Shown here in pieces: positions 1 to 64,000 of a stretch of 64,000 bases of DNA; position 1 is the stretch's first letter; each line of letters opens with the position of its first letter. Made by a program: the position numbers and the translations under genes. The notes under the pieces were generated by a model. The model did no database searches and was not told the DNA's origin. It saw nothing but the letters and a program-made list of their open reading frames with translations. The stretch comes from an uncultured Flavobacteriaceae bacterium (GTDB taxonomy: Bacteria > Bacteroidota > Bacteroidia > Flavobacteriales > Flavobacteriaceae). The stretch spans positions 62,001 through 126,000 of the forward strand of contig CALHGE010000012.1 of assembly GCA_938029725.1 (NCBI GenBank). Reading direction: 5' to 3'.

Positions 1-379
1 GAATAGCACCTTTTATACCATCAATATTTGATGAAAAACTTAACTGAGGTCCAGCCTGCGCGTATAATTTATTAATGACATAATATTTCACCATAATAGG
101 AATGTGTATGTATGAAAGATCACCTGCTGAGGCATAAGTCAATTCTGGCTGTAAATGAAATTTTTCAGAGATTCCAATATCTGCTATAACTCCGACATAG
201 AAGCCTGTTTTGCTGATGGCGTTAACACTTCCTAAGTCCACCAAACCAAGAACAGAGAAACCTACATCAGCGTTTGAATTTATCAATCCTCCAGTTACAC
301 CGAATTTTAAATCGCCTTGGGCTTGAAGTCCTGAGGTAAAAAGAACCGACAGAATAATTGTAAAAAGTACTTTTTTCAT
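1..379 (-). CDS. Outer-membrane beta-barrel protein (porin family), 3' part outside window
   Basis: Reading leftward from the ATG at 379 gives a typical signal peptide (MKKVLFTIILSVLFTSGLQA, then QG). Short alternating hydrophobic strands follow, including FGVTGGL, FYVGVIADIGI, FHLQPELTYA and IHIPIMVKYYV. This is the pattern of the small flavobacterial PorT/OMP_b-brl_2 family of eight- to ten-strand barrels. About 126 residues are visible and the frame runs off the left edge. A structural outer-membrane role is likely; the ligand is unknown. It is divergent from xerD, with 164 nt between the starts. Confidence 0.75.
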   Translation of the reverse strand, partial: MKKVLFTIILSVLFTSGLQAQGDLKFGVTGGLINSNADVGFSVLGLVDLGSVNAISKTGFYVGVIADIGISEKFHLQPELTYASAGDLSYIHIPIMVKYYVINKLYAQAGPQLSFSSNIDGIKGAI

Positions 380-531
380 AATAGTTAATGTTATCGTGTT
401 AATATTCAAAGATAAAAAACTTTATAGAACAAGATTTGTACCAAATTAGCATTTCAATGAATAAAACCCACATAAGGGGCTTTTCAAAGGAAATTTACCG
501 CTGCTTTACTGAGGTGAAATTGCGGATTGTG

Positions 532-539
532 TATCTTTA
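532..539 (+). promoter_or_regulatory. -7 box TATCTTTA of xerD
   Basis: TATCTTTA differs by one base from the Bacteroidota -7 consensus TANNTTTG and ends 4 nt before the ATG at 544. The mRNA would therefore have almost no leader. A clear -33 TTTG at the usual spacing is not visible. Confidence 0.4.
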
Positions 540-543
540 AAAC

Positions 544-1446
544 ATGAATTGGAACCTTGCGCAAAAAGACTATCAGCACTACCTTAAAATTGAACGAGGC
601 TTGGCAGGTAATTCTATTTCCAACTATCTACTAGATGTTGAAAAGTTAGTACTGTTTTTAGACAAGCACTCTTTATCGGTAAACCCAATTCAAATTCAAA
701 AGGAAACCGTTCAACAATTCATTTATGAAATTGCTAAAACTCTGAATCCGAGATCACAGGCCCGCATTATATCCGGACTCAAAAGTTTTTTCAACTATTT
801 GGTTTTTGAGGATTATAGAAGTGATAACCCTATGGATTTAATTGATTCTCCCCAAATAGGTCGAAAACTTCCCGATACACTTTCCGAGGAAGAAATAAAT
901 ATGCTTATCCTGGCGATTGACCTTTCTAAACCAGAAGGTGAACGCAATCGAGCAATGCTTGAAACCCTTTATGGTTGTGGTTTGCGCGTTTCTGAACTTA
1001 CCAGTCTTCAAATTTCAGATCTTTATTTTGAAGAAGATTTCATCAAAGTAACTGGAAAAGGCGATAAACAAAGGTTTGTTCCTATCAGTAATATCAATAA
1101 AAAATACATCAATATTTACAGAAAAGAAATCAGAATACACCAAAGCGTGCAAAAGGGCTTTGATGACATTCTATTTTTAAACCGAAGAGGAAAGCAATTA
1201 ACAAGAGCAATGGTCTTTACGATCATAAAACAATTGGCTGAAAAGATAGGTTTAAAGAAGAATATAAGTCCCCATACCTTTCGACATTCATTCGCTACAC
1301 ATTTATTAGAAAACGGCGCAGATCTTCGTGCTATTCAGCAAATGCTAGGCCACGAAAGCATCACAACCACGGAAATTTACATGCATGTTGACAGAACGCA
1401 TTTGGCTGAGGTGATGAATAAGTTTCATCCCAGAAAAACGGAATGA
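544..1446 (+). CDS. xerD: Site-specific tyrosine recombinase XerD/XerC
   Basis: A 300-residue tyrosine recombinase of the usual Xer length. It has an N-terminal SAM-like core-binding domain (about 1-90) and a C-terminal catalytic domain. All catalytic residues can be read: R148 (GLRVSEL), K172 (GKGDKQR), H244 and R247 (HTFRHSFATHLL), H270 (LGHESI) and nucleophile Y279 (IYMHVD). Xer enzymes resolve chromosome dimers at dif. The intact active site, normal length and lack of nearby integrase targets or att repeats favour the housekeeping role over a mobile-element integrase. XerD is a better guess than XerC, but the two cannot be separated by eye. Confidence 0.88.
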   Translation: MNWNLAQKDYQHYLKIERGLAGNSISNYLLDVEKLVLFLDKHSLSVNPIQIQKETVQQFIYEIAKTLNPRSQARIISGLKSFFNYLVFEDYRSDNPMDLIDSPQIGRKLPDTLSEEEINMLILAIDLSKPEGERNRAMLETLYGCGLRVSELTSLQISDLYFEEDFIKVTGKGDKQRFVPISNINKKYINIYRKEIRIHQSVQKGFDDILFLNRRGKQLTRAMVFTIIKQLAEKIGLKKNISPHTFRHSFATHLLENGADLRAIQQMLGHESITTTEIYMHVDRTHLAEVMNKFHPRKTE

Positions 1447-1976
1447 AAAAGATACTTTTCCTGAAGTATAAAAAAATTTAAAGAAGTATTCATACCTCCA
1501 CTATTTTTATTAAAATTAAAATCTTGAACTGCCATCTCGATCTTTCTTAAAGAGGCCTACCCTACTGATTTTAACATCGAAATCTGTGTGTATGGCACCG
1601 AAAAACAAGAATGCTTTTCTTCAGATATTATGTCAATTTTCAGAATATTTATCGCGTTATCAAAAAGAAATTTCTAAGCTGTATAGCGCGTTTTTTTCAT
1701 AGGCTTGCTGCTAGTTAAAATTAATTTTAAATAGCAGCTAAAGATTCAGAGGCCGCTAAAAAATAATTGATTTCATAGAAATTATAATCCTTTATAACAC
1801 CCTTTATCACAACTTTAGCCGGGCAGAATATACGCTATACCTAAATTTATCAAAGAGGATATGATTCCGTTCACCGAAAAATTTTCAAGCTCAAACGTTA
1901 TAGTAACTTTTGACTATTTTTTAACATCATTTTCTAAATCTTAAATGATATATTTAGTGGCTTATAAAACTATTAG
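1447..1976. other. 530-nt intergenic region
   Basis: AT-rich spacer between xerD and the alpha-glucosidase gene. I see no convincing coding frame; the longest stop-to-stop stretch is about 55 codons and looks random. No strong hairpin or direct repeat was found. A TATATTTA box near 1949 could be the -7 element for the downstream gene, but no paired -33 element is clear. Confidence 0.5.
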
Positions 1977-3668
1977 ATGAAAAAAGGTTTGAACCGCCAA
2001 TGGTGGAAAGAAGGGGTTGTCTACCAAATTTACCCTAGAAGCTTTCAAGATACTACCGGCAACGGAGTCGGTGACATAAAAGGTATTATAAAACGCTTAG
2101 ATTATATTAAGAGTCTTGGCGTTGATATTATCTGGTTGAACCCAATTTACGAATCGCCTAACGACGATAATGGATACGACATCAGTGATTATCGAAACAT
2201 CATGCATGAGTTTGGCACAATGGCAGATTTTGATGCCCTCTTAGCCGGAATGAAAGAAAGAGGTTTAAAATTAGTTATGGATTTGGTCGTAAACCATAGC
2301 AGCGACGAGCATAAATGGTTTCAGGAATCGCGAAAATCTAGAAATAACCCATACAGAGACTATTACCATTGGTGGCCGGCCGAAAAAGGTACTCCACCAA
2401 AAAGATGGAGCTATTTTGATGTAAAAGGTAATGCTTGGCAGTATGATAAAACCACCGACGCATACTACCTTCATTACTTTTCAGTAAAACAACCAGACCT
2501 CAAATGGGAAAATCCGAAAGTTCGTCAAGAAGTATACAGCTTGATGGAGTTCTGGTTTGAAAAAGGTGTAGATGGGTTTCGTATGGATGTAATTTCTTTT
2601 ATTTCAAAAGATTCAGATTTTCCAGAATTACCAGAAGTGTATGACGGCAAATTTATTCCCTTCTATTCAGACGGCCCAAAATTACACGAGTACCTTCATG
2701 AAATGAATCAGTCCGTTTTAAGCAAGTATGATATTATGACGGTCGGAGAAGCTCCAGGAATTGGTCTTGACAATGCCCTAGACTTCGTAGATGAAAACCG
2801 AAAGGAGCTCAATATGTTTTTTCATTTTGAATTAATGGCATTGGACCGAAAAGAAGGAAAAACTTTTGAGATGACAAAAGAACCTTGGAAATTAACAGCC
2901 TTCAAGAAAGTACACTCTGATTGGGATGCCGTTTTTGCAGAAAAAGGATGGGGAAGCATGTTCCTCAATAATCATGATTTTCCTAGAACGGTAAGTCGCT
3001 GGGGTAATGATTCTAAAACTCATTGGCATAATTCGGCTACCATGTTACAGACTTTTTTACTAAGCATGCGTGGCACTCCTTATTTCCACTATGGAGAAGA
3101 AATTGGTATGACGAATATTAGATTCAACAACATCACTGATTACCAAGACATTAACACCATAAATCGCTACAAGACTTTAGAACAGAATGGTGGTGACCTA
3201 GAAGAATTCATAGCAAATGAAAAAGACGCGAGCAGAGATAATGCACGAACACCTATGCAATGGGATACCTCTGAAAATGCAGGTTTTTCTCAAACAAAGC
3301 CTTGGCTAAAGGTAAATACGAATTATGAAGAAGGTATTAATGTCGCTTCTCAGGAAACTGAAAAAAATTCGGTGTTGAATTATTTTCGACAAATGGCTCA
3401 AGTACGTAAAGATTATCCGGCGCTGGTATATGGTTCATACCAATTACTACTTCAAGCCGATGAGGAGGTATATGCCTATTCTAGAACTTTCGAAGAGGAG
3501 CGTTATTTGGTACTCTTAAGTTTTTCGACTACTAAAACGACGAAGACCATTGATGAGATTGATTTTAAGCAAGCTGAATTAGTGATTTCTAATGATGAAA
3601 TTTATACCACCGGGCAAGTCAACACATTTGAGCTAAAGCCTTATCAAGCCTGCATCTATAAATTATAG
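1977..3668 (+). CDS. GH13 alpha-glucosidase, oligo-1,6-glucosidase type
   Basis: A 563-residue GH13 (alpha-amylase family) enzyme of normal length for exo-acting alpha-glucosidases. It opens with WWKEGVVYQIYPRSF and has the conserved regions DLVVNHSS (about 102-109), GFRMDVI with nucleophile D204, MTVGEAP with acid/base E258, and NNHD with D334. The residue after the nucleophile is Val (V205). In this subfamily Val at that site is associated with alpha-1,6 (isomaltose-type) preference, while Thr or Ala goes with alpha-1,4. No signal peptide is seen, so the enzyme is probably cytoplasmic and acts on imported oligosaccharides. No SusC/SusD pair or transporter lies beside it, so it is outside a classical polysaccharide-utilization locus in this window. 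Confidence 0.9.
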   Translation: MKKGLNRQWWKEGVVYQIYPRSFQDTTGNGVGDIKGIIKRLDYIKSLGVDIIWLNPIYESPNDDNGYDISDYRNIMHEFGTMADFDALLAGMKERGLKLVMDLVVNHSSDEHKWFQESRKSRNNPYRDYYHWWPAEKGTPPKRWSYFDVKGNAWQYDKTTDAYYLHYFSVKQPDLKWENPKVRQEVYSLMEFWFEKGVDGFRMDVISFISKDSDFPELPEVYDGKFIPFYSDGPKLHEYLHEMNQSVLSKYDIMTVGEAPGIGLDNALDFVDENRKELNMFFHFELMALDRKEGKTFEMTKEPWKLTAFKKVHSDWDAVFAEKGWGSMFLNNHDFPRTVSRWGNDSKTHWHNSATMLQTFLLSMRGTPYFHYGEEIGMTNIRFNNITDYQDINTINRYKTLEQNGGDLEEFIANEKDASRDNARTPMQWDTSENAGFSQTKPWLKVNTNYEEGINVASQETEKNSVLNYFRQMAQVRKDYPALVYGSYQLLLQADEEVYAYSRTFEEERYLVLLSFSTTKTTKTIDEIDFKQAELVISNDEIYTTGQVNTFELKPYQACIYKL

Positions 3669-3734
3669 GAAGTGGTAAGTTTAAAAGCCGACATTTTTCA
3701 TATATTTAAAGGGTTAAATAAAAACCAACTCCTT

Positions 3735-5162
3735 ATGAAAAATGTATTCTTTTGTGCACTAGCACTATTTCTTTCTGGTGCTGCGGTAAATGCCCAAAAA
3801 AACGCTGAAGACGTTATTAAAAAACTAGACGCTCAAACCGAAACTTATAGCGCTATCGCCCAAAATATATGGAATTTAGCCGAAATGGGCTATCAAGAAG
3901 AAAAGAGTTCTGCACTACTGCAAAAAACGCTTAGCGATGCTGGTTTTTCTATCACTACTGGAGTTGCTAATATTCCAACCGCGTTTACAGCAGAATATGG
4001 AAGCGGCAGCCCCATTATCGGAATTATGGGTGAATACGATGCTTTACCCGGACTTTCACAAGAAGCCGTAGCAGAAAAAAAATTAGCAGGAAAAGCAGCG
4101 GGGCATGCCTGTGGACACCACTTATTCGGCACCGCTTCAACCGCAGCGGCAATAGCAGTTAAAGATTGGATGCTCAGTAATAAAATCAAAGGAACGATTC
4201 GTTTTTATGGCACACCAGCTGAAGAAGGCGGCTCAGGAAAAGTGTATATGGTTCGTGACGGACTTTTCGATGATGTTGATGTTGCCTTACATTGGCACCC
4301 TAGTGCTCAAAATGCAGCTAGTGCCGGCGCAGCTCTAGCAAACAAATCAGCCAAATTTCGATTTTATGGAGTTTCATCACATGCAGCTGCAGCGCCGCAA
4401 ATGGGTCGTTCTGCTTTAGACGGCGTAGAGGCCATGAATTCGATGGTGAATATGATGCGCGAACATGTTATTCAAGAAGCTCGCATTCACTATGTAATTA
4501 CTGACGGCGGAAAAGCACCAAACGTAGTTCCTGATTTTGCTGAAGTATATTACTATGCACGTCACAATACACGTGATATCGTTATTGATATTTTTGACCG
4601 TATCGTCAAAGCGGCAGAAGGTGCAGCTTTGGGTACTGGCACTACAATGGACTATGAAATGATAGGCGGCACACACGAATTGCTTCCTAACCTGACCTTA
4701 CAAAAAGTAATGCACGATAACCTTTCCAAAATTGGTGGAGTTGAATATACACCTGAAGAAAAATTATTTGCAGATAAGATTGCCCTTAGTTTGGGCCAAA
4801 AAGAAGCAGATTTGGCAACAGCCAAAAATATACAAGCCTATAAAACAGAGGCAAAGGCCTTTGGTTCTACCGATGTTGGCGATGTCAGTTTTACGGTTCC
4901 TACTGTGGGAATGGGCGCAGCTACATGGGTACCTGGCACTTCTGCCCATAGCTGGCAGGCTGTTGCCGCTGGAGGCACTACAATTGGCAAAAAAGGAATG
5001 ATGGTTGCAGCTAAAACACTTACGCTAACTGCTATGGACTTATTCAAAGACAAAGACTTGATAGCCAAAGCAAAAGCAGAGTTTATGGAACGTCGCGGTG
5101 CTGACTTTAAATACATTCCGCTTCTAGGTGATAGATCACCAGCGTTGGATTATAGAAACTAA
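3735..5162 (+). CDS. Secreted M20-family amidohydrolase (AbgB-like)
   Basis: From the ATG at 3735 the protein has 475 residues and starts with a good signal peptide ending AAVNAQ, so I prefer this start to an upstream one at 3672. M20/amidohydrolase signatures are GIMGEYDALPG, the metal-binding AGHACGHHLFGTAS, GTPAEEGGSGKVYM and a C-terminal GTSAHSWQ. The set resembles AbgB, the p-aminobenzoyl-glutamate hydrolase subunit, which cleaves amide bonds with two metal ions. Here the signal peptide predicts a periplasmic or outer site, so the substrate is more likely an N-acyl amino acid or peptide. A TATATTTA box at 3701-3708 lies 26 nt upstream. The gene begins 66 nt after the glucosidase gene and may be cotranscribed with it. 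Confidence 0.85.
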   Translation: MKNVFFCALALFLSGAAVNAQKNAEDVIKKLDAQTETYSAIAQNIWNLAEMGYQEEKSSALLQKTLSDAGFSITTGVANIPTAFTAEYGSGSPIIGIMGEYDALPGLSQEAVAEKKLAGKAAGHACGHHLFGTASTAAAIAVKDWMLSNKIKGTIRFYGTPAEEGGSGKVYMVRDGLFDDVDVALHWHPSAQNAASAGAALANKSAKFRFYGVSSHAAAAPQMGRSALDGVEAMNSMVNMMREHVIQEARIHYVITDGGKAPNVVPDFAEVYYYARHNTRDIVIDIFDRIVKAAEGAALGTGTTMDYEMIGGTHELLPNLTLQKVMHDNLSKIGGVEYTPEEKLFADKIALSLGQKEADLATAKNIQAYKTEAKAFGSTDVGDVSFTVPTVGMGAATWVPGTSAHSWQAVAAGGTTIGKKGMMVAAKTLTLTAMDLFKDKDLIAKAKAEFMERRGADFKYIPLLGDRSPALDYRN

Positions 5163-5180
5163 ACAGAATTAATTAGATTC

Positions 5181-5248
5181 AATGTCATTCTGAGCTCAGT
5201 CTAAGGGCCATAATCATTTAGCCTTTAGACTGCACATAGGATGACATT
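5181..5248. repeat. Imperfect palindromic intergenic repeat
   Basis: The left arm 5181-5206 (AATGTCATTCTGAG...TCTAAGG) and right arm 5222-5248 are inverted copies with a few mismatches, around a 15-nt loop. The left arm resembles the interspersed word GTCATTCTGAGCG-AGTCGAAG known from many bacterial intergenic regions, here degenerate. It could fold as an RNA hairpin at the 3' end of the M20 gene. Confidence 0.6.
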
Positions 5249-5334
5249 TCTATTTGATATGAACTTTTTTTCATCTTGTTGTAACAAATCCTAAAATCAT
5301 ACTACTAACCTAACAACATCTTACCAACCAAAAC

Positions 5335-5829
5335 GTGAACAAAGAACTTGAACATCAATTTGTGACGGAACTTGAGAGCAATCAAAACATTGTTCACAAA
5401 GTATGTACTTTGTATACCAATGATCGAGACTCACATAATGATTTGTTTCAAGAAATTACGATACAGTTATGGAAGGCATATCCGAAGTTTCGAGGAGATT
5501 CTAAATTTAGTACATGGATGTACAGAGTAGCACTGAATACGGCTATTACATTATATCGAAAATCAAAAAGACGCGTAAAAACACAGGACTACGAATCTGT
5601 TATTTTTAAGATAAAAGCAGAAGAATATGATCCAACTGAAGAGCAACAGTTAAAATTAATGTACACGGCTGTAAAGCAGTTAGGAGATATTGATAAAGCC
5701 TTAGTTTTTCTGTATTTAGAGGACAAAGATTATAGAGAAATATCTGAGACACTAGGTATTTCTGAAGTAAATGCTAGAGTGAAGATGAATCGGATAAAAA
5801 ATAAATTAAGAACCATATTGAATCCGTAG
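5335..5829 (+). CDS. ECF-subfamily RNA polymerase sigma factor
   Basis: A 164-residue sigma-70-like protein starting at GTG (no in-frame ATG gives the full region 2). Region 2 covers about 10-85 (LFQEITIQLWKAYPKFRG, FSTWMYRVALNTAI). Region 4 covers about 105-160 (LEDKDYREISETLGIS, VNARVKMNRIKNKLR). Regions 1 and 3 are absent, as in ECF sigma factors. The next gene starts 4 nt after the stop, so the two are an operon. A TTGTAACAA motif at 5278-5286 could be a self-recognised promoter element, by analogy with autoregulated ECF operons; this is inference. Confidence 0.9.
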   Translation: MNKELEHQFVTELESNQNIVHKVCTLYTNDRDSHNDLFQEITIQLWKAYPKFRGDSKFSTWMYRVALNTAITLYRKSKRRVKTQDYESVIFKIKAEEYDPTEEQQLKLMYTAVKQLGDIDKALVFLYLEDKDYREISETLGISEVNARVKMNRIKNKLRTILNP

Positions 5830-5833
5830 GGTT

Positions 5834-6490
5834 ATGATGGACGAATTAGAATTATTAAAAAAAGATTGGCAAAAGAAAGATGAACATCTTCCTAAATTGT
5901 CATACAACGATATTTACACCATGATATGGAAGAAATCATCTTCTATTGTCAAATGGATTTTCTATATCAGTATTATTGAACTCATTTTTTGGATTGTATT
6001 AAATGCTGCGCCATTTTTAATGGATTCATTTCAAGAAAAGTTAGGAGAAATTGATGATACGTTTTCGCTCTCTTTTATGGTCGGTTCAACGATATTCACT
6101 TTCGGAATAATCTTGATATTTATTTATTTTCTATACAAAGCATATCGCGGTATTTCAACAGTAGACAATGCGAAATCATTAATGGAAAGCATTTTAAAAA
6201 CCCGAAAAATTGTGCAGTACTATGTTGGGTATAATTTAATAATGGCAGTCGTAATAACCATCTATACGATATACCGGTTGTTTACGAGTGATGAAAATGT
6301 AATCAAGCTTTTTCAGACGATTAAAGATGAAGGATCTGAATTAAAATTTTGGTTACTAGGCGCTATTATTGTGGCTTTAGGTATGATACTCGTAGTAGGT
6401 TTCATTTGGCTATTTTACCGACTTATTTACGGTTTTCTTTTACGAAAACTAAATCACAACTACAAAGAACTTAAGAAACTAGAAATCTAG
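5834..6490 (+). CDS. Membrane protein coupled to ECF sigma factor, candidate regulator
   Basis: A 218-residue protein with a charged N-terminus (about 1-36, ELELLKKDWQKKDEH) followed by four hydrophobic helices at about 40-62, 82-104, 130-150 and 172-198. It starts 4 nt after the sigma-factor stop, so translation is probably coupled. It has no FecR domain, zinc-binding HxxxCxxC motif or RseA-like domain. Position suggests an anti-sigma or signal-input role with the cytoplasmic N-terminus binding the sigma factor, but no known family was recognised. Two adjacent Met codons open the frame. Confidence 0.7.
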   Translation: MMDELELLKKDWQKKDEHLPKLSYNDIYTMIWKKSSSIVKWIFYISIIELIFWIVLNAAPFLMDSFQEKLGEIDDTFSLSFMVGSTIFTFGIILIFIYFLYKAYRGISTVDNAKSLMESILKTRKIVQYYVGYNLIMAVVITIYTIYRLFTSDENVIKLFQTIKDEGSELKFWLLGAIIVALGMILVVGFIWLFYRLIYGFLLRKLNHNYKELKKLEI

Positions 6491-7296
6491 CTTTTAGCGT
6501 TATATTTTCTTGCTTTGTTTTCTTCTTCGTAAGCTAGCAATTCTTTCTCAGGGATAACTTTTAAGAACGAAGGATGCTGCTCAATAGCATACTCCAACTT
6601 CTCGATAATAGATTCAAAAGATTCATTTTCGTAATCAATATCTAATGGCTCTTTGATGACCATTGATTGCAGAATTCCCTTCTTTTTTATACGTAACCCT
6701 TTTTTATCAAAAGAGCGCCGAAAACCATCAATTACAACCGGCACAACTACAGGTTTGTATTTTTTTATGATATGTGATGTTCCCTTACGTAATGGCTTCC
6801 AAGGCGTTGTCGTTCCTTGAGGAAAAGTAATGACCCAACCGTCTTCCAATGCCTTTCCTATATTCGAAATATCACTAAACTTTACTTTTCGTTTGACATC
6901 TTTACCTTCTGAACGCCAGGTTCGCTCAACACTAATAGAGCCCGCGTATGCTAATATTTTAGTCAACAAGCTCTTCTTCATCGTTTCCGCTGCAGCGATA
7001 TAATACATATTCACCTTAGGGTTCCATATGTACCCTAAACCTTTAATACTATCATCTCTGCCCTTTAAACTGGCATTGAAAACATGAAACATAGCAACAA
7101 CATCAGCGAAGTAGGTTTGATGGTTACTCACAAAAAGAACATTCGTAGCGGGCAGATTTCGAATGACATCAGACCCCTCGATCTCTAACTTATTAAAACG
7201 CTTATACCGCTGGTGTGTAATAACCGCTAAAATTCGGATAAGCCATTTTTTTAAAAGAAGAATATGTCCGAAAGGATTTTTTTTAAATAAGCCCAT
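6487..7296 (-). CDS. 1-acyl-sn-glycerol-3-phosphate acyltransferase-like (PlsC family)
   Basis: I take the ATG at 7296 (MGLFKKNPFGH) as start because the longer frame runs into the upstream NUDIX gene. The product is 269 residues. The acyltransferase block is recognisable: VSNHQTYFAD, ISVERTWRSEG, FPQGTTTPWKPLRKGT and VVPVVIDGF. PlsC enzymes acylate lysophosphatidate at the membrane. Two motifs are unusual: the His-Asp pair reads H-x5-D instead of H-x4-D, and the FPEGT motif reads FPQGT. The acyl acceptor could therefore differ from lysophosphatidate. The gene is convergent with the ECF operon (4-nt 3' overlap) and follows the NUDIX gene by 50 nt on the same strand. Confidence 0.8.
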   Translation of the reverse strand: MGLFKKNPFGHILLLKKWLIRILAVITHQRYKRFNKLEIEGSDVIRNLPATNVLFVSNHQTYFADVVAMFHVFNASLKGRDDSIKGLGYIWNPKVNMYYIAAAETMKKSLLTKILAYAGSISVERTWRSEGKDVKRKVKFSDISNIGKALEDGWVITFPQGTTTPWKPLRKGTSHIIKKYKPVVVPVVIDGFRRSFDKKGLRIKKKGILQSMVIKEPLDIDYENESFESIIEKLEYAIEQHPSFLKVIPEKELLAYEEENKARKYNAKS

Positions 7297-7346
7297 ATTT
7301 GATTGTGAGGTAATTTTGAGTGGTCGCAATGTACAAAATCTGCCTC

Positions 7347-7988
7347 TTATAATACTTGTTTTAATAACTCTTTGACCTCGCTCAACATCATGGCTGTAGC
7401 TCCCCAAACAGTATAACCGTTTAGTTTAAAGGCAGGTACGATAACATTTTTGGCATAAGAAGTAGACAGGGTTTGCTCAAAAAGATTCGCGTCATTTAAA
7501 AAATCGCTCAAAGAAACCTCAACTAATGATTCAACTTCCGTTTCTTGCACTACAAAAGGCAGCGGTTCTTTATAAAGGCCAATAAAAGGTTGCACAATAA
7601 AGTTACTAGGAGGTATATACACCTGGCTTAAGGTTTTTACAATAGAAACACGTTCAACAGGCACCCCTACTTCCTCATTCGTTTCACGAAGTGCGGTTTC
7701 TTCCAAATCAGCATCTTCTAATTCAAATTTTCCACCAGGAAAAGCAATTTGATTGGAATGAACCCCCTTATACGTCTTTCTAAGAATTAACAACAAATGC
7801 GTTACATTATCAAATTTGGGGTAGAATAAGGCCATAACTCCTGCTTTTCTTGCATTTTTTCTTTGAGGATTTACATTCTCCAATTCCGCTATCCTATCTT
7901 TGTGGGCCAATTTAAAATGGGCAGCTTCCCCTGGTAAGGGTAGATTTTTTATTTTTGAAACTTGTTGTGAAAAAAAAGTATAATCCAT
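7347..7988 (-). CDS. NUDIX hydrolase, NudL-type (CoA pyrophosphatase)
   Basis: A 213-residue protein when started at the ATG whose first base is 7988 (MDYTFFSQQVSKI). The NudL-type region LRKTYKGVHSNQIAFPGG precedes the NUDIX box, whose core reads ALRETNEEVGV. Proteins with this arrangement hydrolyse CoA and acyl-CoA to 3',5'-ADP and phosphopantetheine. A longer frame to 8087 exists but would lie inside the opposite lipoprotein gene and lacks family similarity. The start codon overlaps the divergent start codon by 2 nt (see findings). It is likely cotranscribed with the downstream acyltransferase, so both may act on acyl-CoA or lipid metabolism. Confidence 0.87.
   Translation of the reverse strand: MDYTFFSQQVSKIKNLPLPGEAAHFKLAHKDRIAELENVNPQRKNARKAGVMALFYPKFDNVTHLLLILRKTYKGVHSNQIAFPGGKFELEDADLEETALRETNEEVGVPVERVSIVKTLSQVYIPPSNFIVQPFIGLYKEPLPFVVQETEVESLVEVSLSDFLNDANLFEQTLSTSYAKNVIVPAFKLNGYTVWGATAMMLSEVKELLKQVL
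7895..7902 (+). promoter_or_regulatory. Candidate -7 box TATCTTTG for the lipoprotein PPIase gene
   Basis: Exact match to TANNTTTG, on the plus strand inside the NUDIX coding region, about 84 nt before the PPIase ATG. Because the two divergent genes have no intergenic space, a promoter for the plus gene must lie within the NUDIX gene, which makes this box plausible. The -33 element is weak. Confidence 0.35.
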
Positions 7989-8703
7989 GTCATTAAAAAG
8001 AGTCGCTGTCGGTACAATAATACCATTATTATTTTTAGTGGGATGCAAAGCTGAACCAGAGAAAAAATTAGCTGAAGCGCCAGACAAACAAGTTACTCAA
8101 GATACTATTGCGACTTTCGAAAACAGCTCTGTGGAGAAAGAATTAGAAGAGTTCAAACTCAATGAAGAAAATTCCATTGAATTTTTCTTCGCGTATCAAA
8201 AAGGACTCAAAGAAAATAAAGTAAAGCTGACCACCAGTATGGGCAGTTTTACGGTTCAGCTCTACGACAACGTGCCCTACCATAAAGCCAACTTTATTTT
8301 CTTAACCCGACAAGGGTATTTTGACGGAACACAATTTCACCGCATCGTAAAAAACTTTATTATTCAAGGTGGTAACGCCGATGACGAAGCGACTGCGAAT
8401 AAGAGGAGAAAACTTGGCCGCTATCTATTGCCCCCAGATACTCGAAAAGGATATCAGCACCATCGCGGAACTTTATCAGTGCCCAGCAGTGACATAAATA
8501 ACCCACACAAGCTGGCTTCACCCTATGAATTCTTCATCGTTGTAACCGACCCAGGTTCGTACCATTTAGATGGCGGATTCACCCCTTTTGGAAAGGTAAT
8601 TCAAGGAATGGATGTCGTCGATAAAATCAATGCTGTGGAGGTAGGAAAAGGAGATTGGCCGCAACAAAATGTTTATATCGAAAAGGCGGAAGTTGTTGAA
8701 TAG
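7987..8703 (+). CDS. Lipoprotein cyclophilin-type peptidyl-prolyl isomerase
   Basis: 238 residues. The N-terminus is a lipoprotein signal peptide ending LFLVGC (lipid-modified C20). A low-complexity charged linker runs to about 70, then a cyclophilin fold: TTSMGSFTVQLYDNVPYHKA, FHRIVKNFIIQGG, YEFFIVVTD and FTPFGKVIQGMDVVDKI. The conserved FHR catalytic segment is present. It catalyses proline isomerisation during folding of exported proteins, probably anchored in the inner or outer membrane. An in-frame TAA at 7981 fixes the start at the ATG at 7987, which overlaps the divergent NUDIX start. Confidence 0.9.
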   Translation: MSLKRVAVGTIIPLLFLVGCKAEPEKKLAEAPDKQVTQDTIATFENSSVEKELEEFKLNEENSIEFFFAYQKGLKENKVKLTTSMGSFTVQLYDNVPYHKANFIFLTRQGYFDGTQFHRIVKNFIIQGGNADDEATANKRRKLGRYLLPPDTRKGYQHHRGTLSVPSSDINNPHKLASPYEFFIVVTDPGSYHLDGGFTPFGKVIQGMDVVDKINAVEVGKGDWPQQNVYIEKAEVVE

Positions 8704-8883
8704 TTGGCAACTGATAAAACTAAAAATTAGGCTCTTTCCTAGCTTTGATTTTTCTGATTGATTTTAATCTTCGTCCTCGCTTTACTCTTTGTACATGAGC
8801 AGCTACAAACTGTCGTAGTTTCAAAAAATACTCGGTTTAAACTTAGAGTATCCTATTACAAATCCATTGATTTACCTTTAACT

Positions 8884-9489
8884 TTAAGGGCGATAAATAT
8901 TTGGTAGGGCAATCTTAAACTTGACCGCCAACAACCTAAAAGTAATGGTAACTAGTATAGCCCCAACGTAAGCATACTCGGTAATAATCGGTAAATATTG
9001 AAAAATAAAATAACTAACAGCCCCAAGAATACATGCAGTAGCATAAACCTCCTTTCGAAATATTACCGGAATTTCATTACAAAGAATATCGCGAATAACA
9101 CCTCCAAAGCACGCGGTAATGGTTCCTAAAGCGATACACATTATTGGTGCTAAGTCTGCAGAAATACCTTTCTCAACCCCTACCATAGTAAAAAGCCCGA
9201 TACCGATTGTATCGAAAAGAAATAAGGTTTTTCTCAAGTACTTGAGTTGATTCACAAAGAATACTGCAAATATAACCGCCCCGAGAACAACCAGAATGTA
9301 GGTGTAATCACGCATCCAAACTACAGGTGTATTTCCAATAAGGATATCTCTTAACGTTCCTCCTCCTATCGCGGTCACAAAAGCTATGATAAAAACGCCA
9401 AAAATATCGAGCTTCTTTTCCATAGCAACCAATACACCTGAAATGGCAAACGCAATTGTTCCTAAGATATCAATGGTTAGATAAAACAT
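8884..9489 (-). CDS. TRIC-family cation channel protein (UPF0126/YadS-like)
   Basis: A 201-residue integral membrane protein with about seven hydrophobic helices and an internal duplication. The two signatures GGGTLRDILIG (about 42-52) and GGVIRDILCNEIP mark the UPF0126 fold, whose characterised prokaryotic members are trimeric monovalent-cation channels. The physiological role here is unknown. The leader upstream of the start contains a heptanucleotide tandem repeat (9501-9533), which could influence expression. Confidence 0.88.
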   Translation of the reverse strand: MFYLTIDILGTIAFAISGVLVAMEKKLDIFGVFIIAFVTAIGGGTLRDILIGNTPVVWMRDYTYILVVLGAVIFAVFFVNQLKYLRKTLFLFDTIGIGLFTMVGVEKGISADLAPIMCIALGTITACFGGVIRDILCNEIPVIFRKEVYATACILGAVSYFIFQYLPIITEYAYVGAILVTITFRLLAVKFKIALPNIYRP

Positions 9490-9500
9490 GTTTTAAAAGG

Positions 9501-9533
9501 TGTTCTTTGTTCTTTGTTCTTTGTTCTTTGTTC
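9501..9533 (-). repeat. Heptanucleotide tandem repeat (TGTTCTT) x 4.7
   Basis: TGTTCTT repeats perfectly from 9501 to 9533 on the plus strand (AAAGAAC-type unit in the sense of the downstream gene). The array ends 11 nt before the start codon of the minus-strand TRIC gene, so it occupies the ribosome-binding and leader region. Confidence 0.85.
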
Positions 9534-9560
9534 AAAAAGAAATTTTTCTCTCAATTGCTA

Positions 9561-9577
9561 ACTGCCTACTGCCTACT
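9561..9577. repeat. Short tandem word ACTGCCT/ACTGCCT/ACT
   Basis: A second 7-nt-period repeat of 2.4 copies, 27 nt beyond the first array in the same spacer. The unit differs from TGTTCTT but has the same period. Confidence 0.6.
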
Positions 9578-9644
9578 TTATTAAAATTTAAATTAGCTGC
9601 CAAGGGCAACTACTAAGCGTGTATTCCTTTTAAACTTTAGTTCC

Positions 9645-10361
9645 TTAAAGCTGTTGGGTATAAAAGCTATAGTCATCTATGACAACGCCTACAAAATCAA
9701 TAGGTTTTAATTCGGTGTGTATACCCGTAACTTTTCTGATACGTTCACTCAATGAAAGTATTATCTTGTGATTTCCATTGCGCTTGGCATCAGTATACAA
9801 TTCTTTTATAGTCTGCATTTCACGATCTTTAAAAACAGTAACTTGTGGAAACTTAGGTAGATAATCTGCGGGCAAATCTTGCAACAAGGTATCTCGTACT
9901 GATACTCTTTTCTTTTCACTGATTACGGTAGTTCCTGCAGCGATATCACCGACGCGTTGGCCTTTGCCTCTCAATAATATAGTTAGCACCGCAACACCGC
10001 CCGATGAAAGCGAAATATCGAGAATACGTAAGACCCAACGAACAAAGTAGCTCGAAAAATTAGGGGTTGAACCGTCTAGCTTGACTACGCGAATGTGCAC
10101 TAAACTTTTACCAATTGTCTTGCCGTTCATAAAAGTTTCGAGCAATACTGGATAGAGAAATGCGGGCAGGTTCATAAGCAAATATAGCGCCCACATATCT
10201 TCCATTTCGTAATCCAAAGAAAGTAAAAGCAAAATCATGAGGATGATATATACCCAGGTTATAAAGCTATCTATTATAAAAGCTAAGATTCGCTCACCCA
10301 GATGTGCTGTATTTTGACTAATACTTATATTTTGGGCAGTTTCAATTTGAAATTGTTCCAT
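9645..10361 (-). CDS. RDD-family membrane protein
   Basis: 238 residues. The RDD signature is seen as LGERILAFIIDSFI (Arg and Asp in helix 1) and GKSLVHIRVVKLDG. Three or four hydrophobic helices fill residues about 25-145, followed by a soluble tail of about 90 residues (RKVTGIHTEL near the end). RDD proteins are integral membrane proteins, some proposed as Na+/H+ antiporters or as accessory parts of membrane complexes. The gene is divergent from the SpoIIM-to-DUF58 operon, an arrangement that suggests it belongs to that cluster. Confidence 0.88.
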   Translation of the reverse strand: MEQFQIETAQNISISQNTAHLGERILAFIIDSFITWVYIILMILLLLSLDYEMEDMWALYLLMNLPAFLYPVLLETFMNGKTIGKSLVHIRVVKLDGSTPNFSSYFVRWVLRILDISLSSGGVAVLTILLRGKGQRVGDIAAGTTVISEKKRVSVRDTLLQDLPADYLPKFPQVTVFKDREMQTIKELYTDAKRNGNHKIILSLSERIRKVTGIHTELKPIDFVGVVIDDYSFYTQQL

Positions 10362-10552
10362 ATTATTAGTTACTTTGAGTGTAGGAACTTATTTTTTTAT
10401 TTTGCGAATTGTCTTTCATTTTTAATTGCTATTTATTTTAATTTAACCTGTTTTCGGCCTTTGTTCTAAAATTTGTCCTACACGGCAACAAAAGTAAATA
10501 ATATTAGTTCTTACAAGACGAATTTAACCAATCTCTTAAACCCCGATAATTA

Positions 10553-11512
10553 ATGCGAGAAGCCGCATTCGTAAAACAAAATAAAGATAAATGGGCCGTC
10601 TTTGAAAACGTACTATCGAAGAAAACGGAAATTGCTCCTGATCTATTGTCTGACCTGTATATAGAAATTACAGATCACCTTAGTTATGCAAAAACATTTT
10701 ATTCTGGCAGCAATACAGAGTTTTATCTAAACGGACTAGCATCGCAAGCACACGGCCAAATATACAAGACTAAAAAAGAGTCGAAAAATCGCATCATCAA
10801 TTTTTGGAAAACTGAATTTCCTACACTCTTTTATTACCATAGACGTGAATTTCTCATTGCCTTTTTAGTATTTGGGTTTTTTACCGCAGTTGGCGCCTTT
10901 TCAGCTGCCAACGAAGGTGATTTTGTCCGATCTATACTAGGTGATAGCTATGTGAACATGACTCTTGAAAATATTGCCAACGATGATCCCATGGCCGTTT
11001 ATAAACAACAAGGTGAATTCAATATGTTCTTGGGAATTACTATTAATAATATCACCGTTGCAATATATGCTTTTGCCTATGGAATTTTATTAGGCATAGG
11101 CACCCTGTATATTATGCTGCGCAATGGTATCATGCTTGGTAGTTTTCAATATTTCTTTTTTGACAAAGGGCTAGGGTGGGAATCTATGCGAACTATATGG
11201 ATTCATGGCACCATAGAAATAGCGGTCATTATTATCGCTGGTTGCGCGGGGCTAGTTTTAGCCAACGGAATACTCTTTCCTGGCACCTACACCCGACTTG
11301 AATCATTTAAACGAGGCGTAATTAATGGTTTGAAAATCATGCTAAGCACCGTTCCTTTTTTTATAATCGCAGGTTTTCTTGAAGGTTTTGTTACCCGACA
11401 TACTGAAATGCCTGATTGGCTGGCTATCTTTATCATTTTAGCCTCCTTAGCATTAATTGTATTTTATTATATCATATATCCACACCAACTTCATAAAAAA
11501 ACCATCGAATGA
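10553..11512 (+). CDS. SpoIIM (stage II sporulation protein M)-family membrane protein
   Basis: 319 residues. A soluble N-terminal part of about 95 residues is followed by a SpoIIM/DUF95 domain with about five or six helices. Conserved features are the YGILLGIGTLYIMLRNGIML loop region, IWIHGTIEIAVIIIAGCAG and PFFIIAGFLEGFVTR. In Bacillus, SpoIIM is part of the DMP peptidoglycan-remodelling complex; in non-sporulating Bacteroidota the role is unknown. It is the first gene of a six-gene operon; the next gene overlaps it by 4 nt. Confidence 0.87.
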   Translation: MREAAFVKQNKDKWAVFENVLSKKTEIAPDLLSDLYIEITDHLSYAKTFYSGSNTEFYLNGLASQAHGQIYKTKKESKNRIINFWKTEFPTLFYYHRREFLIAFLVFGFFTAVGAFSAANEGDFVRSILGDSYVNMTLENIANDDPMAVYKQQGEFNMFLGITINNITVAIYAFAYGILLGIGTLYIMLRNGIMLGSFQYFFFDKGLGWESMRTIWIHGTIEIAVIIIAGCAGLVLANGILFPGTYTRLESFKRGVINGLKIMLSTVPFFIIAGFLEGFVTRHTEMPDWLAIFIILASLALIVFYYIIYPHQLHKKTIE

Positions 11513-12405
11513 ACGAATACATCGAATTTAAAAAACAACGTGAACTAGGTGATATCTTATCTGACACCTTTGCCTTTGTTAGAAGTCAATTCAAACCCTT
11601 CTTTAACACCTTCTTTAAAATTGTTGGGCCATACCTTTTAGTCATGATGATTTGTCTTGCGCTATATATGTATTTTGCCGGTGACAGTTTCAACAGTATC
11701 TTAACGGGCACAGCCACTGATTCAATAAGTGAAGTTGCTAACTTCGTGACCGTATTTAGCGTTGCTATTTTATATCTTGTTTCTTTAGTTGCCGTATATG
11801 TAATGTCACAATCGACCGTACTGCACTATATAAAATCATATGCAAACGGAAAAGGAGAAACGAATTTTGAGGAAATAAAATCAGATGTGTACAAAAGATT
11901 TGGAAGTTTTCTAGGCCTTGGTTTTTTGGTAGGTTTATCCATTATGGTTGGTATTATGGTCTGTTGTATTCCAGGGGTATATTTATGGGCTCCTCTTGCC
12001 CTTTCATTTAGCGTTCTGGTATTCGACCAAATGGATGTAACCGATTCTTATGGCCATAGTTTTAAGTTGGTAAAAGATGAATGGTGGATGACTTTTATAA
12101 CCCTGTTTGTAGTAGCTATAATTGTCGGTGTTGCTAGTTATGCGTTTTCTATTCCAACAGCAATTTATCAGTATGCCAAAATGGGCATCCTTTCAGGTGA
12201 AATGGACGCAGAAAGCATGGGCGATCTTTTTAAAGACCCTATCTACCTATTTCTGAATATGATAAGCGCACTAGCGCAATTCTTACTAAACTTAATTTCG
12301 GTAATAGCAGCCGCTTTAATCTATTTTAACCTCAACGAAAAAAAGAACTTTACCGGAACTTATGAGCGCATTCAAGGTTTAGGAGAAACACCTGATCGTT
12401 TATAA
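11509..12405 (+). CDS. Polytopic membrane protein of the MoxR/DUF58 cluster
   Basis: 298 residues with about six hydrophobic helices. The N-terminus (ELGDILSDTFAFVRSQF) and the layout resemble the glycerophosphodiester phosphodiesterase membrane-domain or DUF4013 groups, but I cannot assign it firmly. The ATGA overlap with SpoIIM and the one-base overlap (TAATG) with the next gene show translational coupling. It has no catalytic motif, so a structural or scaffolding role is the best guess. Confidence 0.75.
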   Translation: MNEYIEFKKQRELGDILSDTFAFVRSQFKPFFNTFFKIVGPYLLVMMICLALYMYFAGDSFNSILTGTATDSISEVANFVTVFSVAILYLVSLVAVYVMSQSTVLHYIKSYANGKGETNFEEIKSDVYKRFGSFLGLGFLVGLSIMVGIMVCCIPGVYLWAPLALSFSVLVFDQMDVTDSYGHSFKLVKDEWWMTFITLFVVAIIVGVASYAFSIPTAIYQYAKMGILSGEMDAESMGDLFKDPIYLFLNMISALAQFLLNLISVIAAALIYFNLNEKKNFTGTYERIQGLGETPDRL

Positions 12406-13142
12406 TGCAAAAAATATTCTTCCTCTTTTCATTTCTAGTCTTTGGCCTGTTTTCCTTTTTTGGTCAGCAAGATTCCACTGCTGTTCGGTATGATCAGACA
12501 AGAATTGAAGTGCAAGTGATTAATGAAGAAGAGCTAAGCAAATTTAATAACGACCCTAAGTTTGATTATGAAATTTCGGAAACTAGCCCCAGTTGGTGGA
12601 GTGACTTTAAAACATGGGTAGGCAACCTATTTCAGCAGGTATTCGAGTGGGTTTTCGGAGTAGAAGAAGCCGCCGGAATACTATCCGCATTTTTTACAAT
12701 CATACCCTACCTCTTATTGGCATTACTTCTATTTTTATTCATACGCTTTTTTACTAATATCAAAACAAATGAGCCTAATAGCAAACATCAAAGTGCAGCT
12801 TTCGTAGGCCTATCAGAGGAAGAACATATTATTAAGAATGAAGATATTAAGGTGTTAATTCAAAAAGCTTTAGCAGCTAAAAATTATCGCTTAGCTATTC
12901 GATATTCTTATCTATACAGCTTACAATTGCTGAGCGATAACGAACTTATTGATTGGCAAATGCAAAAAACCAATCATGACTATTTAGCAGAAATTAAGAA
13001 CCCTGATCTACACGACTATTTTTCTAACATAACGCGTATATACGACTACACATGGTATGGAGATTTTGCTATTGATGAAGCAAAATATCAAAAGGCTGAA
13101 ACCGTTTTTTTACAATTACAAAAAATGTTAAAGCATGGGTAA
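12405..13142 (+). CDS. DUF4129-domain membrane protein
   Basis: 245 residues. A signal peptide (to about 22) is followed by a periplasmic segment of about 75 residues, one transmembrane helix (about 100-122, PYLLLALLLFLFIRFF) and a cytoplasmic DUF4129 domain (AAKNYRLAIRYSYLYSLQLL, ITRIYDYTWYGDF). In related clusters DUF4129 is linked to transglutaminase or MoxR genes; its molecular role is unknown. It overlaps the next gene by 8 nt. Confidence 0.83.
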   Translation: MQKIFFLFSFLVFGLFSFFGQQDSTAVRYDQTRIEVQVINEEELSKFNNDPKFDYEISETSPSWWSDFKTWVGNLFQQVFEWVFGVEEAAGILSAFFTIIPYLLLALLLFLFIRFFTNIKTNEPNSKHQSAAFVGLSEEEHIIKNEDIKVLIQKALAAKNYRLAIRYSYLYSLQLLSDNELIDWQMQKTNHDYLAEIKNPDLHDYFSNITRIYDYTWYGDFAIDEAKYQKAETVFLQLQKMLKHG

Positions 13143-14349
13143 AAAGGCCAACATATACCTCATAATTACTGTGATCACTATAGCCTTGTTAATGGTCTTA
13201 CAGTATAACAAGCCCAAAGAGCTCAATTGGTTTCCATCTTATGTTGCCCAACACAAAATACCCTTTGGCACTTTTGTACTTAATGAGTTACTCATTGATA
13301 AATTTGATACTACCCAACAAATACAAGTGTCCCCGTTTCAATTTCTGAATAGCCCTTTTGACGCTGAAGGCACTTACTTTTTGGTCAATGAAAACATTGA
13401 ATTCGGCGGTCCGGAGTTGAAAAAATTATTATCATGGACTGCAGAGGGAAACACGCTTTTCATCGCATCAACTTCCTTTGAAGAAGACCTTTTAGATACG
13501 CTAGGACTTAAAACCTCAGGTTTATTTGCAGGTTTCGGGGAAGCACAAAAGCAAGTACATCAATTAGTCAACCCTAATTTGAACCCAGAAGTTATTTACC
13601 CTTTTGACAAAGACACTTATTCGAACTTTTTTAAAGCTATCGACACCCTAAATACAACAGTGCTTGGCATCGTTGATACTACTGAAGACTCGCTAGCAAT
13701 AAATAAAGAATATGTTAACACCATACGTCAAGATTTTGGAGATGGAGAGATTATTCTATCCACATTTCCTAAAGCATTTACGAATTACTTTATCCTAAAA
13801 GGTACAAATCGAAATTATACCGCTGGCCTACTATCCTACATTGACAGTTCAAGGCCTTTGTATATAGACAACTATTATAAAGCAGGAAAAAAATTCTATA
13901 CCTCTCCCATGTATATATTTCTGAATACCAAAGAATTCAAATGGGCCTATTACCTGGCACTGATTGGTACATTGATTTATGTGCTCTTCGAAGGAAAACG
14001 CAAGCAAAGAGCTATTCCGATAGTGGTACCTTTAAAAAATCAAACCTTCGCTTTTACACATACTATTGCAAATATGTATTATGAAAAAGGGCAGCAAAAG
14101 CCTATTTCAGAACACAAAATAGAACAGTTTTTAGAGTATATACGTTCCCAGTTTTACTTAGGAACCATCGCTCGCGAAGCAGAATTTTATCAAAATTTAG
14201 CTGCTAGAAGTTCACACTCGATAGATGCGATAAAAGACCTATTCTTTTTTATTGAAAAACTCCGTAATAAATCAGAAATAAGCGATGCAGAGTTAACAAA
14301 ACTTAATAGCTCAATTGAAAAATTTAAACATAAAGCCAATGGAAAATAA
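13135..14349 (+). CDS. DUF4350-domain protein
   Basis: 404 residues. One N-terminal helix (about 6-22) is followed by an extracytoplasmic DUF4350 domain of Rossmann/GATase-like appearance (PFGTFVLNELL, NTLFIASTSF, FGDGEIILSTFPKAFTN). A second helix (about 270-290, WAYYLALIGTLIYVLFEGK) precedes a cytoplasmic tail of about 110 residues. DUF4350 proteins typically accompany MoxR and DUF58 genes. There is no recognisable catalytic triad. It overlaps the MoxR start by 11 nt. Confidence 0.83.
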   Translation: MGKKANIYLIITVITIALLMVLQYNKPKELNWFPSYVAQHKIPFGTFVLNELLIDKFDTTQQIQVSPFQFLNSPFDAEGTYFLVNENIEFGGPELKKLLSWTAEGNTLFIASTSFEEDLLDTLGLKTSGLFAGFGEAQKQVHQLVNPNLNPEVIYPFDKDTYSNFFKAIDTLNTTVLGIVDTTEDSLAINKEYVNTIRQDFGDGEIILSTFPKAFTNYFILKGTNRNYTAGLLSYIDSSRPLYIDNYYKAGKKFYTSPMYIFLNTKEFKWAYYLALIGTLIYVLFEGKRKQRAIPIVVPLKNQTFAFTHTIANMYYEKGQQKPISEHKIEQFLEYIRSQFYLGTIAREAEFYQNLAARSSHSIDAIKDLFFFIEKLRNKSEISDAELTKLNSSIEKFKHKANGK

Positions 14350-15373
14350 CGACCAAAACAGGAACGAGCAAATCCCGGAGGGAAACGAACAAAATACCAG
14401 TAATTTAAGTTTCAATAACCGCATTCCTTTAGAGGATTTAAAAAATGCCGTAGCCGCCATAAAAACAGAACTTGGTAAAGTTATTATTGGCCAGCAAAAT
14501 TTTATCGAATTGCTCATCGTAGCGCTCTTAGTTGATGGTCATGTACTTATTGAAGGTGTGCCAGGTATTGCCAAGACTATTACAGCTAAGTTATTTGCAA
14601 AAACCTTAAAGACCGATTTCAGCCGTATTCAATTCACGCCCGATTTGATGCCTAGTGATATTTTAGGCACTTCGATTTTTAACGTGAAATCTTCAGAATT
14701 TGAGTTCAAGAAAGGGCCAATTTTTTCTAACATCATACTAATAGATGAAATCAACCGAGCTCCTGCGAAAACTCAAGCTGCCATGTTTGAAACCATGGAA
14801 GAACGTCAAGTAACTATGGATGGTACCACCTACGCAATGGATAAACCTTTTATAGTACTTGCTACACAAAACCCAATTGAGCAAGAAGGCACATATGCGC
14901 TTCCGGAAGCACAATTAGATCGGTTTTTATTCAAAATAAAAGTGGACTACCCTTCTCTTGAAGAAGAGATTAAAATTATTCAAACCCATCATGAACGCAA
15001 GGGTTCAAAAGCGCAAGAGCTTATAAAAGGCGTCTTGACTACGAAGCAATTAAGCGATTTCAAATTAAAGATTCAAGAGGTGATGGTTGAAGAGAAAATC
15101 ATCAAGTATATCGCTGATATTATTACGAAGACCCGCAATCATCCACACCTCTATTTAGGGGGCTCTCCGCGAGCGTCAATCGCCACGTTAAATGCATCTA
15201 AAGCCTTCGCTGCAATCAACGGTAGAGACTTTGTTATTCCTGAAGATATTAAAAGAGCCTTGGTGCCTGTATTGAATCATAGGGTTATTTTAACGCCTGA
15301 GCGAGAGATGGAAGGCATGACTACAGAAAGTGTCGTAAACATGATAATAGAGTCTATCGAAATACCAAGATAA
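14339..15373 (+). CDS. MoxR-family AAA+ ATPase
   Basis: I choose the ATG at 14339 (MENNDQNRNEQ); an upstream TTG at 14315 in the same frame is less likely. The product is 344 residues. Walker A is GVPGIAKT, Walker B is IILIDEINRAP, sensor 1 lies in FIVLATQNPIEQEGTYALP, and the C-terminal AAA lid has GGSPRASIATLNASKAFA. MoxR ATPases act as chaperone-like factors that remodel or activate partner proteins, commonly those with VWA or DUF58 domains. The partners here are probably the DUF58 protein 4 nt downstream and the membrane proteins upstream. Confidence 0.93.
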   Translation: MENNDQNRNEQIPEGNEQNTSNLSFNNRIPLEDLKNAVAAIKTELGKVIIGQQNFIELLIVALLVDGHVLIEGVPGIAKTITAKLFAKTLKTDFSRIQFTPDLMPSDILGTSIFNVKSSEFEFKKGPIFSNIILIDEINRAPAKTQAAMFETMEERQVTMDGTTYAMDKPFIVLATQNPIEQEGTYALPEAQLDRFLFKIKVDYPSLEEEIKIIQTHHERKGSKAQELIKGVLTTKQLSDFKLKIQEVMVEEKIIKYIADIITKTRNHPHLYLGGSPRASIATLNASKAFAAINGRDFVIPEDIKRALVPVLNHRVILTPEREMEGMTTESVVNMIIESIEIPR

Positions 15374-15377
15374 GCGA

Positions 15378-16709
15378 ATGCAATTTTTAAAGTCATTCTA
15401 CATACATAATTCCTTTTTTAGATATATCGCTATTCTGGCGGCAGGTTTTATAATCTCCTATTGGATACCCAATCTGTATCCTATAGCATGGCTTCTGAGC
15501 CTCTTGTTATTGGCCCTATTCTTTTTAGACTCCTATTTATTATACGCTTCAGGAAACCGAATTGAAGCAGAAAGAAAGTTACCCAAAAAACTATCAAATA
15601 GTGACCTCAATGAAATAGCGATACGCTTTAGATCACAGTATCCTTTCAAAACCTATATCTCACTAATTGATGAATTGCCTGTTCAGTTTCAAAAACGCGA
15701 TTTTGAACACAAAACTAGTTTGCTCAAAAACGAAACGAAAGATTTTAAGTATACCGTTCGACCTGTTGATCGCGGAGAATATGTTTTTGGAAATCTAATT
15801 GTATTCGCTTCCTCTACCCTGCGAATCGTAAAACGCAGGTATGTCTTCCAAAAAGACCAAATGGTGCCCGTATACCCAAGTATTATTCAGATGCAGCAGT
15901 ATGATTTTTTGGCCATAAGCAATAAATTATCTCAATTCGGCATGAAAAAAATACGTCGCATCGGCCATACCCAAGAATTTGAGCAAATTAAAGAGTACGT
16001 GCAGGGTGATGATTTTAGAACTGTTAACTGGAAGGCCACTGCTAAGAACGTTGCCTTAATGGTGAATCAATACCAAGATGAAAAATCACAACCTATTTAT
16101 TCTATAATTGATACAGGCAGAGTAATGAAAATGCCTTTTAATGGATTAAAACTATTGGATTATGCCATTAATTCTACTTTGGCTTTTTCAAATGTTGCCC
16201 TTAAAAAAAATGACAAAACAGGCATGGTCGCTTTTTCAAAAAACATAGAAACCTATGTGCCTGCAGTTCAGAAAATGACCCATTTGAACAGCATTTTAGA
16301 AAAGCTCTATAACATTAATACAGCCTTTACTGATTCTGATTTCGGTATGCTTTACGCACATATCAAACGTAAAATTAATCAAAGGAGTTTGCTCCTACTC
16401 TATACCAATTTTGAGCATATTTCGGCAATGCGCCGCCAGTTACCCTTCTTATTGGCTATTGCAAAAAAACATGTTTTGGTAGTAGTCTTTTTTGAAAATA
16501 CAGCGCTAGACGATATAATTACCGCCGATGCTGAGGACCTTCAAACGATTTATCATAAGACTATAGCAGAAAAATTCTCTCTTGATAAACGCTTGATGCA
16601 AAAGGAATTGCAACAATACGGCATACAGACCATTTTGACGAAGCCTGAAGACCTTACTATAAATACCATCAATACCTATTTAAAAATAAAGGCAAGGGGC
16701 TTGTTATAA
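15378..16709 (+). CDS. DUF58-domain protein (MoxR partner)
   Basis: 443 residues with two N-terminal helices (about 15-55), a beta-rich middle segment and a DUF58 signature, YVQGDDFRTVNWKATAKN (about 213-230). A VWA-like C-terminal half follows (SIIDTGRVM, DYAINSTLAFSNVALKKND). DUF58/MoxR pairs are widespread, and the VWA-like fold suggests metal-dependent protein binding. The last gene of the operon; no clear intrinsic terminator follows. Confidence 0.88.
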   Translation: MQFLKSFYIHNSFFRYIAILAAGFIISYWIPNLYPIAWLLSLLLLALFFLDSYLLYASGNRIEAERKLPKKLSNSDLNEIAIRFRSQYPFKTYISLIDELPVQFQKRDFEHKTSLLKNETKDFKYTVRPVDRGEYVFGNLIVFASSTLRIVKRRYVFQKDQMVPVYPSIIQMQQYDFLAISNKLSQFGMKKIRRIGHTQEFEQIKEYVQGDDFRTVNWKATAKNVALMVNQYQDEKSQPIYSIIDTGRVMKMPFNGLKLLDYAINSTLAFSNVALKKNDKTGMVAFSKNIETYVPAVQKMTHLNSILEKLYNINTAFTDSDFGMLYAHIKRKINQRSLLLLYTNFEHISAMRRQLPFLLAIAKKHVLVVVFFENTALDDIITADAEDLQTIYHKTIAEKFSLDKRLMQKELQQYGIQTILTKPEDLTINTINTYLKIKARGLL

Positions 16710-16827
16710 GGAAAATTAAAATCTTCTATTTACTCCTGATTCTCCATATTTAAATCAATCAGAATTTCCTATCTTCCACCAGCTTTTCTATTTCTATAGT
16801 GTGAAAGGCAACTATAAATCAACCCTA

Positions 16828-18522
16828 ATGAATTCAATAAAATCATTTTTCACCCTCGTTCTCGCTATTCTTTTTACAATAGTAGCCTCATCGCTCAATG
16901 CCCAAACCTATTCCAAAAACGGTATGGTTGTTTCCTCGAATAATAGCTCTTCAGAAGTAGGTGCAGCTATATTAAAAAAAGGAGGTAATGCGATTGATGC
17001 CGCCATAGCGACTGCATTTTCTTTAGCAGTAACGCATCCTTCCGCTGGCAATATCGGTGGTGGGGGATTTATCGTTTTCATGAATTCCGAAGGAAAAACA
17101 ACAACCATTGATTTTCGTGAAAAAGCTCCCCTTGCTGCTACCAATGCTATGTTCTTAAATAAAGAAGGGCAACTCATAAATGGCATCAACCACGAGACTG
17201 CAAAAGCCATTGGTGTACCTGGCACTGTAGCCGGCTTATACCTGGCACACCAAAAATATGGTAGCCTACCTTGGAAAGATTTAATTCAACCCGCTGTAAA
17301 TCAGGCTAAAAATGGTTTTGCTTTCAATTGGTCACTATTTAAGGCCGCCACTCATTTTACAGAAGAAGGGAATACCAATGCCTTTATGGATGGGTATTTT
17401 AGAAATGAAAAGGGACTGATTGTTCAGCCAGGAGAAACTTGGATACAGACCGAACTAGCCGAAACCTTAACCTTAATTAGAGATAATGGGCGTGATGGAT
17501 TTTACAAAGGTAAAACGGCTAAAAAGATAGCCGCATTTATGAAAAAAAATGACGGTATTATCACCAAAAAAGATTTGGCAAAGTACGAAGCGATTGAGCG
17601 CAAGCCTATAAAAGGAACGTACAAAGGCTATGATATTTACTCCATGCCACCCCCAAGTTCGGGTGGTGTAGCATTAATAGAAATGATGAATTTGATGGAG
17701 CTAGCTGATTTGAAAACAATGGAATTCAATTCTGCTGAACATTTACATGTGGTTGCCGAAGCGATGCGAAGGGCTTTCGCAGATCGAGCCGAACATTTAG
17801 GTGATCCTGACTTTAATTTGAATATGCCCTTAAACAAACTGATATCTAAAGAATTTGCACAACAAAGATTTCAAGAAATTGATATGAACAAGGCCTCCCA
17901 GAGTGACTCCACCCAATTTGGAAGACTCTATGATAGCGAAAACACCACCCATCTGTCTACAATGGATAAAGACGGAAACGCTGTATCAATGACCTACACC
18001 TTAGAATATAGTTACGGCTCACGCCTAGGCTCGAAAGAACTAGGATTCATTTTCAATAACGAAATGGGAGATTTTAATCCGCAAGCGGGCGTCACCAAAA
18101 GTAATGGTCAAATAGGTACAGCTCCGAATTTAGTTGAACCAGAAAAAAGAATGCTTTCAAGCATGACACCCACTATTGTTGGCAAAAACGGCAAACCCTA
18201 CTTGGTAATTGGTAGCCCAGGAGGTAGAACTATTATAAACACGGTGTTTCAAACCGTATTGAATGTTCTAGAATTCGAGATGCCCGTTGACAAGGCTATT
18301 GAAGCCCTCAAAATTCATCATCAATGGCTACCTGATTATATTGTTTATGAAAAACACTTGTTATCACCAGATACAAGAAAAGTGCTTGAAGCCAAGGGGC
18401 ATACCTTGAGAGAGCGAAACAATATGGGCGCCTTGATGGGTATTACCTATGATGCAGAAAAAAAGATTTTCACAGGTGCTTCAGATTCTGCACAGCCTGA
18501 TAGCGGGGCTGTTGGATATTGA
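16828..18522 (+). CDS. ggt: Gamma-glutamyltransferase (GGT)
   Basis: I prefer the ATG at 16828 (MNSIKSFFTLVLAILF...) because it gives a clean signal peptide ending SSLNAQ; an in-frame GTG lies at 16801. The product is 564 residues, the usual length. GGT is an Ntn-hydrolase that self-cleaves before the catalytic Thr. The site is visible as ENTTHLSTMD, with the first Thr (codon 17944, residue 373) as nucleophile. Other conserved parts are GNAIDAAIATAFSLAV, GGGFIVF and the PPPSSGG loop. It transfers or hydrolyses gamma-glutamyl groups of glutathione and related peptides in the periplasm, supplying Glu and Cys-Gly. Confidence 0.92.
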   Translation: MNSIKSFFTLVLAILFTIVASSLNAQTYSKNGMVVSSNNSSSEVGAAILKKGGNAIDAAIATAFSLAVTHPSAGNIGGGGFIVFMNSEGKTTTIDFREKAPLAATNAMFLNKEGQLINGINHETAKAIGVPGTVAGLYLAHQKYGSLPWKDLIQPAVNQAKNGFAFNWSLFKAATHFTEEGNTNAFMDGYFRNEKGLIVQPGETWIQTELAETLTLIRDNGRDGFYKGKTAKKIAAFMKKNDGIITKKDLAKYEAIERKPIKGTYKGYDIYSMPPPSSGGVALIEMMNLMELADLKTMEFNSAEHLHVVAEAMRRAFADRAEHLGDPDFNLNMPLNKLISKEFAQQRFQEIDMNKASQSDSTQFGRLYDSENTTHLSTMDKDGNAVSMTYTLEYSYGSRLGSKELGFIFNNEMGDFNPQAGVTKSNGQIGTAPNLVEPEKRMLSSMTPTIVGKNGKPYLVIGSPGGRTIINTVFQTVLNVLEFEMPVDKAIEALKIHHQWLPDYIVYEKHLLSPDTRKVLEAKGHTLRERNNMGALMGITYDAEKKIFTGASDSAQPDSGAVGY

Positions 18523-18590
18523 ATCTGTTGGAAACAATATTAGCATAAAAAAATCACCCAAAATGGTATAGCCAAAGGTAATTACCAGTA

Positions 18591-18620
18591 AAGCGAAATA
18601 ACTTCGTTAAGTTATAGCTT
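18591..18620 (+). terminator. Hairpin downstream of ggt, weak terminator candidate
   Basis: ATAACTT-CGTT-AAGTTAT forms a 7-bp stem with a tetraloop, extended by AAGC/GCTT across a small bulge. It lies about 70 nt after the ggt stop. Only TTCTTT follows, so termination would be weak. Confidence 0.3.
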
Positions 18621-18723
18621 CTTTGGTGCCCCACATTAAGGTAAAAATACTTCTATAAAAGTCTGGCTTTTTTATTATTTTGGTCAAGAACTCTTTAGAG
18701 CGGTGCTAACCCATGTTTTTTAT

Positions 18724-20187
18724 ATGCGAATCTTAAAAAAAATATTCCTTTTCCTTCTACTAGCGATAATCCTCTTTGTAGTTTATCTGCTTATAAATAC
18801 ATTCAATTTCGAATCAAAGCAACTTTCCGTTGCGCCTGTACCGCGCATCGAAATGAATCCTGAGGCTATCAATAACTTCAAGGAAGCCCTGAAAATAAAA
18901 ACTGTTTCTCCTGAGAATACGGCAGATTTTGATTCCCTTGAGTTCAGAAAATTCAATACTTTTTTAAAGGATACCTATCCTCTAGCGGATTCCCTTTTAG
19001 AGCACAAAACCTTCAATTCTTTCAGTCATTTGTACAAATGGGAAGGAGCAGACACCAGCCTTAAACCCATTATACTTATGGGGCATTTAGATGTTGTTCC
19101 TGTCATTGAGAAAAACCTATCTGAATGGAAGGTTGACCCTTTTGCTGGAATCTTAAAAAACGATACCATTTGGGGTAGAGGTGCCATTGACGATAAAGTT
19201 GGCGTTATTGGTATTCTAGAAGCGGTAGAACTTCTAGTATCTCAAAACTACAAGCCCAAAAGAACAATGTATTTCGCTTTCGGACATGATGAGGAAATCG
19301 GAGGTAGACTAGGTGCTGTCACCATAGCCAAGTATTTAAAAGACCAGGGTATTACTGCTGAATACATATTAGATGAAGGAGGTGTCGTATCTGACGGTCT
19401 GGTGCCGGGTATGACCAAAGAAGTTGCATTAATTGGTGTTGCTGAAAAAGGATATCTTTCACTGAATCTTGGCGTACGCATCGAAGGCGGACACTCCTCA
19501 ATGCCCGATAAAGAAACCTCAATTGATGTAATGGCAACTGCCATTACTAGATTAAAAAACAACCCTTTACCCTCTAAAATAACAGCTCCTCTTAAAGAAT
19601 TCATGGCCTATATAGGCCCTGAAATGCCTTTCACAAACAAAGTAGTTTTTGCTAATAAAGGTGTTTTATCCGCGTTGCTCCTGAGCGTTTATGAGTCAAG
19701 TGCATCAGGCAACGCTATGATTCGTACTACGACCTCACCTACGATTTTCAATAGTGGTGTAAAGGATAATATTATTCCATTGACCGCAAGTGCAACAGTA
19801 AACTTTAGAATTTTACCAGAAACCTCCACCGATGATGTCATTGCGCATGCGAAGATGGTTATTAATGACGAACGAATAAGCATAGAAAAGGGCGGTTTTG
19901 TTTCAGAACCCTCGAAACATTCGAGTCCGGATTCGAAACAGTTCAAAGCCATCAATACAACCATATTACAGCTATTTCCTGAAGTGGTCGTAAGTCCGTA
20001 TTTAGTGGTTGGCGGCACTGATGCTAGGCACTACAATGAAATCTCAGACTATATTTATCGGTTTTCTCCTATCCATTTAAACAAATCGAATAAAAAATCA
20101 TTTCACGGACTTAATGAACGCCTTGCGGTTAGTGATTTTTATGATTCCATTGGATTTTATGTTCAGTTGATAAAGAATAGTAATTAA
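18724..20187 (+). CDS. M20-family metallopeptidase (carboxypeptidase S/PM20D1-like)
   Basis: I use the ATG at 18724 (MRILKKIFLFLLLAIILFVVY...), which gives a basic N-terminus and a hydrophobic anchor or signal; a GTG at 18703 is also in frame. The product is 487 residues. Metal and catalytic residues of M20 are in MGHLDVVPV, GRGAIDDKVGVIGILEA, GHDEEIGG, DEGGVV and GGTDARHY. The size and the dimerisation-domain insertion are typical of the M20A CPS1/PM20D1 branch, which cleaves dipeptides or N-acyl amino acids. It acts outside the cytoplasm, anchored or secreted. Confidence 0.87.
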   Translation: MRILKKIFLFLLLAIILFVVYLLINTFNFESKQLSVAPVPRIEMNPEAINNFKEALKIKTVSPENTADFDSLEFRKFNTFLKDTYPLADSLLEHKTFNSFSHLYKWEGADTSLKPIILMGHLDVVPVIEKNLSEWKVDPFAGILKNDTIWGRGAIDDKVGVIGILEAVELLVSQNYKPKRTMYFAFGHDEEIGGRLGAVTIAKYLKDQGITAEYILDEGGVVSDGLVPGMTKEVALIGVAEKGYLSLNLGVRIEGGHSSMPDKETSIDVMATAITRLKNNPLPSKITAPLKEFMAYIGPEMPFTNKVVFANKGVLSALLLSVYESSASGNAMIRTTTSPTIFNSGVKDNIIPLTASATVNFRILPETSTDDVIAHAKMVINDERISIEKGGFVSEPSKHSSPDSKQFKAINTTILQLFPEVVVSPYLVVGGTDARHYNEISDYIYRFSPIHLNKSNKKSFHGLNERLAVSDFYDSIGFYVQLIKNSN

Positions 20188-20227
20188 GTAGCTTAGACCC
20201 TTGCTAAATAGAGCCCTTAAAAGCAAA

Positions 20228-20254
20228 AAACGCCAAGCAAATTGCTTGGCGTTT
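20228..20254. terminator. Bidirectional intrinsic terminator
   Basis: AAACGCCAAGCAA/TTGCTTGGCGTTT is a perfect 13-bp inverted repeat around a single A. On the minus strand it is followed by TTTTTTGCTTTT and on the plus strand by CGTTTAG. It separates the convergent M20 gene and DUF6340 gene and probably serves both, most strongly the latter. Confidence 0.9.
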
Positions 20255-20275
20255 CGTTTAGTACTCGCCTTTGGT

Positions 20276-21325
20276 TTATTTGGCTAACTGTCGTTTTAAT
20301 TCTCTTTTTTGCGCCATTCTGAACTTCAAAATATTCACATAACGAAGGGCTTCTTTTGTATCGTAATCAGCATATGAACGTTGTGCCCAATCTAATGCTG
20401 TATCCAAATCACCATTGATTTCATTGATAATCGCCATGTTGTAACAGGCTCGACCGGCAATCTTTCCATCGGAATTCGAAACTTCTTCTTTCCATAACTC
20501 TGCGGCACTATTCCATTTACCACTTTGAGCTCTTCGCATAGCGATTTCGAACTTATCCGTTCCTTTTACAAAGTAATCACGGGTAACTCTATGTGATTGT
20601 GGTGTAATTCTTTTTGCATAATAATCACCAATATAGCTACTTGTTTCAACTATCTGCTCTTTGCGGTTCATAATAGTTTTTACCGCTTTTATAGGATTGA
20701 TTCCTTGTCCACTAAAAACTAAGTTATTATCAAAGGTATATTCATCTAAAATTTCTTTGCTTGCTGGATCATAGATTCTCCATCCATTTTGAATTTTAGT
20801 TCGAAGCGTAATTGCTACCGCTGGAACCTTAGCTTTAATTCCTATTGGGTTCGGAAGTTCCATTTCAGTCGCTTGAACAGAAGCTTTCGTATCGGTATCA
20901 TAAAAGGCAAGCGAAAATAAAACGTCTACATCGAAGGTCGCACAGATTTCATCTACTTGATCCCAAGTTAAGGCAGCAGGTAGTACCCCTAGACCCTTAC
21001 GTACTTCCGGAATACCATCTAAAATTGCTACTTTGTCAAAACGTTGCAAACGCTCTAATTCAGATTTCAAGGAAGTAATAGCTGCTTCAGCGCCATCTTT
21101 ATCCAAGTTTTTACCTTCCGCAGATACTATTTTATCAATAGTATCAAGACCGATATTTCCTTCAGCAGGAAGGCTTCGATTAATGATACCAATATGTATT
21201 ACATCTGCCGCTAAAGGAACCGGAGCCGGATCAATAGCACTCATAGTCAGTTGGTTGGTAGCGCTACAAGAAGTCAATAAGAGACCAATACTTGCAAGGG
21301 TAAAAATTTGATTTAAAATTTTCAT
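20276..21325 (-). CDS. DUF6340-family lipoprotein
   Basis: From the ATG at 21325 the protein has 349 residues and opens with MKILNQIFTLASIGLLLTSC, a lipobox with C20. A mixed domain follows (DVIHIGIINRSLP, FDVDVLFSLAFYDTD). The C-terminal part has two TPR-like helices (CYNMAIINEINGDLDTALDW). This matches the Bacteroidota DUF6340 lipoprotein family, whose function is unknown. It ends in the bidirectional terminator at 20228-20254. Confidence 0.78.
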   Translation of the reverse strand: MKILNQIFTLASIGLLLTSCSATNQLTMSAIDPAPVPLAADVIHIGIINRSLPAEGNIGLDTIDKIVSAEGKNLDKDGAEAAITSLKSELERLQRFDKVAILDGIPEVRKGLGVLPAALTWDQVDEICATFDVDVLFSLAFYDTDTKASVQATEMELPNPIGIKAKVPAVAITLRTKIQNGWRIYDPASKEILDEYTFDNNLVFSGQGINPIKAVKTIMNRKEQIVETSSYIGDYYAKRITPQSHRVTRDYFVKGTDKFEIAMRRAQSGKWNSAAELWKEEVSNSDGKIAGRACYNMAIINEINGDLDTALDWAQRSYADYDTKEALRYVNILKFRMAQKRELKRQLAK

Positions 21326-21514
21326 AAAACATCGGTTTGGGGTGTACAGCTCGTTCGCCTGTATAATTTGGCCTAAATCGCTTATTACCAAACAGATAAA
21401 TTATACTTTTATTGTACTTCACTACCGATTGAATCTTCAATTTCAAATCACAAAATAGACCCGATCTATTGAAAGTACAGTTGGTTCAAAATGAAATTCA
21501 AAAAAATCATTTAC

Positions 21515-21522
21515 TATCTTTA
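21515..21522 (+). promoter_or_regulatory. -7 box TATCTTTA of the DUF819 gene
   Basis: TATCTTTA ends 4 nt before the ATG at 21527, the same geometry as at xerD and at the class-V PLP gene at 34947. No good -33 TTTG is visible. Confidence 0.35.
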
Positions 21523-21526
21523 GCAG

Positions 21527-22660
21527 ATGTCCATGATAGAGAACCCTATTTATGTTTTGGCTGTGCTCTGCCTTATGGTTATTACAGCTGTATATGCAGC
21601 AAAAACCAAATTGGGCAGTAAATTTGGAGCGGCCTTATTAGCAATTCTTTTTACCGCGGTTATTGCGAATCTTAAATTGATTCCTTCTGCTTCGAACAGC
21701 ATTCCTTTATACGATGGAATTTTCGCCTTTTTAGCACCGATTTCAATTTTTTATTTACTCTTAGGAGTTCGTCTAAAATCGATTAAAAAGGCTGGTGCGC
21801 CTATGATTGTATTATTTCTTATAGGTTCATTAGCCACAGTTCTTGGTATTCTTGCCGCTTGGTACTTCATTGAACCAGAAAAGGTTTTAGGCAAGGATGC
21901 TAAAATCATTGCGGGCATGCTTACAGGTACCTACACCGGTGGAAGCGTTAACTTTAATGCCGTAGCTTTAGAATATGATTTTCAGAATCGCGGCGTTCTC
22001 TACGCAGGTACTATTGCGGTTGATAATGTTGTCTCGGCCATATGGATAATCGTCACCTTACTGATTCCGACCCTAATGCGTACTTTTTGGATGGATAAAA
22101 AAATTATTCAACACTCAGAAAATCAGAGCGTACAAGAAGACGATAGTATGGATTTTAATTCTTTAATGTGGCTCGTTTTTTTAGGAATTGGAGCTTTTTA
22201 CATTTCAGAATTAGTAAAAGAATTAGTTCCAAGTATTCCTTTCATTTTAACCCTTTCTACCTTAGGAATACTATTGGCACAAATACCTTTAGTTTCCAAA
22301 TTAAAGGGAAGCCATACCCTTGGCCTTTATCTCGTTTATATTTTCTTGGCCGTAATAGGAGCCTATTGCGAAATAAGTGCCGTATTTGAACTTCAAGAAG
22401 TAGGTCTTGTACTTCTATGGTTCGCGTCCTTAGTTGTAATAATCCACGGGCTTGTTATGATTTTACTGGGCGGGCTTAGCTTCCGCGATTGGGAGATGGT
22501 TGCCATTGCAAGTCAAGCCAATATAGGCGGTGGTACAACAGCTATTGCACTTGCCGAATCTTTTAATAGAAAAGAACTCATTTTACCGGGCATTTTAGTA
22601 GGTACTTTAGGAAATGCCTTAGGTACGTATTTAGGTTTTTTGATGGTAAGTATAGTATAG
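21527..22660 (+). CDS. DUF819-family integral membrane protein
   Basis: 377 residues with about ten or eleven hydrophobic helices and conserved glycine-rich stretches (MLTGTYTGGSVNFNAVA, IASQANIGGGTTAIALAES). These two Gly-rich motifs in symmetric positions recall inverted-repeat transporters, and DUF819 (YjcL-like) proteins are distant relatives of such carriers. The substrate is unknown. The first or third codon could be the start (MSMIENP). Confidence 0.83.
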   Translation: MSMIENPIYVLAVLCLMVITAVYAAKTKLGSKFGAALLAILFTAVIANLKLIPSASNSIPLYDGIFAFLAPISIFYLLLGVRLKSIKKAGAPMIVLFLIGSLATVLGILAAWYFIEPEKVLGKDAKIIAGMLTGTYTGGSVNFNAVALEYDFQNRGVLYAGTIAVDNVVSAIWIIVTLLIPTLMRTFWMDKKIIQHSENQSVQEDDSMDFNSLMWLVFLGIGAFYISELVKELVPSIPFILTLSTLGILLAQIPLVSKLKGSHTLGLYLVYIFLAVIGAYCEISAVFELQEVGLVLLWFASLVVIIHGLVMILLGGLSFRDWEMVAIASQANIGGGTTAIALAESFNRKELILPGILVGTLGNALGTYLGFLMVSIV

Positions 22661-22724
22661 GTAACTCGCTTTTATATGCAGATAACTAAGCTGCTTCAGA
22701 AGGGGTTTTAATAAGATGAATTTC

Positions 22725-23654
22725 TTATTCAACAACCCTAGTAATCATAACATTCCTCAATTCTACTGGGCCGTGATCGCCTTGAATTAAAAGTGGCCCT
22801 GGGGCAGCTTCATCATTATCTAAAGCTCCACCAGTCATACCTGGAATATTTTGATTGCTAATAATCGTTTTTCCGTTGGCAACAATAGTTACGCGTCGCC
22901 CGATTAAGGTAATATCATATTCTTGCCATTCTCCTGCAGGTTTTGCTGCCATTTCATTAGGCGTGAGTAAGCCATAAATACCTCCAAAAAGAATACTCGA
23001 AGGCTCTAAACCTTTATTATCAGCAATTTGTACTTCATAGCGCCCACGCAAATAAATTCCGCTATTACTATTCTTCGGGTATTTGAATTCAACATGAAGT
23101 TTAAAATCAGTAAACTTTTCATCAGTAACCAGGTTGGCGCCCGATTTCGGGCTCTTTAAAACACCGTTTTCAACAACCCATTGGTTTTCACCCATAGCGG
23201 TCCATCCGGTTAAATCTTTTCCGTTGAAGAGTGTCTTTTCCTTAGCCCATTTCGGGCTTGTAGTATACGCTAGTTTAGGAGATCGAGACGCTACCCATGA
23301 ATGTGTTTTTCCGTCGGTATAAATGAGTGTCCCTTTTAGTCCATCACCATCTTGCATTCCAATAAGCTGCATATCAATACCTTTTGGCTCCCATTGTGCA
23401 GGTATTGCAAAACTGAATTTTCCATCATTTACTTTTACTTCGGCAACCGGTCTTGCGCTTCCCATTTTATAGCAAAAACGCCCCACCAAAGTACTCGTAC
23501 CCGAGTGGCTGATTTCTAACCATGAAGGGAATTTTTTTCCATCTTCAGTAATGATAAGATTCCATGTGCCTTCTAACGCTTTTGCCTCCTGCGCTTGAAT
23601 AAAAAATGTAGACAGTAAAAGACTTGTAATGGTAAAAAGGAATTTAATCTTCAT
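22725..23654 (-). CDS. Secreted DUF1080-domain protein (3-keto-disaccharide hydrolase family)
   Basis: I use the ATG at 23654 (MKIKFLFTITSLLLSTFFIQAQ), giving 309 residues with a signal peptide; an earlier ATG two codons upstream is possible. The N-terminal part (about 25-135) is a small beta domain (EGTWNLIITEDGKKFPSW). The C-terminal DUF1080 jelly-roll (about 145-305) has LFNGKDLTGWTAMGENQWVV, FKYPKNSNSGIYLRGRYEVQ and AGEWQEYDITLIGRRVTI. DUF1080 members include 3-keto-glucoside hydrolases; the rest bind or cleave glycans. No related oxidoreductase is next to it. Confidence 0.85.
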   Translation of the reverse strand: MKIKFLFTITSLLLSTFFIQAQEAKALEGTWNLIITEDGKKFPSWLEISHSGTSTLVGRFCYKMGSARPVAEVKVNDGKFSFAIPAQWEPKGIDMQLIGMQDGDGLKGTLIYTDGKTHSWVASRSPKLAYTTSPKWAKEKTLFNGKDLTGWTAMGENQWVVENGVLKSPKSGANLVTDEKFTDFKLHVEFKYPKNSNSGIYLRGRYEVQIADNKGLEPSSILFGGIYGLLTPNEMAAKPAGEWQEYDITLIGRRVTIVANGKTIISNQNIPGMTGGALDNDEAAPGPLLIQGDHGPVELRNVMITRVVE

Positions 23655-23769
23655 AAACATATTCTAAAATTACTATTGTGTCAGTAAATATAAGGAACTC
23701 ATACAAAGAAAAAAACTACTTTTACAAACAAGCGGTAAGCAGGGATAAACAACAAATAATCAATAGCAT

Positions 23770-24207
23770 ATGAACAAAGCAATGACCTTATTTCAGTCGT
23801 ATCTTGGAACAGACTCCTCAAAGTCTATTTCGCCTTTAATGCGTTGGCTTAACCCTACACTACTTCGTGTTTCTGAAGGAGAATTGGAGTTTTCATACCT
23901 TATTCGTGAAGAAATGACGAACCCTATGGGTATCTTACATGGGGGCACAACAGCTGCAATCATTGATGATGCGGTAGGCGCCGCGGTATATTCGTTAGGA
24001 AAACCTCATTTATATACCACCGTAAATTTAGCTGTGGACTATTTTGCTTCTGCCAAATCCGGAGATACTATCATAGCGCAAACATCAATTACCAAAAACG
24101 GAAATCAAATTATAAACACCACCTGTGAAGTTTGGAACGCAGACAAAACACGAATGATAGCTAAAGGGCATTCAAATCTGATAAAAATTAATAGCGATAG
24201 AAAATAA
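23770..24207 (+). CDS. Hotdog-fold thioesterase (PaaI family)
   Basis: 145 residues with a hotdog fold. The signature NPMGILHGGTTAAIIDDAVGAA contains the HGG active-site turn and the Asp in the following helix. NLAVDYFASAKSGDTI and KGHSNLIKI complete the PaaI/YbdB pattern. Such enzymes hydrolyse acyl- or aryl-CoA thioesters. The substrate cannot be told from sequence and no catabolic operon surrounds the gene. Confidence 0.87.
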   Translation: MNKAMTLFQSYLGTDSSKSISPLMRWLNPTLLRVSEGELEFSYLIREEMTNPMGILHGGTTAAIIDDAVGAAVYSLGKPHLYTTVNLAVDYFASAKSGDTIIAQTSITKNGNQIINTTCEVWNADKTRMIAKGHSNLIKINSDRK

Positions 24208-24701
24208 CAATTCGGTCACCACTATGTTGATGTATTTATTTACAGCAATACACGCATCCACAGAAGAAAATATACACCCTTATATAAACCTTTTTTTTCC
24301 TTCTCGAAAAGGATAACTGTTCCTTGCAAAATCGAAAATAGTCCGCAAATTTGGTTTTCAAAAACTTCATAAGAGCAAGAGAAAATAGCTTAAAACAAAA
24401 TCATTTCACTGGTTTAATCAATGCTCTTGGCTGTGGTCTCCCTTAGCTATATATGACAGCTAAAGAAAGAGCATGGGTAAGCGGTATTCAACAGAATACT
24501 GCCTACTACTTGTATTAAAATGGCTATTTTGGCAATCTAAAATTTAAACTAGCGTATTGCTTTAGCTTAAAAAAATGTACCTTAAGTGCTTATCTACTTT
24601 TAAAATATTAGATTTTTAATTAACAAAACAGCTGAAAGCACGTAAATGTTCCCTCTAATTATATTTCATAACTAAAGAATTATAAAAGTAATTCTGAATA
24701 T
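24208..24701. other. 494-nt intergenic region upstream of the hybrid sensor kinase
   Basis: AT-rich spacer with no coding frame I would trust. It contains the hairpin at 24421-24474 and a short inverted repeat AAGGA...TCCTT near 24312. No TANNTTTG box close to the start at 24702 was recognised. Confidence 0.5.
24421..24474. repeat. Bulged 14-bp hairpin
   Basis: ATGCTCTT + GGCTGT pair with ACAGCT + AAGAGCAT (one G-U), leaving a 5-nt bulge and a 21-nt loop that itself holds TTAGCT/AGCTAA as an alternative stem. There is no T-run, so it is not a standard terminator. Confidence 0.45.
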
Positions 24702-27700
24702 ATGCAGATGGAAACAAGAGTGATTTTGTTTTTTTACTTCCCTAGAAAAAGCACAAAGTGCGTCGGCACTCTGATTAGCTCAGTGCTGCTATTTTATTTT
24801 GTTTTTCTAGGTCTCTTGCCTTCTTGGTCACAAGATAGTACCCGTATAAAATACTATACTTTAGAAGATGGACTTTCACAGGTATCGACTAATGACTTAT
24901 TACTTGATGGTTCGGGGTTTGTTTGGATAGCTACTCAAGACGGTTTAAACAAATTTGATGGCAATATATTCAAACATTATAAATATAATAAGCAAGATTC
25001 ATTGACCCTTTCTGGTAATCTCATAAATAAATTACTAGAAGATACCTCAGGTAAAATTTGGGTAGGAACCGTGGCAAATGGTCTAAATTATTACGACCCC
25101 GAACGAGACATTTTCCATAGAATACAACTGACCGAATCTGAAAATAGCAATGAGATTATCTCCGGTATTGAACAAGATGATAAAAAAAATATTTGGGTGG
25201 GTTCAAGAATTTCTGGACTTCATAAATTAACTAGTATCGGTAATAGTTCTTTTACACAAGAAAATTTCCTCGAAGAAGTTGCAATAGCAGGAATGCTTTT
25301 CGATGCTAAAAAAAACCTCTGGGTTGGTGATACGAGGGGTAATGTTTACAAATTAAACCCTAACAAAACAGAAACTATAAGCACAAAACCATTATTACAA
25401 GTTAGAGGCAATGTTCAAGCATTTTACGATGCTGAAAATCATTTATTGATTGGAGGAGATTTTGGGTTTCACATATATGATATTATTAACAAAAAAGTGC
25501 GATTAATTGAGCTGAGTGCAGCTAATGAAATGGTCACCAAACACGTTTTGGCGTTTTTGAAAAATGATGAACGGAGTGTATGGATCGGAACTGGGAACGG
25601 TATTTATCTATTTGATTGGGACGAACAACGCATCTTAAAGAAAATTTTATATTCTGAAGATGACAAAAACGGTCTTAGCAATGGAACCGTTCAGGCATTA
25701 TTGAAAATCTCAAAAAATCAATTATTAGTAGGTACAGCAAACTACCCTAACCTTATTGATATAGGAGAACAGCATTTTAAAAATATTTCAAAGAATCTAA
25801 AAGGAGAGCATTTGTTGAATGACAATGTTATTTTTTCAATTTTAAAAGATGAAGATGACCTGTGGATTGGCACCTCAGATGGTGGATTAAACCTTATTCA
25901 AAAAAGTCAAAAATATTATTTCAAACATAATCAAAACGTAATAGACGGATTTTCGGGCACCGTTATTCGAGCGATTGTTAAGGATAAAATCAATCAGAGA
26001 TTATGGTTAGCAACTACTCGTGGATTGAATATGATCGACCTTAAAACATTTGACCCCAACAACCCTAAATTTTTTGTGCTTCAACATGATCCGACAAATA
26101 AAAATTCGATTAATGGTGATTTCCTAAAAGACATAACGCTTGACAATAACAATAATCTCTGGGGTGCAACCTACGGTCATGGTATTTTCAGGTTAGAGTT
26201 CAACAGCAAAAATGACTACCAAATCACCAGATATACGAATAATACAACAACCCAAAACACGTTGAAAAATGATTTTACCGACTGTATTAAAGTAGACAAA
26301 GAAAATAACATCTGGATTGGGACCCAGGCCGGACTCTCAAACTTAATTTTTAAAACAGATGATTACCAACAACCTGAATTTAGAAACTTCTCTAAAATTC
26401 AAAATGATACTACAACATTAGTTCACAATTCAGTTTATGATATACTGATTGATAAAAAAGACCGCATGTGGTTAGGCACCCGAAGTGGTTTTAGCCAATA
26501 CTTAGGGAATGGCAAATTTAATTCGTGGACACAGCAAGAGCAGTTCAGCAACGATGTTGTATATAGTATTCAAGATGATAATGATGGTAATCTTTGGATG
26601 GGAACTAATGAGGGATTAGTTAAGTACAATCCTGAGAAAAACGAGTTTAGACAGTTCACCATTGAAGATGGTATTCAAAGTAATGAGTTTGATATTCATG
26701 CTCGTTTTAAAGACAAAAATGGGTTGATTTATTTAGGAGGAATAGGCGGCGTCACCTATTTCAATCCAGACGACCTAGAAGAAATAGACCTTCCGCAGAA
26801 GTTATATTTCTCATCCTTACATATAAAAGGTAAAGCGGTAAAAATTGATAAAAAATCCATACTTCAACAACGGCTCTCGAAAACCAAAAATATTGAGTTT
26901 AAACCTGATGAATTTCCTTTCTTTCTACAATTTTCCTCTATTGATTATAGATTAAATAAGAATGTAAAATTTGGCTATAAATTATTACCTACGGATAAGG
27001 AATGGAATCTCTTAAAAGACCCTGAAATTCAATTTTTAAATCTACCATCAGGTAAGTATACCCTTCAAGTCAATGGTTTTTCTAGAGGAAAAGTATGGGA
27101 TACTCCCCCACTAGAAATGGATCTTGAAATTCTACCATCTTGGTGGTCAACTTGGTGGGCGTACCTCATTTATATAGGCGCTGCATTTGCAGTAGCTAAC
27201 CGGTTTTATCAATTTCAAATCTCAAAAAAACTAGCAATCGCAGAAAGTGATCGGTTAAAAGAAGTGAACCAGCTAAAAAATAGTCTTTACGATAATATTA
27301 CTCACGAGTTTAGAACGCCGCTGACCGTAATACTTGGTATGACCGATTCGCTCGAGAATGAATTACAAGCTAATACGAATCCTCCAATACATAAAGCTAT
27401 TGAGATGATACGTAGAAATGGTAAAAGCCTGCTGTCTTTAGTCAACGAAATGCTTGATCTCTCAAAACTGGAAAGTGGTACTATGGAATTGAACTTGATG
27501 CAGACCGATGCCATTCCATTTGTAAAATATTTGAGTGAAAGCTTTCATTCTTTAGCAGAAACAAAGCAAATCAACCTTACGGTTTATTCAGAAATCAATG
27601 TCTTAGAAATGGATATTGATGCAAACAAGATGGCATCAATTATTTCAAATTTACTTTCTAATGCAATAAAATTCACTTCCGCTAACGGTAAAATAATTGT

Positions 27701-28817
27701 TCACCTAAACAAAATTGAAACCAAAGAAGGTGAAATATTTTCAATAAAAGTTCAAGACAATGGTTTTGGGCTATCCGAGGATGACATGACGCATCTTTTT
27801 GATCGATTCTATCAAGCTGATAACCAATCATTGCACTATCAAGAAGGAACAGGTATCGGATTATCTTTGGTAAAGGAATTTATAGAATTAATGAACGGTA
27901 CTATTCGTGTGGAAAGTACCTTAGGCAAAGGAAGCACGTTTACTGTTCAATTACCAGTATCTAATACCGCAGTTAAAACAGTAGATGCAAAAATAAATAT
28001 AGCCCCAACACTTAAAAAAGCAGCTATTTTTCCAAGCGCAATTTCAACAGCTATAGAAGAGACTTCGGCATTACCTTTGGCACTTATTATTGAAGATAAT
28101 GAAGATGTTGCCCATTATTTAAAAACCTGTTTAAAAGGCAAATACAAGACCATACACGCCATCAACGGAGATATCGGGGTAGAAATGGCATACGAAAAAA
28201 TACCAGATATTATCATTAGTGATGTTATGATGCCTGGTAAAGATGGTTTTGAAGTATGTGCCTTACTAAAATCAGACGTTCGTACAGACCATATACCTAT
28301 TGTACTCTTGACCGCTAAAGTAACTACTGAAGATCGCCTTACCGGTCTGTCACATGGGGCAGATGCTTACTTAGCAAAACCTTTTAACGAAAAAGAATTA
28401 TTCATTCGATTAGATCAACTGGTTCTACTTCGAAAAAAATTAGTTGACAAAATTCAAAAAGATGGCTTGACTGACTTTTTGGACAAACGGGCAGAAAGTC
28501 CGGAATCAAAATTCCTTCAAAAAGTCATACAATTCGTAAATGATGATATAAGCAACTCTGCTTTTGGCTCTAGTGACCTTGCCGATAAATTACATTTGAG
28601 CGAATCTCAAATTTATAGAAAGCTAAAAGCAATTACGGATAAATCAACCGCAATTTTTATTCGATCTATCCGTCTCCAGAAAGCCAAGGAATTGATTGAA
28701 ACTACAGATAAAACCATCTCTGAGATAGCCTATGAAACCGGTTTTAACGATCCTTCATGGTTTAGTCGTGCCTTTAAAGTAGAATTTGGCTTTGCTCCTA
28801 GCGGAATTAGTAAGTAA
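24702..28817 (+). CDS. Hybrid two-component system protein (sensor kinase + response regulator + AraC-type HTH)
   Basis: 1371 residues in one chain. A signal or anchor helix lies at about 24-45. A periplasmic two-propeller sensor of Reg_prop repeats follows (many IWVGT/LWIGT blades, about 55-730), then a Y_Y_Y domain (about 741-810) and a transmembrane helix (816-833). Next are HisKA with H868 (ITHEFRTPL), HATPase_c (about 965-1083, LLSNAIKFTS and GTGIGLSLV), a REC domain with phospho-acceptor D1174 (ISDVMMPG), and a C-terminal AraC helix-turn-helix (about 1273-1371). Such HTCS proteins normally sense oligosaccharides and switch on neighbouring utilization genes. Here no SusC/D or glycosidase genes flank it, so its target is unclear. 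Confidence 0.93.
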   Translation: MQMETRVILFFYFPRKSTKCVGTLISSVLLFYFVFLGLLPSWSQDSTRIKYYTLEDGLSQVSTNDLLLDGSGFVWIATQDGLNKFDGNIFKHYKYNKQDSLTLSGNLINKLLEDTSGKIWVGTVANGLNYYDPERDIFHRIQLTESENSNEIISGIEQDDKKNIWVGSRISGLHKLTSIGNSSFTQENFLEEVAIAGMLFDAKKNLWVGDTRGNVYKLNPNKTETISTKPLLQVRGNVQAFYDAENHLLIGGDFGFHIYDIINKKVRLIELSAANEMVTKHVLAFLKNDERSVWIGTGNGIYLFDWDEQRILKKILYSEDDKNGLSNGTVQALLKISKNQLLVGTANYPNLIDIGEQHFKNISKNLKGEHLLNDNVIFSILKDEDDLWIGTSDGGLNLIQKSQKYYFKHNQNVIDGFSGTVIRAIVKDKINQRLWLATTRGLNMIDLKTFDPNNPKFFVLQHDPTNKNSINGDFLKDITLDNNNNLWGATYGHGIFRLEFNSKNDYQITRYTNNTTTQNTLKNDFTDCIKVDKENNIWIGTQAGLSNLIFKTDDYQQPEFRNFSKIQNDTTTLVHNSVYDILIDKKDRMWLGTRSGFSQYLGNGKFNSWTQQEQFSNDVVYSIQDDNDGNLWMGTNEGLVKYNPEKNEFRQFTIEDGIQSNEFDIHARFKDKNGLIYLGGIGGVTYFNPDDLEEIDLPQKLYFSSLHIKGKAVKIDKKSILQQRLSKTKNIEFKPDEFPFFLQFSSIDYRLNKNVKFGYKLLPTDKEWNLLKDPEIQFLNLPSGKYTLQVNGFSRGKVWDTPPLEMDLEILPSWWSTWWAYLIYIGAAFAVANRFYQFQISKKLAIAESDRLKEVNQLKNSLYDNITHEFRTPLTVILGMTDSLENELQANTNPPIHKAIEMIRRNGKSLLSLVNEMLDLSKLESGTMELNLMQTDAIPFVKYLSESFHSLAETKQINLTVYSEINVLEMDIDANKMASIISNLLSNAIKFTSANGKIIVHLNKIETKEGEIFSIKVQDNGFGLSEDDMTHLFDRFYQADNQSLHYQEGTGIGLSLVKEFIELMNGTIRVESTLGKGSTFTVQLPVSNTAVKTVDAKINIAPTLKKAAIFPSAISTAIEETSALPLALIIEDNEDVAHYLKTCLKGKYKTIHAINGDIGVEMAYEKIPDIIISDVMMPGKDGFEVCALLKSDVRTDHIPIVLLTAKVTTEDRLTGLSHGADAYLAKPFNEKELFIRLDQLVLLRKKLVDKIQKDGLTDFLDKRAESPESKFLQKVIQFVNDDISNSAFGSSDLADKLHLSESQIYRKLKAITDKSTAIFIRSIRLQKAKELIETTDKTISEIAYETGFNDPSWFSRAFKVEFGFAPSGISK

Positions 28818-29264
28818 TTGATAATTAAATATTTATAGTTACGAATTGCATAACCTTGCAATAATAGTGCTTGCTTTTTCTTCAAAATTCAAAAGTACTC
28901 CTAGTGATTGAAAAAATGGTAAATGCCGTTTTTTCAAAAACCTAATATCATTGTATCATAATTATGAGAATACAGATATTATGAAAACTGCAACGAGTAA
29001 GAGTAGCACAAAACCAATTTCAAGAAGTTTGTAATCTTCAAACATCGAATGATGGTATACTTACTATTCTTACTGATGCTAATGAGGGTTTAATTAAATA
29101 GCTAGTCACAAATACTATTAGAAAATGAATAAATAGTGAAAATCATCTCAAAGAGATTACTGTAAAATTGTATTACAAAAGGCTGACATACTATTTATAG
29201 TGACGTTACACAAAATAACATCCCCCATACTTACACATTAATAACAATTTAAAATCATTGTATT
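28818..29264. other. 447-nt intergenic region downstream of the hybrid kinase
   Basis: Holds the hairpin at 28908-28937. A stop-bounded stretch of about 37 codons ending at 29100 has protein-like composition but no start codon and no recognised match; it may be chance. No promoter for the methyltransferase gene was identified. Confidence 0.4.
28908..28937 (+). terminator. Candidate terminator after the hybrid kinase gene
   Basis: TTGAAAAAATGG / CCGTTTTTTCAA forms a 12-bp stem with one G-T pair and a 6-nt loop, about 90 nt after the stop. The T-run is in the stem, so it could work in either direction. Confidence 0.5.
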
Positions 29265-30320
29265 ATGGAATTAAACGAAGAAAAATTACACGCCTTACTT
29301 GGCAAAGTAGTCACCGAAATGGGTGCGGCGGCAAACGGACCATTAGTAACCATCGGAGATAAATTAGGCCTCTACACTAGCCTATCAGAATCAGCGCCTT
29401 TATCCTCTAATGAATTAGCCACTAAAACCAATACTGCTGAACGATATGTTAGAGAATGGCTATCGGCACAAGCCGCATCTGGTTATGTGCAATATCATGC
29501 GGATACGAAGAAATTTTCTATGACTCCAGAACAAACTATGGTATTTGGTAATAGAAAAAGTCCCGTTTTTATGACCGGTGCTTTTTATGCAATATCATCG
29601 GTATACCACGATGAACCTAAAATAGAAGCGGCCTTTAAAACTGGGGAAGGTGTTTCTTGGGGAGACCATAATAATTGCTTGTTTTGTGGAACAGAAAAGT
29701 TTTTTAGTCCTTCCTACGAAGGAAATTTAATAAGCAGTTGGCTGCCGGCTATGGAAGGGCTAGTTGAGAAATTAGAGAAAGGAGCAAAAGTAGCGGATGT
29801 TGGTTGTGGACATGCTGCTTCTACGGTAATTATGGCCAAAGCATTTCCTAATTCTTCATTTATCGGATTTGATTTTCATGCGCCCTCCATAGCGCAAGCA
29901 AAAGAAAGAGCGAAAGACGCCGGTTTGACTAACATTTCTTTTGAAGTAGCAACTGCTAAAGATTTTCCAGGTACTGACTACGATTTCATTGCCTATTTTG
30001 ATTGCCTGCATGATATGGGTGATCCTGTTGGTGCATGTGCCCATACAAAAGCAGCTTTAAAAGCTGATGGCACCTGTATGATTGTTGAACCTTTTGCAAA
30101 AGATTCATTAGAAGAAAATTTAAACCCTGTAGGTAGAGCCTTTTACGCGTTTTCTACAATGCTCTGTACGCCTTGCTCATTAAACCAAGAAGTAGGACTT
30201 GCCTTAGGCGCCCAAGCTGGAGAAAAGAAACTAAAAGAGGTGATAAGCAAAGGCGGGTTTTCAAGATTCAAGAGAGCTATGGAAACTCCTTTTAATTTGA
30301 TTTTGGAAGCAAGACCATAA
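29265..30320 (+). CDS. SAM-dependent methyltransferase with N-terminal winged helix (Rv2258c-like)
   Basis: 351 residues. An N-terminal winged-helix part (about 1-95, LSSNELATKTNTAERYVREW) resembles the dimerisation region of class-I O-methyltransferases. The catalytic Rossmann domain (about 165-320) has SAM motif I as VADVGCGHAAST (about 177-188), FDFHAPSIAQAKERA and an acidic YFDCLHDMGDP. Cysteines cluster at NCLFCGTEKFF and LCTPCSLNQ. Substrate unknown. It is followed by a broken DUF4242 gene. Confidence 0.85.
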   Translation: MELNEEKLHALLGKVVTEMGAAANGPLVTIGDKLGLYTSLSESAPLSSNELATKTNTAERYVREWLSAQAASGYVQYHADTKKFSMTPEQTMVFGNRKSPVFMTGAFYAISSVYHDEPKIEAAFKTGEGVSWGDHNNCLFCGTEKFFSPSYEGNLISSWLPAMEGLVEKLEKGAKVADVGCGHAASTVIMAKAFPNSSFIGFDFHAPSIAQAKERAKDAGLTNISFEVATAKDFPGTDYDFIAYFDCLHDMGDPVGACAHTKAALKADGTCMIVEPFAKDSLEENLNPVGRAFYAFSTMLCTPCSLNQEVGLALGAQAGEKKLKEVISKGGFSRFKRAMETPFNLILEARP

Positions 30321-30422
30321 TAAATTTAACCTACTTATTTATTAAAGTGGAGACCAGCAACCATAACAAAAACAGGGCGACACAGAAAAGCCATGCGAGT
30401 AAGGAAATCAAATAATCATAGT

Positions 30423-30693
30423 ATGTCAAAGTATCTAACTGAAAGAGAGATTACTAATGCAGGTAATGTAACTGACGATCAACTAAAGGGCGTTTTTCAA
30501 ACTTCCTACGGAGTACTAACTAAAATGCGATCACAAATGCAATGGGTTCATAGTCATGTGACCGCTGATAAGTACGAATGTGTAGATGAGGCACCTAACG
30601 CAGATATGATTCACCCATGTTAAGCAGATGGAAATCTTTGCGAATTCAATTCGCCAAGTAGCTGCGATTATTGATCCGAAAACCGCTGAATAA
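30423..30693 (+). pseudogene. Frameshifted DUF4242 (SCO4226-like) gene
   Basis: Reading from the ATG at 30423 gives MSKYLTEREITNAGNVTDDQ and then QMQWVHSHVTADKYECV, the start of the DUF4242 family, some of whose members bind nickel. The frame stops at 30621. Switching frame near 30610-30616 restores the expected C-terminus in the other frame: THVKQMEIFANSIRQ followed by AAIIDPKTAE and a TAA at 30691. The joined protein would have the family's normal length of about 90 residues. A 2-nt loss (or 1-nt gain) near 30615 explains it. Either a true pseudogene or a sequencing or assembly error. Confidence 0.7.
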
Positions 30694-30824
30694 ATAACCA
30701 ATTATAAGCCATTAAAGACCCTATCTAAATTTCTACATTATGTAGTAATACATTTCTTATATTGACAGTCATACGGTAGTAGTTTTCAAAATGGTATATG
30801 ATATAAATTCAATACGCTCGAACT

Positions 30825-32510
30825 ATGAAACATTCAAAAATCACATTCCTCCTTTTGGGTATCTTTTTATGCCTCTCTGCATGCACGAACAAAATAGCAA
30901 AAACGAATTCCGCATTAGCTTCGATAGATTTTCTAAGAGGCGATCTTTTACTATGCGGTACTGGACAATTTGGAGAATTAAAATTCTCACTCTCTTGTAA
31001 CTATGAGACCAGAGAGGCATTTGACTTGGCAGTAGCATTATTACATTCCTTTCAATATGCTGAGGCTGAAAAAGCATTTGTAAAAGTTATTGATGCCGAT
31101 CCTAATTGCCCTATGGCATATTGGGGCGTTGCTATGAGCATTTATCATGCTGCTTGGTTTCCACCCAGCAAAGAAGACCTGATCAAAGGCGCAAAAGTAT
31201 TAGCTGTGGCAAAAGAATTAACTATGGATGAGAAGCAACGCGATTATATCAATGCAATTACTGCTTTTTATACGGACTGGAACAACGCAGACCATACCAC
31301 AAGAGCTATAAGGTTCGAAAAAAAGATGGAGCAGATATATCTTAAGTATCCAGAAGATATGGAAGCTGCAATTTTTTATACTCTGGCCTTGTTCTCTACT
31401 AGAGACAGGGTAGGAAAAGCGTATAAAAATGAACGAAAAGCCGGTAAAATTCTTGAATCTCTTTTAGCTTCGAATCCGAATCATCCTGGTATTGCACATT
31501 ATATCATTCATAATTATGACAATCCTGTTTTAGCCTCTCAAGGTTTAGAAACAGCTAGAAAATATGCAAAAATAGCACCCTCTTCTTCTCATGCCCAGCA
31601 CATGCCATCACATATTTTTACACGATTGGGTATATGGGAAGAATCTATACAATCTAATTTATTATCAGCAGAAAGCTCTAGATGCTATAGCGCAGCGGCA
31701 GCATTAAAAGGTTCTTATTTTGAAGAATTACATGCTACTGATTATTTGGTATATGCCTATCTACAAAAGGGAGATAATGCCAATGCAGAAAAACAGTATA
31801 CCCTAATAAAAGAGCTCAAATCTTTTTATCCTTCTAATATTACAGCCGCGGTATATCCCGTAACGGCGATACCAGCAAGATTAGCCCTTGAAAATAGAAA
31901 TTGGGAACAAGCAGCAAATCTAGAACTACAAAAAATAGACTTAGATTGGGAAAAATTTCCTTGGCAAAAAGCAATACATCACTTTGCTAAAGCTTTAGGA
32001 GCTGCACATACCAAGAATTTTACTTTAGTCGAAAAACAAATTGGAATTCTTAAAAAGCTACATCAAGACTTAATAGCACAAAACGACCGCACAAAGTCTA
32101 TTCAAATTAAGCTAGTTGAAATTCAGATTAAAACAGCACATGCATGGTTGACCTTTAGCCAGGGAGACAGAGAAAATGGCCTGCTTTTAATGCAAGAAGC
32201 TGTAGCGATTGAGGAAAAAACAAGCAAACACCCCGTCACCCCTGGCGATGTACTGCCGGCTATAGAATTATTAGGAGATATGCTTTTGGCATTGAACCAG
32301 CCAGAAGAAGCATTGGTTGTTTACGAGAAAAACCTAAAAAAACATCCGGAAAGATTCAATGGTGTTTATGGCGCAGCTATCGCCTCGAAAAAAGCAGGTA
32401 ATCAAGAAAAAGCAGCACAATACTTCACCCAACTTATAGCTTTAAGTGAAAACTCAAACAGCAATCGACCTGAAATTTTAGAGGCTAAGAAATTCATAAT
32501 ACAACCTTAA
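30825..32510 (+). CDS. TPR-repeat lipoprotein with HMPSH motif
   Basis: 561 residues. The lipobox is CLSAC, with C20. TPR-like helices run from about 65 to 555 (FDLAVALLHSFQYAEAEKAF, AYWGVAMS, VVYEKNLKKHPERFNGVYGA). In the middle are two His motifs, HYIIH (H225, H229) and HAQHMPSH (H256, H259, H263). These are conserved in the next gene as well. The four-His arrangement looks like a metal site or an active site, which is inference. It is the first gene of an operon with its paralogue (9-nt gap) and a SCO protein, so a role in copper or other metal handling at the envelope is a reasonable hypothesis. Confidence 0.75.
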   Translation: MKHSKITFLLLGIFLCLSACTNKIAKTNSALASIDFLRGDLLLCGTGQFGELKFSLSCNYETREAFDLAVALLHSFQYAEAEKAFVKVIDADPNCPMAYWGVAMSIYHAAWFPPSKEDLIKGAKVLAVAKELTMDEKQRDYINAITAFYTDWNNADHTTRAIRFEKKMEQIYLKYPEDMEAAIFYTLALFSTRDRVGKAYKNERKAGKILESLLASNPNHPGIAHYIIHNYDNPVLASQGLETARKYAKIAPSSSHAQHMPSHIFTRLGIWEESIQSNLLSAESSRCYSAAAALKGSYFEELHATDYLVYAYLQKGDNANAEKQYTLIKELKSFYPSNITAAVYPVTAIPARLALENRNWEQAANLELQKIDLDWEKFPWQKAIHHFAKALGAAHTKNFTLVEKQIGILKKLHQDLIAQNDRTKSIQIKLVEIQIKTAHAWLTFSQGDRENGLLLMQEAVAIEEKTSKHPVTPGDVLPAIELLGDMLLALNQPEEALVVYEKNLKKHPERFNGVYGAAIASKKAGNQEKAAQYFTQLIALSENSNSNRPEILEAKKFIIQP

Positions 32511-32519
32511 TACAAGCTT

Positions 32520-34250
32520 ATGAAAACAAAAATCAGTTTTGGTATATTGGCAGTATCCCTTTTAATGCTAGTCCATTTTATTAACCAAAATTCTATGGAA
32601 AGTAAAAGTAAGCATTATCAAAAAGCAGCCTTTAGTTTCACCACATGTACACCTGCAAAATTCATGTTGGAAGGGGTAGATACGACCCGACAAATTTCAC
32701 CGCTCTTTACCAATTTGGGCAACCTTCAGTTTCCTACCTCTTCAAAGATTGAACGAGCTCAGGCTTTTTTTAATCAGGGTGTGAAATTATCTTACGCCTT
32801 TAACCATGCAGAAGGCCATCGCTCTTTTATGGAGGCAGCGAGACTAGATCCGAATTCAGCGATGTCATATTGGGGGCAAGCTTTTGCATTAGGCCCAAAT
32901 ATCAATGACCCTATCCCCGATGAGGTGCGCAAGAACAAAATTAATGAGGCTATGAAAAATGCTCGACGACTAGCAGCTAAAGGGAGTAAAAAAGAGCAAG
33001 CACTTATTACAGCACTATCTGTGCGATATAGTGAAGATTTCACCAAGGATGTTGTGGCGTTGAACATGGCGTATATGAAAGCCATGGCTAAAGTGGCAAA
33101 ACAATATCCTAAAGATGCCAACATACAAATTCTATATGCTGCTTCTGTTATGAATACCGTTCCATGGAATTATTGGGATACCGATGGAAACCCATCTCCT
33201 AATATAAAAGAAGCAAAAGTTGCTCTTGAACGCGCGATGGAACTTGAACCAGAAAACCCAGGAGGACATCACTATTATATTCACATGGTGGAATTGCCTT
33301 ATCCTGATATGGGAGAAGCTAGTGCTGATAAATTGGCTTCGCTTATGCCTGGTGCCGGTCACATTGTGCACATGCCATCGCACATCTATATTCGCGTGGG
33401 CAGGTATTTAGACGCCGTTAAAGTAAATCAAACTGCTATTCTTGCCGATGAGGATTATATTTCACAATGTTTCGCGCAAGGCCTTTACCCACTAGCCTAC
33501 TATCCTCATAACATTCATTTTCTTTGGTCCTCTGCGAGCTTGCTTGGGGATAGCCAAATTGCGATTTCTGCTGCTAAGAAGACGGCGGAAAAAGTACCTA
33601 CAGGTGAATTAGTGACACTTCCCTTTTTACAAGATTTCGCCGCTACACCCTTATTGGCTTATACGAGGTTTGGTAAATGGAATGAAATTTTAACCATCCC
33701 TGCCCCTAACCCTGAAATTAAACATCTTAATCTAATACGCCATTATGCGAGAGGTATCGCTTTTATCAGAAAAGGGAATATAAAAGAGGCTCAGGAAGAA
33801 TTGAATGCTATAGCTACCTTGAAAAAAGATCCTGAATTGGAAACCTTGGTAGCAACTGCGAACAACGCCTCTATACATACAGCCAATATCGCCTATGAAT
33901 TAGTTGCCGGTGAATTGTCTGCTTTAAAAGGTGAGACTACAACAGCAATTGATCATCTTGAAAAAGCAGTAAAATTTGAAGATGCACTAACCTATACAGA
34001 ACCGGCTGCTTGGCACATTCCGACTCGCCAGAATTTAGGTGCGGTATTAATGAAGATTGGCGAGTATGAAGCCGCTGAAAAAATATTCCAAGAAGATTTA
34101 GATGTACTTCGTCAAAACGGATGGTCTTTAATGGGACTTCATAATAGTTTAAGGGCACAGGGTAAACTAAAAGAAGCCGAAGCCATTAAACAAGAATTTG
34201 AAAAGGCTTGGCAACATGCTGATATTGAACTAAATACTTCCGTACTATAA
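32520..34250 (+). CDS. TPR-repeat exported protein, paralogue of the preceding gene
   Basis: 576 residues with an N-terminal hydrophobic segment (about 5-22, SFGILAVSLLMLVHF) without a lipobox. It shares the architecture of the upstream gene: an N-terminal block with FNHAEGHRSFMEAARLDPNS, then HHYYIH (H250, H251, H255) and HIVHMPSHIYIRVGRY (H281, H284, H288), then C-terminal TPRs. The copies are well diverged overall but the His motifs are kept, which argues for a shared site. The stop overlaps the next start by one base (TAATG), so translation is coupled to the SCO gene. Confidence 0.78.
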   Translation: MKTKISFGILAVSLLMLVHFINQNSMESKSKHYQKAAFSFTTCTPAKFMLEGVDTTRQISPLFTNLGNLQFPTSSKIERAQAFFNQGVKLSYAFNHAEGHRSFMEAARLDPNSAMSYWGQAFALGPNINDPIPDEVRKNKINEAMKNARRLAAKGSKKEQALITALSVRYSEDFTKDVVALNMAYMKAMAKVAKQYPKDANIQILYAASVMNTVPWNYWDTDGNPSPNIKEAKVALERAMELEPENPGGHHYYIHMVELPYPDMGEASADKLASLMPGAGHIVHMPSHIYIRVGRYLDAVKVNQTAILADEDYISQCFAQGLYPLAYYPHNIHFLWSSASLLGDSQIAISAAKKTAEKVPTGELVTLPFLQDFAATPLLAYTRFGKWNEILTIPAPNPEIKHLNLIRHYARGIAFIRKGNIKEAQEELNAIATLKKDPELETLVATANNASIHTANIAYELVAGELSALKGETTTAIDHLEKAVKFEDALTYTEPAAWHIPTRQNLGAVLMKIGEYEAAEKIFQEDLDVLRQNGWSLMGLHNSLRAQGKLKEAEAIKQEFEKAWQHADIELNTSVL

Positions 34251-34906
34251 TGAAACAAACTAAAAAATATTGGAAATCGATTATTGCAATAGTCCTTTTG
34301 ATTGTAGGCACTATGGTACTTAGCTCTAGAATATTCAATACTAAATCAGAATTACCAGTATATAACCCATCCGATTTCCACCCTGAACTCGTTGCTATAG
34401 GTTTACAAAATGAAAAGAAAGGCCATACCGTTGCTGATTTTGAGCTGATCAACCAGAATGGTGAGAAAATCACTCAGAAAGAGTATGAAGACAAAATTTA
34501 TGTAACCGATTTCTTCTTTACACGTTGCCCAAGTATCTGCCCAATCATGTCAAATAATATGCAGAAATTACAAAATATTTTTCTTGATAATGATACAGTG
34601 AAATTCCTCTCGATATCGGTTACCCCAGAATTAGATAGTATTCCTATTTTGAAAGAGTATGCAAAAAAGCATGGAGCAATTAATAACAAATGGAACATTA
34701 GTACAGGAGAAAAAAAACATATTTACAACCTAGCTCGTAAAAGTTATTTTGCCGCAGTGAATGAAGGAGACGGCGGACTTCAAGATTTTATACATACCCC
34801 TAACTTTATATTGGTTGATAAGCAAAAGCAAATTAGAGGAGTATATGACGGTACTAAAACAGAGGAAATTGAACGTTTGGTTAGCGATATCAAAAATCTT
34901 TTATAG
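34250..34906 (+). CDS. SCO1/SenC-family protein (copper chaperone / thioredoxin fold)
   Basis: 218 residues with a membrane anchor (about 9-27). The SCO signature is TRCPSICPIM with C93 and C97 (CxxxC), and the distal ligand H183 is in FIHTPNF. These three residues bind copper in SCO proteins, which deliver Cu to cytochrome oxidase CuA or reduce its cysteines. Translation is coupled to the TPR gene. No cytochrome oxidase genes lie nearby in the window. Confidence 0.9.
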   Translation: MKQTKKYWKSIIAIVLLIVGTMVLSSRIFNTKSELPVYNPSDFHPELVAIGLQNEKKGHTVADFELINQNGEKITQKEYEDKIYVTDFFFTRCPSICPIMSNNMQKLQNIFLDNDTVKFLSISVTPELDSIPILKEYAKKHGAINNKWNISTGEKKHIYNLARKSYFAAVNEGDGGLQDFIHTPNFILVDKQKQIRGVYDGTKTEEIERLVSDIKNLL

Positions 34907-34934
34907 CTGATACCAAAAGTTTAACACTTTTAGG

Positions 34935-34942
34935 TATCTTTA
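34935..34942 (+). promoter_or_regulatory. -7 box TATCTTTA of the class-V PLP gene
   Basis: The 16 nt GTATCTTTAAAACATG at 34934-34949 are identical to 531-546 at xerD, including start codon and spacing. It suggests this gene has its own promoter although it is only 40 nt from the SCO gene. Confidence 0.4.
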
Positions 34943-34946
34943 AAAC

Positions 34947-36227
34947 ATGTCTGATAACCGAAGAAAATTCTTAAAAACATTAGGTATAGGTACAGCTGGC
35001 GCATTAGCAACCCCCTCACAAATATGGGCACAAGCAGCAACACCTTTACAAGCTGCCTTGACCGATTTAAAAAGCACCGACACTTCTGAAGCCTTTTGGG
35101 AAACCGTACAATCGCAGTTTCGTTTTGCGGAAGGCCTAACGTATTTCAACAATGGTTCTCTTGGTGCTTGCCCAAAGCCCATTCGGGAAGCAACCCTAAA
35201 CTTTAGAGATATCCTAGACGATTTTCCTTCAAAATATATGTGGGGTGGTTGGAAAGATGAGATAGAAGAAGTACGTAAAAAAACAGCAGCGCTATTTTCA
35301 GTCTCCGAAGAGGAAATTGCTTTGATTCACAATACTACGGAAGGCATGAACCTTATTGCTAGTAGTATGGATTTAAATGCAGGCGATGAAATCATCTCAG
35401 CGGACCACGAACATACGAGCGCAGTAAATCCATGGAAATATTGGCAAGCTTCAAAAGGAATAAAATTAGTAAGCCCAATCCTTCCCATGCTACCCAAAAG
35501 TGTGGAGGAAATAGTAGACAGTTATAGAAAAGCGATAACTCCAAATACAAAGGTCATTTCGATCTGTCATTTGGTCAACACAAACGGCATGATACTTCCG
35601 CTAAAAGAGGTGACGAAAATGGCTCATGAGCAAGGTATTTTGGTTGCTATTGATGGCGCTCAAGCCACAGGCATGTTTACGATTGACCTGAAGGATATCG
35701 ATTGTGATTTTTATACGGTCAGTGCTCACAAATGGTTGTTTTCTCCAAAGGGAGTTGGTATTTTCTATGCCAAGCAAGAAAGTCAAAAGCATCTAAAACC
35801 ACTTATTGTAGCCCGTGGATATGAAGATACCAGTATCCGTAGATTAGAGAATTATAACACCAGAAACTTGCCTGAAGTATTAGGATTGGGTGCAGCACTT
35901 GATTTTAGAAATAGTGTAGGGGCACAAAAAATACAAGATCGCACGTATGACCTAAAGCACTATTTCAGAGATAAAATAAAAAACAATACCAAGTTGGTTC
36001 TCAAAACTCCAGCACTTGATTCACTTTCCGCAGGTATTCAAGTTGTCGAGATTTTAGGCAAAGATGTGAAAGAAGTGAAAAATCGCCTTTTTGATGACTA
36101 CGGAATCGACAGCCGCCCCATGAGCACGTTCGGTCTCAATGCAGTGCGCCTATCTTTTGCTATTTTCATTACCAAGAAACAGATTGATACATTGGTTGTT
36201 GCTTTAGAAACTATTGCCAATTCTTAG
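34947..36227 (+). CDS. Tat-exported class-V aminotransferase-fold PLP enzyme (CefD-like)
   Basis: 426 residues. The N-terminus is a Tat signal, NRRKFLKTLG with a cleavage region near QIWAQA. The class-V fold shows HNTTEGMNLI, the cofactor-binding AIDGAQ (D236) and the Schiff-base lysine K262 in SAHKWLFSPKGVG. Class-V members include isopenicillin-N epimerase, cysteine desulfurases and selenocysteine lyases. Export by Tat fits a protein that folds with PLP in the cytoplasm. Reaction and substrate are unknown. A paralogue lies at 61723-62991. It follows the TPR-TPR-SCO operon by 40 nt. Confidence 0.87.
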   Translation: MSDNRRKFLKTLGIGTAGALATPSQIWAQAATPLQAALTDLKSTDTSEAFWETVQSQFRFAEGLTYFNNGSLGACPKPIREATLNFRDILDDFPSKYMWGGWKDEIEEVRKKTAALFSVSEEEIALIHNTTEGMNLIASSMDLNAGDEIISADHEHTSAVNPWKYWQASKGIKLVSPILPMLPKSVEEIVDSYRKAITPNTKVISICHLVNTNGMILPLKEVTKMAHEQGILVAIDGAQATGMFTIDLKDIDCDFYTVSAHKWLFSPKGVGIFYAKQESQKHLKPLIVARGYEDTSIRRLENYNTRNLPEVLGLGAALDFRNSVGAQKIQDRTYDLKHYFRDKIKNNTKLVLKTPALDSLSAGIQVVEILGKDVKEVKNRLFDDYGIDSRPMSTFGLNAVRLSFAIFITKKQIDTLVVALETIANS

Positions 36228-36803
36228 ATGCTTGACAAGCAGAAACAAAAAACACCAACTCAGTTAGAACTCGTTTTTGTTTTAAATAGGTCATCACGGC
36301 TTTATAAGCTGTCTTGTTTTTAATGGGTCCTTGAGCGCTTACTTTGAAACTTCGCAAAAAAATCAAAGCAGATATAGGCTTGACCATTTTAACCGCTTTA
36401 CTGCTATTCTCTGTATTCATAAAAAAATTAGCTTTTATGGTCTGTTTTATCAGATTTTTAAAGATTTAGCCCGCATCATATTCGAAAACTTTTATTTGGT
36501 CTTAAAAATTTCATCTTTTTTAAAAAATAGAGGAGCAGCTTAGTTGCTACCGCATGTAATGTAAATGGTTGCAGGGTTAATCGCTTTAATTATCACATTC
36601 ATTCTGACTGGCTTCAATTCTAGGCAGTTTCCCTTTTGTTCTTCCTTCAGCGATTACACCTTTTTACATTAAGTATTGGTACTTGAAAACCAAAGGTGAG
36701 ATTAGGTAAGCCAAAGCTTCCTAAAAATTTATTTGATTCGTTTATTTTGTTTCTAGGTATTCCCATAAAATTTGTAATTTCAGTAACTAAAAATCCAACT
36801 CAA
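36228..36803. other. 576-nt intergenic region
   Basis: No convincing gene. Two overlapping open stretches of about 70 codons on opposite strands (36211-36420 minus and 36331-36543 plus) have no signal peptide, motif or ribosome-binding context. A possible -7 region of the next gene is near AAATTTG at 36763. Confidence 0.45.
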
Positions 36804-38996
36804 ATGAGAACTCAAATTTTCACACTCCTATTATGCTTTGCACTAGGTTTTGTAAACGCACAAGAATCTATTCTCGGTTTCACTTCGGATAATGCAAAAA
36901 AACAAACAACCTTAGAAGCTGCATTTGAGTCGAAACTAACTGCTAATAATCTTGATAAATGGATGCAACTTATGGCTGCCGAACCACATTGGGTAGGTAC
37001 CGAATACGGGGAGAAAAATGCAAAGTGGATTCAAAAGCAATTCAAATCTTGGGGCTACGATACTAAAATTGAAACCTATCATGTTTTGTTTCCTTATCCT
37101 AAAGTGCGCGTACTAGAACTTACAGGGCCGACCACTTATAAAGCCAAATTAACTGCTGTACCGGTTGAAGGAGATAAATATACCGCGCAAGGTGATGCCT
37201 TGCTACCTAGTTACAATGCCTTCTCAAGGGATGGTGATGTAGAAGCAGAATTGGTTTTCGTGAACTACGGAATTCCTAGTGATTACGAGGTACTTGATAA
37301 ATTAGGAATTGATGTAAAAGGAAAAATCGTCATTGCCAAATACCAAGGTTCATGGCGAGGAATCAAGCCAAAATTAGCAGCGGAAAATGGAGCTATAGGG
37401 TGTATTATATATTCAGACCCTGCGGATGATGGTTATGGTCGTGGAGATGTCTATCCTAAAGGAGCATTTAAAAATAAAACAGGCGTACAACGAGGCTCTG
37501 TAATGGATATGCCAACCTACCCTGGTGATGTGCTTACACCTGGCTATGGCGCTACCAAAGATGCCAAACGCTTAGATAGAAAAGATGCTCCAACAATTAC
37601 AAAAATTCCGGTTCTACCAATTTCCTATGAAGATGCACTGCCTTTACTGGCAGCCCTAGATGGGGTGGTTGCACCCCAATCATGGCGAGGTGGCTTACCG
37701 ATCACTTATCATATCGGACCTGGCCCTGCAAAAGTACATTTGAAGTTAGAATTTGATTGGAAATTAGTACCTGCCCACAATGTAATAGCAACATTAAAAG
37801 GAACCGATTTTCCTGATCAATGGGTAATGCGCGGTAACCATCATGATGCATGGGTACACGGTGCAAATGATCCTATCAGCGGAATGGTAGCTTTAATGGA
37901 AGAAGCCCGTGCCGTTGGTGAACTGGCAAAAAAAGGTCAAAAGCCAAAACGCACCATAGTATATTGTGCTTGGGATGCTGAAGAACCCGGACTCATTGGT
38001 TCGACCGAATGGGTTGAAGATCATAAAACTGAATTACAACAAAAAGTTGTGGCCTATATTAATACAGACGGAAATGGACGTGGTTTCTTAGGAGTTGGTG
38101 GCTCGCATAGTTTGCAAGCCATGGTTGGCGAAGTAGCAGCGGTGGTTACCGATCCTCAAAGAGGGGTTTCTATTAAAGAAAGGAGAAGCGCTGTTGACAT
38201 GGTGAATGGTGGTGATGGCGCATTCAAATTATCTGCGCTAGGTTCGGGCTCAGATTATACCCCATTTATTCAGCACGCAGGCATTGCAGCCCTAAATTTA
38301 GGGTTTGGGGGTGAAAACGCTGGAGGTGAATACCATACTATTTATGATACTTATCCGCATTACAAAAGGTTTAAAGACCCTGAATTTGCCTATGGGGTGG
38401 CACTAGCCAATACGGCGGGCAGGATCACACTGCGATTGGCAAATGCAGATATGTTGCCTTTTGACTTTCAGCAGTGGCACAAAACCGTTTTAGGTTACCT
38501 TGATGAGATTATGATGCAAACCAATACGATGCGTACAGCTGTTGAAAAGCATAATACAATGGTTGAAAAAAACAGTTTCGAATTGGCAGCCGATCCTAAA
38601 AAACCGTTCTTAAAACCAAAGAAAAAAAAGGCAATACCTTACTTTGATTTCACACCCATTCAAAATGCTTTAGCATCCATAAAAACAACTACTGAAGTAC
38701 TTTCAAAAGTTGATATTTCAAAACTTTCAATAGAAAGACGCCATAGCCTGAATAAGCGATTAATGCAGGCAGAACATGTACTTACCTCAGAAGAGGGTTT
38801 ACCACGTAGATCTTGGTATAAACACCAAATTTACGCTCCAGGATTCTATACAGGTTATGGTGTAAAAACCTTACCGGGTGTTCGTGAAGCTGTCGAAGAA
38901 AAGAATTGGAAAGAGGCCCAAGAACAAATCAGCAAACTTGCCAATACGCTTAAAAACTTCGACAAACATCTTCAAGAAATGGCTGCGATGTTGTAA
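36804..38996 (+). CDS. Secreted M28-family metallopeptidase (glutamate carboxypeptidase II-like)
   Basis: The ATG at 36804 gives a signal peptide (MRTQIFTLLLCFALGFVNAQ) and 730 residues, so I prefer it to an upstream in-frame ATG at 36696. The architecture is PA-domain insertion, M28 catalytic domain and a C-terminal TFR-dimer-like domain, as in PSMA/NAALADase. Zinc ligands are in GNHHDAWVHGANDP, CAWDAEEPGLIGSTEW, NTDG and GGEYHTIYDTY. It probably removes C-terminal residues from extracytoplasmic peptides. It is 47 nt from a DUF2007 gene on the same strand. Confidence 0.9.
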   Translation: MRTQIFTLLLCFALGFVNAQESILGFTSDNAKKQTTLEAAFESKLTANNLDKWMQLMAAEPHWVGTEYGEKNAKWIQKQFKSWGYDTKIETYHVLFPYPKVRVLELTGPTTYKAKLTAVPVEGDKYTAQGDALLPSYNAFSRDGDVEAELVFVNYGIPSDYEVLDKLGIDVKGKIVIAKYQGSWRGIKPKLAAENGAIGCIIYSDPADDGYGRGDVYPKGAFKNKTGVQRGSVMDMPTYPGDVLTPGYGATKDAKRLDRKDAPTITKIPVLPISYEDALPLLAALDGVVAPQSWRGGLPITYHIGPGPAKVHLKLEFDWKLVPAHNVIATLKGTDFPDQWVMRGNHHDAWVHGANDPISGMVALMEEARAVGELAKKGQKPKRTIVYCAWDAEEPGLIGSTEWVEDHKTELQQKVVAYINTDGNGRGFLGVGGSHSLQAMVGEVAAVVTDPQRGVSIKERRSAVDMVNGGDGAFKLSALGSGSDYTPFIQHAGIAALNLGFGGENAGGEYHTIYDTYPHYKRFKDPEFAYGVALANTAGRITLRLANADMLPFDFQQWHKTVLGYLDEIMMQTNTMRTAVEKHNTMVEKNSFELAADPKKPFLKPKKKKAIPYFDFTPIQNALASIKTTTEVLSKVDISKLSIERRHSLNKRLMQAEHVLTSEEGLPRRSWYKHQIYAPGFYTGYGVKTLPGVREAVEEKNWKEAQEQISKLANTLKNFDKHLQEMAAML

Positions 38997-39043
38997 AACA
39001 AATTCGTATTTTAGGTAAACAAACTTAAAAATATAAAATAGAT

Positions 39044-39256
39044 ATGAATTCGAATTATACCCGAATATTTGTTGGTAATAGAACGGCGGCACAGAGTATT
39101 GTAAGCCGATTAAAAGAAATCGATATTATTGCTGTGGTTAAAGATGAAGCGGAATCTGCGCGTTTGGCAGGCTTTGCATCTTCCATGTTGGGTGAGACTG
39201 AAGTTTTTGTGCACAACGATGAACTTGAAAAGGCCGAAAAGGTTTTAGATGCCTAA
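39044..39256 (+). CDS. DUF2007-domain small protein
   Basis: 70 residues covering essentially one DUF2007 domain. The N-terminal beta strand YTRIFVGNRTAAQSIVSRL and the final LEKAEKVLDA are typical. DUF2007 is annotated as a putative signal-transducing domain of unknown mechanism. It sits between the M28 gene and the heme lipoprotein gene, all on the plus strand with short gaps. Confidence 0.78.
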   Translation: MNSNYTRIFVGNRTAAQSIVSRLKEIDIIAVVKDEAESARLAGFASSMLGETEVFVHNDELEKAEKVLDA

Positions 39257-39289
39257 GCAAAGGCTAAACCATACTTGATAATCAATTTT

Positions 39290-42200
39290 ATGAAATGTTT
39301 TTCTGCACGCCATAATGCAATATGGCTTATTGCTAGTGCTTTACTGCTTGCAGCTTGTACTACAAAATCAAACAAAGCTCAAGAAACGCCACTTACGGTT
39401 TATGAAGATTCCGTTTTGGGCTTTGAAAGAGCCACAAGAGCACGTGAAAGTATTGTTGTGAAAATGGCACATGGCTTGGAGTTAAGCCTATGGGCGTCAG
39501 ACTCGCTAGCTCCAGACCCCATTGCGATGGATATAGACACAAAAGGGCGCATTTATCTAACACGTACGAATCGCCAAAAAAATTCAGAGTTTGACATCAG
39601 AGGACATCAAGATTGGATGACAGCTTCCATAGCATTCCAATCGGTAGAAGATCGACGCGCTTTTATACGCAAAACCTTTGCTCCAGAGGGTAGCGAAGAC
39701 AACAACTGGTTGTCTGATTTAAATGAAGATGGAAGTCACGATTGGAGAGACCTAAAGGTAGAAAAAGATGAAATCTGGATGCTTGAAGACACCAACAAGG
39801 ATGGTATGGCCGATGTCTCCAAACGGATTCTAGAAGATTTCAATACGGAGATTACAGATGTAGCAGGCGCATTATTAGTTCGTGATACTGATGTATTTGT
39901 AGGGATAGCACCTGATATGTGGCGCCTTACTGATAGTAATGATGATGGTGTATTAGATGAGAAAACTTCTATTGCCCACGGGTTTGCTGTTCATATTGGT
40001 TTTGGCGGTCATGGTATGTCTGGCGCCATACAAGGGCCAGATGGAAAAATATATTGGGGTATTGGTGACATTGGAGTGAATATCACGACGGTAGATGGAA
40101 TCAATCACAACTATCCAAATCAAGGCGTTATTGTAAGGTCTAATCCTGATGGTAGTAATTTTGAGGTTTTCTCTAGAGGTCATAGAAACACTCATGAATT
40201 TGTATTTGATGCCTATGGCAATATGATTTCCTCTGATAATGATGGTGACCATGGTGGCGAAAGCGAACGCTTAGTTCATATTGTGGAAGGTTCTGATTCG
40301 GGATGGCGAACCAACTGGCAATTTGGAAAATACACCGACCCTAAAAACAACAATTATAAAGTTTGGATGGATGAAGAATTATTCAAACCAAGATGGGAAG
40401 GACAGGCGGCTTATATCATTCCTCCTATTCAAAATTTTCATAATGGCCCAACAGGGATGGTCTACAATCCAGGGACAGCCTTGGGAAAAGACTGGTTGAA
40501 CAGATTTTTTATAGTAGAGTTTGTAGGTGACCCCAGTAGATCTCATATCTGGTCGTTCGATTTGAAACCTAAAGGCGCTTCTTTTCAATTGAACACAGAT
40601 ATTGATATGCTTAGTGGTGTGCTAGCAACCGGAATAAAATTCGGACCTGATGGTGCCCTTTATCTCGCCGACTGGGTCACAGGCTGGGGCACTAAAAACT
40701 ATGGAAGGGTTTGGAAATTAGACGTCAGCTCCAATAAAAATAATTTAGAAAAAGAAAGAAAAGAAACAGAACGCCTGATGACTTTAGATTATGCGGATCA
40801 ATCGAATGACGCGCTTGTACAACTCCTATCTTATTCAGATATGCGCATTCGACAAAAAGCGCAATTCACCTTAGCAAAAAGCACCTTTTGGGGCTATCGA
40901 AAGTTTAAATCGGTTTTAGACGAAAGTAAGCATCAGTTTGCCAAAATCCATTCCATTTGGGGCATCGGACAAATAGCCGCTGACGATGTCGCAAAAGCGC
41001 AACCTTTGGTGGCATTATTATCTGATAAAGATCCTGAAATAGTTGCTCAAGCCTTAAAGGTTTTGGGTGCTGTAAAATATACCAAAGCGGCTTCCAAATA
41101 TATCGCTTTACTTCAACATGAAAACGACCGTGTAAAATTCTTTGCTGCACAGGCCTTGGGACGCACAAAACATGAGGCTGGGGTTCAAGCCTTACTGGCT
41201 ATGATTGCTAAAAATGCAGATGCTGATGTGTACCTAAGACATGCAGGTGTTTTAGCACTTTCACGTATTGGTAAACAAGAATCGATGCTCGCTTTAACAC
41301 AGAGTAAAAATAGAAGCTTACGTATTGCTGCTGTTTTAGTTTTACGAAGAATGCAAGATCCATTGGTCGCTGAATTCTTAACCGATACTGATGAATATAT
41401 TGTAACAGAAGCAGCCAGAGCCATCAACGATGATTGGTCTATTGAGTCTGCACTACCAGCTTTAGCCAAAGTTTTAGAAGAAGATCGATTTACATCTGAA
41501 GCCTTATTACGTAGAAGTATAAATGCAGCGCTAAGAGTGGGTGGAGAAAAAGAGATGGACAATCTGATCGCTTTTGCTAAACGCACCAATGTTTCAAGTG
41601 AATTACGCGGAGAGGCTATAGCCGCGCTGGGTACTTGGGGCTCGCCTTCTGTTCTTGATCGCGTAGATGGCCGACTTCGAGGAGAAGTTACCAGAGATCC
41701 TAGTGTAGTGAAAAGTAAAATAGAGAAAGATCTTTCGTTACTGTTACACGATGCAAGCACCGATGCCGAAATTTTGGTTGGGGTTGCAGAAACTATAAAA
41801 AACTTAGGTATCAATACCCAAGACAAACAAATACTTAGCCTATTAGCAAGCCATAGCTCTCCAGAAGTACGTTCTGCAATGCTGAGCACATTGGGTAGCC
41901 TTAAGTCAACATTAATAGATAAGGGCATGTCTATTGGCATGCGCGATCAAAATCAAAAAGTGAAGCAGGCTGCTATCGGATTATTAGCACAAATAAATAT
42001 TTCGAAAGTAGAACTCTCAAAAATTATTGAACCTATTTTTAGAAGTGGATCTGTTGGAGAACAACAAAAAATATTAGGGGTTCTAGGTGAACTTCCTCTA
42101 GCTAAAAGTGAAACTGCACTTGAGCGATTGATTAAAGAGGGCAAACGAGGGCGACTTAATGAAAGTGTAATTCTTGATTTAATAGAAGCAACAGAAGCGA

Positions 42201-42727
42201 CAAAATCAGAACGTCTTATTCTTGCCTTGGGTAATCTTAAAATTAGTGGCCCTACGATTGATGCGTATAAAGAAACACTATATGGTGGAAGATGGTGGGA
42301 AGGAAGAGATGTTTTTAACAACAATTCAGCAGCCCAATGCGTTCGTTGTCATGCGGTTAAAGGTGCCGGTGGCGAAGTAGGACCAGCATTAGATAATATT
42401 GCAAATATTTTAACAAGAGCAGAAATTCTCGAAGCACTTATTGAACCAAGTAAAAGATTAGCACCTGGTTATGGCACTATTACGGTAAGCCTCAAGGATG
42501 GTCAAGTTGTAAGTGGAATTCTAGAACATGAAACCGACAAAGAACTAATCATTAGAACTTCGGATGCAGAACCTATAGAGATTGGGATTTCAAGAATTAA
42601 AACACGTAAAAATAGTATATCGGCCATGCCAGCTGCAGGAAAATTGATTAGCAAAAGAGAACTACGCGATTTGGTAGAATACCTCTCTAGTTTGAAGACT
42701 ATTGAACCTTTAATTTTAGATGATTAG
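39290..42727 (+). CDS. Lipoprotein c-type cytochrome with beta-propeller and HEAT repeats (PVC-type heme-binding family)
   Basis: 1145 residues from the ATG at 39290; an earlier TTG at 39275 is less likely. The lipobox is LLLAAC (C23). A propeller-like domain (about 55-490, GPDGKIYWGIGDIG, GPDGALYLADWVTG) holds three Ca-loop-like DxNxDGxxD motifs at about 143-220. HEAT-type helices fill about 500-960. A cytochrome-c domain at the C-terminus has CVRCH (C1017, C1020, H1021) and a likely Met ligand in SAMPAAGKL. Such proteins are abundant in Planctomycetes and occur in Bacteroidota; a redox or sugar-dehydrogenase-associated role is suspected but not shown. Confidence 0.88.
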   Translation: MKCFSARHNAIWLIASALLLAACTTKSNKAQETPLTVYEDSVLGFERATRARESIVVKMAHGLELSLWASDSLAPDPIAMDIDTKGRIYLTRTNRQKNSEFDIRGHQDWMTASIAFQSVEDRRAFIRKTFAPEGSEDNNWLSDLNEDGSHDWRDLKVEKDEIWMLEDTNKDGMADVSKRILEDFNTEITDVAGALLVRDTDVFVGIAPDMWRLTDSNDDGVLDEKTSIAHGFAVHIGFGGHGMSGAIQGPDGKIYWGIGDIGVNITTVDGINHNYPNQGVIVRSNPDGSNFEVFSRGHRNTHEFVFDAYGNMISSDNDGDHGGESERLVHIVEGSDSGWRTNWQFGKYTDPKNNNYKVWMDEELFKPRWEGQAAYIIPPIQNFHNGPTGMVYNPGTALGKDWLNRFFIVEFVGDPSRSHIWSFDLKPKGASFQLNTDIDMLSGVLATGIKFGPDGALYLADWVTGWGTKNYGRVWKLDVSSNKNNLEKERKETERLMTLDYADQSNDALVQLLSYSDMRIRQKAQFTLAKSTFWGYRKFKSVLDESKHQFAKIHSIWGIGQIAADDVAKAQPLVALLSDKDPEIVAQALKVLGAVKYTKAASKYIALLQHENDRVKFFAAQALGRTKHEAGVQALLAMIAKNADADVYLRHAGVLALSRIGKQESMLALTQSKNRSLRIAAVLVLRRMQDPLVAEFLTDTDEYIVTEAARAINDDWSIESALPALAKVLEEDRFTSEALLRRSINAALRVGGEKEMDNLIAFAKRTNVSSELRGEAIAALGTWGSPSVLDRVDGRLRGEVTRDPSVVKSKIEKDLSLLLHDASTDAEILVGVAETIKNLGINTQDKQILSLLASHSSPEVRSAMLSTLGSLKSTLIDKGMSIGMRDQNQKVKQAAIGLLAQINISKVELSKIIEPIFRSGSVGEQQKILGVLGELPLAKSETALERLIKEGKRGRLNESVILDLIEATEATKSERLILALGNLKISGPTIDAYKETLYGGRWWEGRDVFNNNSAAQCVRCHAVKGAGGEVGPALDNIANILTRAEILEALIEPSKRLAPGYGTITVSLKDGQVVSGILEHETDKELIIRTSDAEPIEIGISRIKTRKNSISAMPAAGKLISKRELRDLVEYLSSLKTIEPLILDD

Positions 42728-43665
42728 TATAGCCTTACTTCATTTTTAGCCTCTTCAAATTCGCGCATCATATCTGCAATGATTTGCGCTGCAGGTTTAA
42801 TCTCATTTATCAATGAAGCTACTTGACCAATTTCTAGCTCTCCTTCTTCTAAATCGCCCTCGAACATACCCCGTTTTGCTCTAGCTCTTCCCAAAATTTC
42901 TTTGAGTTCTTCTTTAGTAGCTCCTCTTGTATAAGCCTCTTGAACTTTATCGAAAAATTTGTTTTTAATCAACCGTACAGGTGCCAATTCTTTCAATGTT
43001 AATTTTGTCTCACCTTCCACAGTCTCCACTACTTTTTGTTTGAATAGCTCGTGAGAAGAAGCTTCGGCACTGGCTACGAAACGGCTTCCTACTTGTACTG
43101 CATCTGCACCCAAAACCATAGTTGCCAACATAGCACGACCTGTTGCAATACCACCCGCTGCAATTAGGGGAATAGTAATTTTTTCTTTTACCGATGGTAT
43201 CAATGTTAAGGTCGTAGTTTCATCTCTCCCATTATGTCCACCTGCCTCAAAACCTTCAGCAACAATAGCATCAACACCAGCGGCTTGAGCTTTCAGAGCA
43301 AACTTCAAACTACTCACTACATGAACAACAGTTACTCCTTTTTCTTTTAAGTGCGATGTCCATATTTTGGGATTACCAGCAGAAGTAAAAACAATCTTCA
43401 CTCCCATTTCAATTAGAATACCCATCAAAGTATCGATGTTGGGGTACAACATCGGAATGTTTACTCCAAAAGGCTTATTAGTGGCTTCTTGGCATTTTTG
43501 AATATGTTCGCGAAGCACTTCAGGGTACATACTTCCTGCGCCGATAATACCTAAACCACCCGCATTGGAAACGGCTGATGCCAGGCGCCAACCGCTAGCC
43601 CAAACCATGCCGCCTTGAATAATAGGATACTTGATTTTAAAAAGAGCTGTGATCTTGTTTTGCAT
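42724..43665 (-). CDS. Nitronate monooxygenase / FabK-like flavoenzyme
   Basis: 313 residues, the usual length. FMN-binding TIM-barrel features are IIQGGMVWASG, GGLGIIGAGS, GFEAGGHNGRDETTT with the conserved His, AAGGIATGRAML and GADAVQVGSRFV. The family contains nitronate monooxygenases (2-nitropropane dioxygenases) and enoyl-ACP reductase FabK; sequence reading does not separate them. It converges on the cytochrome gene with a 4-nt 3' overlap and follows mnmA by 98 nt. Confidence 0.83.
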   Translation of the reverse strand: MQNKITALFKIKYPIIQGGMVWASGWRLASAVSNAGGLGIIGAGSMYPEVLREHIQKCQEATNKPFGVNIPMLYPNIDTLMGILIEMGVKIVFTSAGNPKIWTSHLKEKGVTVVHVVSSLKFALKAQAAGVDAIVAEGFEAGGHNGRDETTTLTLIPSVKEKITIPLIAAGGIATGRAMLATMVLGADAVQVGSRFVASAEASSHELFKQKVVETVEGETKLTLKELAPVRLIKNKFFDKVQEAYTRGATKEELKEILGRARAKRGMFEGDLEEGELEIGQVASLINEIKPAAQIIADMMREFEEAKNEVRLY

Positions 43666-43763
43666 GAGTTGCTTTTAGTTTTATAGCATTACGTTGCTTT
43701 CCATAAAGATTCCAAAAAACACGCTTAAGGGGGCACTAAAAGGAAAATTTCAACACCAATTGA

Positions 43764-44954
43764 TTAAGAAATTACTCCTGAACCTATAAGCTCATCTTTC
43801 ACATACCACGCTACAAACTGACCTTCTGTTATGGCAGATTGTAGGTCTTCGAAATCTACATAGAGTCCTCCACTAACTTTGTATAAAGTTGCTTTTTCAA
43901 GCGCTTGACGGTATCGTATTCTTGCCATTACCTCCATATTTTCATCAAGATTTAAAGCCAAATCTTGACGAACCCAATGTAATTCTTCATCAGTTACAAA
44001 AAGGGTTTTACGATATAAACCCGGATGATTTTTTCCTTGGCCAGTATAAATTACGTTTTCCTTTACGTCTGTTTCTATTACAAATAAAGGTTCTTTGGTT
44101 CCGCCTACATCCAAGCCTTTTCGCTGTCCTTTTGTAAAGTAATGCGCACCTTGATGCTCCCCTACCACTTTGCCTTCTTTAACCTTATATACAGGTTTTG
44201 CTGCAGTATAAGCCAACGCTTCTTCTTTTGTCGCGAATTTAGTTTTCGTTCGTTTATAGTGGTCTATTTCCGAAGGAACTTCAACAATGAGTCCCTTTTT
44301 AGGTTTTAATTTTTGTTGAAGAAATTCTGGTAAACGCACCTTCCCAATAAAACAAAGGCCTTGAGAATCTTTTTTATCTGCTGTAATCAACTGATTGGCA
44401 GCAGCAATTTCACGGACTTTAGGTTTCTGCAATTCCCCTATAGGAAAAAGCGTTTTCGATAATTGTTCTTGTGAAAGTTGACATAAAAAATAGGATTGGT
44501 CTTTGTTCGTATCTGCTCCAGAAAGTAACTGATAAGTTTCGCTACCATCGGCATTCTTTATCGTTCCTTTTCTACAATAGTGGCCTGTAGCTACATAATC
44601 GGCACCTAGCTGAAGTGCAATTTTCAAGAACACATCAAATTTAATTTCACGATTACAAAGCACATCAGGGTTCGGCGTGCGACCCATTTCATATTCCTTA
44701 AACATATAATCGACAATCCGCTCTTTATATTCCACACTTAAATCAACGGTCTGAAACGGAATTCCCAACTTCTCAGCTACAATTAACGCATCATTGCTAT
44801 CTTCTAACCAAGGACATTCTTCTGAAATAGTCACAGAATCGTCATGCCAATTCTTCATAAAAAGGCCTATGACTTCATAGCCCTGTTCTTTCAAAAGGTA
44901 GGCGGCAACACTAGAATCTACTCCGCCGGAAAGTCCGACAACCACTTTTTTCAT
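43764..44954 (-). CDS. mnmA: tRNA-specific 2-thiouridylase MnmA
   Basis: 396 residues. The PP-loop [20 protein letters not shown] binds ATP, and the two catalytic cysteines are in [12 protein letters not shown] and [16 protein letters not shown] and [13 protein letters not shown] complete the family pattern. MnmA installs 2-thiouridine at the wobble position of tRNA for Lys, Glu and Gln. The ATG at 44954 is preceded by the -7 box at 44975-44982. Confidence 0.96.
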
Positions 44955-44974
44955 TTCAATTTAAAATTGGGCTA

Positions 44975-44982
44975 CAAAAATA
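44975..44982 (-). promoter_or_regulatory. -7 box TATTTTTG of mnmA
   Basis: On the minus strand this reads TATTTTTG, an exact TANNTTTG match, 20 nt before the mnmA ATG. A -33 TTTG at ideal spacing is not clear. Confidence 0.45.
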
Positions 44983-45191
44983 CAAAATTAGACCTGTTCC
45001 TTCTAGCATTGATTTTCAGATAATTAAAGCCTAGCATAGTTTAGTTTTGTTAAACTTATATTAAAAAAGAATAAACAAAAGCAACCCTTAATCAATTCTA
45101 CATCTCTCTTAAAATTACTGAGGTGTGTGCTTTTAAATTCGAGTGGCAGCATCCTTTTTTACTGAACAGTATAAACCTTAAAAAAAATTAC

Positions 45192-46583
45192 ATGAAACTT
45201 ATTTTTAAATTGAAAAATCTAGCCTATTTACTAGTAGTAGTTTTTATTACTTCATGCAGTGACGACGATAATGACATCGCTCTAATTACCCCAGAAGAGC
45301 CTATGGCCGACATTGCAGAAACGGCAATAGCTGCCGATTTATCAAGTTTAGTGGCTGCGTTAACAGCGACAGACTTAGTGACAACTATTCAAGGCGATGG
45401 CCCTTTTACCGTATTTGCACCTACAAATGAGGCCTTTGCAGCTTTCTTGAGCTCAAACAACTTTGCCACTTTAGACGATATACCTGTAGACGTTTTAACT
45501 CAAGTACTTTTAAATCACGTCGTAGCAGGTAAAAATTTATCTACAGACTTAACAACTAGCTATATTTCTTCCTCTTCAACTGCAGGAGTGGACGGAAAGA
45601 GTTTAAGTTTATATGTAGATACTTCAACCGGAGTTAAAATAAACGGATCTACGGTTACCACTGCTGATGTTGAAGCTTCTAACGGAGTAGTACACATTGT
45701 AGACAAAGTAATTGGATTACCTACCATCGTCGATCATGCTGTACAAAACCCTGCATTGGCCTCTTTGGTCGGCGCTTTGAGAGCAGATGGAAATACTACC
45801 TTTACTGATTTACTATCAGATACGGACCAAAAATTCACTGTTTTAGCTCCAGTAAATGAAGCATTTACTGCTTTTATGAATCCAAACGAAAACGATATCA
45901 ATACGGTACTTTTCAATCATGTTATACTTGGCGCTGCTTTAGCTTCGGGTGACTTATCTAATGGCTATGCAAACACCGCCGCCACAAACGCTGACGAAGA
46001 TGCTTTGAGTATTTACATCAATACAGATGCCGGCGTGAAGTTCAATGGATCTAGTAGTGTTGCCATTGCAGATATTGTTGCTACAAACGGAATCGTGCAT
46101 GCAATCGATCAAGTAATTGATTTACCAACTGTCGTTACCTTTGCCACTTCAGATCCTAATTTTTCTACTTTGGTTACTGCATTAACAGAATTAACACCAG
46201 CAACTGATTTCGTTTCTGTCTTAAGCACACTTACAGGCACAAGTCCAGCACCTTTTACCGTATTTGCACCAACAAACGAGGCATTCGCTAAATTGGCTGC
46301 AATTCCGGATGAGGCTGGGTTGACCCCTATTCTTCAGCACCATGTAATTGCAGGAGCAAATATTCGCTCTGGTGATTTGACCACAGCTGGCATAACAGTT
46401 ACACCTGCAACTTTAGAAGGTGATACGTTCCAAATTATTTTACCTGGCACTGATGGAAATATTGCTAATGTAGTTGATGGGGCTAATAATGACGGAATCG
46501 GAATCGATGCCGTAGATGTTCAAGCAATCAATGGAGTGATTCATGTTTTAGATACGGTATTGTTACCGAATACTGACAACTAG
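45192..46583 (+). CDS. Lipoprotein with three fasciclin (FAS1) domains
   Basis: From the ATG at 45192 the protein is 463 residues, starting MKLIFKLKNLAYLLVVVF with lipobox ITSC (C22) and an acidic DDDND stretch after it, which is common in surface lipoproteins of this phylum. Three FAS1 repeats lie at about 40-175, 178-315 and 320-460. Each has the pattern PFTVFAPTNEAFAAF followed by NGVVHIVDKVI-like strands. FAS1 domains mediate adhesion or matrix binding. A strong terminator follows at 46607-46634. Confidence 0.92.
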   Translation: MKLIFKLKNLAYLLVVVFITSCSDDDNDIALITPEEPMADIAETAIAADLSSLVAALTATDLVTTIQGDGPFTVFAPTNEAFAAFLSSNNFATLDDIPVDVLTQVLLNHVVAGKNLSTDLTTSYISSSSTAGVDGKSLSLYVDTSTGVKINGSTVTTADVEASNGVVHIVDKVIGLPTIVDHAVQNPALASLVGALRADGNTTFTDLLSDTDQKFTVLAPVNEAFTAFMNPNENDINTVLFNHVILGAALASGDLSNGYANTAATNADEDALSIYINTDAGVKFNGSSSVAIADIVATNGIVHAIDQVIDLPTVVTFATSDPNFSTLVTALTELTPATDFVSVLSTLTGTSPAPFTVFAPTNEAFAKLAAIPDEAGLTPILQHHVIAGANIRSGDLTTAGITVTPATLEGDTFQIILPGTDGNIANVVDGANNDGIGIDAVDVQAINGVIHVLDTVLLPNTDN

Positions 46584-46606
46584 AGAACCTTCTTTAAACA
46601 GTTATT

Positions 46607-46634
46607 AAAAGACCGCAAATTGCGGTCTTTTTTT
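46607..46634 (+). terminator. Rho-independent terminator of the FAS1 gene
   Basis: GACCGCAA / TTGCGGTC is a perfect 8-bp stem around one A, with flanking AAAA/TTTT extending it, followed by TTTTTTT. It lies 23 nt after the FAS1-gene stop. Confidence 0.92.
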
Positions 46635-47090
46635 GTGCCAATTTATCTAAATAAAATCGAATGCGAAATTTCATAATTAAACCTTACAAAAATCTTAGGT
46701 CTCCCGTTAAAACTTAGTTTGAAAAAAATAATTATAGTTTAAATTTTACTGATAAATACTAAACAAAATAATTAACCCACTTTAGCACAACTATGATTTG
46801 GTAGACATGATTTAATTTATAACAATCCAAAATAGAACTAAGCATATATTTAAAGAAGCAGCATATAATAGAAGTAAAGTACTGATTTACAAGTAAGCGC
46901 TAAAAATTTAATTGAATTATTGTAGGATATTTCCTGTTATAAAAATATAGTTGTAGGAAGTTCTACTTACAAAATTTATAGCTATACCCGGCCAACAAAA
47001 TTTCAAACATCATGATAGTATATGTTAGCATACAAAAAAGAACACTTGACAACTAAGTTTTTTTTTAGGCGAAGTTTTGCTGCATCTTTG

Positions 47091-47161
47091 ACGTCCCAGA
47101 GCTTACCAAGCTTAACCTAATTAATGCTAAAAGCCCCAACAGAAATGTCAGGGCTTTTTTT
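47091..47161 (+). ncRNA. Candidate small RNA ending in an intrinsic terminator
   Basis: A -7-like CATCTTTG (47083-47090, one base off TANNTTTG) is followed by about 40 nt containing AGCTTACCAAGCTTAACC, then a terminator hairpin. The hairpin is AAAAGCCC / GGGCTTTT with an inner ACA/TGT stem around GAAA, followed by a seven-T run on the plus strand. No reading frame of use fits. The transcript would be about 70 nt. Confidence 0.4.
47129..47161. terminator. Terminator hairpin, strongest on the plus strand
   Basis: AAAAGCCC...GGGCTTTT with T7 on the plus strand; on the minus strand it is followed by only TTTT. It can also end transcription of the large T9SS-cargo gene arriving from the right, whose stop is 22 nt away. 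Confidence 0.85.
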
Positions 47162-47182
47162 ATGCTTAAATAAGCTATTCTA

Positions 47183-50100
47183 TTATTTAATAGACAGTAT
47201 TTTCTTAACGATCTTTTCTTTACCAGTTCTTAATATTAAGAAGTACATATCTGGTGAAAGATTGGATACATCTAGATGCACGTTGTTAGAACCTGCGTTG
47301 ACATTCATGCCTTTCTTAGCAATTACACACTTGCCATTGACATCAAATATCTCTACTTCAAGCTGAGCATCATACGGAATATCCACTCTTAAATTCAAGT
47401 CGTTCTTAAATGTCATTGGATAGGCAGTAACCGCAGTTTTTAAAACCTTACCTGCATCTTCTGATTTCTTACAAGTAACGGCATGTACAATCACATAAAT
47501 TCCACCGTTAATATGACTTACATCAACTGGGTCAAAAGAATAGGTAGTGTTACTATCAAGCTCGCCCGAATTAAAAGGATACTGACCAGGAGCAACGGTT
47601 TCTTTATTTCCTTTTACAGGATATGGCACCCCGCCAATATATAACTGTGCTTCTGTCATCACAAAACCATTTAATAGTTCAATTGTGACAAGTACTTCCT
47701 CACCATCATACGCAACCTGTACATTACCAGATTTTTCTCCTTTGCTTAAATCGCATTGACCAGCACCAGAATATAAATCTAAGATGTAATCACCTTCAAC
47801 AGCGAAATAATTAGTCCATCCCCATCTGTTAAATCCATCGTCAATGAAGCAAGTATTACCACCCTCAAATCCATCATCAAATCGAGCAAATGCAGTTTCA
47901 CATCCTGAAATAGGGGCGTCACACTCAAGTCCTTCGTCTATTTGACCATCTCCATTATTATCTAAACCGTCACATTCTTCGACATCATCACAGTCTGGAG
48001 TACCATCATTATCAGAATCAAAACTTTCGTCTATTTGACCATCTCCATTATTATCAATACCATCACAGATCTCAGTACAATCAAGGCCTTCGTCTATTTG
48101 ACCATCTCCATTATTATCCATACCATCACAGATCTCAGTACAATCAAGGCCTTCGTCTATTTGACCATCTCCATTATTATCAATACCATCACAGATCTCA
48201 GTACAATCAAGGCCTTCGTCAATTTGACCATCTCCATTGTTATCCATACCATCACAGATCTCAGTACAATCAAGGCCTTCGTCTATTTGACCATCTCCAT
48301 TGTTATCCATACCATCACAGATCTCAGCACAGTCAAGGCCTTCGTCTATTTGACCATCTCCATTGTTATCCATACCATCACAGATCTCAGTACAATTAAG
48401 GCCTTCGTCTATTTGACCATCTCCATTGTTATCAATACCATCACATTCTTCCATATCATCACAATCGGGAGTACCATCATTATCTGAATCAAAACCTTCA
48501 TCAATTTGACCGTCGCCATTGTTGTCAAGACCATCACATTCTTCTTGATCGACACAATCAGCTATTCCATCACCATCGGTATCTGCGAAACCTTCATCGA
48601 TTTGACCGTCTCCATTGTTATCCACACCATCACATTCTTCTTGATCGACACAATCAGCTATTCCATCACCATCGGTATCTGCGAAACCTTCATCAATATC
48701 ACCATCACCATCATTGTCAAGACCATCACATTCCTCTTGATCTACACAATCAGCAGTACCATCATTATCGGTGTCAGAAAACCCTTCATCGACACTTCCA
48801 TCTCCATCATTATCAAGACCGTCACATTCTTCTACGTCCGTACAATCTGGAGTACCATCATTATCTGCATCAAATCTATCATCACAAGAATCTAAGCAAT
48901 CAGCAATTCCGTCGTTATCGGTATCATCAAAACCTTCATCGATTTGATCGTCTCCATCATTGTCAATTCCATCACAAATTTCAATATTTCCACAACTTAG
49001 ACCTTCATCAATATATCCATCACCGTCATTATCAAGGCCATCGCACTCTTCTTCATCATTACAATCAGAGATACCATCCATATCAGAATCAAAACCTTCA
49101 TCAACTAACAAATCACCATCATTGTCTAGTCCGTCACACTCTTCTATATCGGCACAGTCTGGAGTACCGTCGTTATCTGAATCAAAGCCTTCATCAATTT
49201 GACCGTCTCCATTATTGTCAATACCATCACAAATCTCTTCATCAAAATCACATCCTGTAGCATCGCTACAATTCAATTCAAAATTAAAATCAATTTCGTA
49301 TTTCTTTGGGTTATTTTCTGTTCCCATGAAACCCCATCCTGCTATGCCGTCCGCGCTTGAATCTAATCCGTGCAACATACCACCTTGACCAACTATTACT
49401 CCTAAATGTGGTGTTGTAGGATCGTTTGGATCTGGTTTCTGACTTACAATAAAAGATCCTTCTTCTAAACAATCACCACCAGTAGTTGTAATTGTACTTA
49501 CTGAATTATCAATTACATAATAATTAAGCGTGGTAGGATCAGGACTTGTACAACCCATTTCTTTAAAGGTTCCATCTTGAAGTTGCCAACCGGCCCAGTC
49601 AGTTTTACCTATTAGTTTTATATAAAGTTCTGCGGTACAACTACCTAAAGACGTTGTTCCTTGAATTAAAGCCGTACCGTCATTAAACTCTGTAAAGGAG
49701 AGGTTACTTGTATTTGACCCGAAGAAATTTGATCCTCCTGGAGACGCATTGCTTCCAAACCAATAGAAATCATACCTAATGTTTGAATCTCCACAATATG
49801 TTGCTGGTATTGCTTCGCAAGTCTTAACAATAATATCTTCAGCGACTGTAATAGTTACAACAGCCTCATCACTACCACAATTGGCTGAACTTACTGTATA
49901 GGTAATACGGTAATCACCTGGTGTTAAACCAGTAGTATCAAAATTTGAACCTGTCAGAATACCTTGTCCGCTTGGGTTTGTAAAAGTACCGCCTGATACC
50001 GTTACGAAATCTGATACATCTACAATTGTACTTTCACATACTGCAGTTGTGCCATCTGCCCCAGCACTTGGTGCTTCCACAATAGTTACCGTCAAGGTTG

Positions 50101-51943
50101 TCGTTGTAGCACATTCTACATCTGCAGGGCTAAACGTATACACCCCAGCGGCCTCTGACCAGGTTCCTGTAATTCCATTTGTTGAAGTCAAAGGTAAACT
50201 CGATACATCAATACTTTCATCAGAACAAATCTCAACAGCACCAAATAGCGGAGTTACTGCATCCGTTACATTAACGGTTAAGGTTGCTGTAGTTGCACAT
50301 TCTGCATCTGCAGGGCTAAACGTATACACCCCAGCAGCCTCTGACCATGTTCCTGTAATTCCATTTGTTGAAGTCAAGGGTAAACTCGATACATCAATAC
50401 TTTCATCAGAACAAATCTCAACAGCATCAAACAACGGAGTAACTGCATCCGTTACATTAACGGTTAAGGTTGCTGTAGTTGCACATTCTGCATCTGCAGG
50501 GCTAAACGTGTACACCCCAGCGGCCTCTGACCAGGTTCCTGTAATTCCATTTGTTGAAGTCAAGGGTAAACTCGATACATCAATACTTTCATCAGAACAG
50601 ATCTCAACAGCATCAAATAGCGGAGTTACTGCATCCGTTACATTAACCGTTAAGGTTGCTGTAGTTGCACATTCTGCCGCGTCTGGTGTAAAAGTAAATA
50701 CATCATTCGCCTCTGCCCAGGTTCCACTAATTCCATTCGTGGAGCTTGTCGGTAAATCTGCTAGGACAACCATTTCATCAGAACAGATCTCAACAGCATC
50801 AAATAGCGGAGTTACCGCTGCCTCTATCGTTATTAGAATTTCAGAAAAAGGTCTACAATTCGGATCGGTTAATTCTGGGTCATCTGTATCTAAAATTGCG
50901 TACACATAATAAGTGCCCGCTGTTGCAAAATTAATTCCGGTATTGGAAGTTGCGGTTCCCCCAGTAGGAGCAACTGCTGTTCCAATTTCGGTTCCACCAA
51001 TATAAGGGTCTGATTGAGCAGAGGCAAACCATACAAATTCGATATTTATAGTATCGATATCAGTATCTACTGATAGGGTCTGCCCTTGATCATCGATACA
51101 AGTGCCAAAATCTACTGATTCATTTGTTAATGTTGGACAAGTAAAACAAATAGGAGCTACTACAGTGGTGGTAGTGGTGCAGCCTTCTCCATCCGTAATT
51201 ACAACTGTATAGCTTTCACCTTGCGCTACGTTTGATAAATCTTCAGAGGTAGAAGAAAAACCATTTGGTCCAAGCCATGAAAAGTTAAAAGGACTAGTTC
51301 CTCCTTTTACAACTAAATCTATGTTTGCTTCATTATTACTATCACATTCAGCGGAAGCAATAGCGTTTAAAGGTGGTGTAATTACAATTTCATCAACTGT
51401 TCCACATTTTGGTGCAATTTCTTTACAATCGTGATTACCACAGGTGCTATTAGGTGCTGCATCTGTCCATGACAAGACCATATCCTTTAAAGTAAGTTCT
51501 TCACCGCATGTAAAAGTAATACTACCATAGCTTAGGGTAGTTATTTGATTTGGTGGAATTTCACCATTACATCTCGAAATTGGGCACAAAACACTGGTGC
51601 CATCTGGCGCAACCACCTCCAAATTACCAAAAATAGCAAAGGAAGTTCTGGTTGAACCTGTTGTATTATTTATACTTAAAAATAACTCTGCAGTAATGGT
51701 TTCGCCTTCATCGCAAGAATTACAGGTATCACCAATATCTAAAAATGCACTGACCAATTCCAAATCTTTTGAGGTACAATCACCACTGGTTATAAAACAA
51801 TCAGGTTCATGCACTATAGGATTTAAAATATCTAAAGGATCAGGCCCCGGACATGTTTGCCCACTCACAGAAAAAGTAGTTAAGCCAATAAAAAGAAATA
51901 AAAGAAAAAGTTTTTTGGAATAAAAAAGCGTAGAAATCCCCAT
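47183..51943 (-). CDS. Giant repeat-rich T9SS cargo protein with MopE-like and Ig-like repeats
   Basis: 1586 residues. A signal peptide (LFLLFLFIGLTTFSVSGQ) is followed by a Cys-rich N-terminal domain and a SprB-like repeat (about 190-265, ANIDLVVKGGTSPFNFSW). Four about 62-residue repeats cover about 377-622, each with VEICSDESIDVSSLP. The middle (about 896-1342) carries 16 MopE-type metal-binding motifs (CDGxDNNGDGQIDE) interleaved with TSP3-like DSDNDGTPDC units, so it should bind many Ca or other metal ions. The C-terminus has a type A T9SS sorting domain (IFDVNGKCVIAKKG, LSPDMYFLILRTG). Such proteins are exported by the T9SS to the surface or medium. Function is probably adhesive or structural. 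Confidence 0.9.
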   Translation of the reverse strand: MGISTLFYSKKLFLLFLFIGLTTFSVSGQTCPGPDPLDILNPIVHEPDCFITSGDCTSKDLELVSAFLDIGDTCNSCDEGETITAELFLSINNTTGSTRTSFAIFGNLEVVAPDGTSVLCPISRCNGEIPPNQITTLSYGSITFTCGEELTLKDMVLSWTDAAPNSTCGNHDCKEIAPKCGTVDEIVITPPLNAIASAECDSNNEANIDLVVKGGTSPFNFSWLGPNGFSSTSEDLSNVAQGESYTVVITDGEGCTTTTTVVAPICFTCPTLTNESVDFGTCIDDQGQTLSVDTDIDTINIEFVWFASAQSDPYIGGTEIGTAVAPTGGTATSNTGINFATAGTYYVYAILDTDDPELTDPNCRPFSEILITIEAAVTPLFDAVEICSDEMVVLADLPTSSTNGISGTWAEANDVFTFTPDAAECATTATLTVNVTDAVTPLFDAVEICSDESIDVSSLPLTSTNGITGTWSEAAGVYTFSPADAECATTATLTVNVTDAVTPLFDAVEICSDESIDVSSLPLTSTNGITGTWSEAAGVYTFSPADAECATTATLTVNVTDAVTPLFGAVEICSDESIDVSSLPLTSTNGITGTWSEAAGVYTFSPADVECATTTTLTVTIVEAPSAGADGTTAVCESTIVDVSDFVTVSGGTFTNPSGQGILTGSNFDTTGLTPGDYRITYTVSSANCGSDEAVVTITVAEDIIVKTCEAIPATYCGDSNIRYDFYWFGSNASPGGSNFFGSNTSNLSFTEFNDGTALIQGTTSLGSCTAELYIKLIGKTDWAGWQLQDGTFKEMGCTSPDPTTLNYYVIDNSVSTITTTGGDCLEEGSFIVSQKPDPNDPTTPHLGVIVGQGGMLHGLDSSADGIAGWGFMGTENNPKKYEIDFNFELNCSDATGCDFDEEICDGIDNNGDGQIDEGFDSDNDGTPDCADIEECDGLDNDGDLLVDEGFDSDMDGISDCNDEEECDGLDNDGDGYIDEGLSCGNIEICDGIDNDGDDQIDEGFDDTDNDGIADCLDSCDDRFDADNDGTPDCTDVEECDGLDNDGDGSVDEGFSDTDNDGTADCVDQEECDGLDNDGDGDIDEGFADTDGDGIADCVDQEECDGVDNNGDGQIDEGFADTDGDGIADCVDQEECDGLDNNGDGQIDEGFDSDNDGTPDCDDMEECDGIDNNGDGQIDEGLNCTEICDGMDNNGDGQIDEGLDCAEICDGMDNNGDGQIDEGLDCTEICDGMDNNGDGQIDEGLDCTEICDGIDNNGDGQIDEGLDCTEICDGMDNNGDGQIDEGLDCTEICDGIDNNGDGQIDESFDSDNDGTPDCDDVEECDGLDNNGDGQIDEGLECDAPISGCETAFARFDDGFEGGNTCFIDDGFNRWGWTNYFAVEGDYILDLYSGAGQCDLSKGEKSGNVQVAYDGEEVLVTIELLNGFVMTEAQLYIGGVPYPVKGNKETVAPGQYPFNSGELDSNTTYSFDPVDVSHINGGIYVIVHAVTCKKSEDAGKVLKTAVTAYPMTFKNDLNLRVDIPYDAQLEVEIFDVNGKCVIAKKGMNVNAGSNNVHLDVSNLSPDMYFLILRTGKEKIVKKILSIK
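47921..49258 (-). repeat. MopE/TSP3-type repeat region, 16 units
   Basis: In-gene array of CDGxDN-type motifs. Spacing varies where TSP3-like linkers are inserted (units 1-9 and 16) and is strictly 63 nt in units 10-15. Confidence 0.9.
48011..48388 (-). repeat. Six consecutive 63-bp near-identical direct repeats
   Basis: The unit encodes EICDGMDNNGDGQIDEGLDC plus Thr. Copies differ at only a few bases (Met/Ile codon, GCA versus GTA), consistent with recent tandem duplication or gene conversion. Confidence 0.92.
50080..50815 (-). repeat. Four tandem 186-bp repeats encoding Ig-like domains
   Basis: Spacing of the conserved block near GTTACTGCATCCGTTACATT is 186 nt (about 50262, 50448, 50634). 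Three copies are nearly identical in DNA; the one nearest 50815 is diverged. Confidence 0.88.
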
Positions 51944-52308
51944 TGATAAAGGTTTTTTTGGTTAGTAAAACTTTACCACAACTGGAAATAAGCGTATGTT
52001 CAATTGATAAGATGGGGTTCTTATAAGACAAGAACCAAAAAAAAAGCACAAACAATCACTGTTCGCAATTTAAACGAAATACTTTGCAGGGGGAAGAAAA
52101 ATACTTGAGTAAAAGTCTAAATCATAAAATCAATGTTATGTTATAAAAATTACTTTAGTTAATGGTTCTGTGTTTCTTAAAACTAGTATATTCTGTATAA
52201 AAGCATGTGTAAATTATCATATTTTCGATAAAGCGACTTAAAATGTCGTTAAAACAAAAAAACTTCTCCTTAAAAGGAGAAGTTTGTAATATATTTAAGA
52301 AAAGTCTA
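51944..52308. other. 365-nt intergenic region between T9SS gene and yidC
   Basis: Upstream region of the T9SS-cargo gene and downstream region of yidC, both on the minus strand. It contains the yidC terminator at 52254-52284. No TANNTTTG box with proper spacing was recognised for the cargo gene. Confidence 0.5.
52254..52284 (-). terminator. Rho-independent terminator of yidC
   Basis: On the minus strand AACTTCTCCTT / AAGGAGAAGTT forms an 11-bp stem with a 2-nt loop, followed by TTTTTGTTTT. It begins 24 nt after the yidC stop. Confidence 0.93.
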
Positions 52309-54180
52309 TTAGCGCTTTCCAGCTTTCTTCTGTTCATCTGCCTGCTCCATCATCTCACGCATCTTCTTCTGAAACTTATTCTCTTTCTTCGGTTTCTTCT
52401 TATTCTCCTGAATTTGGGAATGTATCTTATCGTTATCAATTATAAAATTCTTGATAACCATCATAATACCAATAGTAATAAGATTTGATACGAAATAATA
52501 TAAACTCAAACCACTTGCATAATTGTTGAAGAAAATCAACATCATAAATGGCATCAAATACATTATGAATTTCATATTCGGCATACCAGGTTGACTCGGC
52601 ATGTTTTGACCTGTAGTCATCATCATATAAAAGAAAATCGCAATAGACGCTAAAATTGGAAACAAAGCGATATGATTTCCATAGAACGTAGAAATTACTG
52701 GTATTTGAGTGGTCCACTCAAAAATACTATCGTAAGATGATAAATCATCTGCCCATAAGAACGGTTGCTGCCGCAGGGCGAAGGAAGTTGGAAAAAACAT
52801 AAAAAGGGCATAAAATATTGGCATTTGAATAAATGCCGGTAGGCAGCCGCTCATAGGGCTCACACCCGCTTTACCATACAACTTCATTGTTTCTTGCTGC
52901 TTTTTCATGGCGTTGTCCTTGTACTTCTCACCTAACTCCGAGATCTCTGGCTTTAAGACTTTCATCTTTGCTTGAGATAAATACGATTTATAAGTAACAG
53001 GAGACATCGCTAAGCGTACCAATATCGTCATGATAACAATAGCAATCCCGTACGGTAAAAATGAACTTAGAAACGAGTAGAAAGGTGTAAACACATATCT
53101 ATTAATCCATCCAAAAATTCCCCATCCAAAGTATATAGTATCATCTAAACCATACTCCTCATACTTCTTTAATACCTCAACATCTGTAGGGCCGTAGTAC
53201 CAGTTTAAATTTTCAGAAATTTCACCACCCTCTAACGCTAAAGGAATAGATGCACCGAAATTTTTTGTGAATTTTACTGCTTTATTTTCGTCCTCTACTA
53301 AATTTTCAGAACTGATATCTACAGTTTTAAAATTTTTCTTGGTAGCTAATATGGAGGTAAAAAAGTGTTGCTTATAAGAAAGCCATTGCACATCCTCTTC
53401 TATTTCCTCATCTGAACTAGCAGCAGATAAATAATCTATTTTTCCATCTTCATAATTGTACATCATTTCTGTGTACCTATTCTCATACTTTACACTTTTA
53501 TTATGACGAATACCTTTTAACTCCCATTCCAACTTTATAGGTTGGCTGGCATTAATCATACCATTCAAGCCTTGTGAACGAACCGTAAAATCTAACAAGT
53601 ACTCATTTGGTTTCATTTCGTAGCGGTACTCTAGAAATTTATCCGCTGCGATTTTTGCCTTCATCGACAGTACTTGATTCTTACCGTTTTGAGATAAGGA
53701 AGGTTCGAAATACAAATCTTTGGTACTTAAGACTCTATTATCTGAAGTTGAAAAATTTAATCCGAAATGCGCATTTCCATCTTTAACTAAATACACAGGT
53801 ATAGAGTCATACGTATGAAACTGCTTCATACGCGCTTCAATAATTTGACCTCCTTTATTGCTGATCTCTAAATACACCAACTCATTTTCCAACTTTGTTG
53901 TGGCTTCTGAAGGAGTAGTAAAACCAAATGCTCCAATATTGCTTTTATAGTTTGCAACTGCTGTAGAGTCTTGAAGATTTATCTGCGGAGCTTCGGCAAC
54001 CGTATTCTGTTGAACTGTATTCTGTTCGGATGCCTTCTGAGCATCTACCTGTTCTTGCTTTGCTTTTTCTGCGGCTAGCTGTTCAGGTGTAGGCTGGTTT
54101 TGATAAAGCATCAACATAATCAGACCAAAAATGATTACAAAGCCGATTATAGAATTTATATCCAGTTTTTTTTCTTCCAT
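52309..54180 (-). CDS. yidC: Membrane protein insertase YidC
   Basis: 623 residues. An N-terminal helix (about 8-24) leads to a large periplasmic domain (about 60-350), then the Oxa1-type insertase core with helices starting near 366 and a conserved QxMPIFYALFMFFP region, ending in a basic cytoplasmic tail (KKPKKENKFQKKMREMMEQ). YidC inserts proteins into the inner membrane with or without SecYEG. It follows pyrG by 101 nt but has its own -7/-33 pair at 54242-54275. The pyrG-yidC order is common in flavobacteria. Confidence 0.96.
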   Translation of the reverse strand: MEEKKLDINSIIGFVIIFGLIMLMLYQNQPTPEQLAAEKAKQEQVDAQKASEQNTVQQNTVAEAPQINLQDSTAVANYKSNIGAFGFTTPSEATTKLENELVYLEISNKGGQIIEARMKQFHTYDSIPVYLVKDGNAHFGLNFSTSDNRVLSTKDLYFEPSLSQNGKNQVLSMKAKIAADKFLEYRYEMKPNEYLLDFTVRSQGLNGMINASQPIKLEWELKGIRHNKSVKYENRYTEMMYNYEDGKIDYLSAASSDEEIEEDVQWLSYKQHFFTSILATKKNFKTVDISSENLVEDENKAVKFTKNFGASIPLALEGGEISENLNWYYGPTDVEVLKKYEEYGLDDTIYFGWGIFGWINRYVFTPFYSFLSSFLPYGIAIVIMTILVRLAMSPVTYKSYLSQAKMKVLKPEISELGEKYKDNAMKKQQETMKLYGKAGVSPMSGCLPAFIQMPIFYALFMFFPTSFALRQQPFLWADDLSSYDSIFEWTTQIPVISTFYGNHIALFPILASIAIFFYMMMTTGQNMPSQPGMPNMKFIMYLMPFMMLIFFNNYASGLSLYYFVSNLITIGIMMVIKNFIIDNDKIHSQIQENKKKPKKENKFQKKMREMMEQADEQKKAGKR

Positions 54181-54241
54181 CTAAATAAAAAGTGATTTGG
54201 TAAATGTTTGATTTACTATTCTTAAACAAATTGTGGTGGAG

Positions 54242-54275
54242 CAAATATATGTCCAATTGTGCATTTTATGCCAAA
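54242..54275 (-). promoter_or_regulatory. Promoter of yidC: TTTG-N22-TATATTTG
   Basis: On the minus strand the -33 TTTG (54275-54272) and the exact -7 TATATTTG (54249-54242) are 22 nt apart, a good Bacteroidota sigma-A-type promoter in the pyrG-yidC gap. The leader would be about 55 nt. Confidence 0.6.
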
Positions 54276-54281
54276 CTGGCA

Positions 54282-55919
<1,638 letters not shown>

Positions 55920-55929
55920 TTACGGGATT

Positions 55930-55937
55930 CAAAGATA
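55930..55937 (-). promoter_or_regulatory. -7 box TATCTTTG of pyrG
   Basis: Exact TANNTTTG match on the minus strand, 25 nt upstream of the pyrG ATG, located in the gap after the DUF3820 gene. No ideal -33 partner. Confidence 0.45.
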
Positions 55938-55954
55938 CAAATACAGAGTAGAAA

Positions 55955-56197
55955 TCAGTACTTCTTAGGCGGAAAATCTTTTTGTATTCTATAAATAAGC
56001 GGTTCAAGCCCGTTTACTTTGATCTCATGCATTGATTTTAGTAGCATACCCAGTTTTCCTTCTGGGAAACCTTTTTGATTAAACCAAACCAAGTAGGGTT
56101 CTGGTAGGTTTACTAAATAGCGCCCTTTATATTTACCAAAGGGCATTCTATAATGGGCCAGCTCAATCAACTTTTCTTTATCGGGACTTACATTCAT
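55955..56197 (-). CDS. DUF3820-family protein
   Basis: 80 residues. The family features are MPFGKYKGRYLVNLPEPYL and WFNQKGFPEGKLGMLL. DUF3820 is a small family of unknown biochemical role (one group is described as putative quorum-sensing-regulated virulence factors). It lies 50 nt upstream of pyrG on the same strand; pyrG has its own -7 box between them. Confidence 0.8.
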   Translation of the reverse strand: MNVSPDKEKLIELAHYRMPFGKYKGRYLVNLPEPYLVWFNQKGFPEGKLGMLLKSMHEIKVNGLEPLIYRIQKDFPPKKY

Positions 56198-56205
56198 ACT
56201 TTGTT

Positions 56206-56213
56206 CAAAAATA
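56206..56213 (-). promoter_or_regulatory. -7 box TATTTTTG of the DUF3820 gene
   Basis: Exact TANNTTTG match ending 8 nt before the ATG at 56197, giving almost no leader. Confidence 0.4.
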
Positions 56214-56313
56214 TATATCTTAGTAAATGTACTAATGATTCGAGGAATTAATTTTCCTATTCCAGAAAAATCATTGGCTTGATCTAACCTTATTCAAATA
56301 CTACACTTTTAGG

Positions 56314-57183
56314 ATGAAAAGAAGAAACTTCATAGGCACATCAGCAGCAGCTTCGGTTGGACTTTTAGCCTGCAAAACCAGTTCAGCCATGCCTTCAAAA
56401 GAATATAGCGAAACAGCAGAGCTCAAGGGTAATATCAATCATAGCGTTTGCCAATGGTGTTTCGGAACTATTCCTTTAGAAGATTTTCTTAAAACACTAA
56501 ACAAACTTAGCATCAAGGCTATTGATTTGATTGGGCCTAAAGATTGGGGCCTTTTAAAAAAGTATGATATTCATTGCTCCATGTGTAATGGAGCTGAAAT
56601 AAGCTTAACTGAAGGCTGGAATGACCCACAATATCATGAAACTTTGATTAAGAACTACACGGAGATGATTCCAAAAGTTGCTGAAGCAGGGTATACAAAC
56701 CTGATTTGTTTTAGCGGCAATCGCAGCGGAATGGATGACGAAACCGGTCTAGCAAATTGCGTTATGGGTTTACGACAGATTATGCCTTTGGCAGAAAAAC
56801 ATGGTGTTGTAATTCAGATGGAACTTTTCAACCAAGTTGACCACAAAGATTATATGTGTGACACCTCAAAATGGGGAATTGCCCTTTGTAAAGCACTAGG
56901 CTCAGAAAACTTCAAATTGCTTTATGATATTTACCATATGCAAATTCAAGAAGGTGATATCATACGCTCTATACAAGACAATCATTACTATTTCGGCCAC
57001 TACCACACCGCCGGTGTGCCTGGTCGCCATGAAATTAACGAAACCCAAGAATTGAACTATCCTGCTATCATGAAAGCTATTGTTGCTATAGGCTTCAAAG
57101 GTTATGTTGCTCAAGAATTTATACCTACCTGGAAAGACCCGATAGCCGCGCTAAAGGAAGGAATTAGCATTTGTGACGTGTAA
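56314..57183 (+). CDS. Tat-type lipoprotein, hydroxypyruvate-isomerase-like TIM barrel
   Basis: 289 residues. The N-terminus combines a twin Arg motif (MKRRNFIG) with a lipobox (GLLAC, C20). The body is an AP endonuclease-2-type TIM barrel: metal-binding Glu in VIQMELFNQ, LLYDIYHMQ, FGHYHTAGVPGRHEINETQ and VAQEFIPTW. Cytoplasmic hydroxypyruvate isomerases (Hyi) use the same residues. Export suggests another sugar or hydroxy-acid substrate in the periplasm. A hairpin terminator follows at 57203. Confidence 0.85.
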   Translation: MKRRNFIGTSAAASVGLLACKTSSAMPSKEYSETAELKGNINHSVCQWCFGTIPLEDFLKTLNKLSIKAIDLIGPKDWGLLKKYDIHCSMCNGAEISLTEGWNDPQYHETLIKNYTEMIPKVAEAGYTNLICFSGNRSGMDDETGLANCVMGLRQIMPLAEKHGVVIQMELFNQVDHKDYMCDTSKWGIALCKALGSENFKLLYDIYHMQIQEGDIIRSIQDNHYYFGHYHTAGVPGRHEINETQELNYPAIMKAIVAIGFKGYVAQEFIPTWKDPIAALKEGISICDV

Positions 57184-57202
57184 TGAAAAAGTACAACTGA
57201 AG

Positions 57203-57231
57203 CTCTTTCCTAGCCGGAAGGAGTTTTATTT
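57203..57231 (+). terminator. Hairpin terminator overlapping the neighbouring stop codon
   Basis: CTCTTTCC-TAGCC-GGAAGGAG, an 8-bp stem with one G-U, followed by TTTTATTT. The T-tract contains the minus-strand stop codon of the DUF922 gene (57226-57228). Confidence 0.7.
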
Positions 57232-57759
57232 CTTTAAGGCATTTCTGATTTTTTCATTCCATATTGCCTGCTGCTCTCGATCTCTTGAAAAGTTAGTTTC
57301 ATCATCGTATTGATTTTGAAAGTCATCTACTTCTTTCAGTATTTCCTTATAAATAGACCTAACTTTTGCTTTTACATTACCATGTGTAAAACTTTCGTTT
57401 GCCAAACGCGCTTCCATTTTTCGAGCATAGAGTTCTGAAATATCAAAATGTAATTGCTCGTGACCTAAAATAACGTCATCAATTAATTCTGGCTGATACC
57501 ATGATTTTGTAGGATAAAAATAGGTGTCAATTTTAAAATCAACTTCCATATCATCCTTAGTACCTGAAGTTGAAAAACGATAGGTGATTCCGCTTGCCGT
57601 GATTGCTGCAGCTCTACTATTTAGAGGTGTTTTTCCTTTAAAATCATCCCAAGAAAGACGGCTATTCGCATTCCAAGAAATAGTTTCATAGTCTTGTGCT
57701 GGCTGAAAGCCTGTCAGCAAAAGAAATCCGAAAATTAAAATATACTTTAAAATTTTCAA
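57226..57759 (-). CDS. DUF922-domain predicted zinc metalloprotease, exported
   Basis: 177 residues with a signal peptide (KYILIFGFLLLTGFQPA). The zinc motif HEQLH (H100-H104) is followed by FDISELYARKMEARL, which fits the DUF922 family of secreted Zn-dependent proteases. It starts 13 nt after the LysM gene on the same strand, so the two are cotranscribed. The role could be cell-wall or lipoprotein processing; this is inference. Confidence 0.83.
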   Translation of the reverse strand: MKILKYILIFGFLLLTGFQPAQDYETISWNANSRLSWDDFKGKTPLNSRAAAITASGITYRFSTSGTKDDMEVDFKIDTYFYPTKSWYQPELIDDVILGHEQLHFDISELYARKMEARLANESFTHGNVKAKVRSIYKEILKEVDDFQNQYDDETNFSRDREQQAIWNEKIRNALKK

Positions 57760-57772
57760 TACGAAGTGATTA

Positions 57773-59974
57773 TTATTTAGGCTCTATGATTCGCATATTT
57801 TCGTAAGACATGATATAAGAAGCCTGATTAAAATATCCGGAAGAAAAATCCTTTTCATAAGAGAATTTGTTTCCTATATATTCAGTTTCTCCGATTAATT
57901 TAGAGACTTCCATCAAATCATTTTTGTAGGCTAATTTTAAGACTAGGTCATAGGCGATATCAAATCCGCGAACGGCATATCGATCTGGTGTATCACCAAA
58001 TCTCTTCCGGTATCTTTTTACAAATGCATCATTGCCCACTTCTCGATAAACAGATGGGTAAGTAAAATTTAAATTCGATAAATGTGAATTAGATATCACC
58101 TCATTTTCAAAAGCCCTATTTTTATTTGTAGTAAACATTCGAACAAAAACTTTCTTGTTACTTAGCTCCGCATCTAGAACTGATTTATGAAAGGAGTTTA
58201 AAATCGAAGTAACGCTTGCGGCCAATCGAAAATTATTCGTTTCAACAATCACCCAATTTTCTTGATCTTCGGATAAAAGTGCTGCTAGCTTTTCGCGGTC
58301 GACCCCAATATTTTTTTCCTCTTCCACCACTTTAACCACTTTGGCTTTTGGAAACGCCACTAAAATAGAGTCTCTTGCCGCCGCGTTGGTAAGGTCTGCA
58401 ATAATAATAATGTTCTGTTCTTCAACCTTAGATTTTAGATATACTAGCATGCGTTTTCGAAGAAGCTCGTCAGCAGTATATGAAAAGAAAACATTGCTCA
58501 TACTCAATTTAGTATCTGCAGGAATTGGAGCAATCACAGGCACCCCGTATTGATTGGCTCTAACAGCAACTTCTTGCAAAGAGGGCACATCAAGAGGGCC
58601 AATAATTGCACTTAGATCTGAAAGATCTTCACGCAACAAAAGTGATTTTGTTTTCAACGGGCTCAATTGATTATCCAAAGTTCTTACAGCTACTGAAATT
58701 CCTAACTCCGCAAGTGAATCAAGTGCAACCAAAGCCCCTGAATATAATCCTAAACTTATTTTTGCATCTGTTCGTTTTTGAATCATCTGCTTTGTGTTGG
58801 CCTTATTTTCAGTATCTAATTTATCTGTACGGAAAGGCAACATAAACAACAACTTCGGTTTATTGGAAACCTTAATACTGTCTAACAAATCAATCTTATC
58901 TAATACCAAGGCGTTGCGAACTTCAAAATTGCCTGTTTGTTCTTTTGGAAGTTTTAAAACCATTCCTGCTTTTAATCCATCTTGTACCTCAGGGTTTAAG
59001 CGTATCAACTCAGTATAAGAGATTCCTAATTTTCGAGTTAAAGAAAATTCGGTCTGTTTTGGCTTTACTTCGTAGAAAATATAGTTATCGGTATTCACAT
59101 CACCTGTTACAATCTTGCGCTCAGGAAGGCGAATAATCATTCCCTCTTTCAAACCACCTCTTTCCGAAATCTCAGGATTCAAACGAATAATCTCGTCAGA
59201 TTTCACTCCAAACTTCTTCTCCAATTGGTAAAAATTCATTTTTGGAGGAACAGTATATGAAATAAAAAGTTCGGTAACTTGATTCTGAACGCTAGAGCCT
59301 GCTTTCTTAGGCATCTGCAATTCTGCTCCTTCTGCCAAGTAACTTGTATTCTTCGCGAGCGCAGGGTTTAAGGTTTCCATACTATCGATGGTAATGCCAT
59401 ACTTATGAGCAATACTCCATCGGGTTTCTTTCGCCGCAACGGTATAGGTTTCAAAATCATCTTCGTTGGTTGTAATTTCTTCCGTTGGCTTTACTCGTCT
59501 GTATTTCGGAATTCGAAGCACCATCTTCTTTTTCAACTGTGCAGAATACAACTCTCGATTGTAGCGTTTAATATCTTCCTCAGTAATATTATACCTATTG
59601 GCAATGCCGTATAAGGTTTCCCGTTTTCTTACTTTATGTGACGTAAAGCCGATAGGTTCTTCTTGATCAGCTCTGGGGTCTTTTGCCGCCGTTGTTCTAG
59701 GGTTTTGGGGTTTGCTTGGCGCATCTTTAGTAGCCTGCTTAGAAGTAGCATCCAACGGAATCACCAAAATAGTATTTGGAGTCAAGCTTTGACCTGCCTT
59801 AATTTCTTTGTTATAGGTGAGTATGTTATTCTCAGAAACCTCATACTGCTTGGCAACACTCTCTAAAGTTTCACCCTGCTTGACCGCATGTGTTGTAAAC
59901 TTTTGTGCCATTGCCTTGCATCCCACAAAAACAAATATTAGTAGTACTAGTACATTTTTAAAAAATCGATTCAT
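57773..59974 (-). CDS. LysM-repeat protein with a periplasmic-binding (Peripla_BP_6-like) domain
   Basis: 733 residues. A signal peptide (about 1-23) is followed by five LysM domains at about 28-75, 109-157, 172-222, 237-285 and 298-345 (typical AVKQGETLESVAKQYEVSEN). A type-1 periplasmic-binding fold takes up about 378-733 (LLFMLPFRTD, SLGLYSGALVALDSL, AIIGPLDVPSLQEVA, GVPVIAPIPADT). LysM binds peptidoglycan, and the C-terminal fold resembles LpoA/LppC. A role as an envelope sensor or synthase regulator is a reasonable inference. Gene order guaA (94-nt gap), this gene, DUF922. Confidence 0.88.
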   Translation of the reverse strand: MNRFFKNVLVLLIFVFVGCKAMAQKFTTHAVKQGETLESVAKQYEVSENNILTYNKEIKAGQSLTPNTILVIPLDATSKQATKDAPSKPQNPRTTAAKDPRADQEEPIGFTSHKVRKRETLYGIANRYNITEEDIKRYNRELYSAQLKKKMVLRIPKYRRVKPTEEITTNEDDFETYTVAAKETRWSIAHKYGITIDSMETLNPALAKNTSYLAEGAELQMPKKAGSSVQNQVTELFISYTVPPKMNFYQLEKKFGVKSDEIIRLNPEISERGGLKEGMIIRLPERKIVTGDVNTDNYIFYEVKPKQTEFSLTRKLGISYTELIRLNPEVQDGLKAGMVLKLPKEQTGNFEVRNALVLDKIDLLDSIKVSNKPKLLFMLPFRTDKLDTENKANTKQMIQKRTDAKISLGLYSGALVALDSLAELGISVAVRTLDNQLSPLKTKSLLLREDLSDLSAIIGPLDVPSLQEVAVRANQYGVPVIAPIPADTKLSMSNVFFSYTADELLRKRMLVYLKSKVEEQNIIIIADLTNAAARDSILVAFPKAKVVKVVEEEKNIGVDREKLAALLSEDQENWVIVETNNFRLAASVTSILNSFHKSVLDAELSNKKVFVRMFTTNKNRAFENEVISNSHLSNLNFTYPSVYREVGNDAFVKRYRKRFGDTPDRYAVRGFDIAYDLVLKLAYKNDLMEVSKLIGETEYIGNKFSYEKDFSSGYFNQASYIMSYENMRIIEPK

Positions 59975-60068
59975 TTGTTTTAAGCCTTAGTTGAAATCGT
60001 TTTGAAATGGTTCAGTGTTCTGTTCGAAAGCGTGATCAATAGTTCTTAGCTCGCACTTTCAACCTACG

Positions 60069-61601
60069 CTACTCCCATTCTATCGTCGCTGGAGGCTTCG
60101 AACTTATATCATATACGACACGATTCACTCCAGGGACTTTATTTATGATATCATTTGATGTTTTTTGTAAAAACTCATAGGGTAAATTCACCCAATCGGC
60201 CGTCATACCATCGGTACTCTCGACGGCACGTAGCGCTACACATTTTTCATAAGTACGCTCATCACCCATTACTCCTACACTGTTCACAGGCAGCAGCATT
60301 GCACCTGCCTGCCATACTTTATCATACAAACCCCACTCGCGTAAACCGTTAATAAAAATATGGTCTACTTCTTGCAAAATACTTACTTTTTCACGCGTAA
60401 TGTCTCCAAGAATCCGAATGGCTAACCCTGGACCAGGAAAGGGGTGCCTTCCTAATAATTCTTTATCCAAGCCCATACTAGCTCCTACCCTACGTACTTC
60501 ATCTTTAAATAACATTCGCAAAGGCTCTACTACTTTCAATTTCATATAATCAGGTAATCCGCCTACATTATGGTGACTTTTTATAGTTGCTGAAGGCCCG
60601 CCTGTTGCCGAAACCGATTCAATTACATCAGGGTAAATTGTACCCTGTGCTAACCAATTTGCGCCTTTGATTAATTTTGATTCGTCATCAAATACCTCAA
60701 CAAAAACGCGACCAATAATTTTACGTTTCTTCTCAGGATCGCTCTCTCCTTCTAACTCATCCAAAAAGCGTGCCGAAGCATCTACACCTTTTACATTGAG
60801 CCCCATTCCTTCATATTGTTTTAATACGCCATCAAACTCATTTTTACGTAATAACCCGTTATTGACGAATATGCAATGTAAGTTTTCACCGATAGCTTTA
60901 TGTAACAAAACTGCTGCTACCGAAGAATCAACACCACCGGATAAGCCTAAAATCACTTTGTCTTCACCGATCTTTTCTTTTAGATCAGCAACTGTGGTTT
61001 CCACAAAAGCATCGGGAGTCCAGGTTTGCGCTAAGCCAGCAATTTGTACTAAGAAATTCTCTAATAACTGTTTTCCATCTGTAGAATGATATACTTCAGG
61101 ATGAAATTGTATGCCGTAGGTCTCTTCTCCGTCAAACTTAAAAGCAGCATTTTCAACATCTGTTGTACTCGCTAAAAGTTGTGCATTTTCAGGAAGTTGC
61201 TTGATGGTATCTGCATGACTCATCCATACTTGACTACCCATATTGACATTTTTCAAAAAAGGATTATCAGTAACTACCATAGAAAGATTAGCTCGACCAT
61301 ACTCTCTTGTATTCGATTTCTCCACATTTCCACCATTAAAATGTGCTAAGTATTGTGCACCATAACACACACCTAACAAAGGTTTTTTTCCTCTAATTTC
61401 TGACAAATCAGGATGTGGTGCGTCTTCAGCACGTACCGAATATGGAGAACCAGAAAGTATCACCGCCTTATATTCAGAAAGGTCTTTAGGGGGATTGTTA
61501 AAAGGTTTAATTTCTGAGAAAATATTCAGCTCTCGAACGCGTCTACCAATGAGTTGCGTATATTGAGAACCGAAATCTAGAATTAGGACTTTATTTTGCA
61601 T
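60069..61601 (-). CDS. guaA: GMP synthase (glutamine-hydrolysing) GuaA
   Basis: 510 residues from the ATG at 61601; a TTG two codons upstream is in frame but less likely. The amidotransferase domain has [18 protein letters not shown] and nucleophile Cys in [11 protein letters not shown]. The ATP-pyrophosphatase domain has [15 protein letters not shown]. The C-terminal dimerisation part ends in the usual PPATIEWE. It converts XMP to GMP. The promoter at 61605-61637 is very close to the start. Confidence 0.97.
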
Positions 61602-61604
61602 GGG

Positions 61605-61637
61605 CAAAAATAGGAAAATCGAAAATCTAAGAACAAG
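61605..61637 (-). promoter_or_regulatory. Promoter of guaA: CTTG-N21-TATTTTTG, nearly leaderless
   Basis: On the minus strand the -33 CTTG (61637-61634) and an exact -7 TATTTTTG (61612-61605) are 21 nt apart, and the -7 box ends only 3 nt before the ATG at 61601. Confidence 0.6.
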
Positions 61638-61722
61638 TTCTTTTAGAATTTTTATAAGTGATTTTCAACAAAACTTTTAAGCTATTGGCATTAATTCAAT
61701 TCTGACTCTTAAAAAAAACCAT

Positions 61723-62991
61723 TTAGGCTCTTGCCGCCAAGGTTTTAATGGCATCAACAAAGGCATCTAATTCTTTAAGGCTTGTATAAACATTCGGGGT
61801 AATTCGACACCCTTGAACATTCGCATAATCAATAGCGACGGTAAACACTTTAAACTCCTCTAAAAAACTTTTTGCCAAGTCAGCCGGCTTTATATTTTCA
61901 ATACCAACATTGGCGATACCACAACTGCGTTGTGCATCAACCGGAGTATTCACCCGAACGTTTTTGACATCACGAACTTGATTACTCCAATACTTTTGAA
62001 GGTATCGCATTCGTTGCGCTTTTCTTTCTAAACCGATAATTTCTAAATAATCAATCGCATCGGCTATGGCTAAATCGGTGTGAACAGGAATGGTACCTGT
62101 ATGGTTCAAGCGTTGTATTTCATTGGTATCATCTGTATAATCCGCAAAAATTGGCCATATCTTTTTAATCTTGTTTTCGGATACATGAAGCATGCCCGAA
62201 CCCAATGGAACACTTAACCACTTATGTAAACTACTGCCGTAATAATCACAACCCAATGCTTTTATATCTACCGGAAAATGGCCAATACAGTGTGCCCCAT
62301 CAACCAAAACTTCAACACCATGACGATGTGCCATATCACAAATTTTTCGAACAGGCAGAATATGACCTGTAATATTAATCATATGACTAATCATGATTAA
62401 TTTTGTATTGTCGGTAATCTGTTCTTCATACAAGGTGACAATTTCTTCATCAGATTTTGGGTGATTTGGAACAGAAATTACAATATTAACCATACCGTAT
62501 TTTTTAGCCATAAGTTGAAAATGATCCTTCATTGAGCCGTAATCTTGCATGGCATAAATAGCCTCATCATTTTTTTTCCAAGGATACCCCCCAATGATTA
62601 GATCGAGAGACTCTGTGGTATTTCTGGTAATAATTAATTCTTTAGAGGTACTACCCACCAAAGCTGCCAGACGATCTCGAACCTTTGCCTTGTTTTGCCA
62701 TTGCACAGTCCTCATATAATAAGACGCTTCATAATTTACCATTTGCAAATGCCCAATATATTTTTTCATAATGGGTTGTGGTATGAAATTATAATAGCCA
62801 TTCTCTAAATTGATATAATCAGGTTTCAGTTGGTAATCTTTTCGAATACGTTGCCAAAAAGCTTCGTCATCTTTAGGATACTTTCCAAATTCAATAGCTT
62901 CTTGCGCCTGAAGATCCATACTCAAAAACGGCGTTACGATAGCCGCTTGACCAAGGCGTTTTAAAAATTGTCTTTTTTTCATTGTTTTCAT
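61723..62991 (-). CDS. Exported class-V aminotransferase-fold PLP enzyme
   Basis: 422 residues. The N-terminus MKTMKKRQFLKRLGQAA resembles a Tat signal with Lys-Arg in place of Arg-Arg, with cleavage likely near DLQAQE. The start at 62991 or the fourth codon (62982) are both possible. Class-V features are RNTTESLDLI, VLVDGAH (D231) and the Schiff-base lysine K257 in SLHKWLSVPLGSG. It is a paralogue of the enzyme at 34947-36227 but clearly diverged. Reaction unknown; isopenicillin-N-epimerase-like is the best family label. Confidence 0.85.
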   Translation of the reverse strand: MKTMKKRQFLKRLGQAAIVTPFLSMDLQAQEAIEFGKYPKDDEAFWQRIRKDYQLKPDYINLENGYYNFIPQPIMKKYIGHLQMVNYEASYYMRTVQWQNKAKVRDRLAALVGSTSKELIITRNTTESLDLIIGGYPWKKNDEAIYAMQDYGSMKDHFQLMAKKYGMVNIVISVPNHPKSDEEIVTLYEEQITDNTKLIMISHMINITGHILPVRKICDMAHRHGVEVLVDGAHCIGHFPVDIKALGCDYYGSSLHKWLSVPLGSGMLHVSENKIKKIWPIFADYTDDTNEIQRLNHTGTIPVHTDLAIADAIDYLEIIGLERKAQRMRYLQKYWSNQVRDVKNVRVNTPVDAQRSCGIANVGIENIKPADLAKSFLEEFKVFTVAIDYANVQGCRITPNVYTSLKELDAFVDAIKTLAARA

Positions 62992-63557
62992 TTTGAATTT
63001 ATCAACATACAGCCTAGATCGATCACCGCTTTATATTCCATCTAATTTTCAAAACTCTAATTGGCATGAAATGCGTATTCACCTATCAGCTAATCTGTTA
63101 TAAGTTAAATAAATTCTAAAGATTATGAATAGTAATCTAAAAAAAACGTAGCTGTATGCGCTATTTCTCTGCTTAACATAAAATGAAACTTTCTTTTTCC
63201 ATGAAGATAATAGTGATTGCATTCATAAACACGCTACCAATAGATCGAGGCATTAGCAGCTTCTAAAATTTCAAGAATGGGTGCTATAAAATACGTACAA
63301 CCGATGTATCGCTACTGCTGAAAGGTTAGACAGATCTTGCTTACATGAGGGTCATGCATTTCACCTTAAAACATCAAGTTTGTTCGCCTAAATTCTAAAA
63401 ATAAAAATCAATAAATTGGTTGTATTAAAAAAAGCCTAACATGCACTATCAATCATATAAAAGAGCCTAGCTCATCATTTTATATACAAATTAACGTTAC
63501 TAGTTTAGACACCTATGCAGCACCAAAAAGTATTTTGTTTTTTCTAATCCATAACTT
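62992..63557. other. 566-nt intergenic region
   Basis: Between the exported PLP enzyme (minus) and the cut GH114-like gene (plus), thus the upstream region of both. No gene, strong hairpin or exact TANNTTTG box close to either start was seen. A TATTTTG word near 63533 could serve the plus gene. Confidence 0.45.
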
Positions 63558-64000
63558 ATGCAGAAAATGAATCCTATTATACTACTACTAAGTTTGTGTT
63601 TTATTTTCTCCTGTGATAGAGACGCCAAGAATGCTGTTGATCAACTTGAGGACGATTCAACAAATGCACAGAGCAAAGCGATCGCTATTTACAACCAAGC
63701 GTATCAAGAAAATTTCGAAGAAGATCACATTGCAGATATCATAGCAAACGCGAACAACGCTTATATATTAATAGACCCTTTTCAAGAAGGCATACCTGAA
63801 TCTATCGCTGCACTTAAAGCGAACGGAAATGAAGTAGGAGCCTACATCAGTATCGGTACCGGTGAAAATTATCGAGATGACTTCGAGCAAATCAAGCCTT
63901 ATTTGGTCACAACATCATGGGGCGCATGGCCTAATGAATTTTTTGTTAATCAAACGACCACTGGTGTACTTGAAATTATGAAAGCTAGAATTGATAAAAT
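63558..64000 (+). CDS. Lipoprotein with GH114-like (endo-alpha-1,4-polygalactosaminidase family) domain, cut at window end
   Basis: From the ATG at 63558 the protein starts MQKMNPIILLLSLCFIFSC with lipobox C19, then has a TIM-barrel start: AYILIDPFQEGIPESIAALK, NEVGAYISIGTGENYRDDF and TTSWGAWPNEFF. This pattern is the GH114/TM1410 family, which includes endo-alpha-1,4-polygalactosaminidases. About 147 codons are visible and the frame continues beyond 64000; the catalytic Asp/Glu region is not yet reached. Substrate uncertain. Confidence 0.8.
   Translation, partial: MQKMNPIILLLSLCFIFSCDRDAKNAVDQLEDDSTNAQSKAIAIYNQAYQENFEEDHIADIIANANNAYILIDPFQEGIPESIAALKANGNEVGAYISIGTGENYRDDFEQIKPYLVTTSWGAWPNEFFVNQTTTGVLEIMKARIDK

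Follow-up and report, generated by a model that had tools for sequence, protein, structure and literature searches.

Two consecutive genes in the window, by which we mean the whole 64,000-nucleotide stretch of flavobacterial DNA analysed here, encode TPR proteins (TPR-A and TPR-B) that belong to a large uncharacterised bacterial TPR family marked by a nearly invariant set of histidine, methionine and acidic residues. TPR arrays are usually seen as protein-binding scaffolds, and such a set is not known as a TPR feature; the initial annotation had regarded the conserved His cluster as one not usually assigned to TPR proteins, and both its conservation and its register on the repeats bear this out. 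TPR-A and TPR-B probably carry a metal site, because the cluster is present in nearly all family members and because a copper chaperone of their own frequently accompanies them in their lineage. Neither Pfam nor NCBIfam has a model for this family, whose invariant multi-His site would make it a sizeable gap in metalloprotein annotation, and the linked SCO gene offers a concrete, testable connection to copper.

Two paralogous TPR proteins

TPR-A and TPR-B are indeed paralogues, as first supposed, with 28% identity over 259 columns in BLASTP (E 1e-26), and their open reading frames lie where they were originally placed (Table 1). Both match TPR profiles of Pfam (TPR-A: PF13428, 36.7 against a cut-off of 23.5, and PF07719, 33.9 against 27; TPR-B: PF07719, 45.2 against 27, and PF14559, 30.6 against 25), and no whole-protein model in Pfam or NCBIfam matched either protein. 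The pair of motifs, correctly described as 26-30 residues apart, is found in both. The TPR-B sequence begins with a hydrophobic segment, and a simple heuristic detected such an N-terminal segment or a lipobox in 122 of 125 relatives; four plasmid-borne family members, read by eye, have neither. The extracytoplasmic location proposed at the outset holds for TPR-A and TPR-B and does not extend to the whole family, some members of which look cytosolic. These cytosolic-looking members fit badly with a single shared copper function.

Table 1. Features of the TPR-SCO locus, with positions in the window
Feature	Positions	Strand	Basis or remark
TPR-A, 561 aa, lipoprotein-like, subfamily A	30825..32510	+	ORF; TPR Pfam matches; AF2 pLDDT 90.9; lipobox LSAC from sequence
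TPR-A motif 1, HYIIH (H225, H229)	31497..31511	+	helix 221-230 (AF2)
TPR-A motif 2, HAQHMPSH (H256, H259, M260, H263)	31590..31613	+	helix 255-268
TPR-A sixth His, H303	31731..31733	+	helix 298-314
TPR-B, 576 aa, N-terminal anchor or signal, subfamily B	32520..34250	+	ORF; TPR Pfam matches; AF2 pLDDT 91.4
TPR-B motif 1, HYYIHMVE (H251, H255, E258)	33270..33293	+	TPR helix A positions 5, 9, 12
TPR-B motif 2, HIVHMPSH (H281, H284, M285, H288)	33360..33383	+	next repeat, helix A positions 2, 5, 6, 9
TPR-B H330 (81/125) and H333 (122/125)	33507..33518	+	third repeat, helix A positions 2 and 5
SCO-type copper chaperone, 218 aa	34250..34906	+	PF02630, 91 bits (cut-off 22.8); tree
SCO CPSIC (C93, C97)	34526..34540	+	sequence
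SCO His182	34793..34795	+	sequence
PLP enzyme, TAT-like leader	34947..36227	+	40 bases after SCO; outside conserved core

A histidine pattern kept across the family

Of the 149 genomes in the bacterial family to which the window belongs, 46 carry the TPR family, a figure that disregards one fragment match; in the phylum searched around an Acidobacteria locus it occurs in 27 of 60 genomes, counting the genome at the centre. The pattern H...H..[DE]...H..HM..H is kept in 154 of 155 distinct homologues, a set collected with a profile that was itself built from motif-bearing sequences; these comprise 120/120 from two homology searches, 8/8 further paralogues and 26/27 from the phylum search around the Acidobacteria locus. 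Loci collected by His-motif patterns were excluded from the invariance counts, as were 21 genes identical to genes selected in that way, with which the count becomes 175/176. Homologues had to score at least 60 bits to the profile and to be at least 300 aa long, or at least 400 aa for a 125-row alignment, which retains 121 rows once the same exclusion is applied. The sole exception to the pattern, a 397-aa ORF (L320), still retains HxxHMPTH.

Five invariant His, one Met and one Asp/Glu make up the motif content across the homologues, and a sixth His (TPR-B H333, corresponding to TPR-A H303) is nearly invariant, being present in 122 of the 125 aligned rows. Twelve columns of this alignment are conserved at 97% or more, and six of them are His, a clear excess over the 19 His among the 576 residues of TPR-B (p 4.5e-7). 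As nearly all homologues keep the pattern although random pairs of the 125 rows share a median identity of 29%, and as His accounts for half of the top columns, the pattern is not due to chance. The four-His site originally put forward was thus right as to the cluster and short in its count, since there are five invariant His in the two motifs, in addition to the Met, the Asp/Glu and the nearly invariant sixth His.

Predicted fold and placement of the histidines

AlphaFold2 models of TPR-A and TPR-B (pLDDT about 91) are all-helical TPR solenoids, and helix pairs arranged as in a solenoid were found in both proteins from the modelled helices and in TPR-B also by fold searches. The best structural matches listed for TPR-B were generic TPR proteins, for instance TTC7B (5dse_C; Z 18.4, rmsd 6.5 over 377), and sequence searches of the PDB returned only generic TPR homologues at weak scores. 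By repeat register, each invariant His occupies position 2, 5 or 9 of a helix A, across three repeats in succession; these positions lie within a 60 degree sector, and the A helices are consecutive in the models. Positions 2, 5 and 9 of helix A form the ligand-facing side of a TPR array and are its classical ligand positions. From this register we infer that the His side chains converge on one site.

A linked SCO gene

TPR-B overlaps the downstream gene by one base, as the initial annotation had noted, at 34250. The product of this gene is of the SCO1/SenC type, with a PF02630 match above cut-off, a CxxxC motif and a distal His; the CPSIC motif was correctly identified, and the distal His is H182 rather than H183. 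Among the 149 genomes of the window's bacterial family, which hold one to seven SCO matches each, an SCO gene lies directly downstream in 14 of 27 A/B loci, including 8/8 of those that contain subfamily A, whereas 13 of the 19 B-only loci lack it in that position; these locus counts omit two fragment matches (G080, 81 aa; G075, 60 aa). All 19 full-length adjacent SCOs retain CxxxC and the distal His. In a tree that leaves out the lower-scoring SCO matches that came without a locus from eight genomes, 19 A/B-adjacent SCOs and one near-copy cluster apart from 21 other SCOs of those eight genomes (support 96/93). No SCO was found within three genes of subfamily C or D in any of 27 loci.

The SCO coupling is real, but it is a trait of subfamilies A and B in the window's own bacterial family; the coupling first proposed accordingly stands for A/B and was not seen for C/D or in the wider family, for which the search used an SCO profile built from flavobacterial SCOs that could miss distant ones in other phyla. 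Since the His site is equally conserved in relatives without an SCO nearby, the SCO is not what maintains it.

Other neighbours

A survey of neighbours for SCO and copper genes, which had been suggested as a check, gave positive results for A/B loci and for three lineages beyond them. P-type ATPases that contain HMA and HMBD domains occur near a family gene in three genomes of one Bacteroidota family, Acinetobacter plasmids carry CDF, P-type ATPase and cueR genes beside one, and an Ilyobacter plasmid has multicopper oxidase-domain and cupredoxin genes near one. The survey gave no general metal neighbourhood: of 13 annotated plasmid genera read, two were clearly in metal islands, ten were not and one was unclear, and metal genes made up 5 of the 939 genes within three places of a family gene against 7 of 938 farther away, which is no overall enrichment. 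Likewise, neither a metal theme nor PF02630 was seen among the 25 commonest of the 128 Pfam families represented in the 108 operon-like neighbours recorded for C, D and wide members. The neighbour counts thus do not support a metal-gene neighbourhood shared by the family at large, a possibility that we considered.

An ABC transporter gene (FecCD/Peripla_BP_2) upstream of B was considered as a hint of iron, heme or B12 and rejected as positional. Among 30 loci of this ABC gene a family member adjoins in 4; of the remaining 26, 20 have RmuC directly after the ABC gene, so that the TPR module sits in a conserved locus. The PLP enzyme gene downstream of the SCO gene is possibly on the same transcript; a terminator-like site lies at 36296-36312, and such sites are no commoner in the region than in its shuffles.

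Proposed function and alternatives

We give somewhat more credence than doubt to a model in which the family consists of metal-binding TPR solenoids, with A and B probably binding copper, served by a dedicated SCO and acting as an enzyme or as the partner of one. The five His, the Met, the Asp/Glu and the sixth His would form a metal site on the concave face of the solenoid, contributed by helix A of three successive repeats. TPR-A and TPR-B would be exported, copper would be the likeliest metal in these subfamilies, and the downstream SCO would load it or hold it in the right redox state, so that A and B might be a copper-dependent enzyme or its copper-binding partner. The data show the invariance of the motif, the predicted TPR fold and its register, the SCO linkage and the distinct clustering of the linked SCOs. 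In this scheme the convergence of the His, a metal as the ligand, copper in A/B and chemistry performed by the protein itself are what we infer, and metal dependence and an enzymatic function of TPR-A and TPR-B are plausible.

A rather unlikely alternative is that the groove lined by His receives something other than a metal, be it heme, the C-terminus of a peptide or a ligand that is acidic or phosphorylated, with the His serving in recognition like the Lys and Asn of carboxylate clamps; the His occupy classical ligand positions, and most loci read keep the site without an SCO or recognised metal genes. In our judgement, however, near-absolute conservation of five His, a Met and an acid at such low overall identity is unusual for protein-protein recognition, and the twelve most conserved columns include no Lys or Arg. 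Periplasmic TPR chaperones take part in cytochrome c maturation, and A and B might similarly be assembly factors that dock a client or the SCO, which would itself serve cytochrome oxidase or a c-type cytochrome. The tight SCO linkage and a DUF7133-HEAT-cytochrome c gene near A/B (in the window and at L032, L038, L052, L055 and L064) are consistent with such a role, but this cytochrome gene was seen near close relatives only, the other tested SCOs of the same genomes group elsewhere and the family is far broader than its SCO linkage, so that we hold this role to be very doubtful. That these are ordinary TPR proteins with structural His, paired with an SCO by a lineage habit devoid of functional meaning, is highly improbable: the linkage was seen only in the bacterial family of the window and its close relatives, and the ABC neighbour from the same survey did turn out to be positional, but the TPR/SCO pair survives amid differing flanking genes in many genomes, and structural conservation gives no reason to expect His in particular at the groove positions of all three repeats.

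Comparison with known systems

With TPR solenoid proteins (the Pfam TPR clan), A and B share TPR Pfam matches and helical solenoid models, and they differ in their invariant His/Met/acid set, which is not otherwise known from that clan. In TTC38/StaR-like proteins the first motif occupies helix A positions 5, 9 and 12 by register, the same as in TPR-B, and HxxxHxxE followed by HxxWH about 30 residues on was found in 9/9 bacterial relatives of a TTC38 stretch. They lack the HxxHMPSH element, however, whereas A and B have HxxxHxx[DE] and carry HxxHMPSH in place of HxxWH. Two Skermanella plasmids carry a TTC38-like gene 34 bases upstream of a gene of the family. Profile-profile comparison of TTC38 with the family gave 97% (E 1e-10), but single members score near other TPR proteins (best 62% vs 51%), so that common descent beyond TPR is conjectural. 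It is quite unlikely that the family is a so far unrecognised kind of metalloenzyme built on TPR repeats, whose centre of one or two metals would extend over three repeats (copper in A/B and perhaps a different metal in the cytosolic members); human TTC38 and the other TTC38-type proteins would then be remote analogues in which the His/Glu site is reduced.

Among the open-access papers searched, HMPSH appeared in unrelated contexts only, and none was listed that ties TPR proteins to SenC, to copper or metal binding or, in flavobacteria, to Sco1, or that describes a histidine or metal site in TTC38; one paper gives TTC38 a metabolite association (PMC5780481). With SCO1/SenC chaperones, the downstream protein shares CxxxC and the distal His, and it groups with the other A/B-linked SCOs, apart from the other tested SCOs of the same genomes. 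The putative ligand list of TPR-A and TPR-B resembles those of type 3 copper sites (six His), PHM-type copper sites (five His and a Met) and hemerythrin-type di-iron sites (five His and acids), all of which are built on unrelated folds.

Conserved histidines in TPR-A and TPR-B

The window carries two neighbouring genes for exported TPR paralogues, TPR-A and TPR-B, followed by a gene for an SCO-type copper chaperone (SCO). The two TPR genes are separated by 9 bases. TPR-B and the SCO gene overlap by one base, as the initial annotation stated, at position 34250. TPR-A and TPR-B share 28% identity over 259 columns and were the two copies found when the window's genome (~92% complete) was searched with TPR-B.

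Genes and other features in the window
Feature	Position	Length	Remarks
Methyltransferase	29265-30320		Rv2258c-like winged helix
TPR-A	30825-32510	561 aa	Pfam/NCBIfam: TPR repeats and sub-threshold matches only
TPR-B	32520-34250	576 aa	Pfam/NCBIfam: TPR repeats and sub-threshold matches only
SCO gene	34250-34906		Pfam/NCBIfam: SCO1-SenC
PLP enzyme	34947-36227		TAT-like leader; starts 40 bases after SCO gene
M28 peptidase	36696-38996
DUF7133-HEAT-cytochrome c protein	39275-42727
Surface-like protein	47183-51943	1586 aa	Many DGxGxIDEG repeats
Opposite-strand ORFs	48035-48487, 50049-50909		Long; inside the surface-like gene
Second PLP protein	61723-62991		Export-like leader

Six His are invariant in a 16-sequence alignment across the diversity of the window's bacterial family (TPR-B H251, H255, H281, H284, H288 and H333; TPR-B numbering unless stated). 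The pattern H...H..[DE]...H..HM..H is kept in 154 of 155 distinct homologues collected by homology, with a profile made from motif-bearing sequences that very distant motif-less kin could escape; 21 genes identical to motif-selected ones had been taken out of this set, and with them the count is 175 of 176. The sole exception, a 397-aa ORF, retains the second half of the pattern. In the conservation alignment (125 rows, 121 distinct under a stricter rule; median pairwise identity 29%), H251, H255, H281, H284, M285 and H288 occur in all 125 rows, residue 258 is always acidic (80 Glu, 45 Asp), and the H333 position is His in 122. Twelve columns are conserved at 97% or more, and six of these are His (hypergeometric p 4.5e-7). 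The four-His site originally noticed in the two paralogues is therefore confirmed and extended: the cluster is conserved, but it comprises five His, one Met and one acidic residue, plus a sixth His.

Predicted placement of the histidines

AlphaFold2 models of TPR-B (pLDDT 91.4, pTM 0.88) and TPR-A (pLDDT 90.9, pTM 0.89) are confident and all-helical, and the matches listed in fold searches with TPR-B are generic TPR superhelices. The His lie in modelled helices 247-257 (H251, H255), 280-284 (H281, H284), 286-293 (H288) and 322-342 (H333) of TPR-B, and in helices 221-230 (H225, H229), 255-268 (H256, H259, H263) and 298-314 (H303) of TPR-A, in TPR-A numbering. With the TPR-B repeat register set by Pro-32 and Gly-15 landmarks, helix A of one repeat holds H251 (position 5), H255 (position 9) and E258 (position 12), that of the next repeat H281, H284, M285 and H288 at positions 2, 5, 6 and 9, and that of the third H330 and H333 at positions 2 and 5; the registered His of the three repeats share one helix face, with a spread of at most 60 degrees. 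Positions 2, 5 and 9 of TPR helix A face the groove, and equal positions in adjacent repeats are ~10 Å apart, so that His of two adjacent helices could share one metal, whereas those of all three repeats could not. Judged from the register and this general geometry, the groove-facing His of neighbouring repeats would be close enough to share a metal, and two sites or one two-metal site are possible.

Linkage to SCO genes

In the window's bacterial family, 46 of 149 genomes have a TPR-family match (a 47th, to a 60-aa generic TPR stretch, was discounted), and the members were sorted into subfamilies A, B (at least 56% identity to TPR-B), C and D. An SCO gene directly follows the TPR gene(s) in 14 of 27 A/B loci: in all eight loci with A, three of which also have B, and in six of 19 B-only loci. 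One more B locus has an SCO of a different clade two genes upstream, and the A-B pair at L064, a motif-selected locus, is the one such pair among motif-selected loci without an SCO. Because SCO matches number 1 to 7 per genome, in 148 of 149 genomes, the chance of a given neighbour being an SCO is ~1 per thousand genes. In a midpoint-rooted tree of 42 SCOs, 19 adjacent SCOs and one near-copy, from a pair-bearing genome, form a group (support 96/93) apart from the upstream one and from 21 further SCOs encoded in eight genomes; CxxxC and the distal His are retained in all 19 full-length adjacent SCOs, and the TPR-SCO pair has differing flanking genes across many genomes. The coupling proposed at first thus holds for A and B, with their separate SCO clade, but no SCO was found within three genes of C (0/16 loci) or D (0/11) members, nor within the stretches read at loci of relatives elsewhere (wide members), as judged by a profile built from flavobacterial SCOs, which distant SCOs of other phyla could escape. 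The TPR-SCO link is real and specific, yet a trait of two subfamilies.

Several further features were observed at these loci. The near-copy of an A-linked SCO (~100 codons; G099:C3:16096-16404, L372) lies elsewhere on the contig of that SCO. The window's family has a conserved locus (L235-L264) in which rmuC follows a FecCD-type ABC transporter, and in some genomes TPR-A/B modules sit between the two. The M28 peptidase also occurs near A/B in L038, L052, L055, L059 and L064, and the DUF7133-HEAT-cytochrome c gene in L032, L038, L052, L055 and L064; in close relatives both occur on either side of A/B. The two PLP proteins of the window are class V aminotransferase-like with export-like leaders; the one beside the SCO gene is PvdN-like by NCBIfam, under that model's cut-off, and in L052 a homologue of it lies upstream of A. 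Relatives of the window's methyltransferase lie at most three genes from family members in L032, L077 and L207, and other methyltransferases near them in L202 and L204. The opposite-strand ORFs inside the surface-like gene look like mirror artefacts of its repeats.

Neighbourhoods of distant relatives

At least 586 relatives came out of a motif-based scan; 80 of them, from many phyla, were kept. In a homology search of 60 genomes from the phylum around an Acidobacteria locus, 27 had a match, centre genome counted. Around C, D and wide members, 108 operon-like neighbouring proteins were analysed: among the best 25 of their 128 Pfam families none is frequent, the commonest occurring three times. 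Fifteen metal-related query proteins matched 5 of the 939 genes lying no more than three places away and 7 of the 938 beyond, so metal genes are not generally enriched near the family. Three of the five near matches, each in a different genome from a single Bacteroidota family, are P-type ATPases carrying HMA and HMBD domains, a domain set of the copper type; a divergent AraC-type regulator separates ATPase and TPR gene there. A DUF3108-like protein lies directly 3' of a family member in L206 (4909-5580; the Pfam basis is this locus alone) and L208.

Plasmid neighbourhoods were read in 13 annotated genera, leaving out the Streptomyces, Persicobacter and S. meliloti 1021 records, which have no gene table; the His motif is present in the family members of these plasmids. 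In Acinetobacter (21 records, tallied as one lineage), a CDF transporter lies 40 bases upstream of the family gene, and ArsR/SmtB, P-type ATPase, cueR, HMA and DUF305 genes lie downstream. This metal island spans L326 2584-21214 and L327 356-8295, the latter on one 19.7 kb plasmid with blaOXA-58; the A. gerneri family gene (L380 5001-7970) looks interrupted: its match is split into three, and the annotation there has two short CDS. On an Ilyobacter plasmid, the family gene is close to two multicopper oxidase-domain genes and to genes for a cupredoxin and an HMA protein. A Rhodococcus plasmid, where ArsR/SmtB genes and an iron ABC transporter lie near the family gene, is ambiguous as a metal island. 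No annotated copper or heavy-metal gene was seen near the family gene in the other ten genera.

Export

Read from sequence, TPR-A has a lipobox and TPR-B and SCO an N-terminal hydrophobic segment, and by a simple heuristic one or the other feature is present in 122 of 125 homology-found members, the three others being truncated at the ends of their stretches. An extracytoplasmic location, as first proposed, holds for the window's proteins, but plasmid members of Acinetobacter, Ruegeria, Shinella and Rhodococcus start directly with the TPR domain, with no signal discernible by eye, so the family as a whole is not strictly extracytoplasmic.

Discussion

Our data lean slightly towards a metal site on the TPR solenoid, as predicted. 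The proposal of a metal module is partly supported, by the conserved His set in TPR register and the specific SCO link, but that no SCO was found near C, D and wide members does not favour it. Copper is the likeliest metal of the A/B proteins because SCO is linked to them, and these proteins may act enzymatically, serve as a store or take part in delivering copper.

Among known proteins, we compared the family with TTC38. A stretch of human TTC38 used as query matched 37 plasmid records, and on two Skermanella plasmids a TTC38/StaR-like gene directly precedes a family member, at a distance of 34 bases (L324 4572-7752, L379 5572-8737). Profile comparison of TTC38 with the TPR family gave 97% probability (E 1e-10), with TTC38 HxxxH paired with TPR-B HMPSH, one repeat away from the manual register; single members score about level with other TPR proteins. 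HxxxHxxE followed by HxxWH is common to all nine aligned bacterial TTC38 relatives. Kinship with TTC38 is a lead rather than membership. By manual register, the HxxxHxxE of its relatives falls on positions 5, 9 and 12 of a helix A, as in TPR-B, but they differ from TPR-A and TPR-B in having HxxWH as the second motif.
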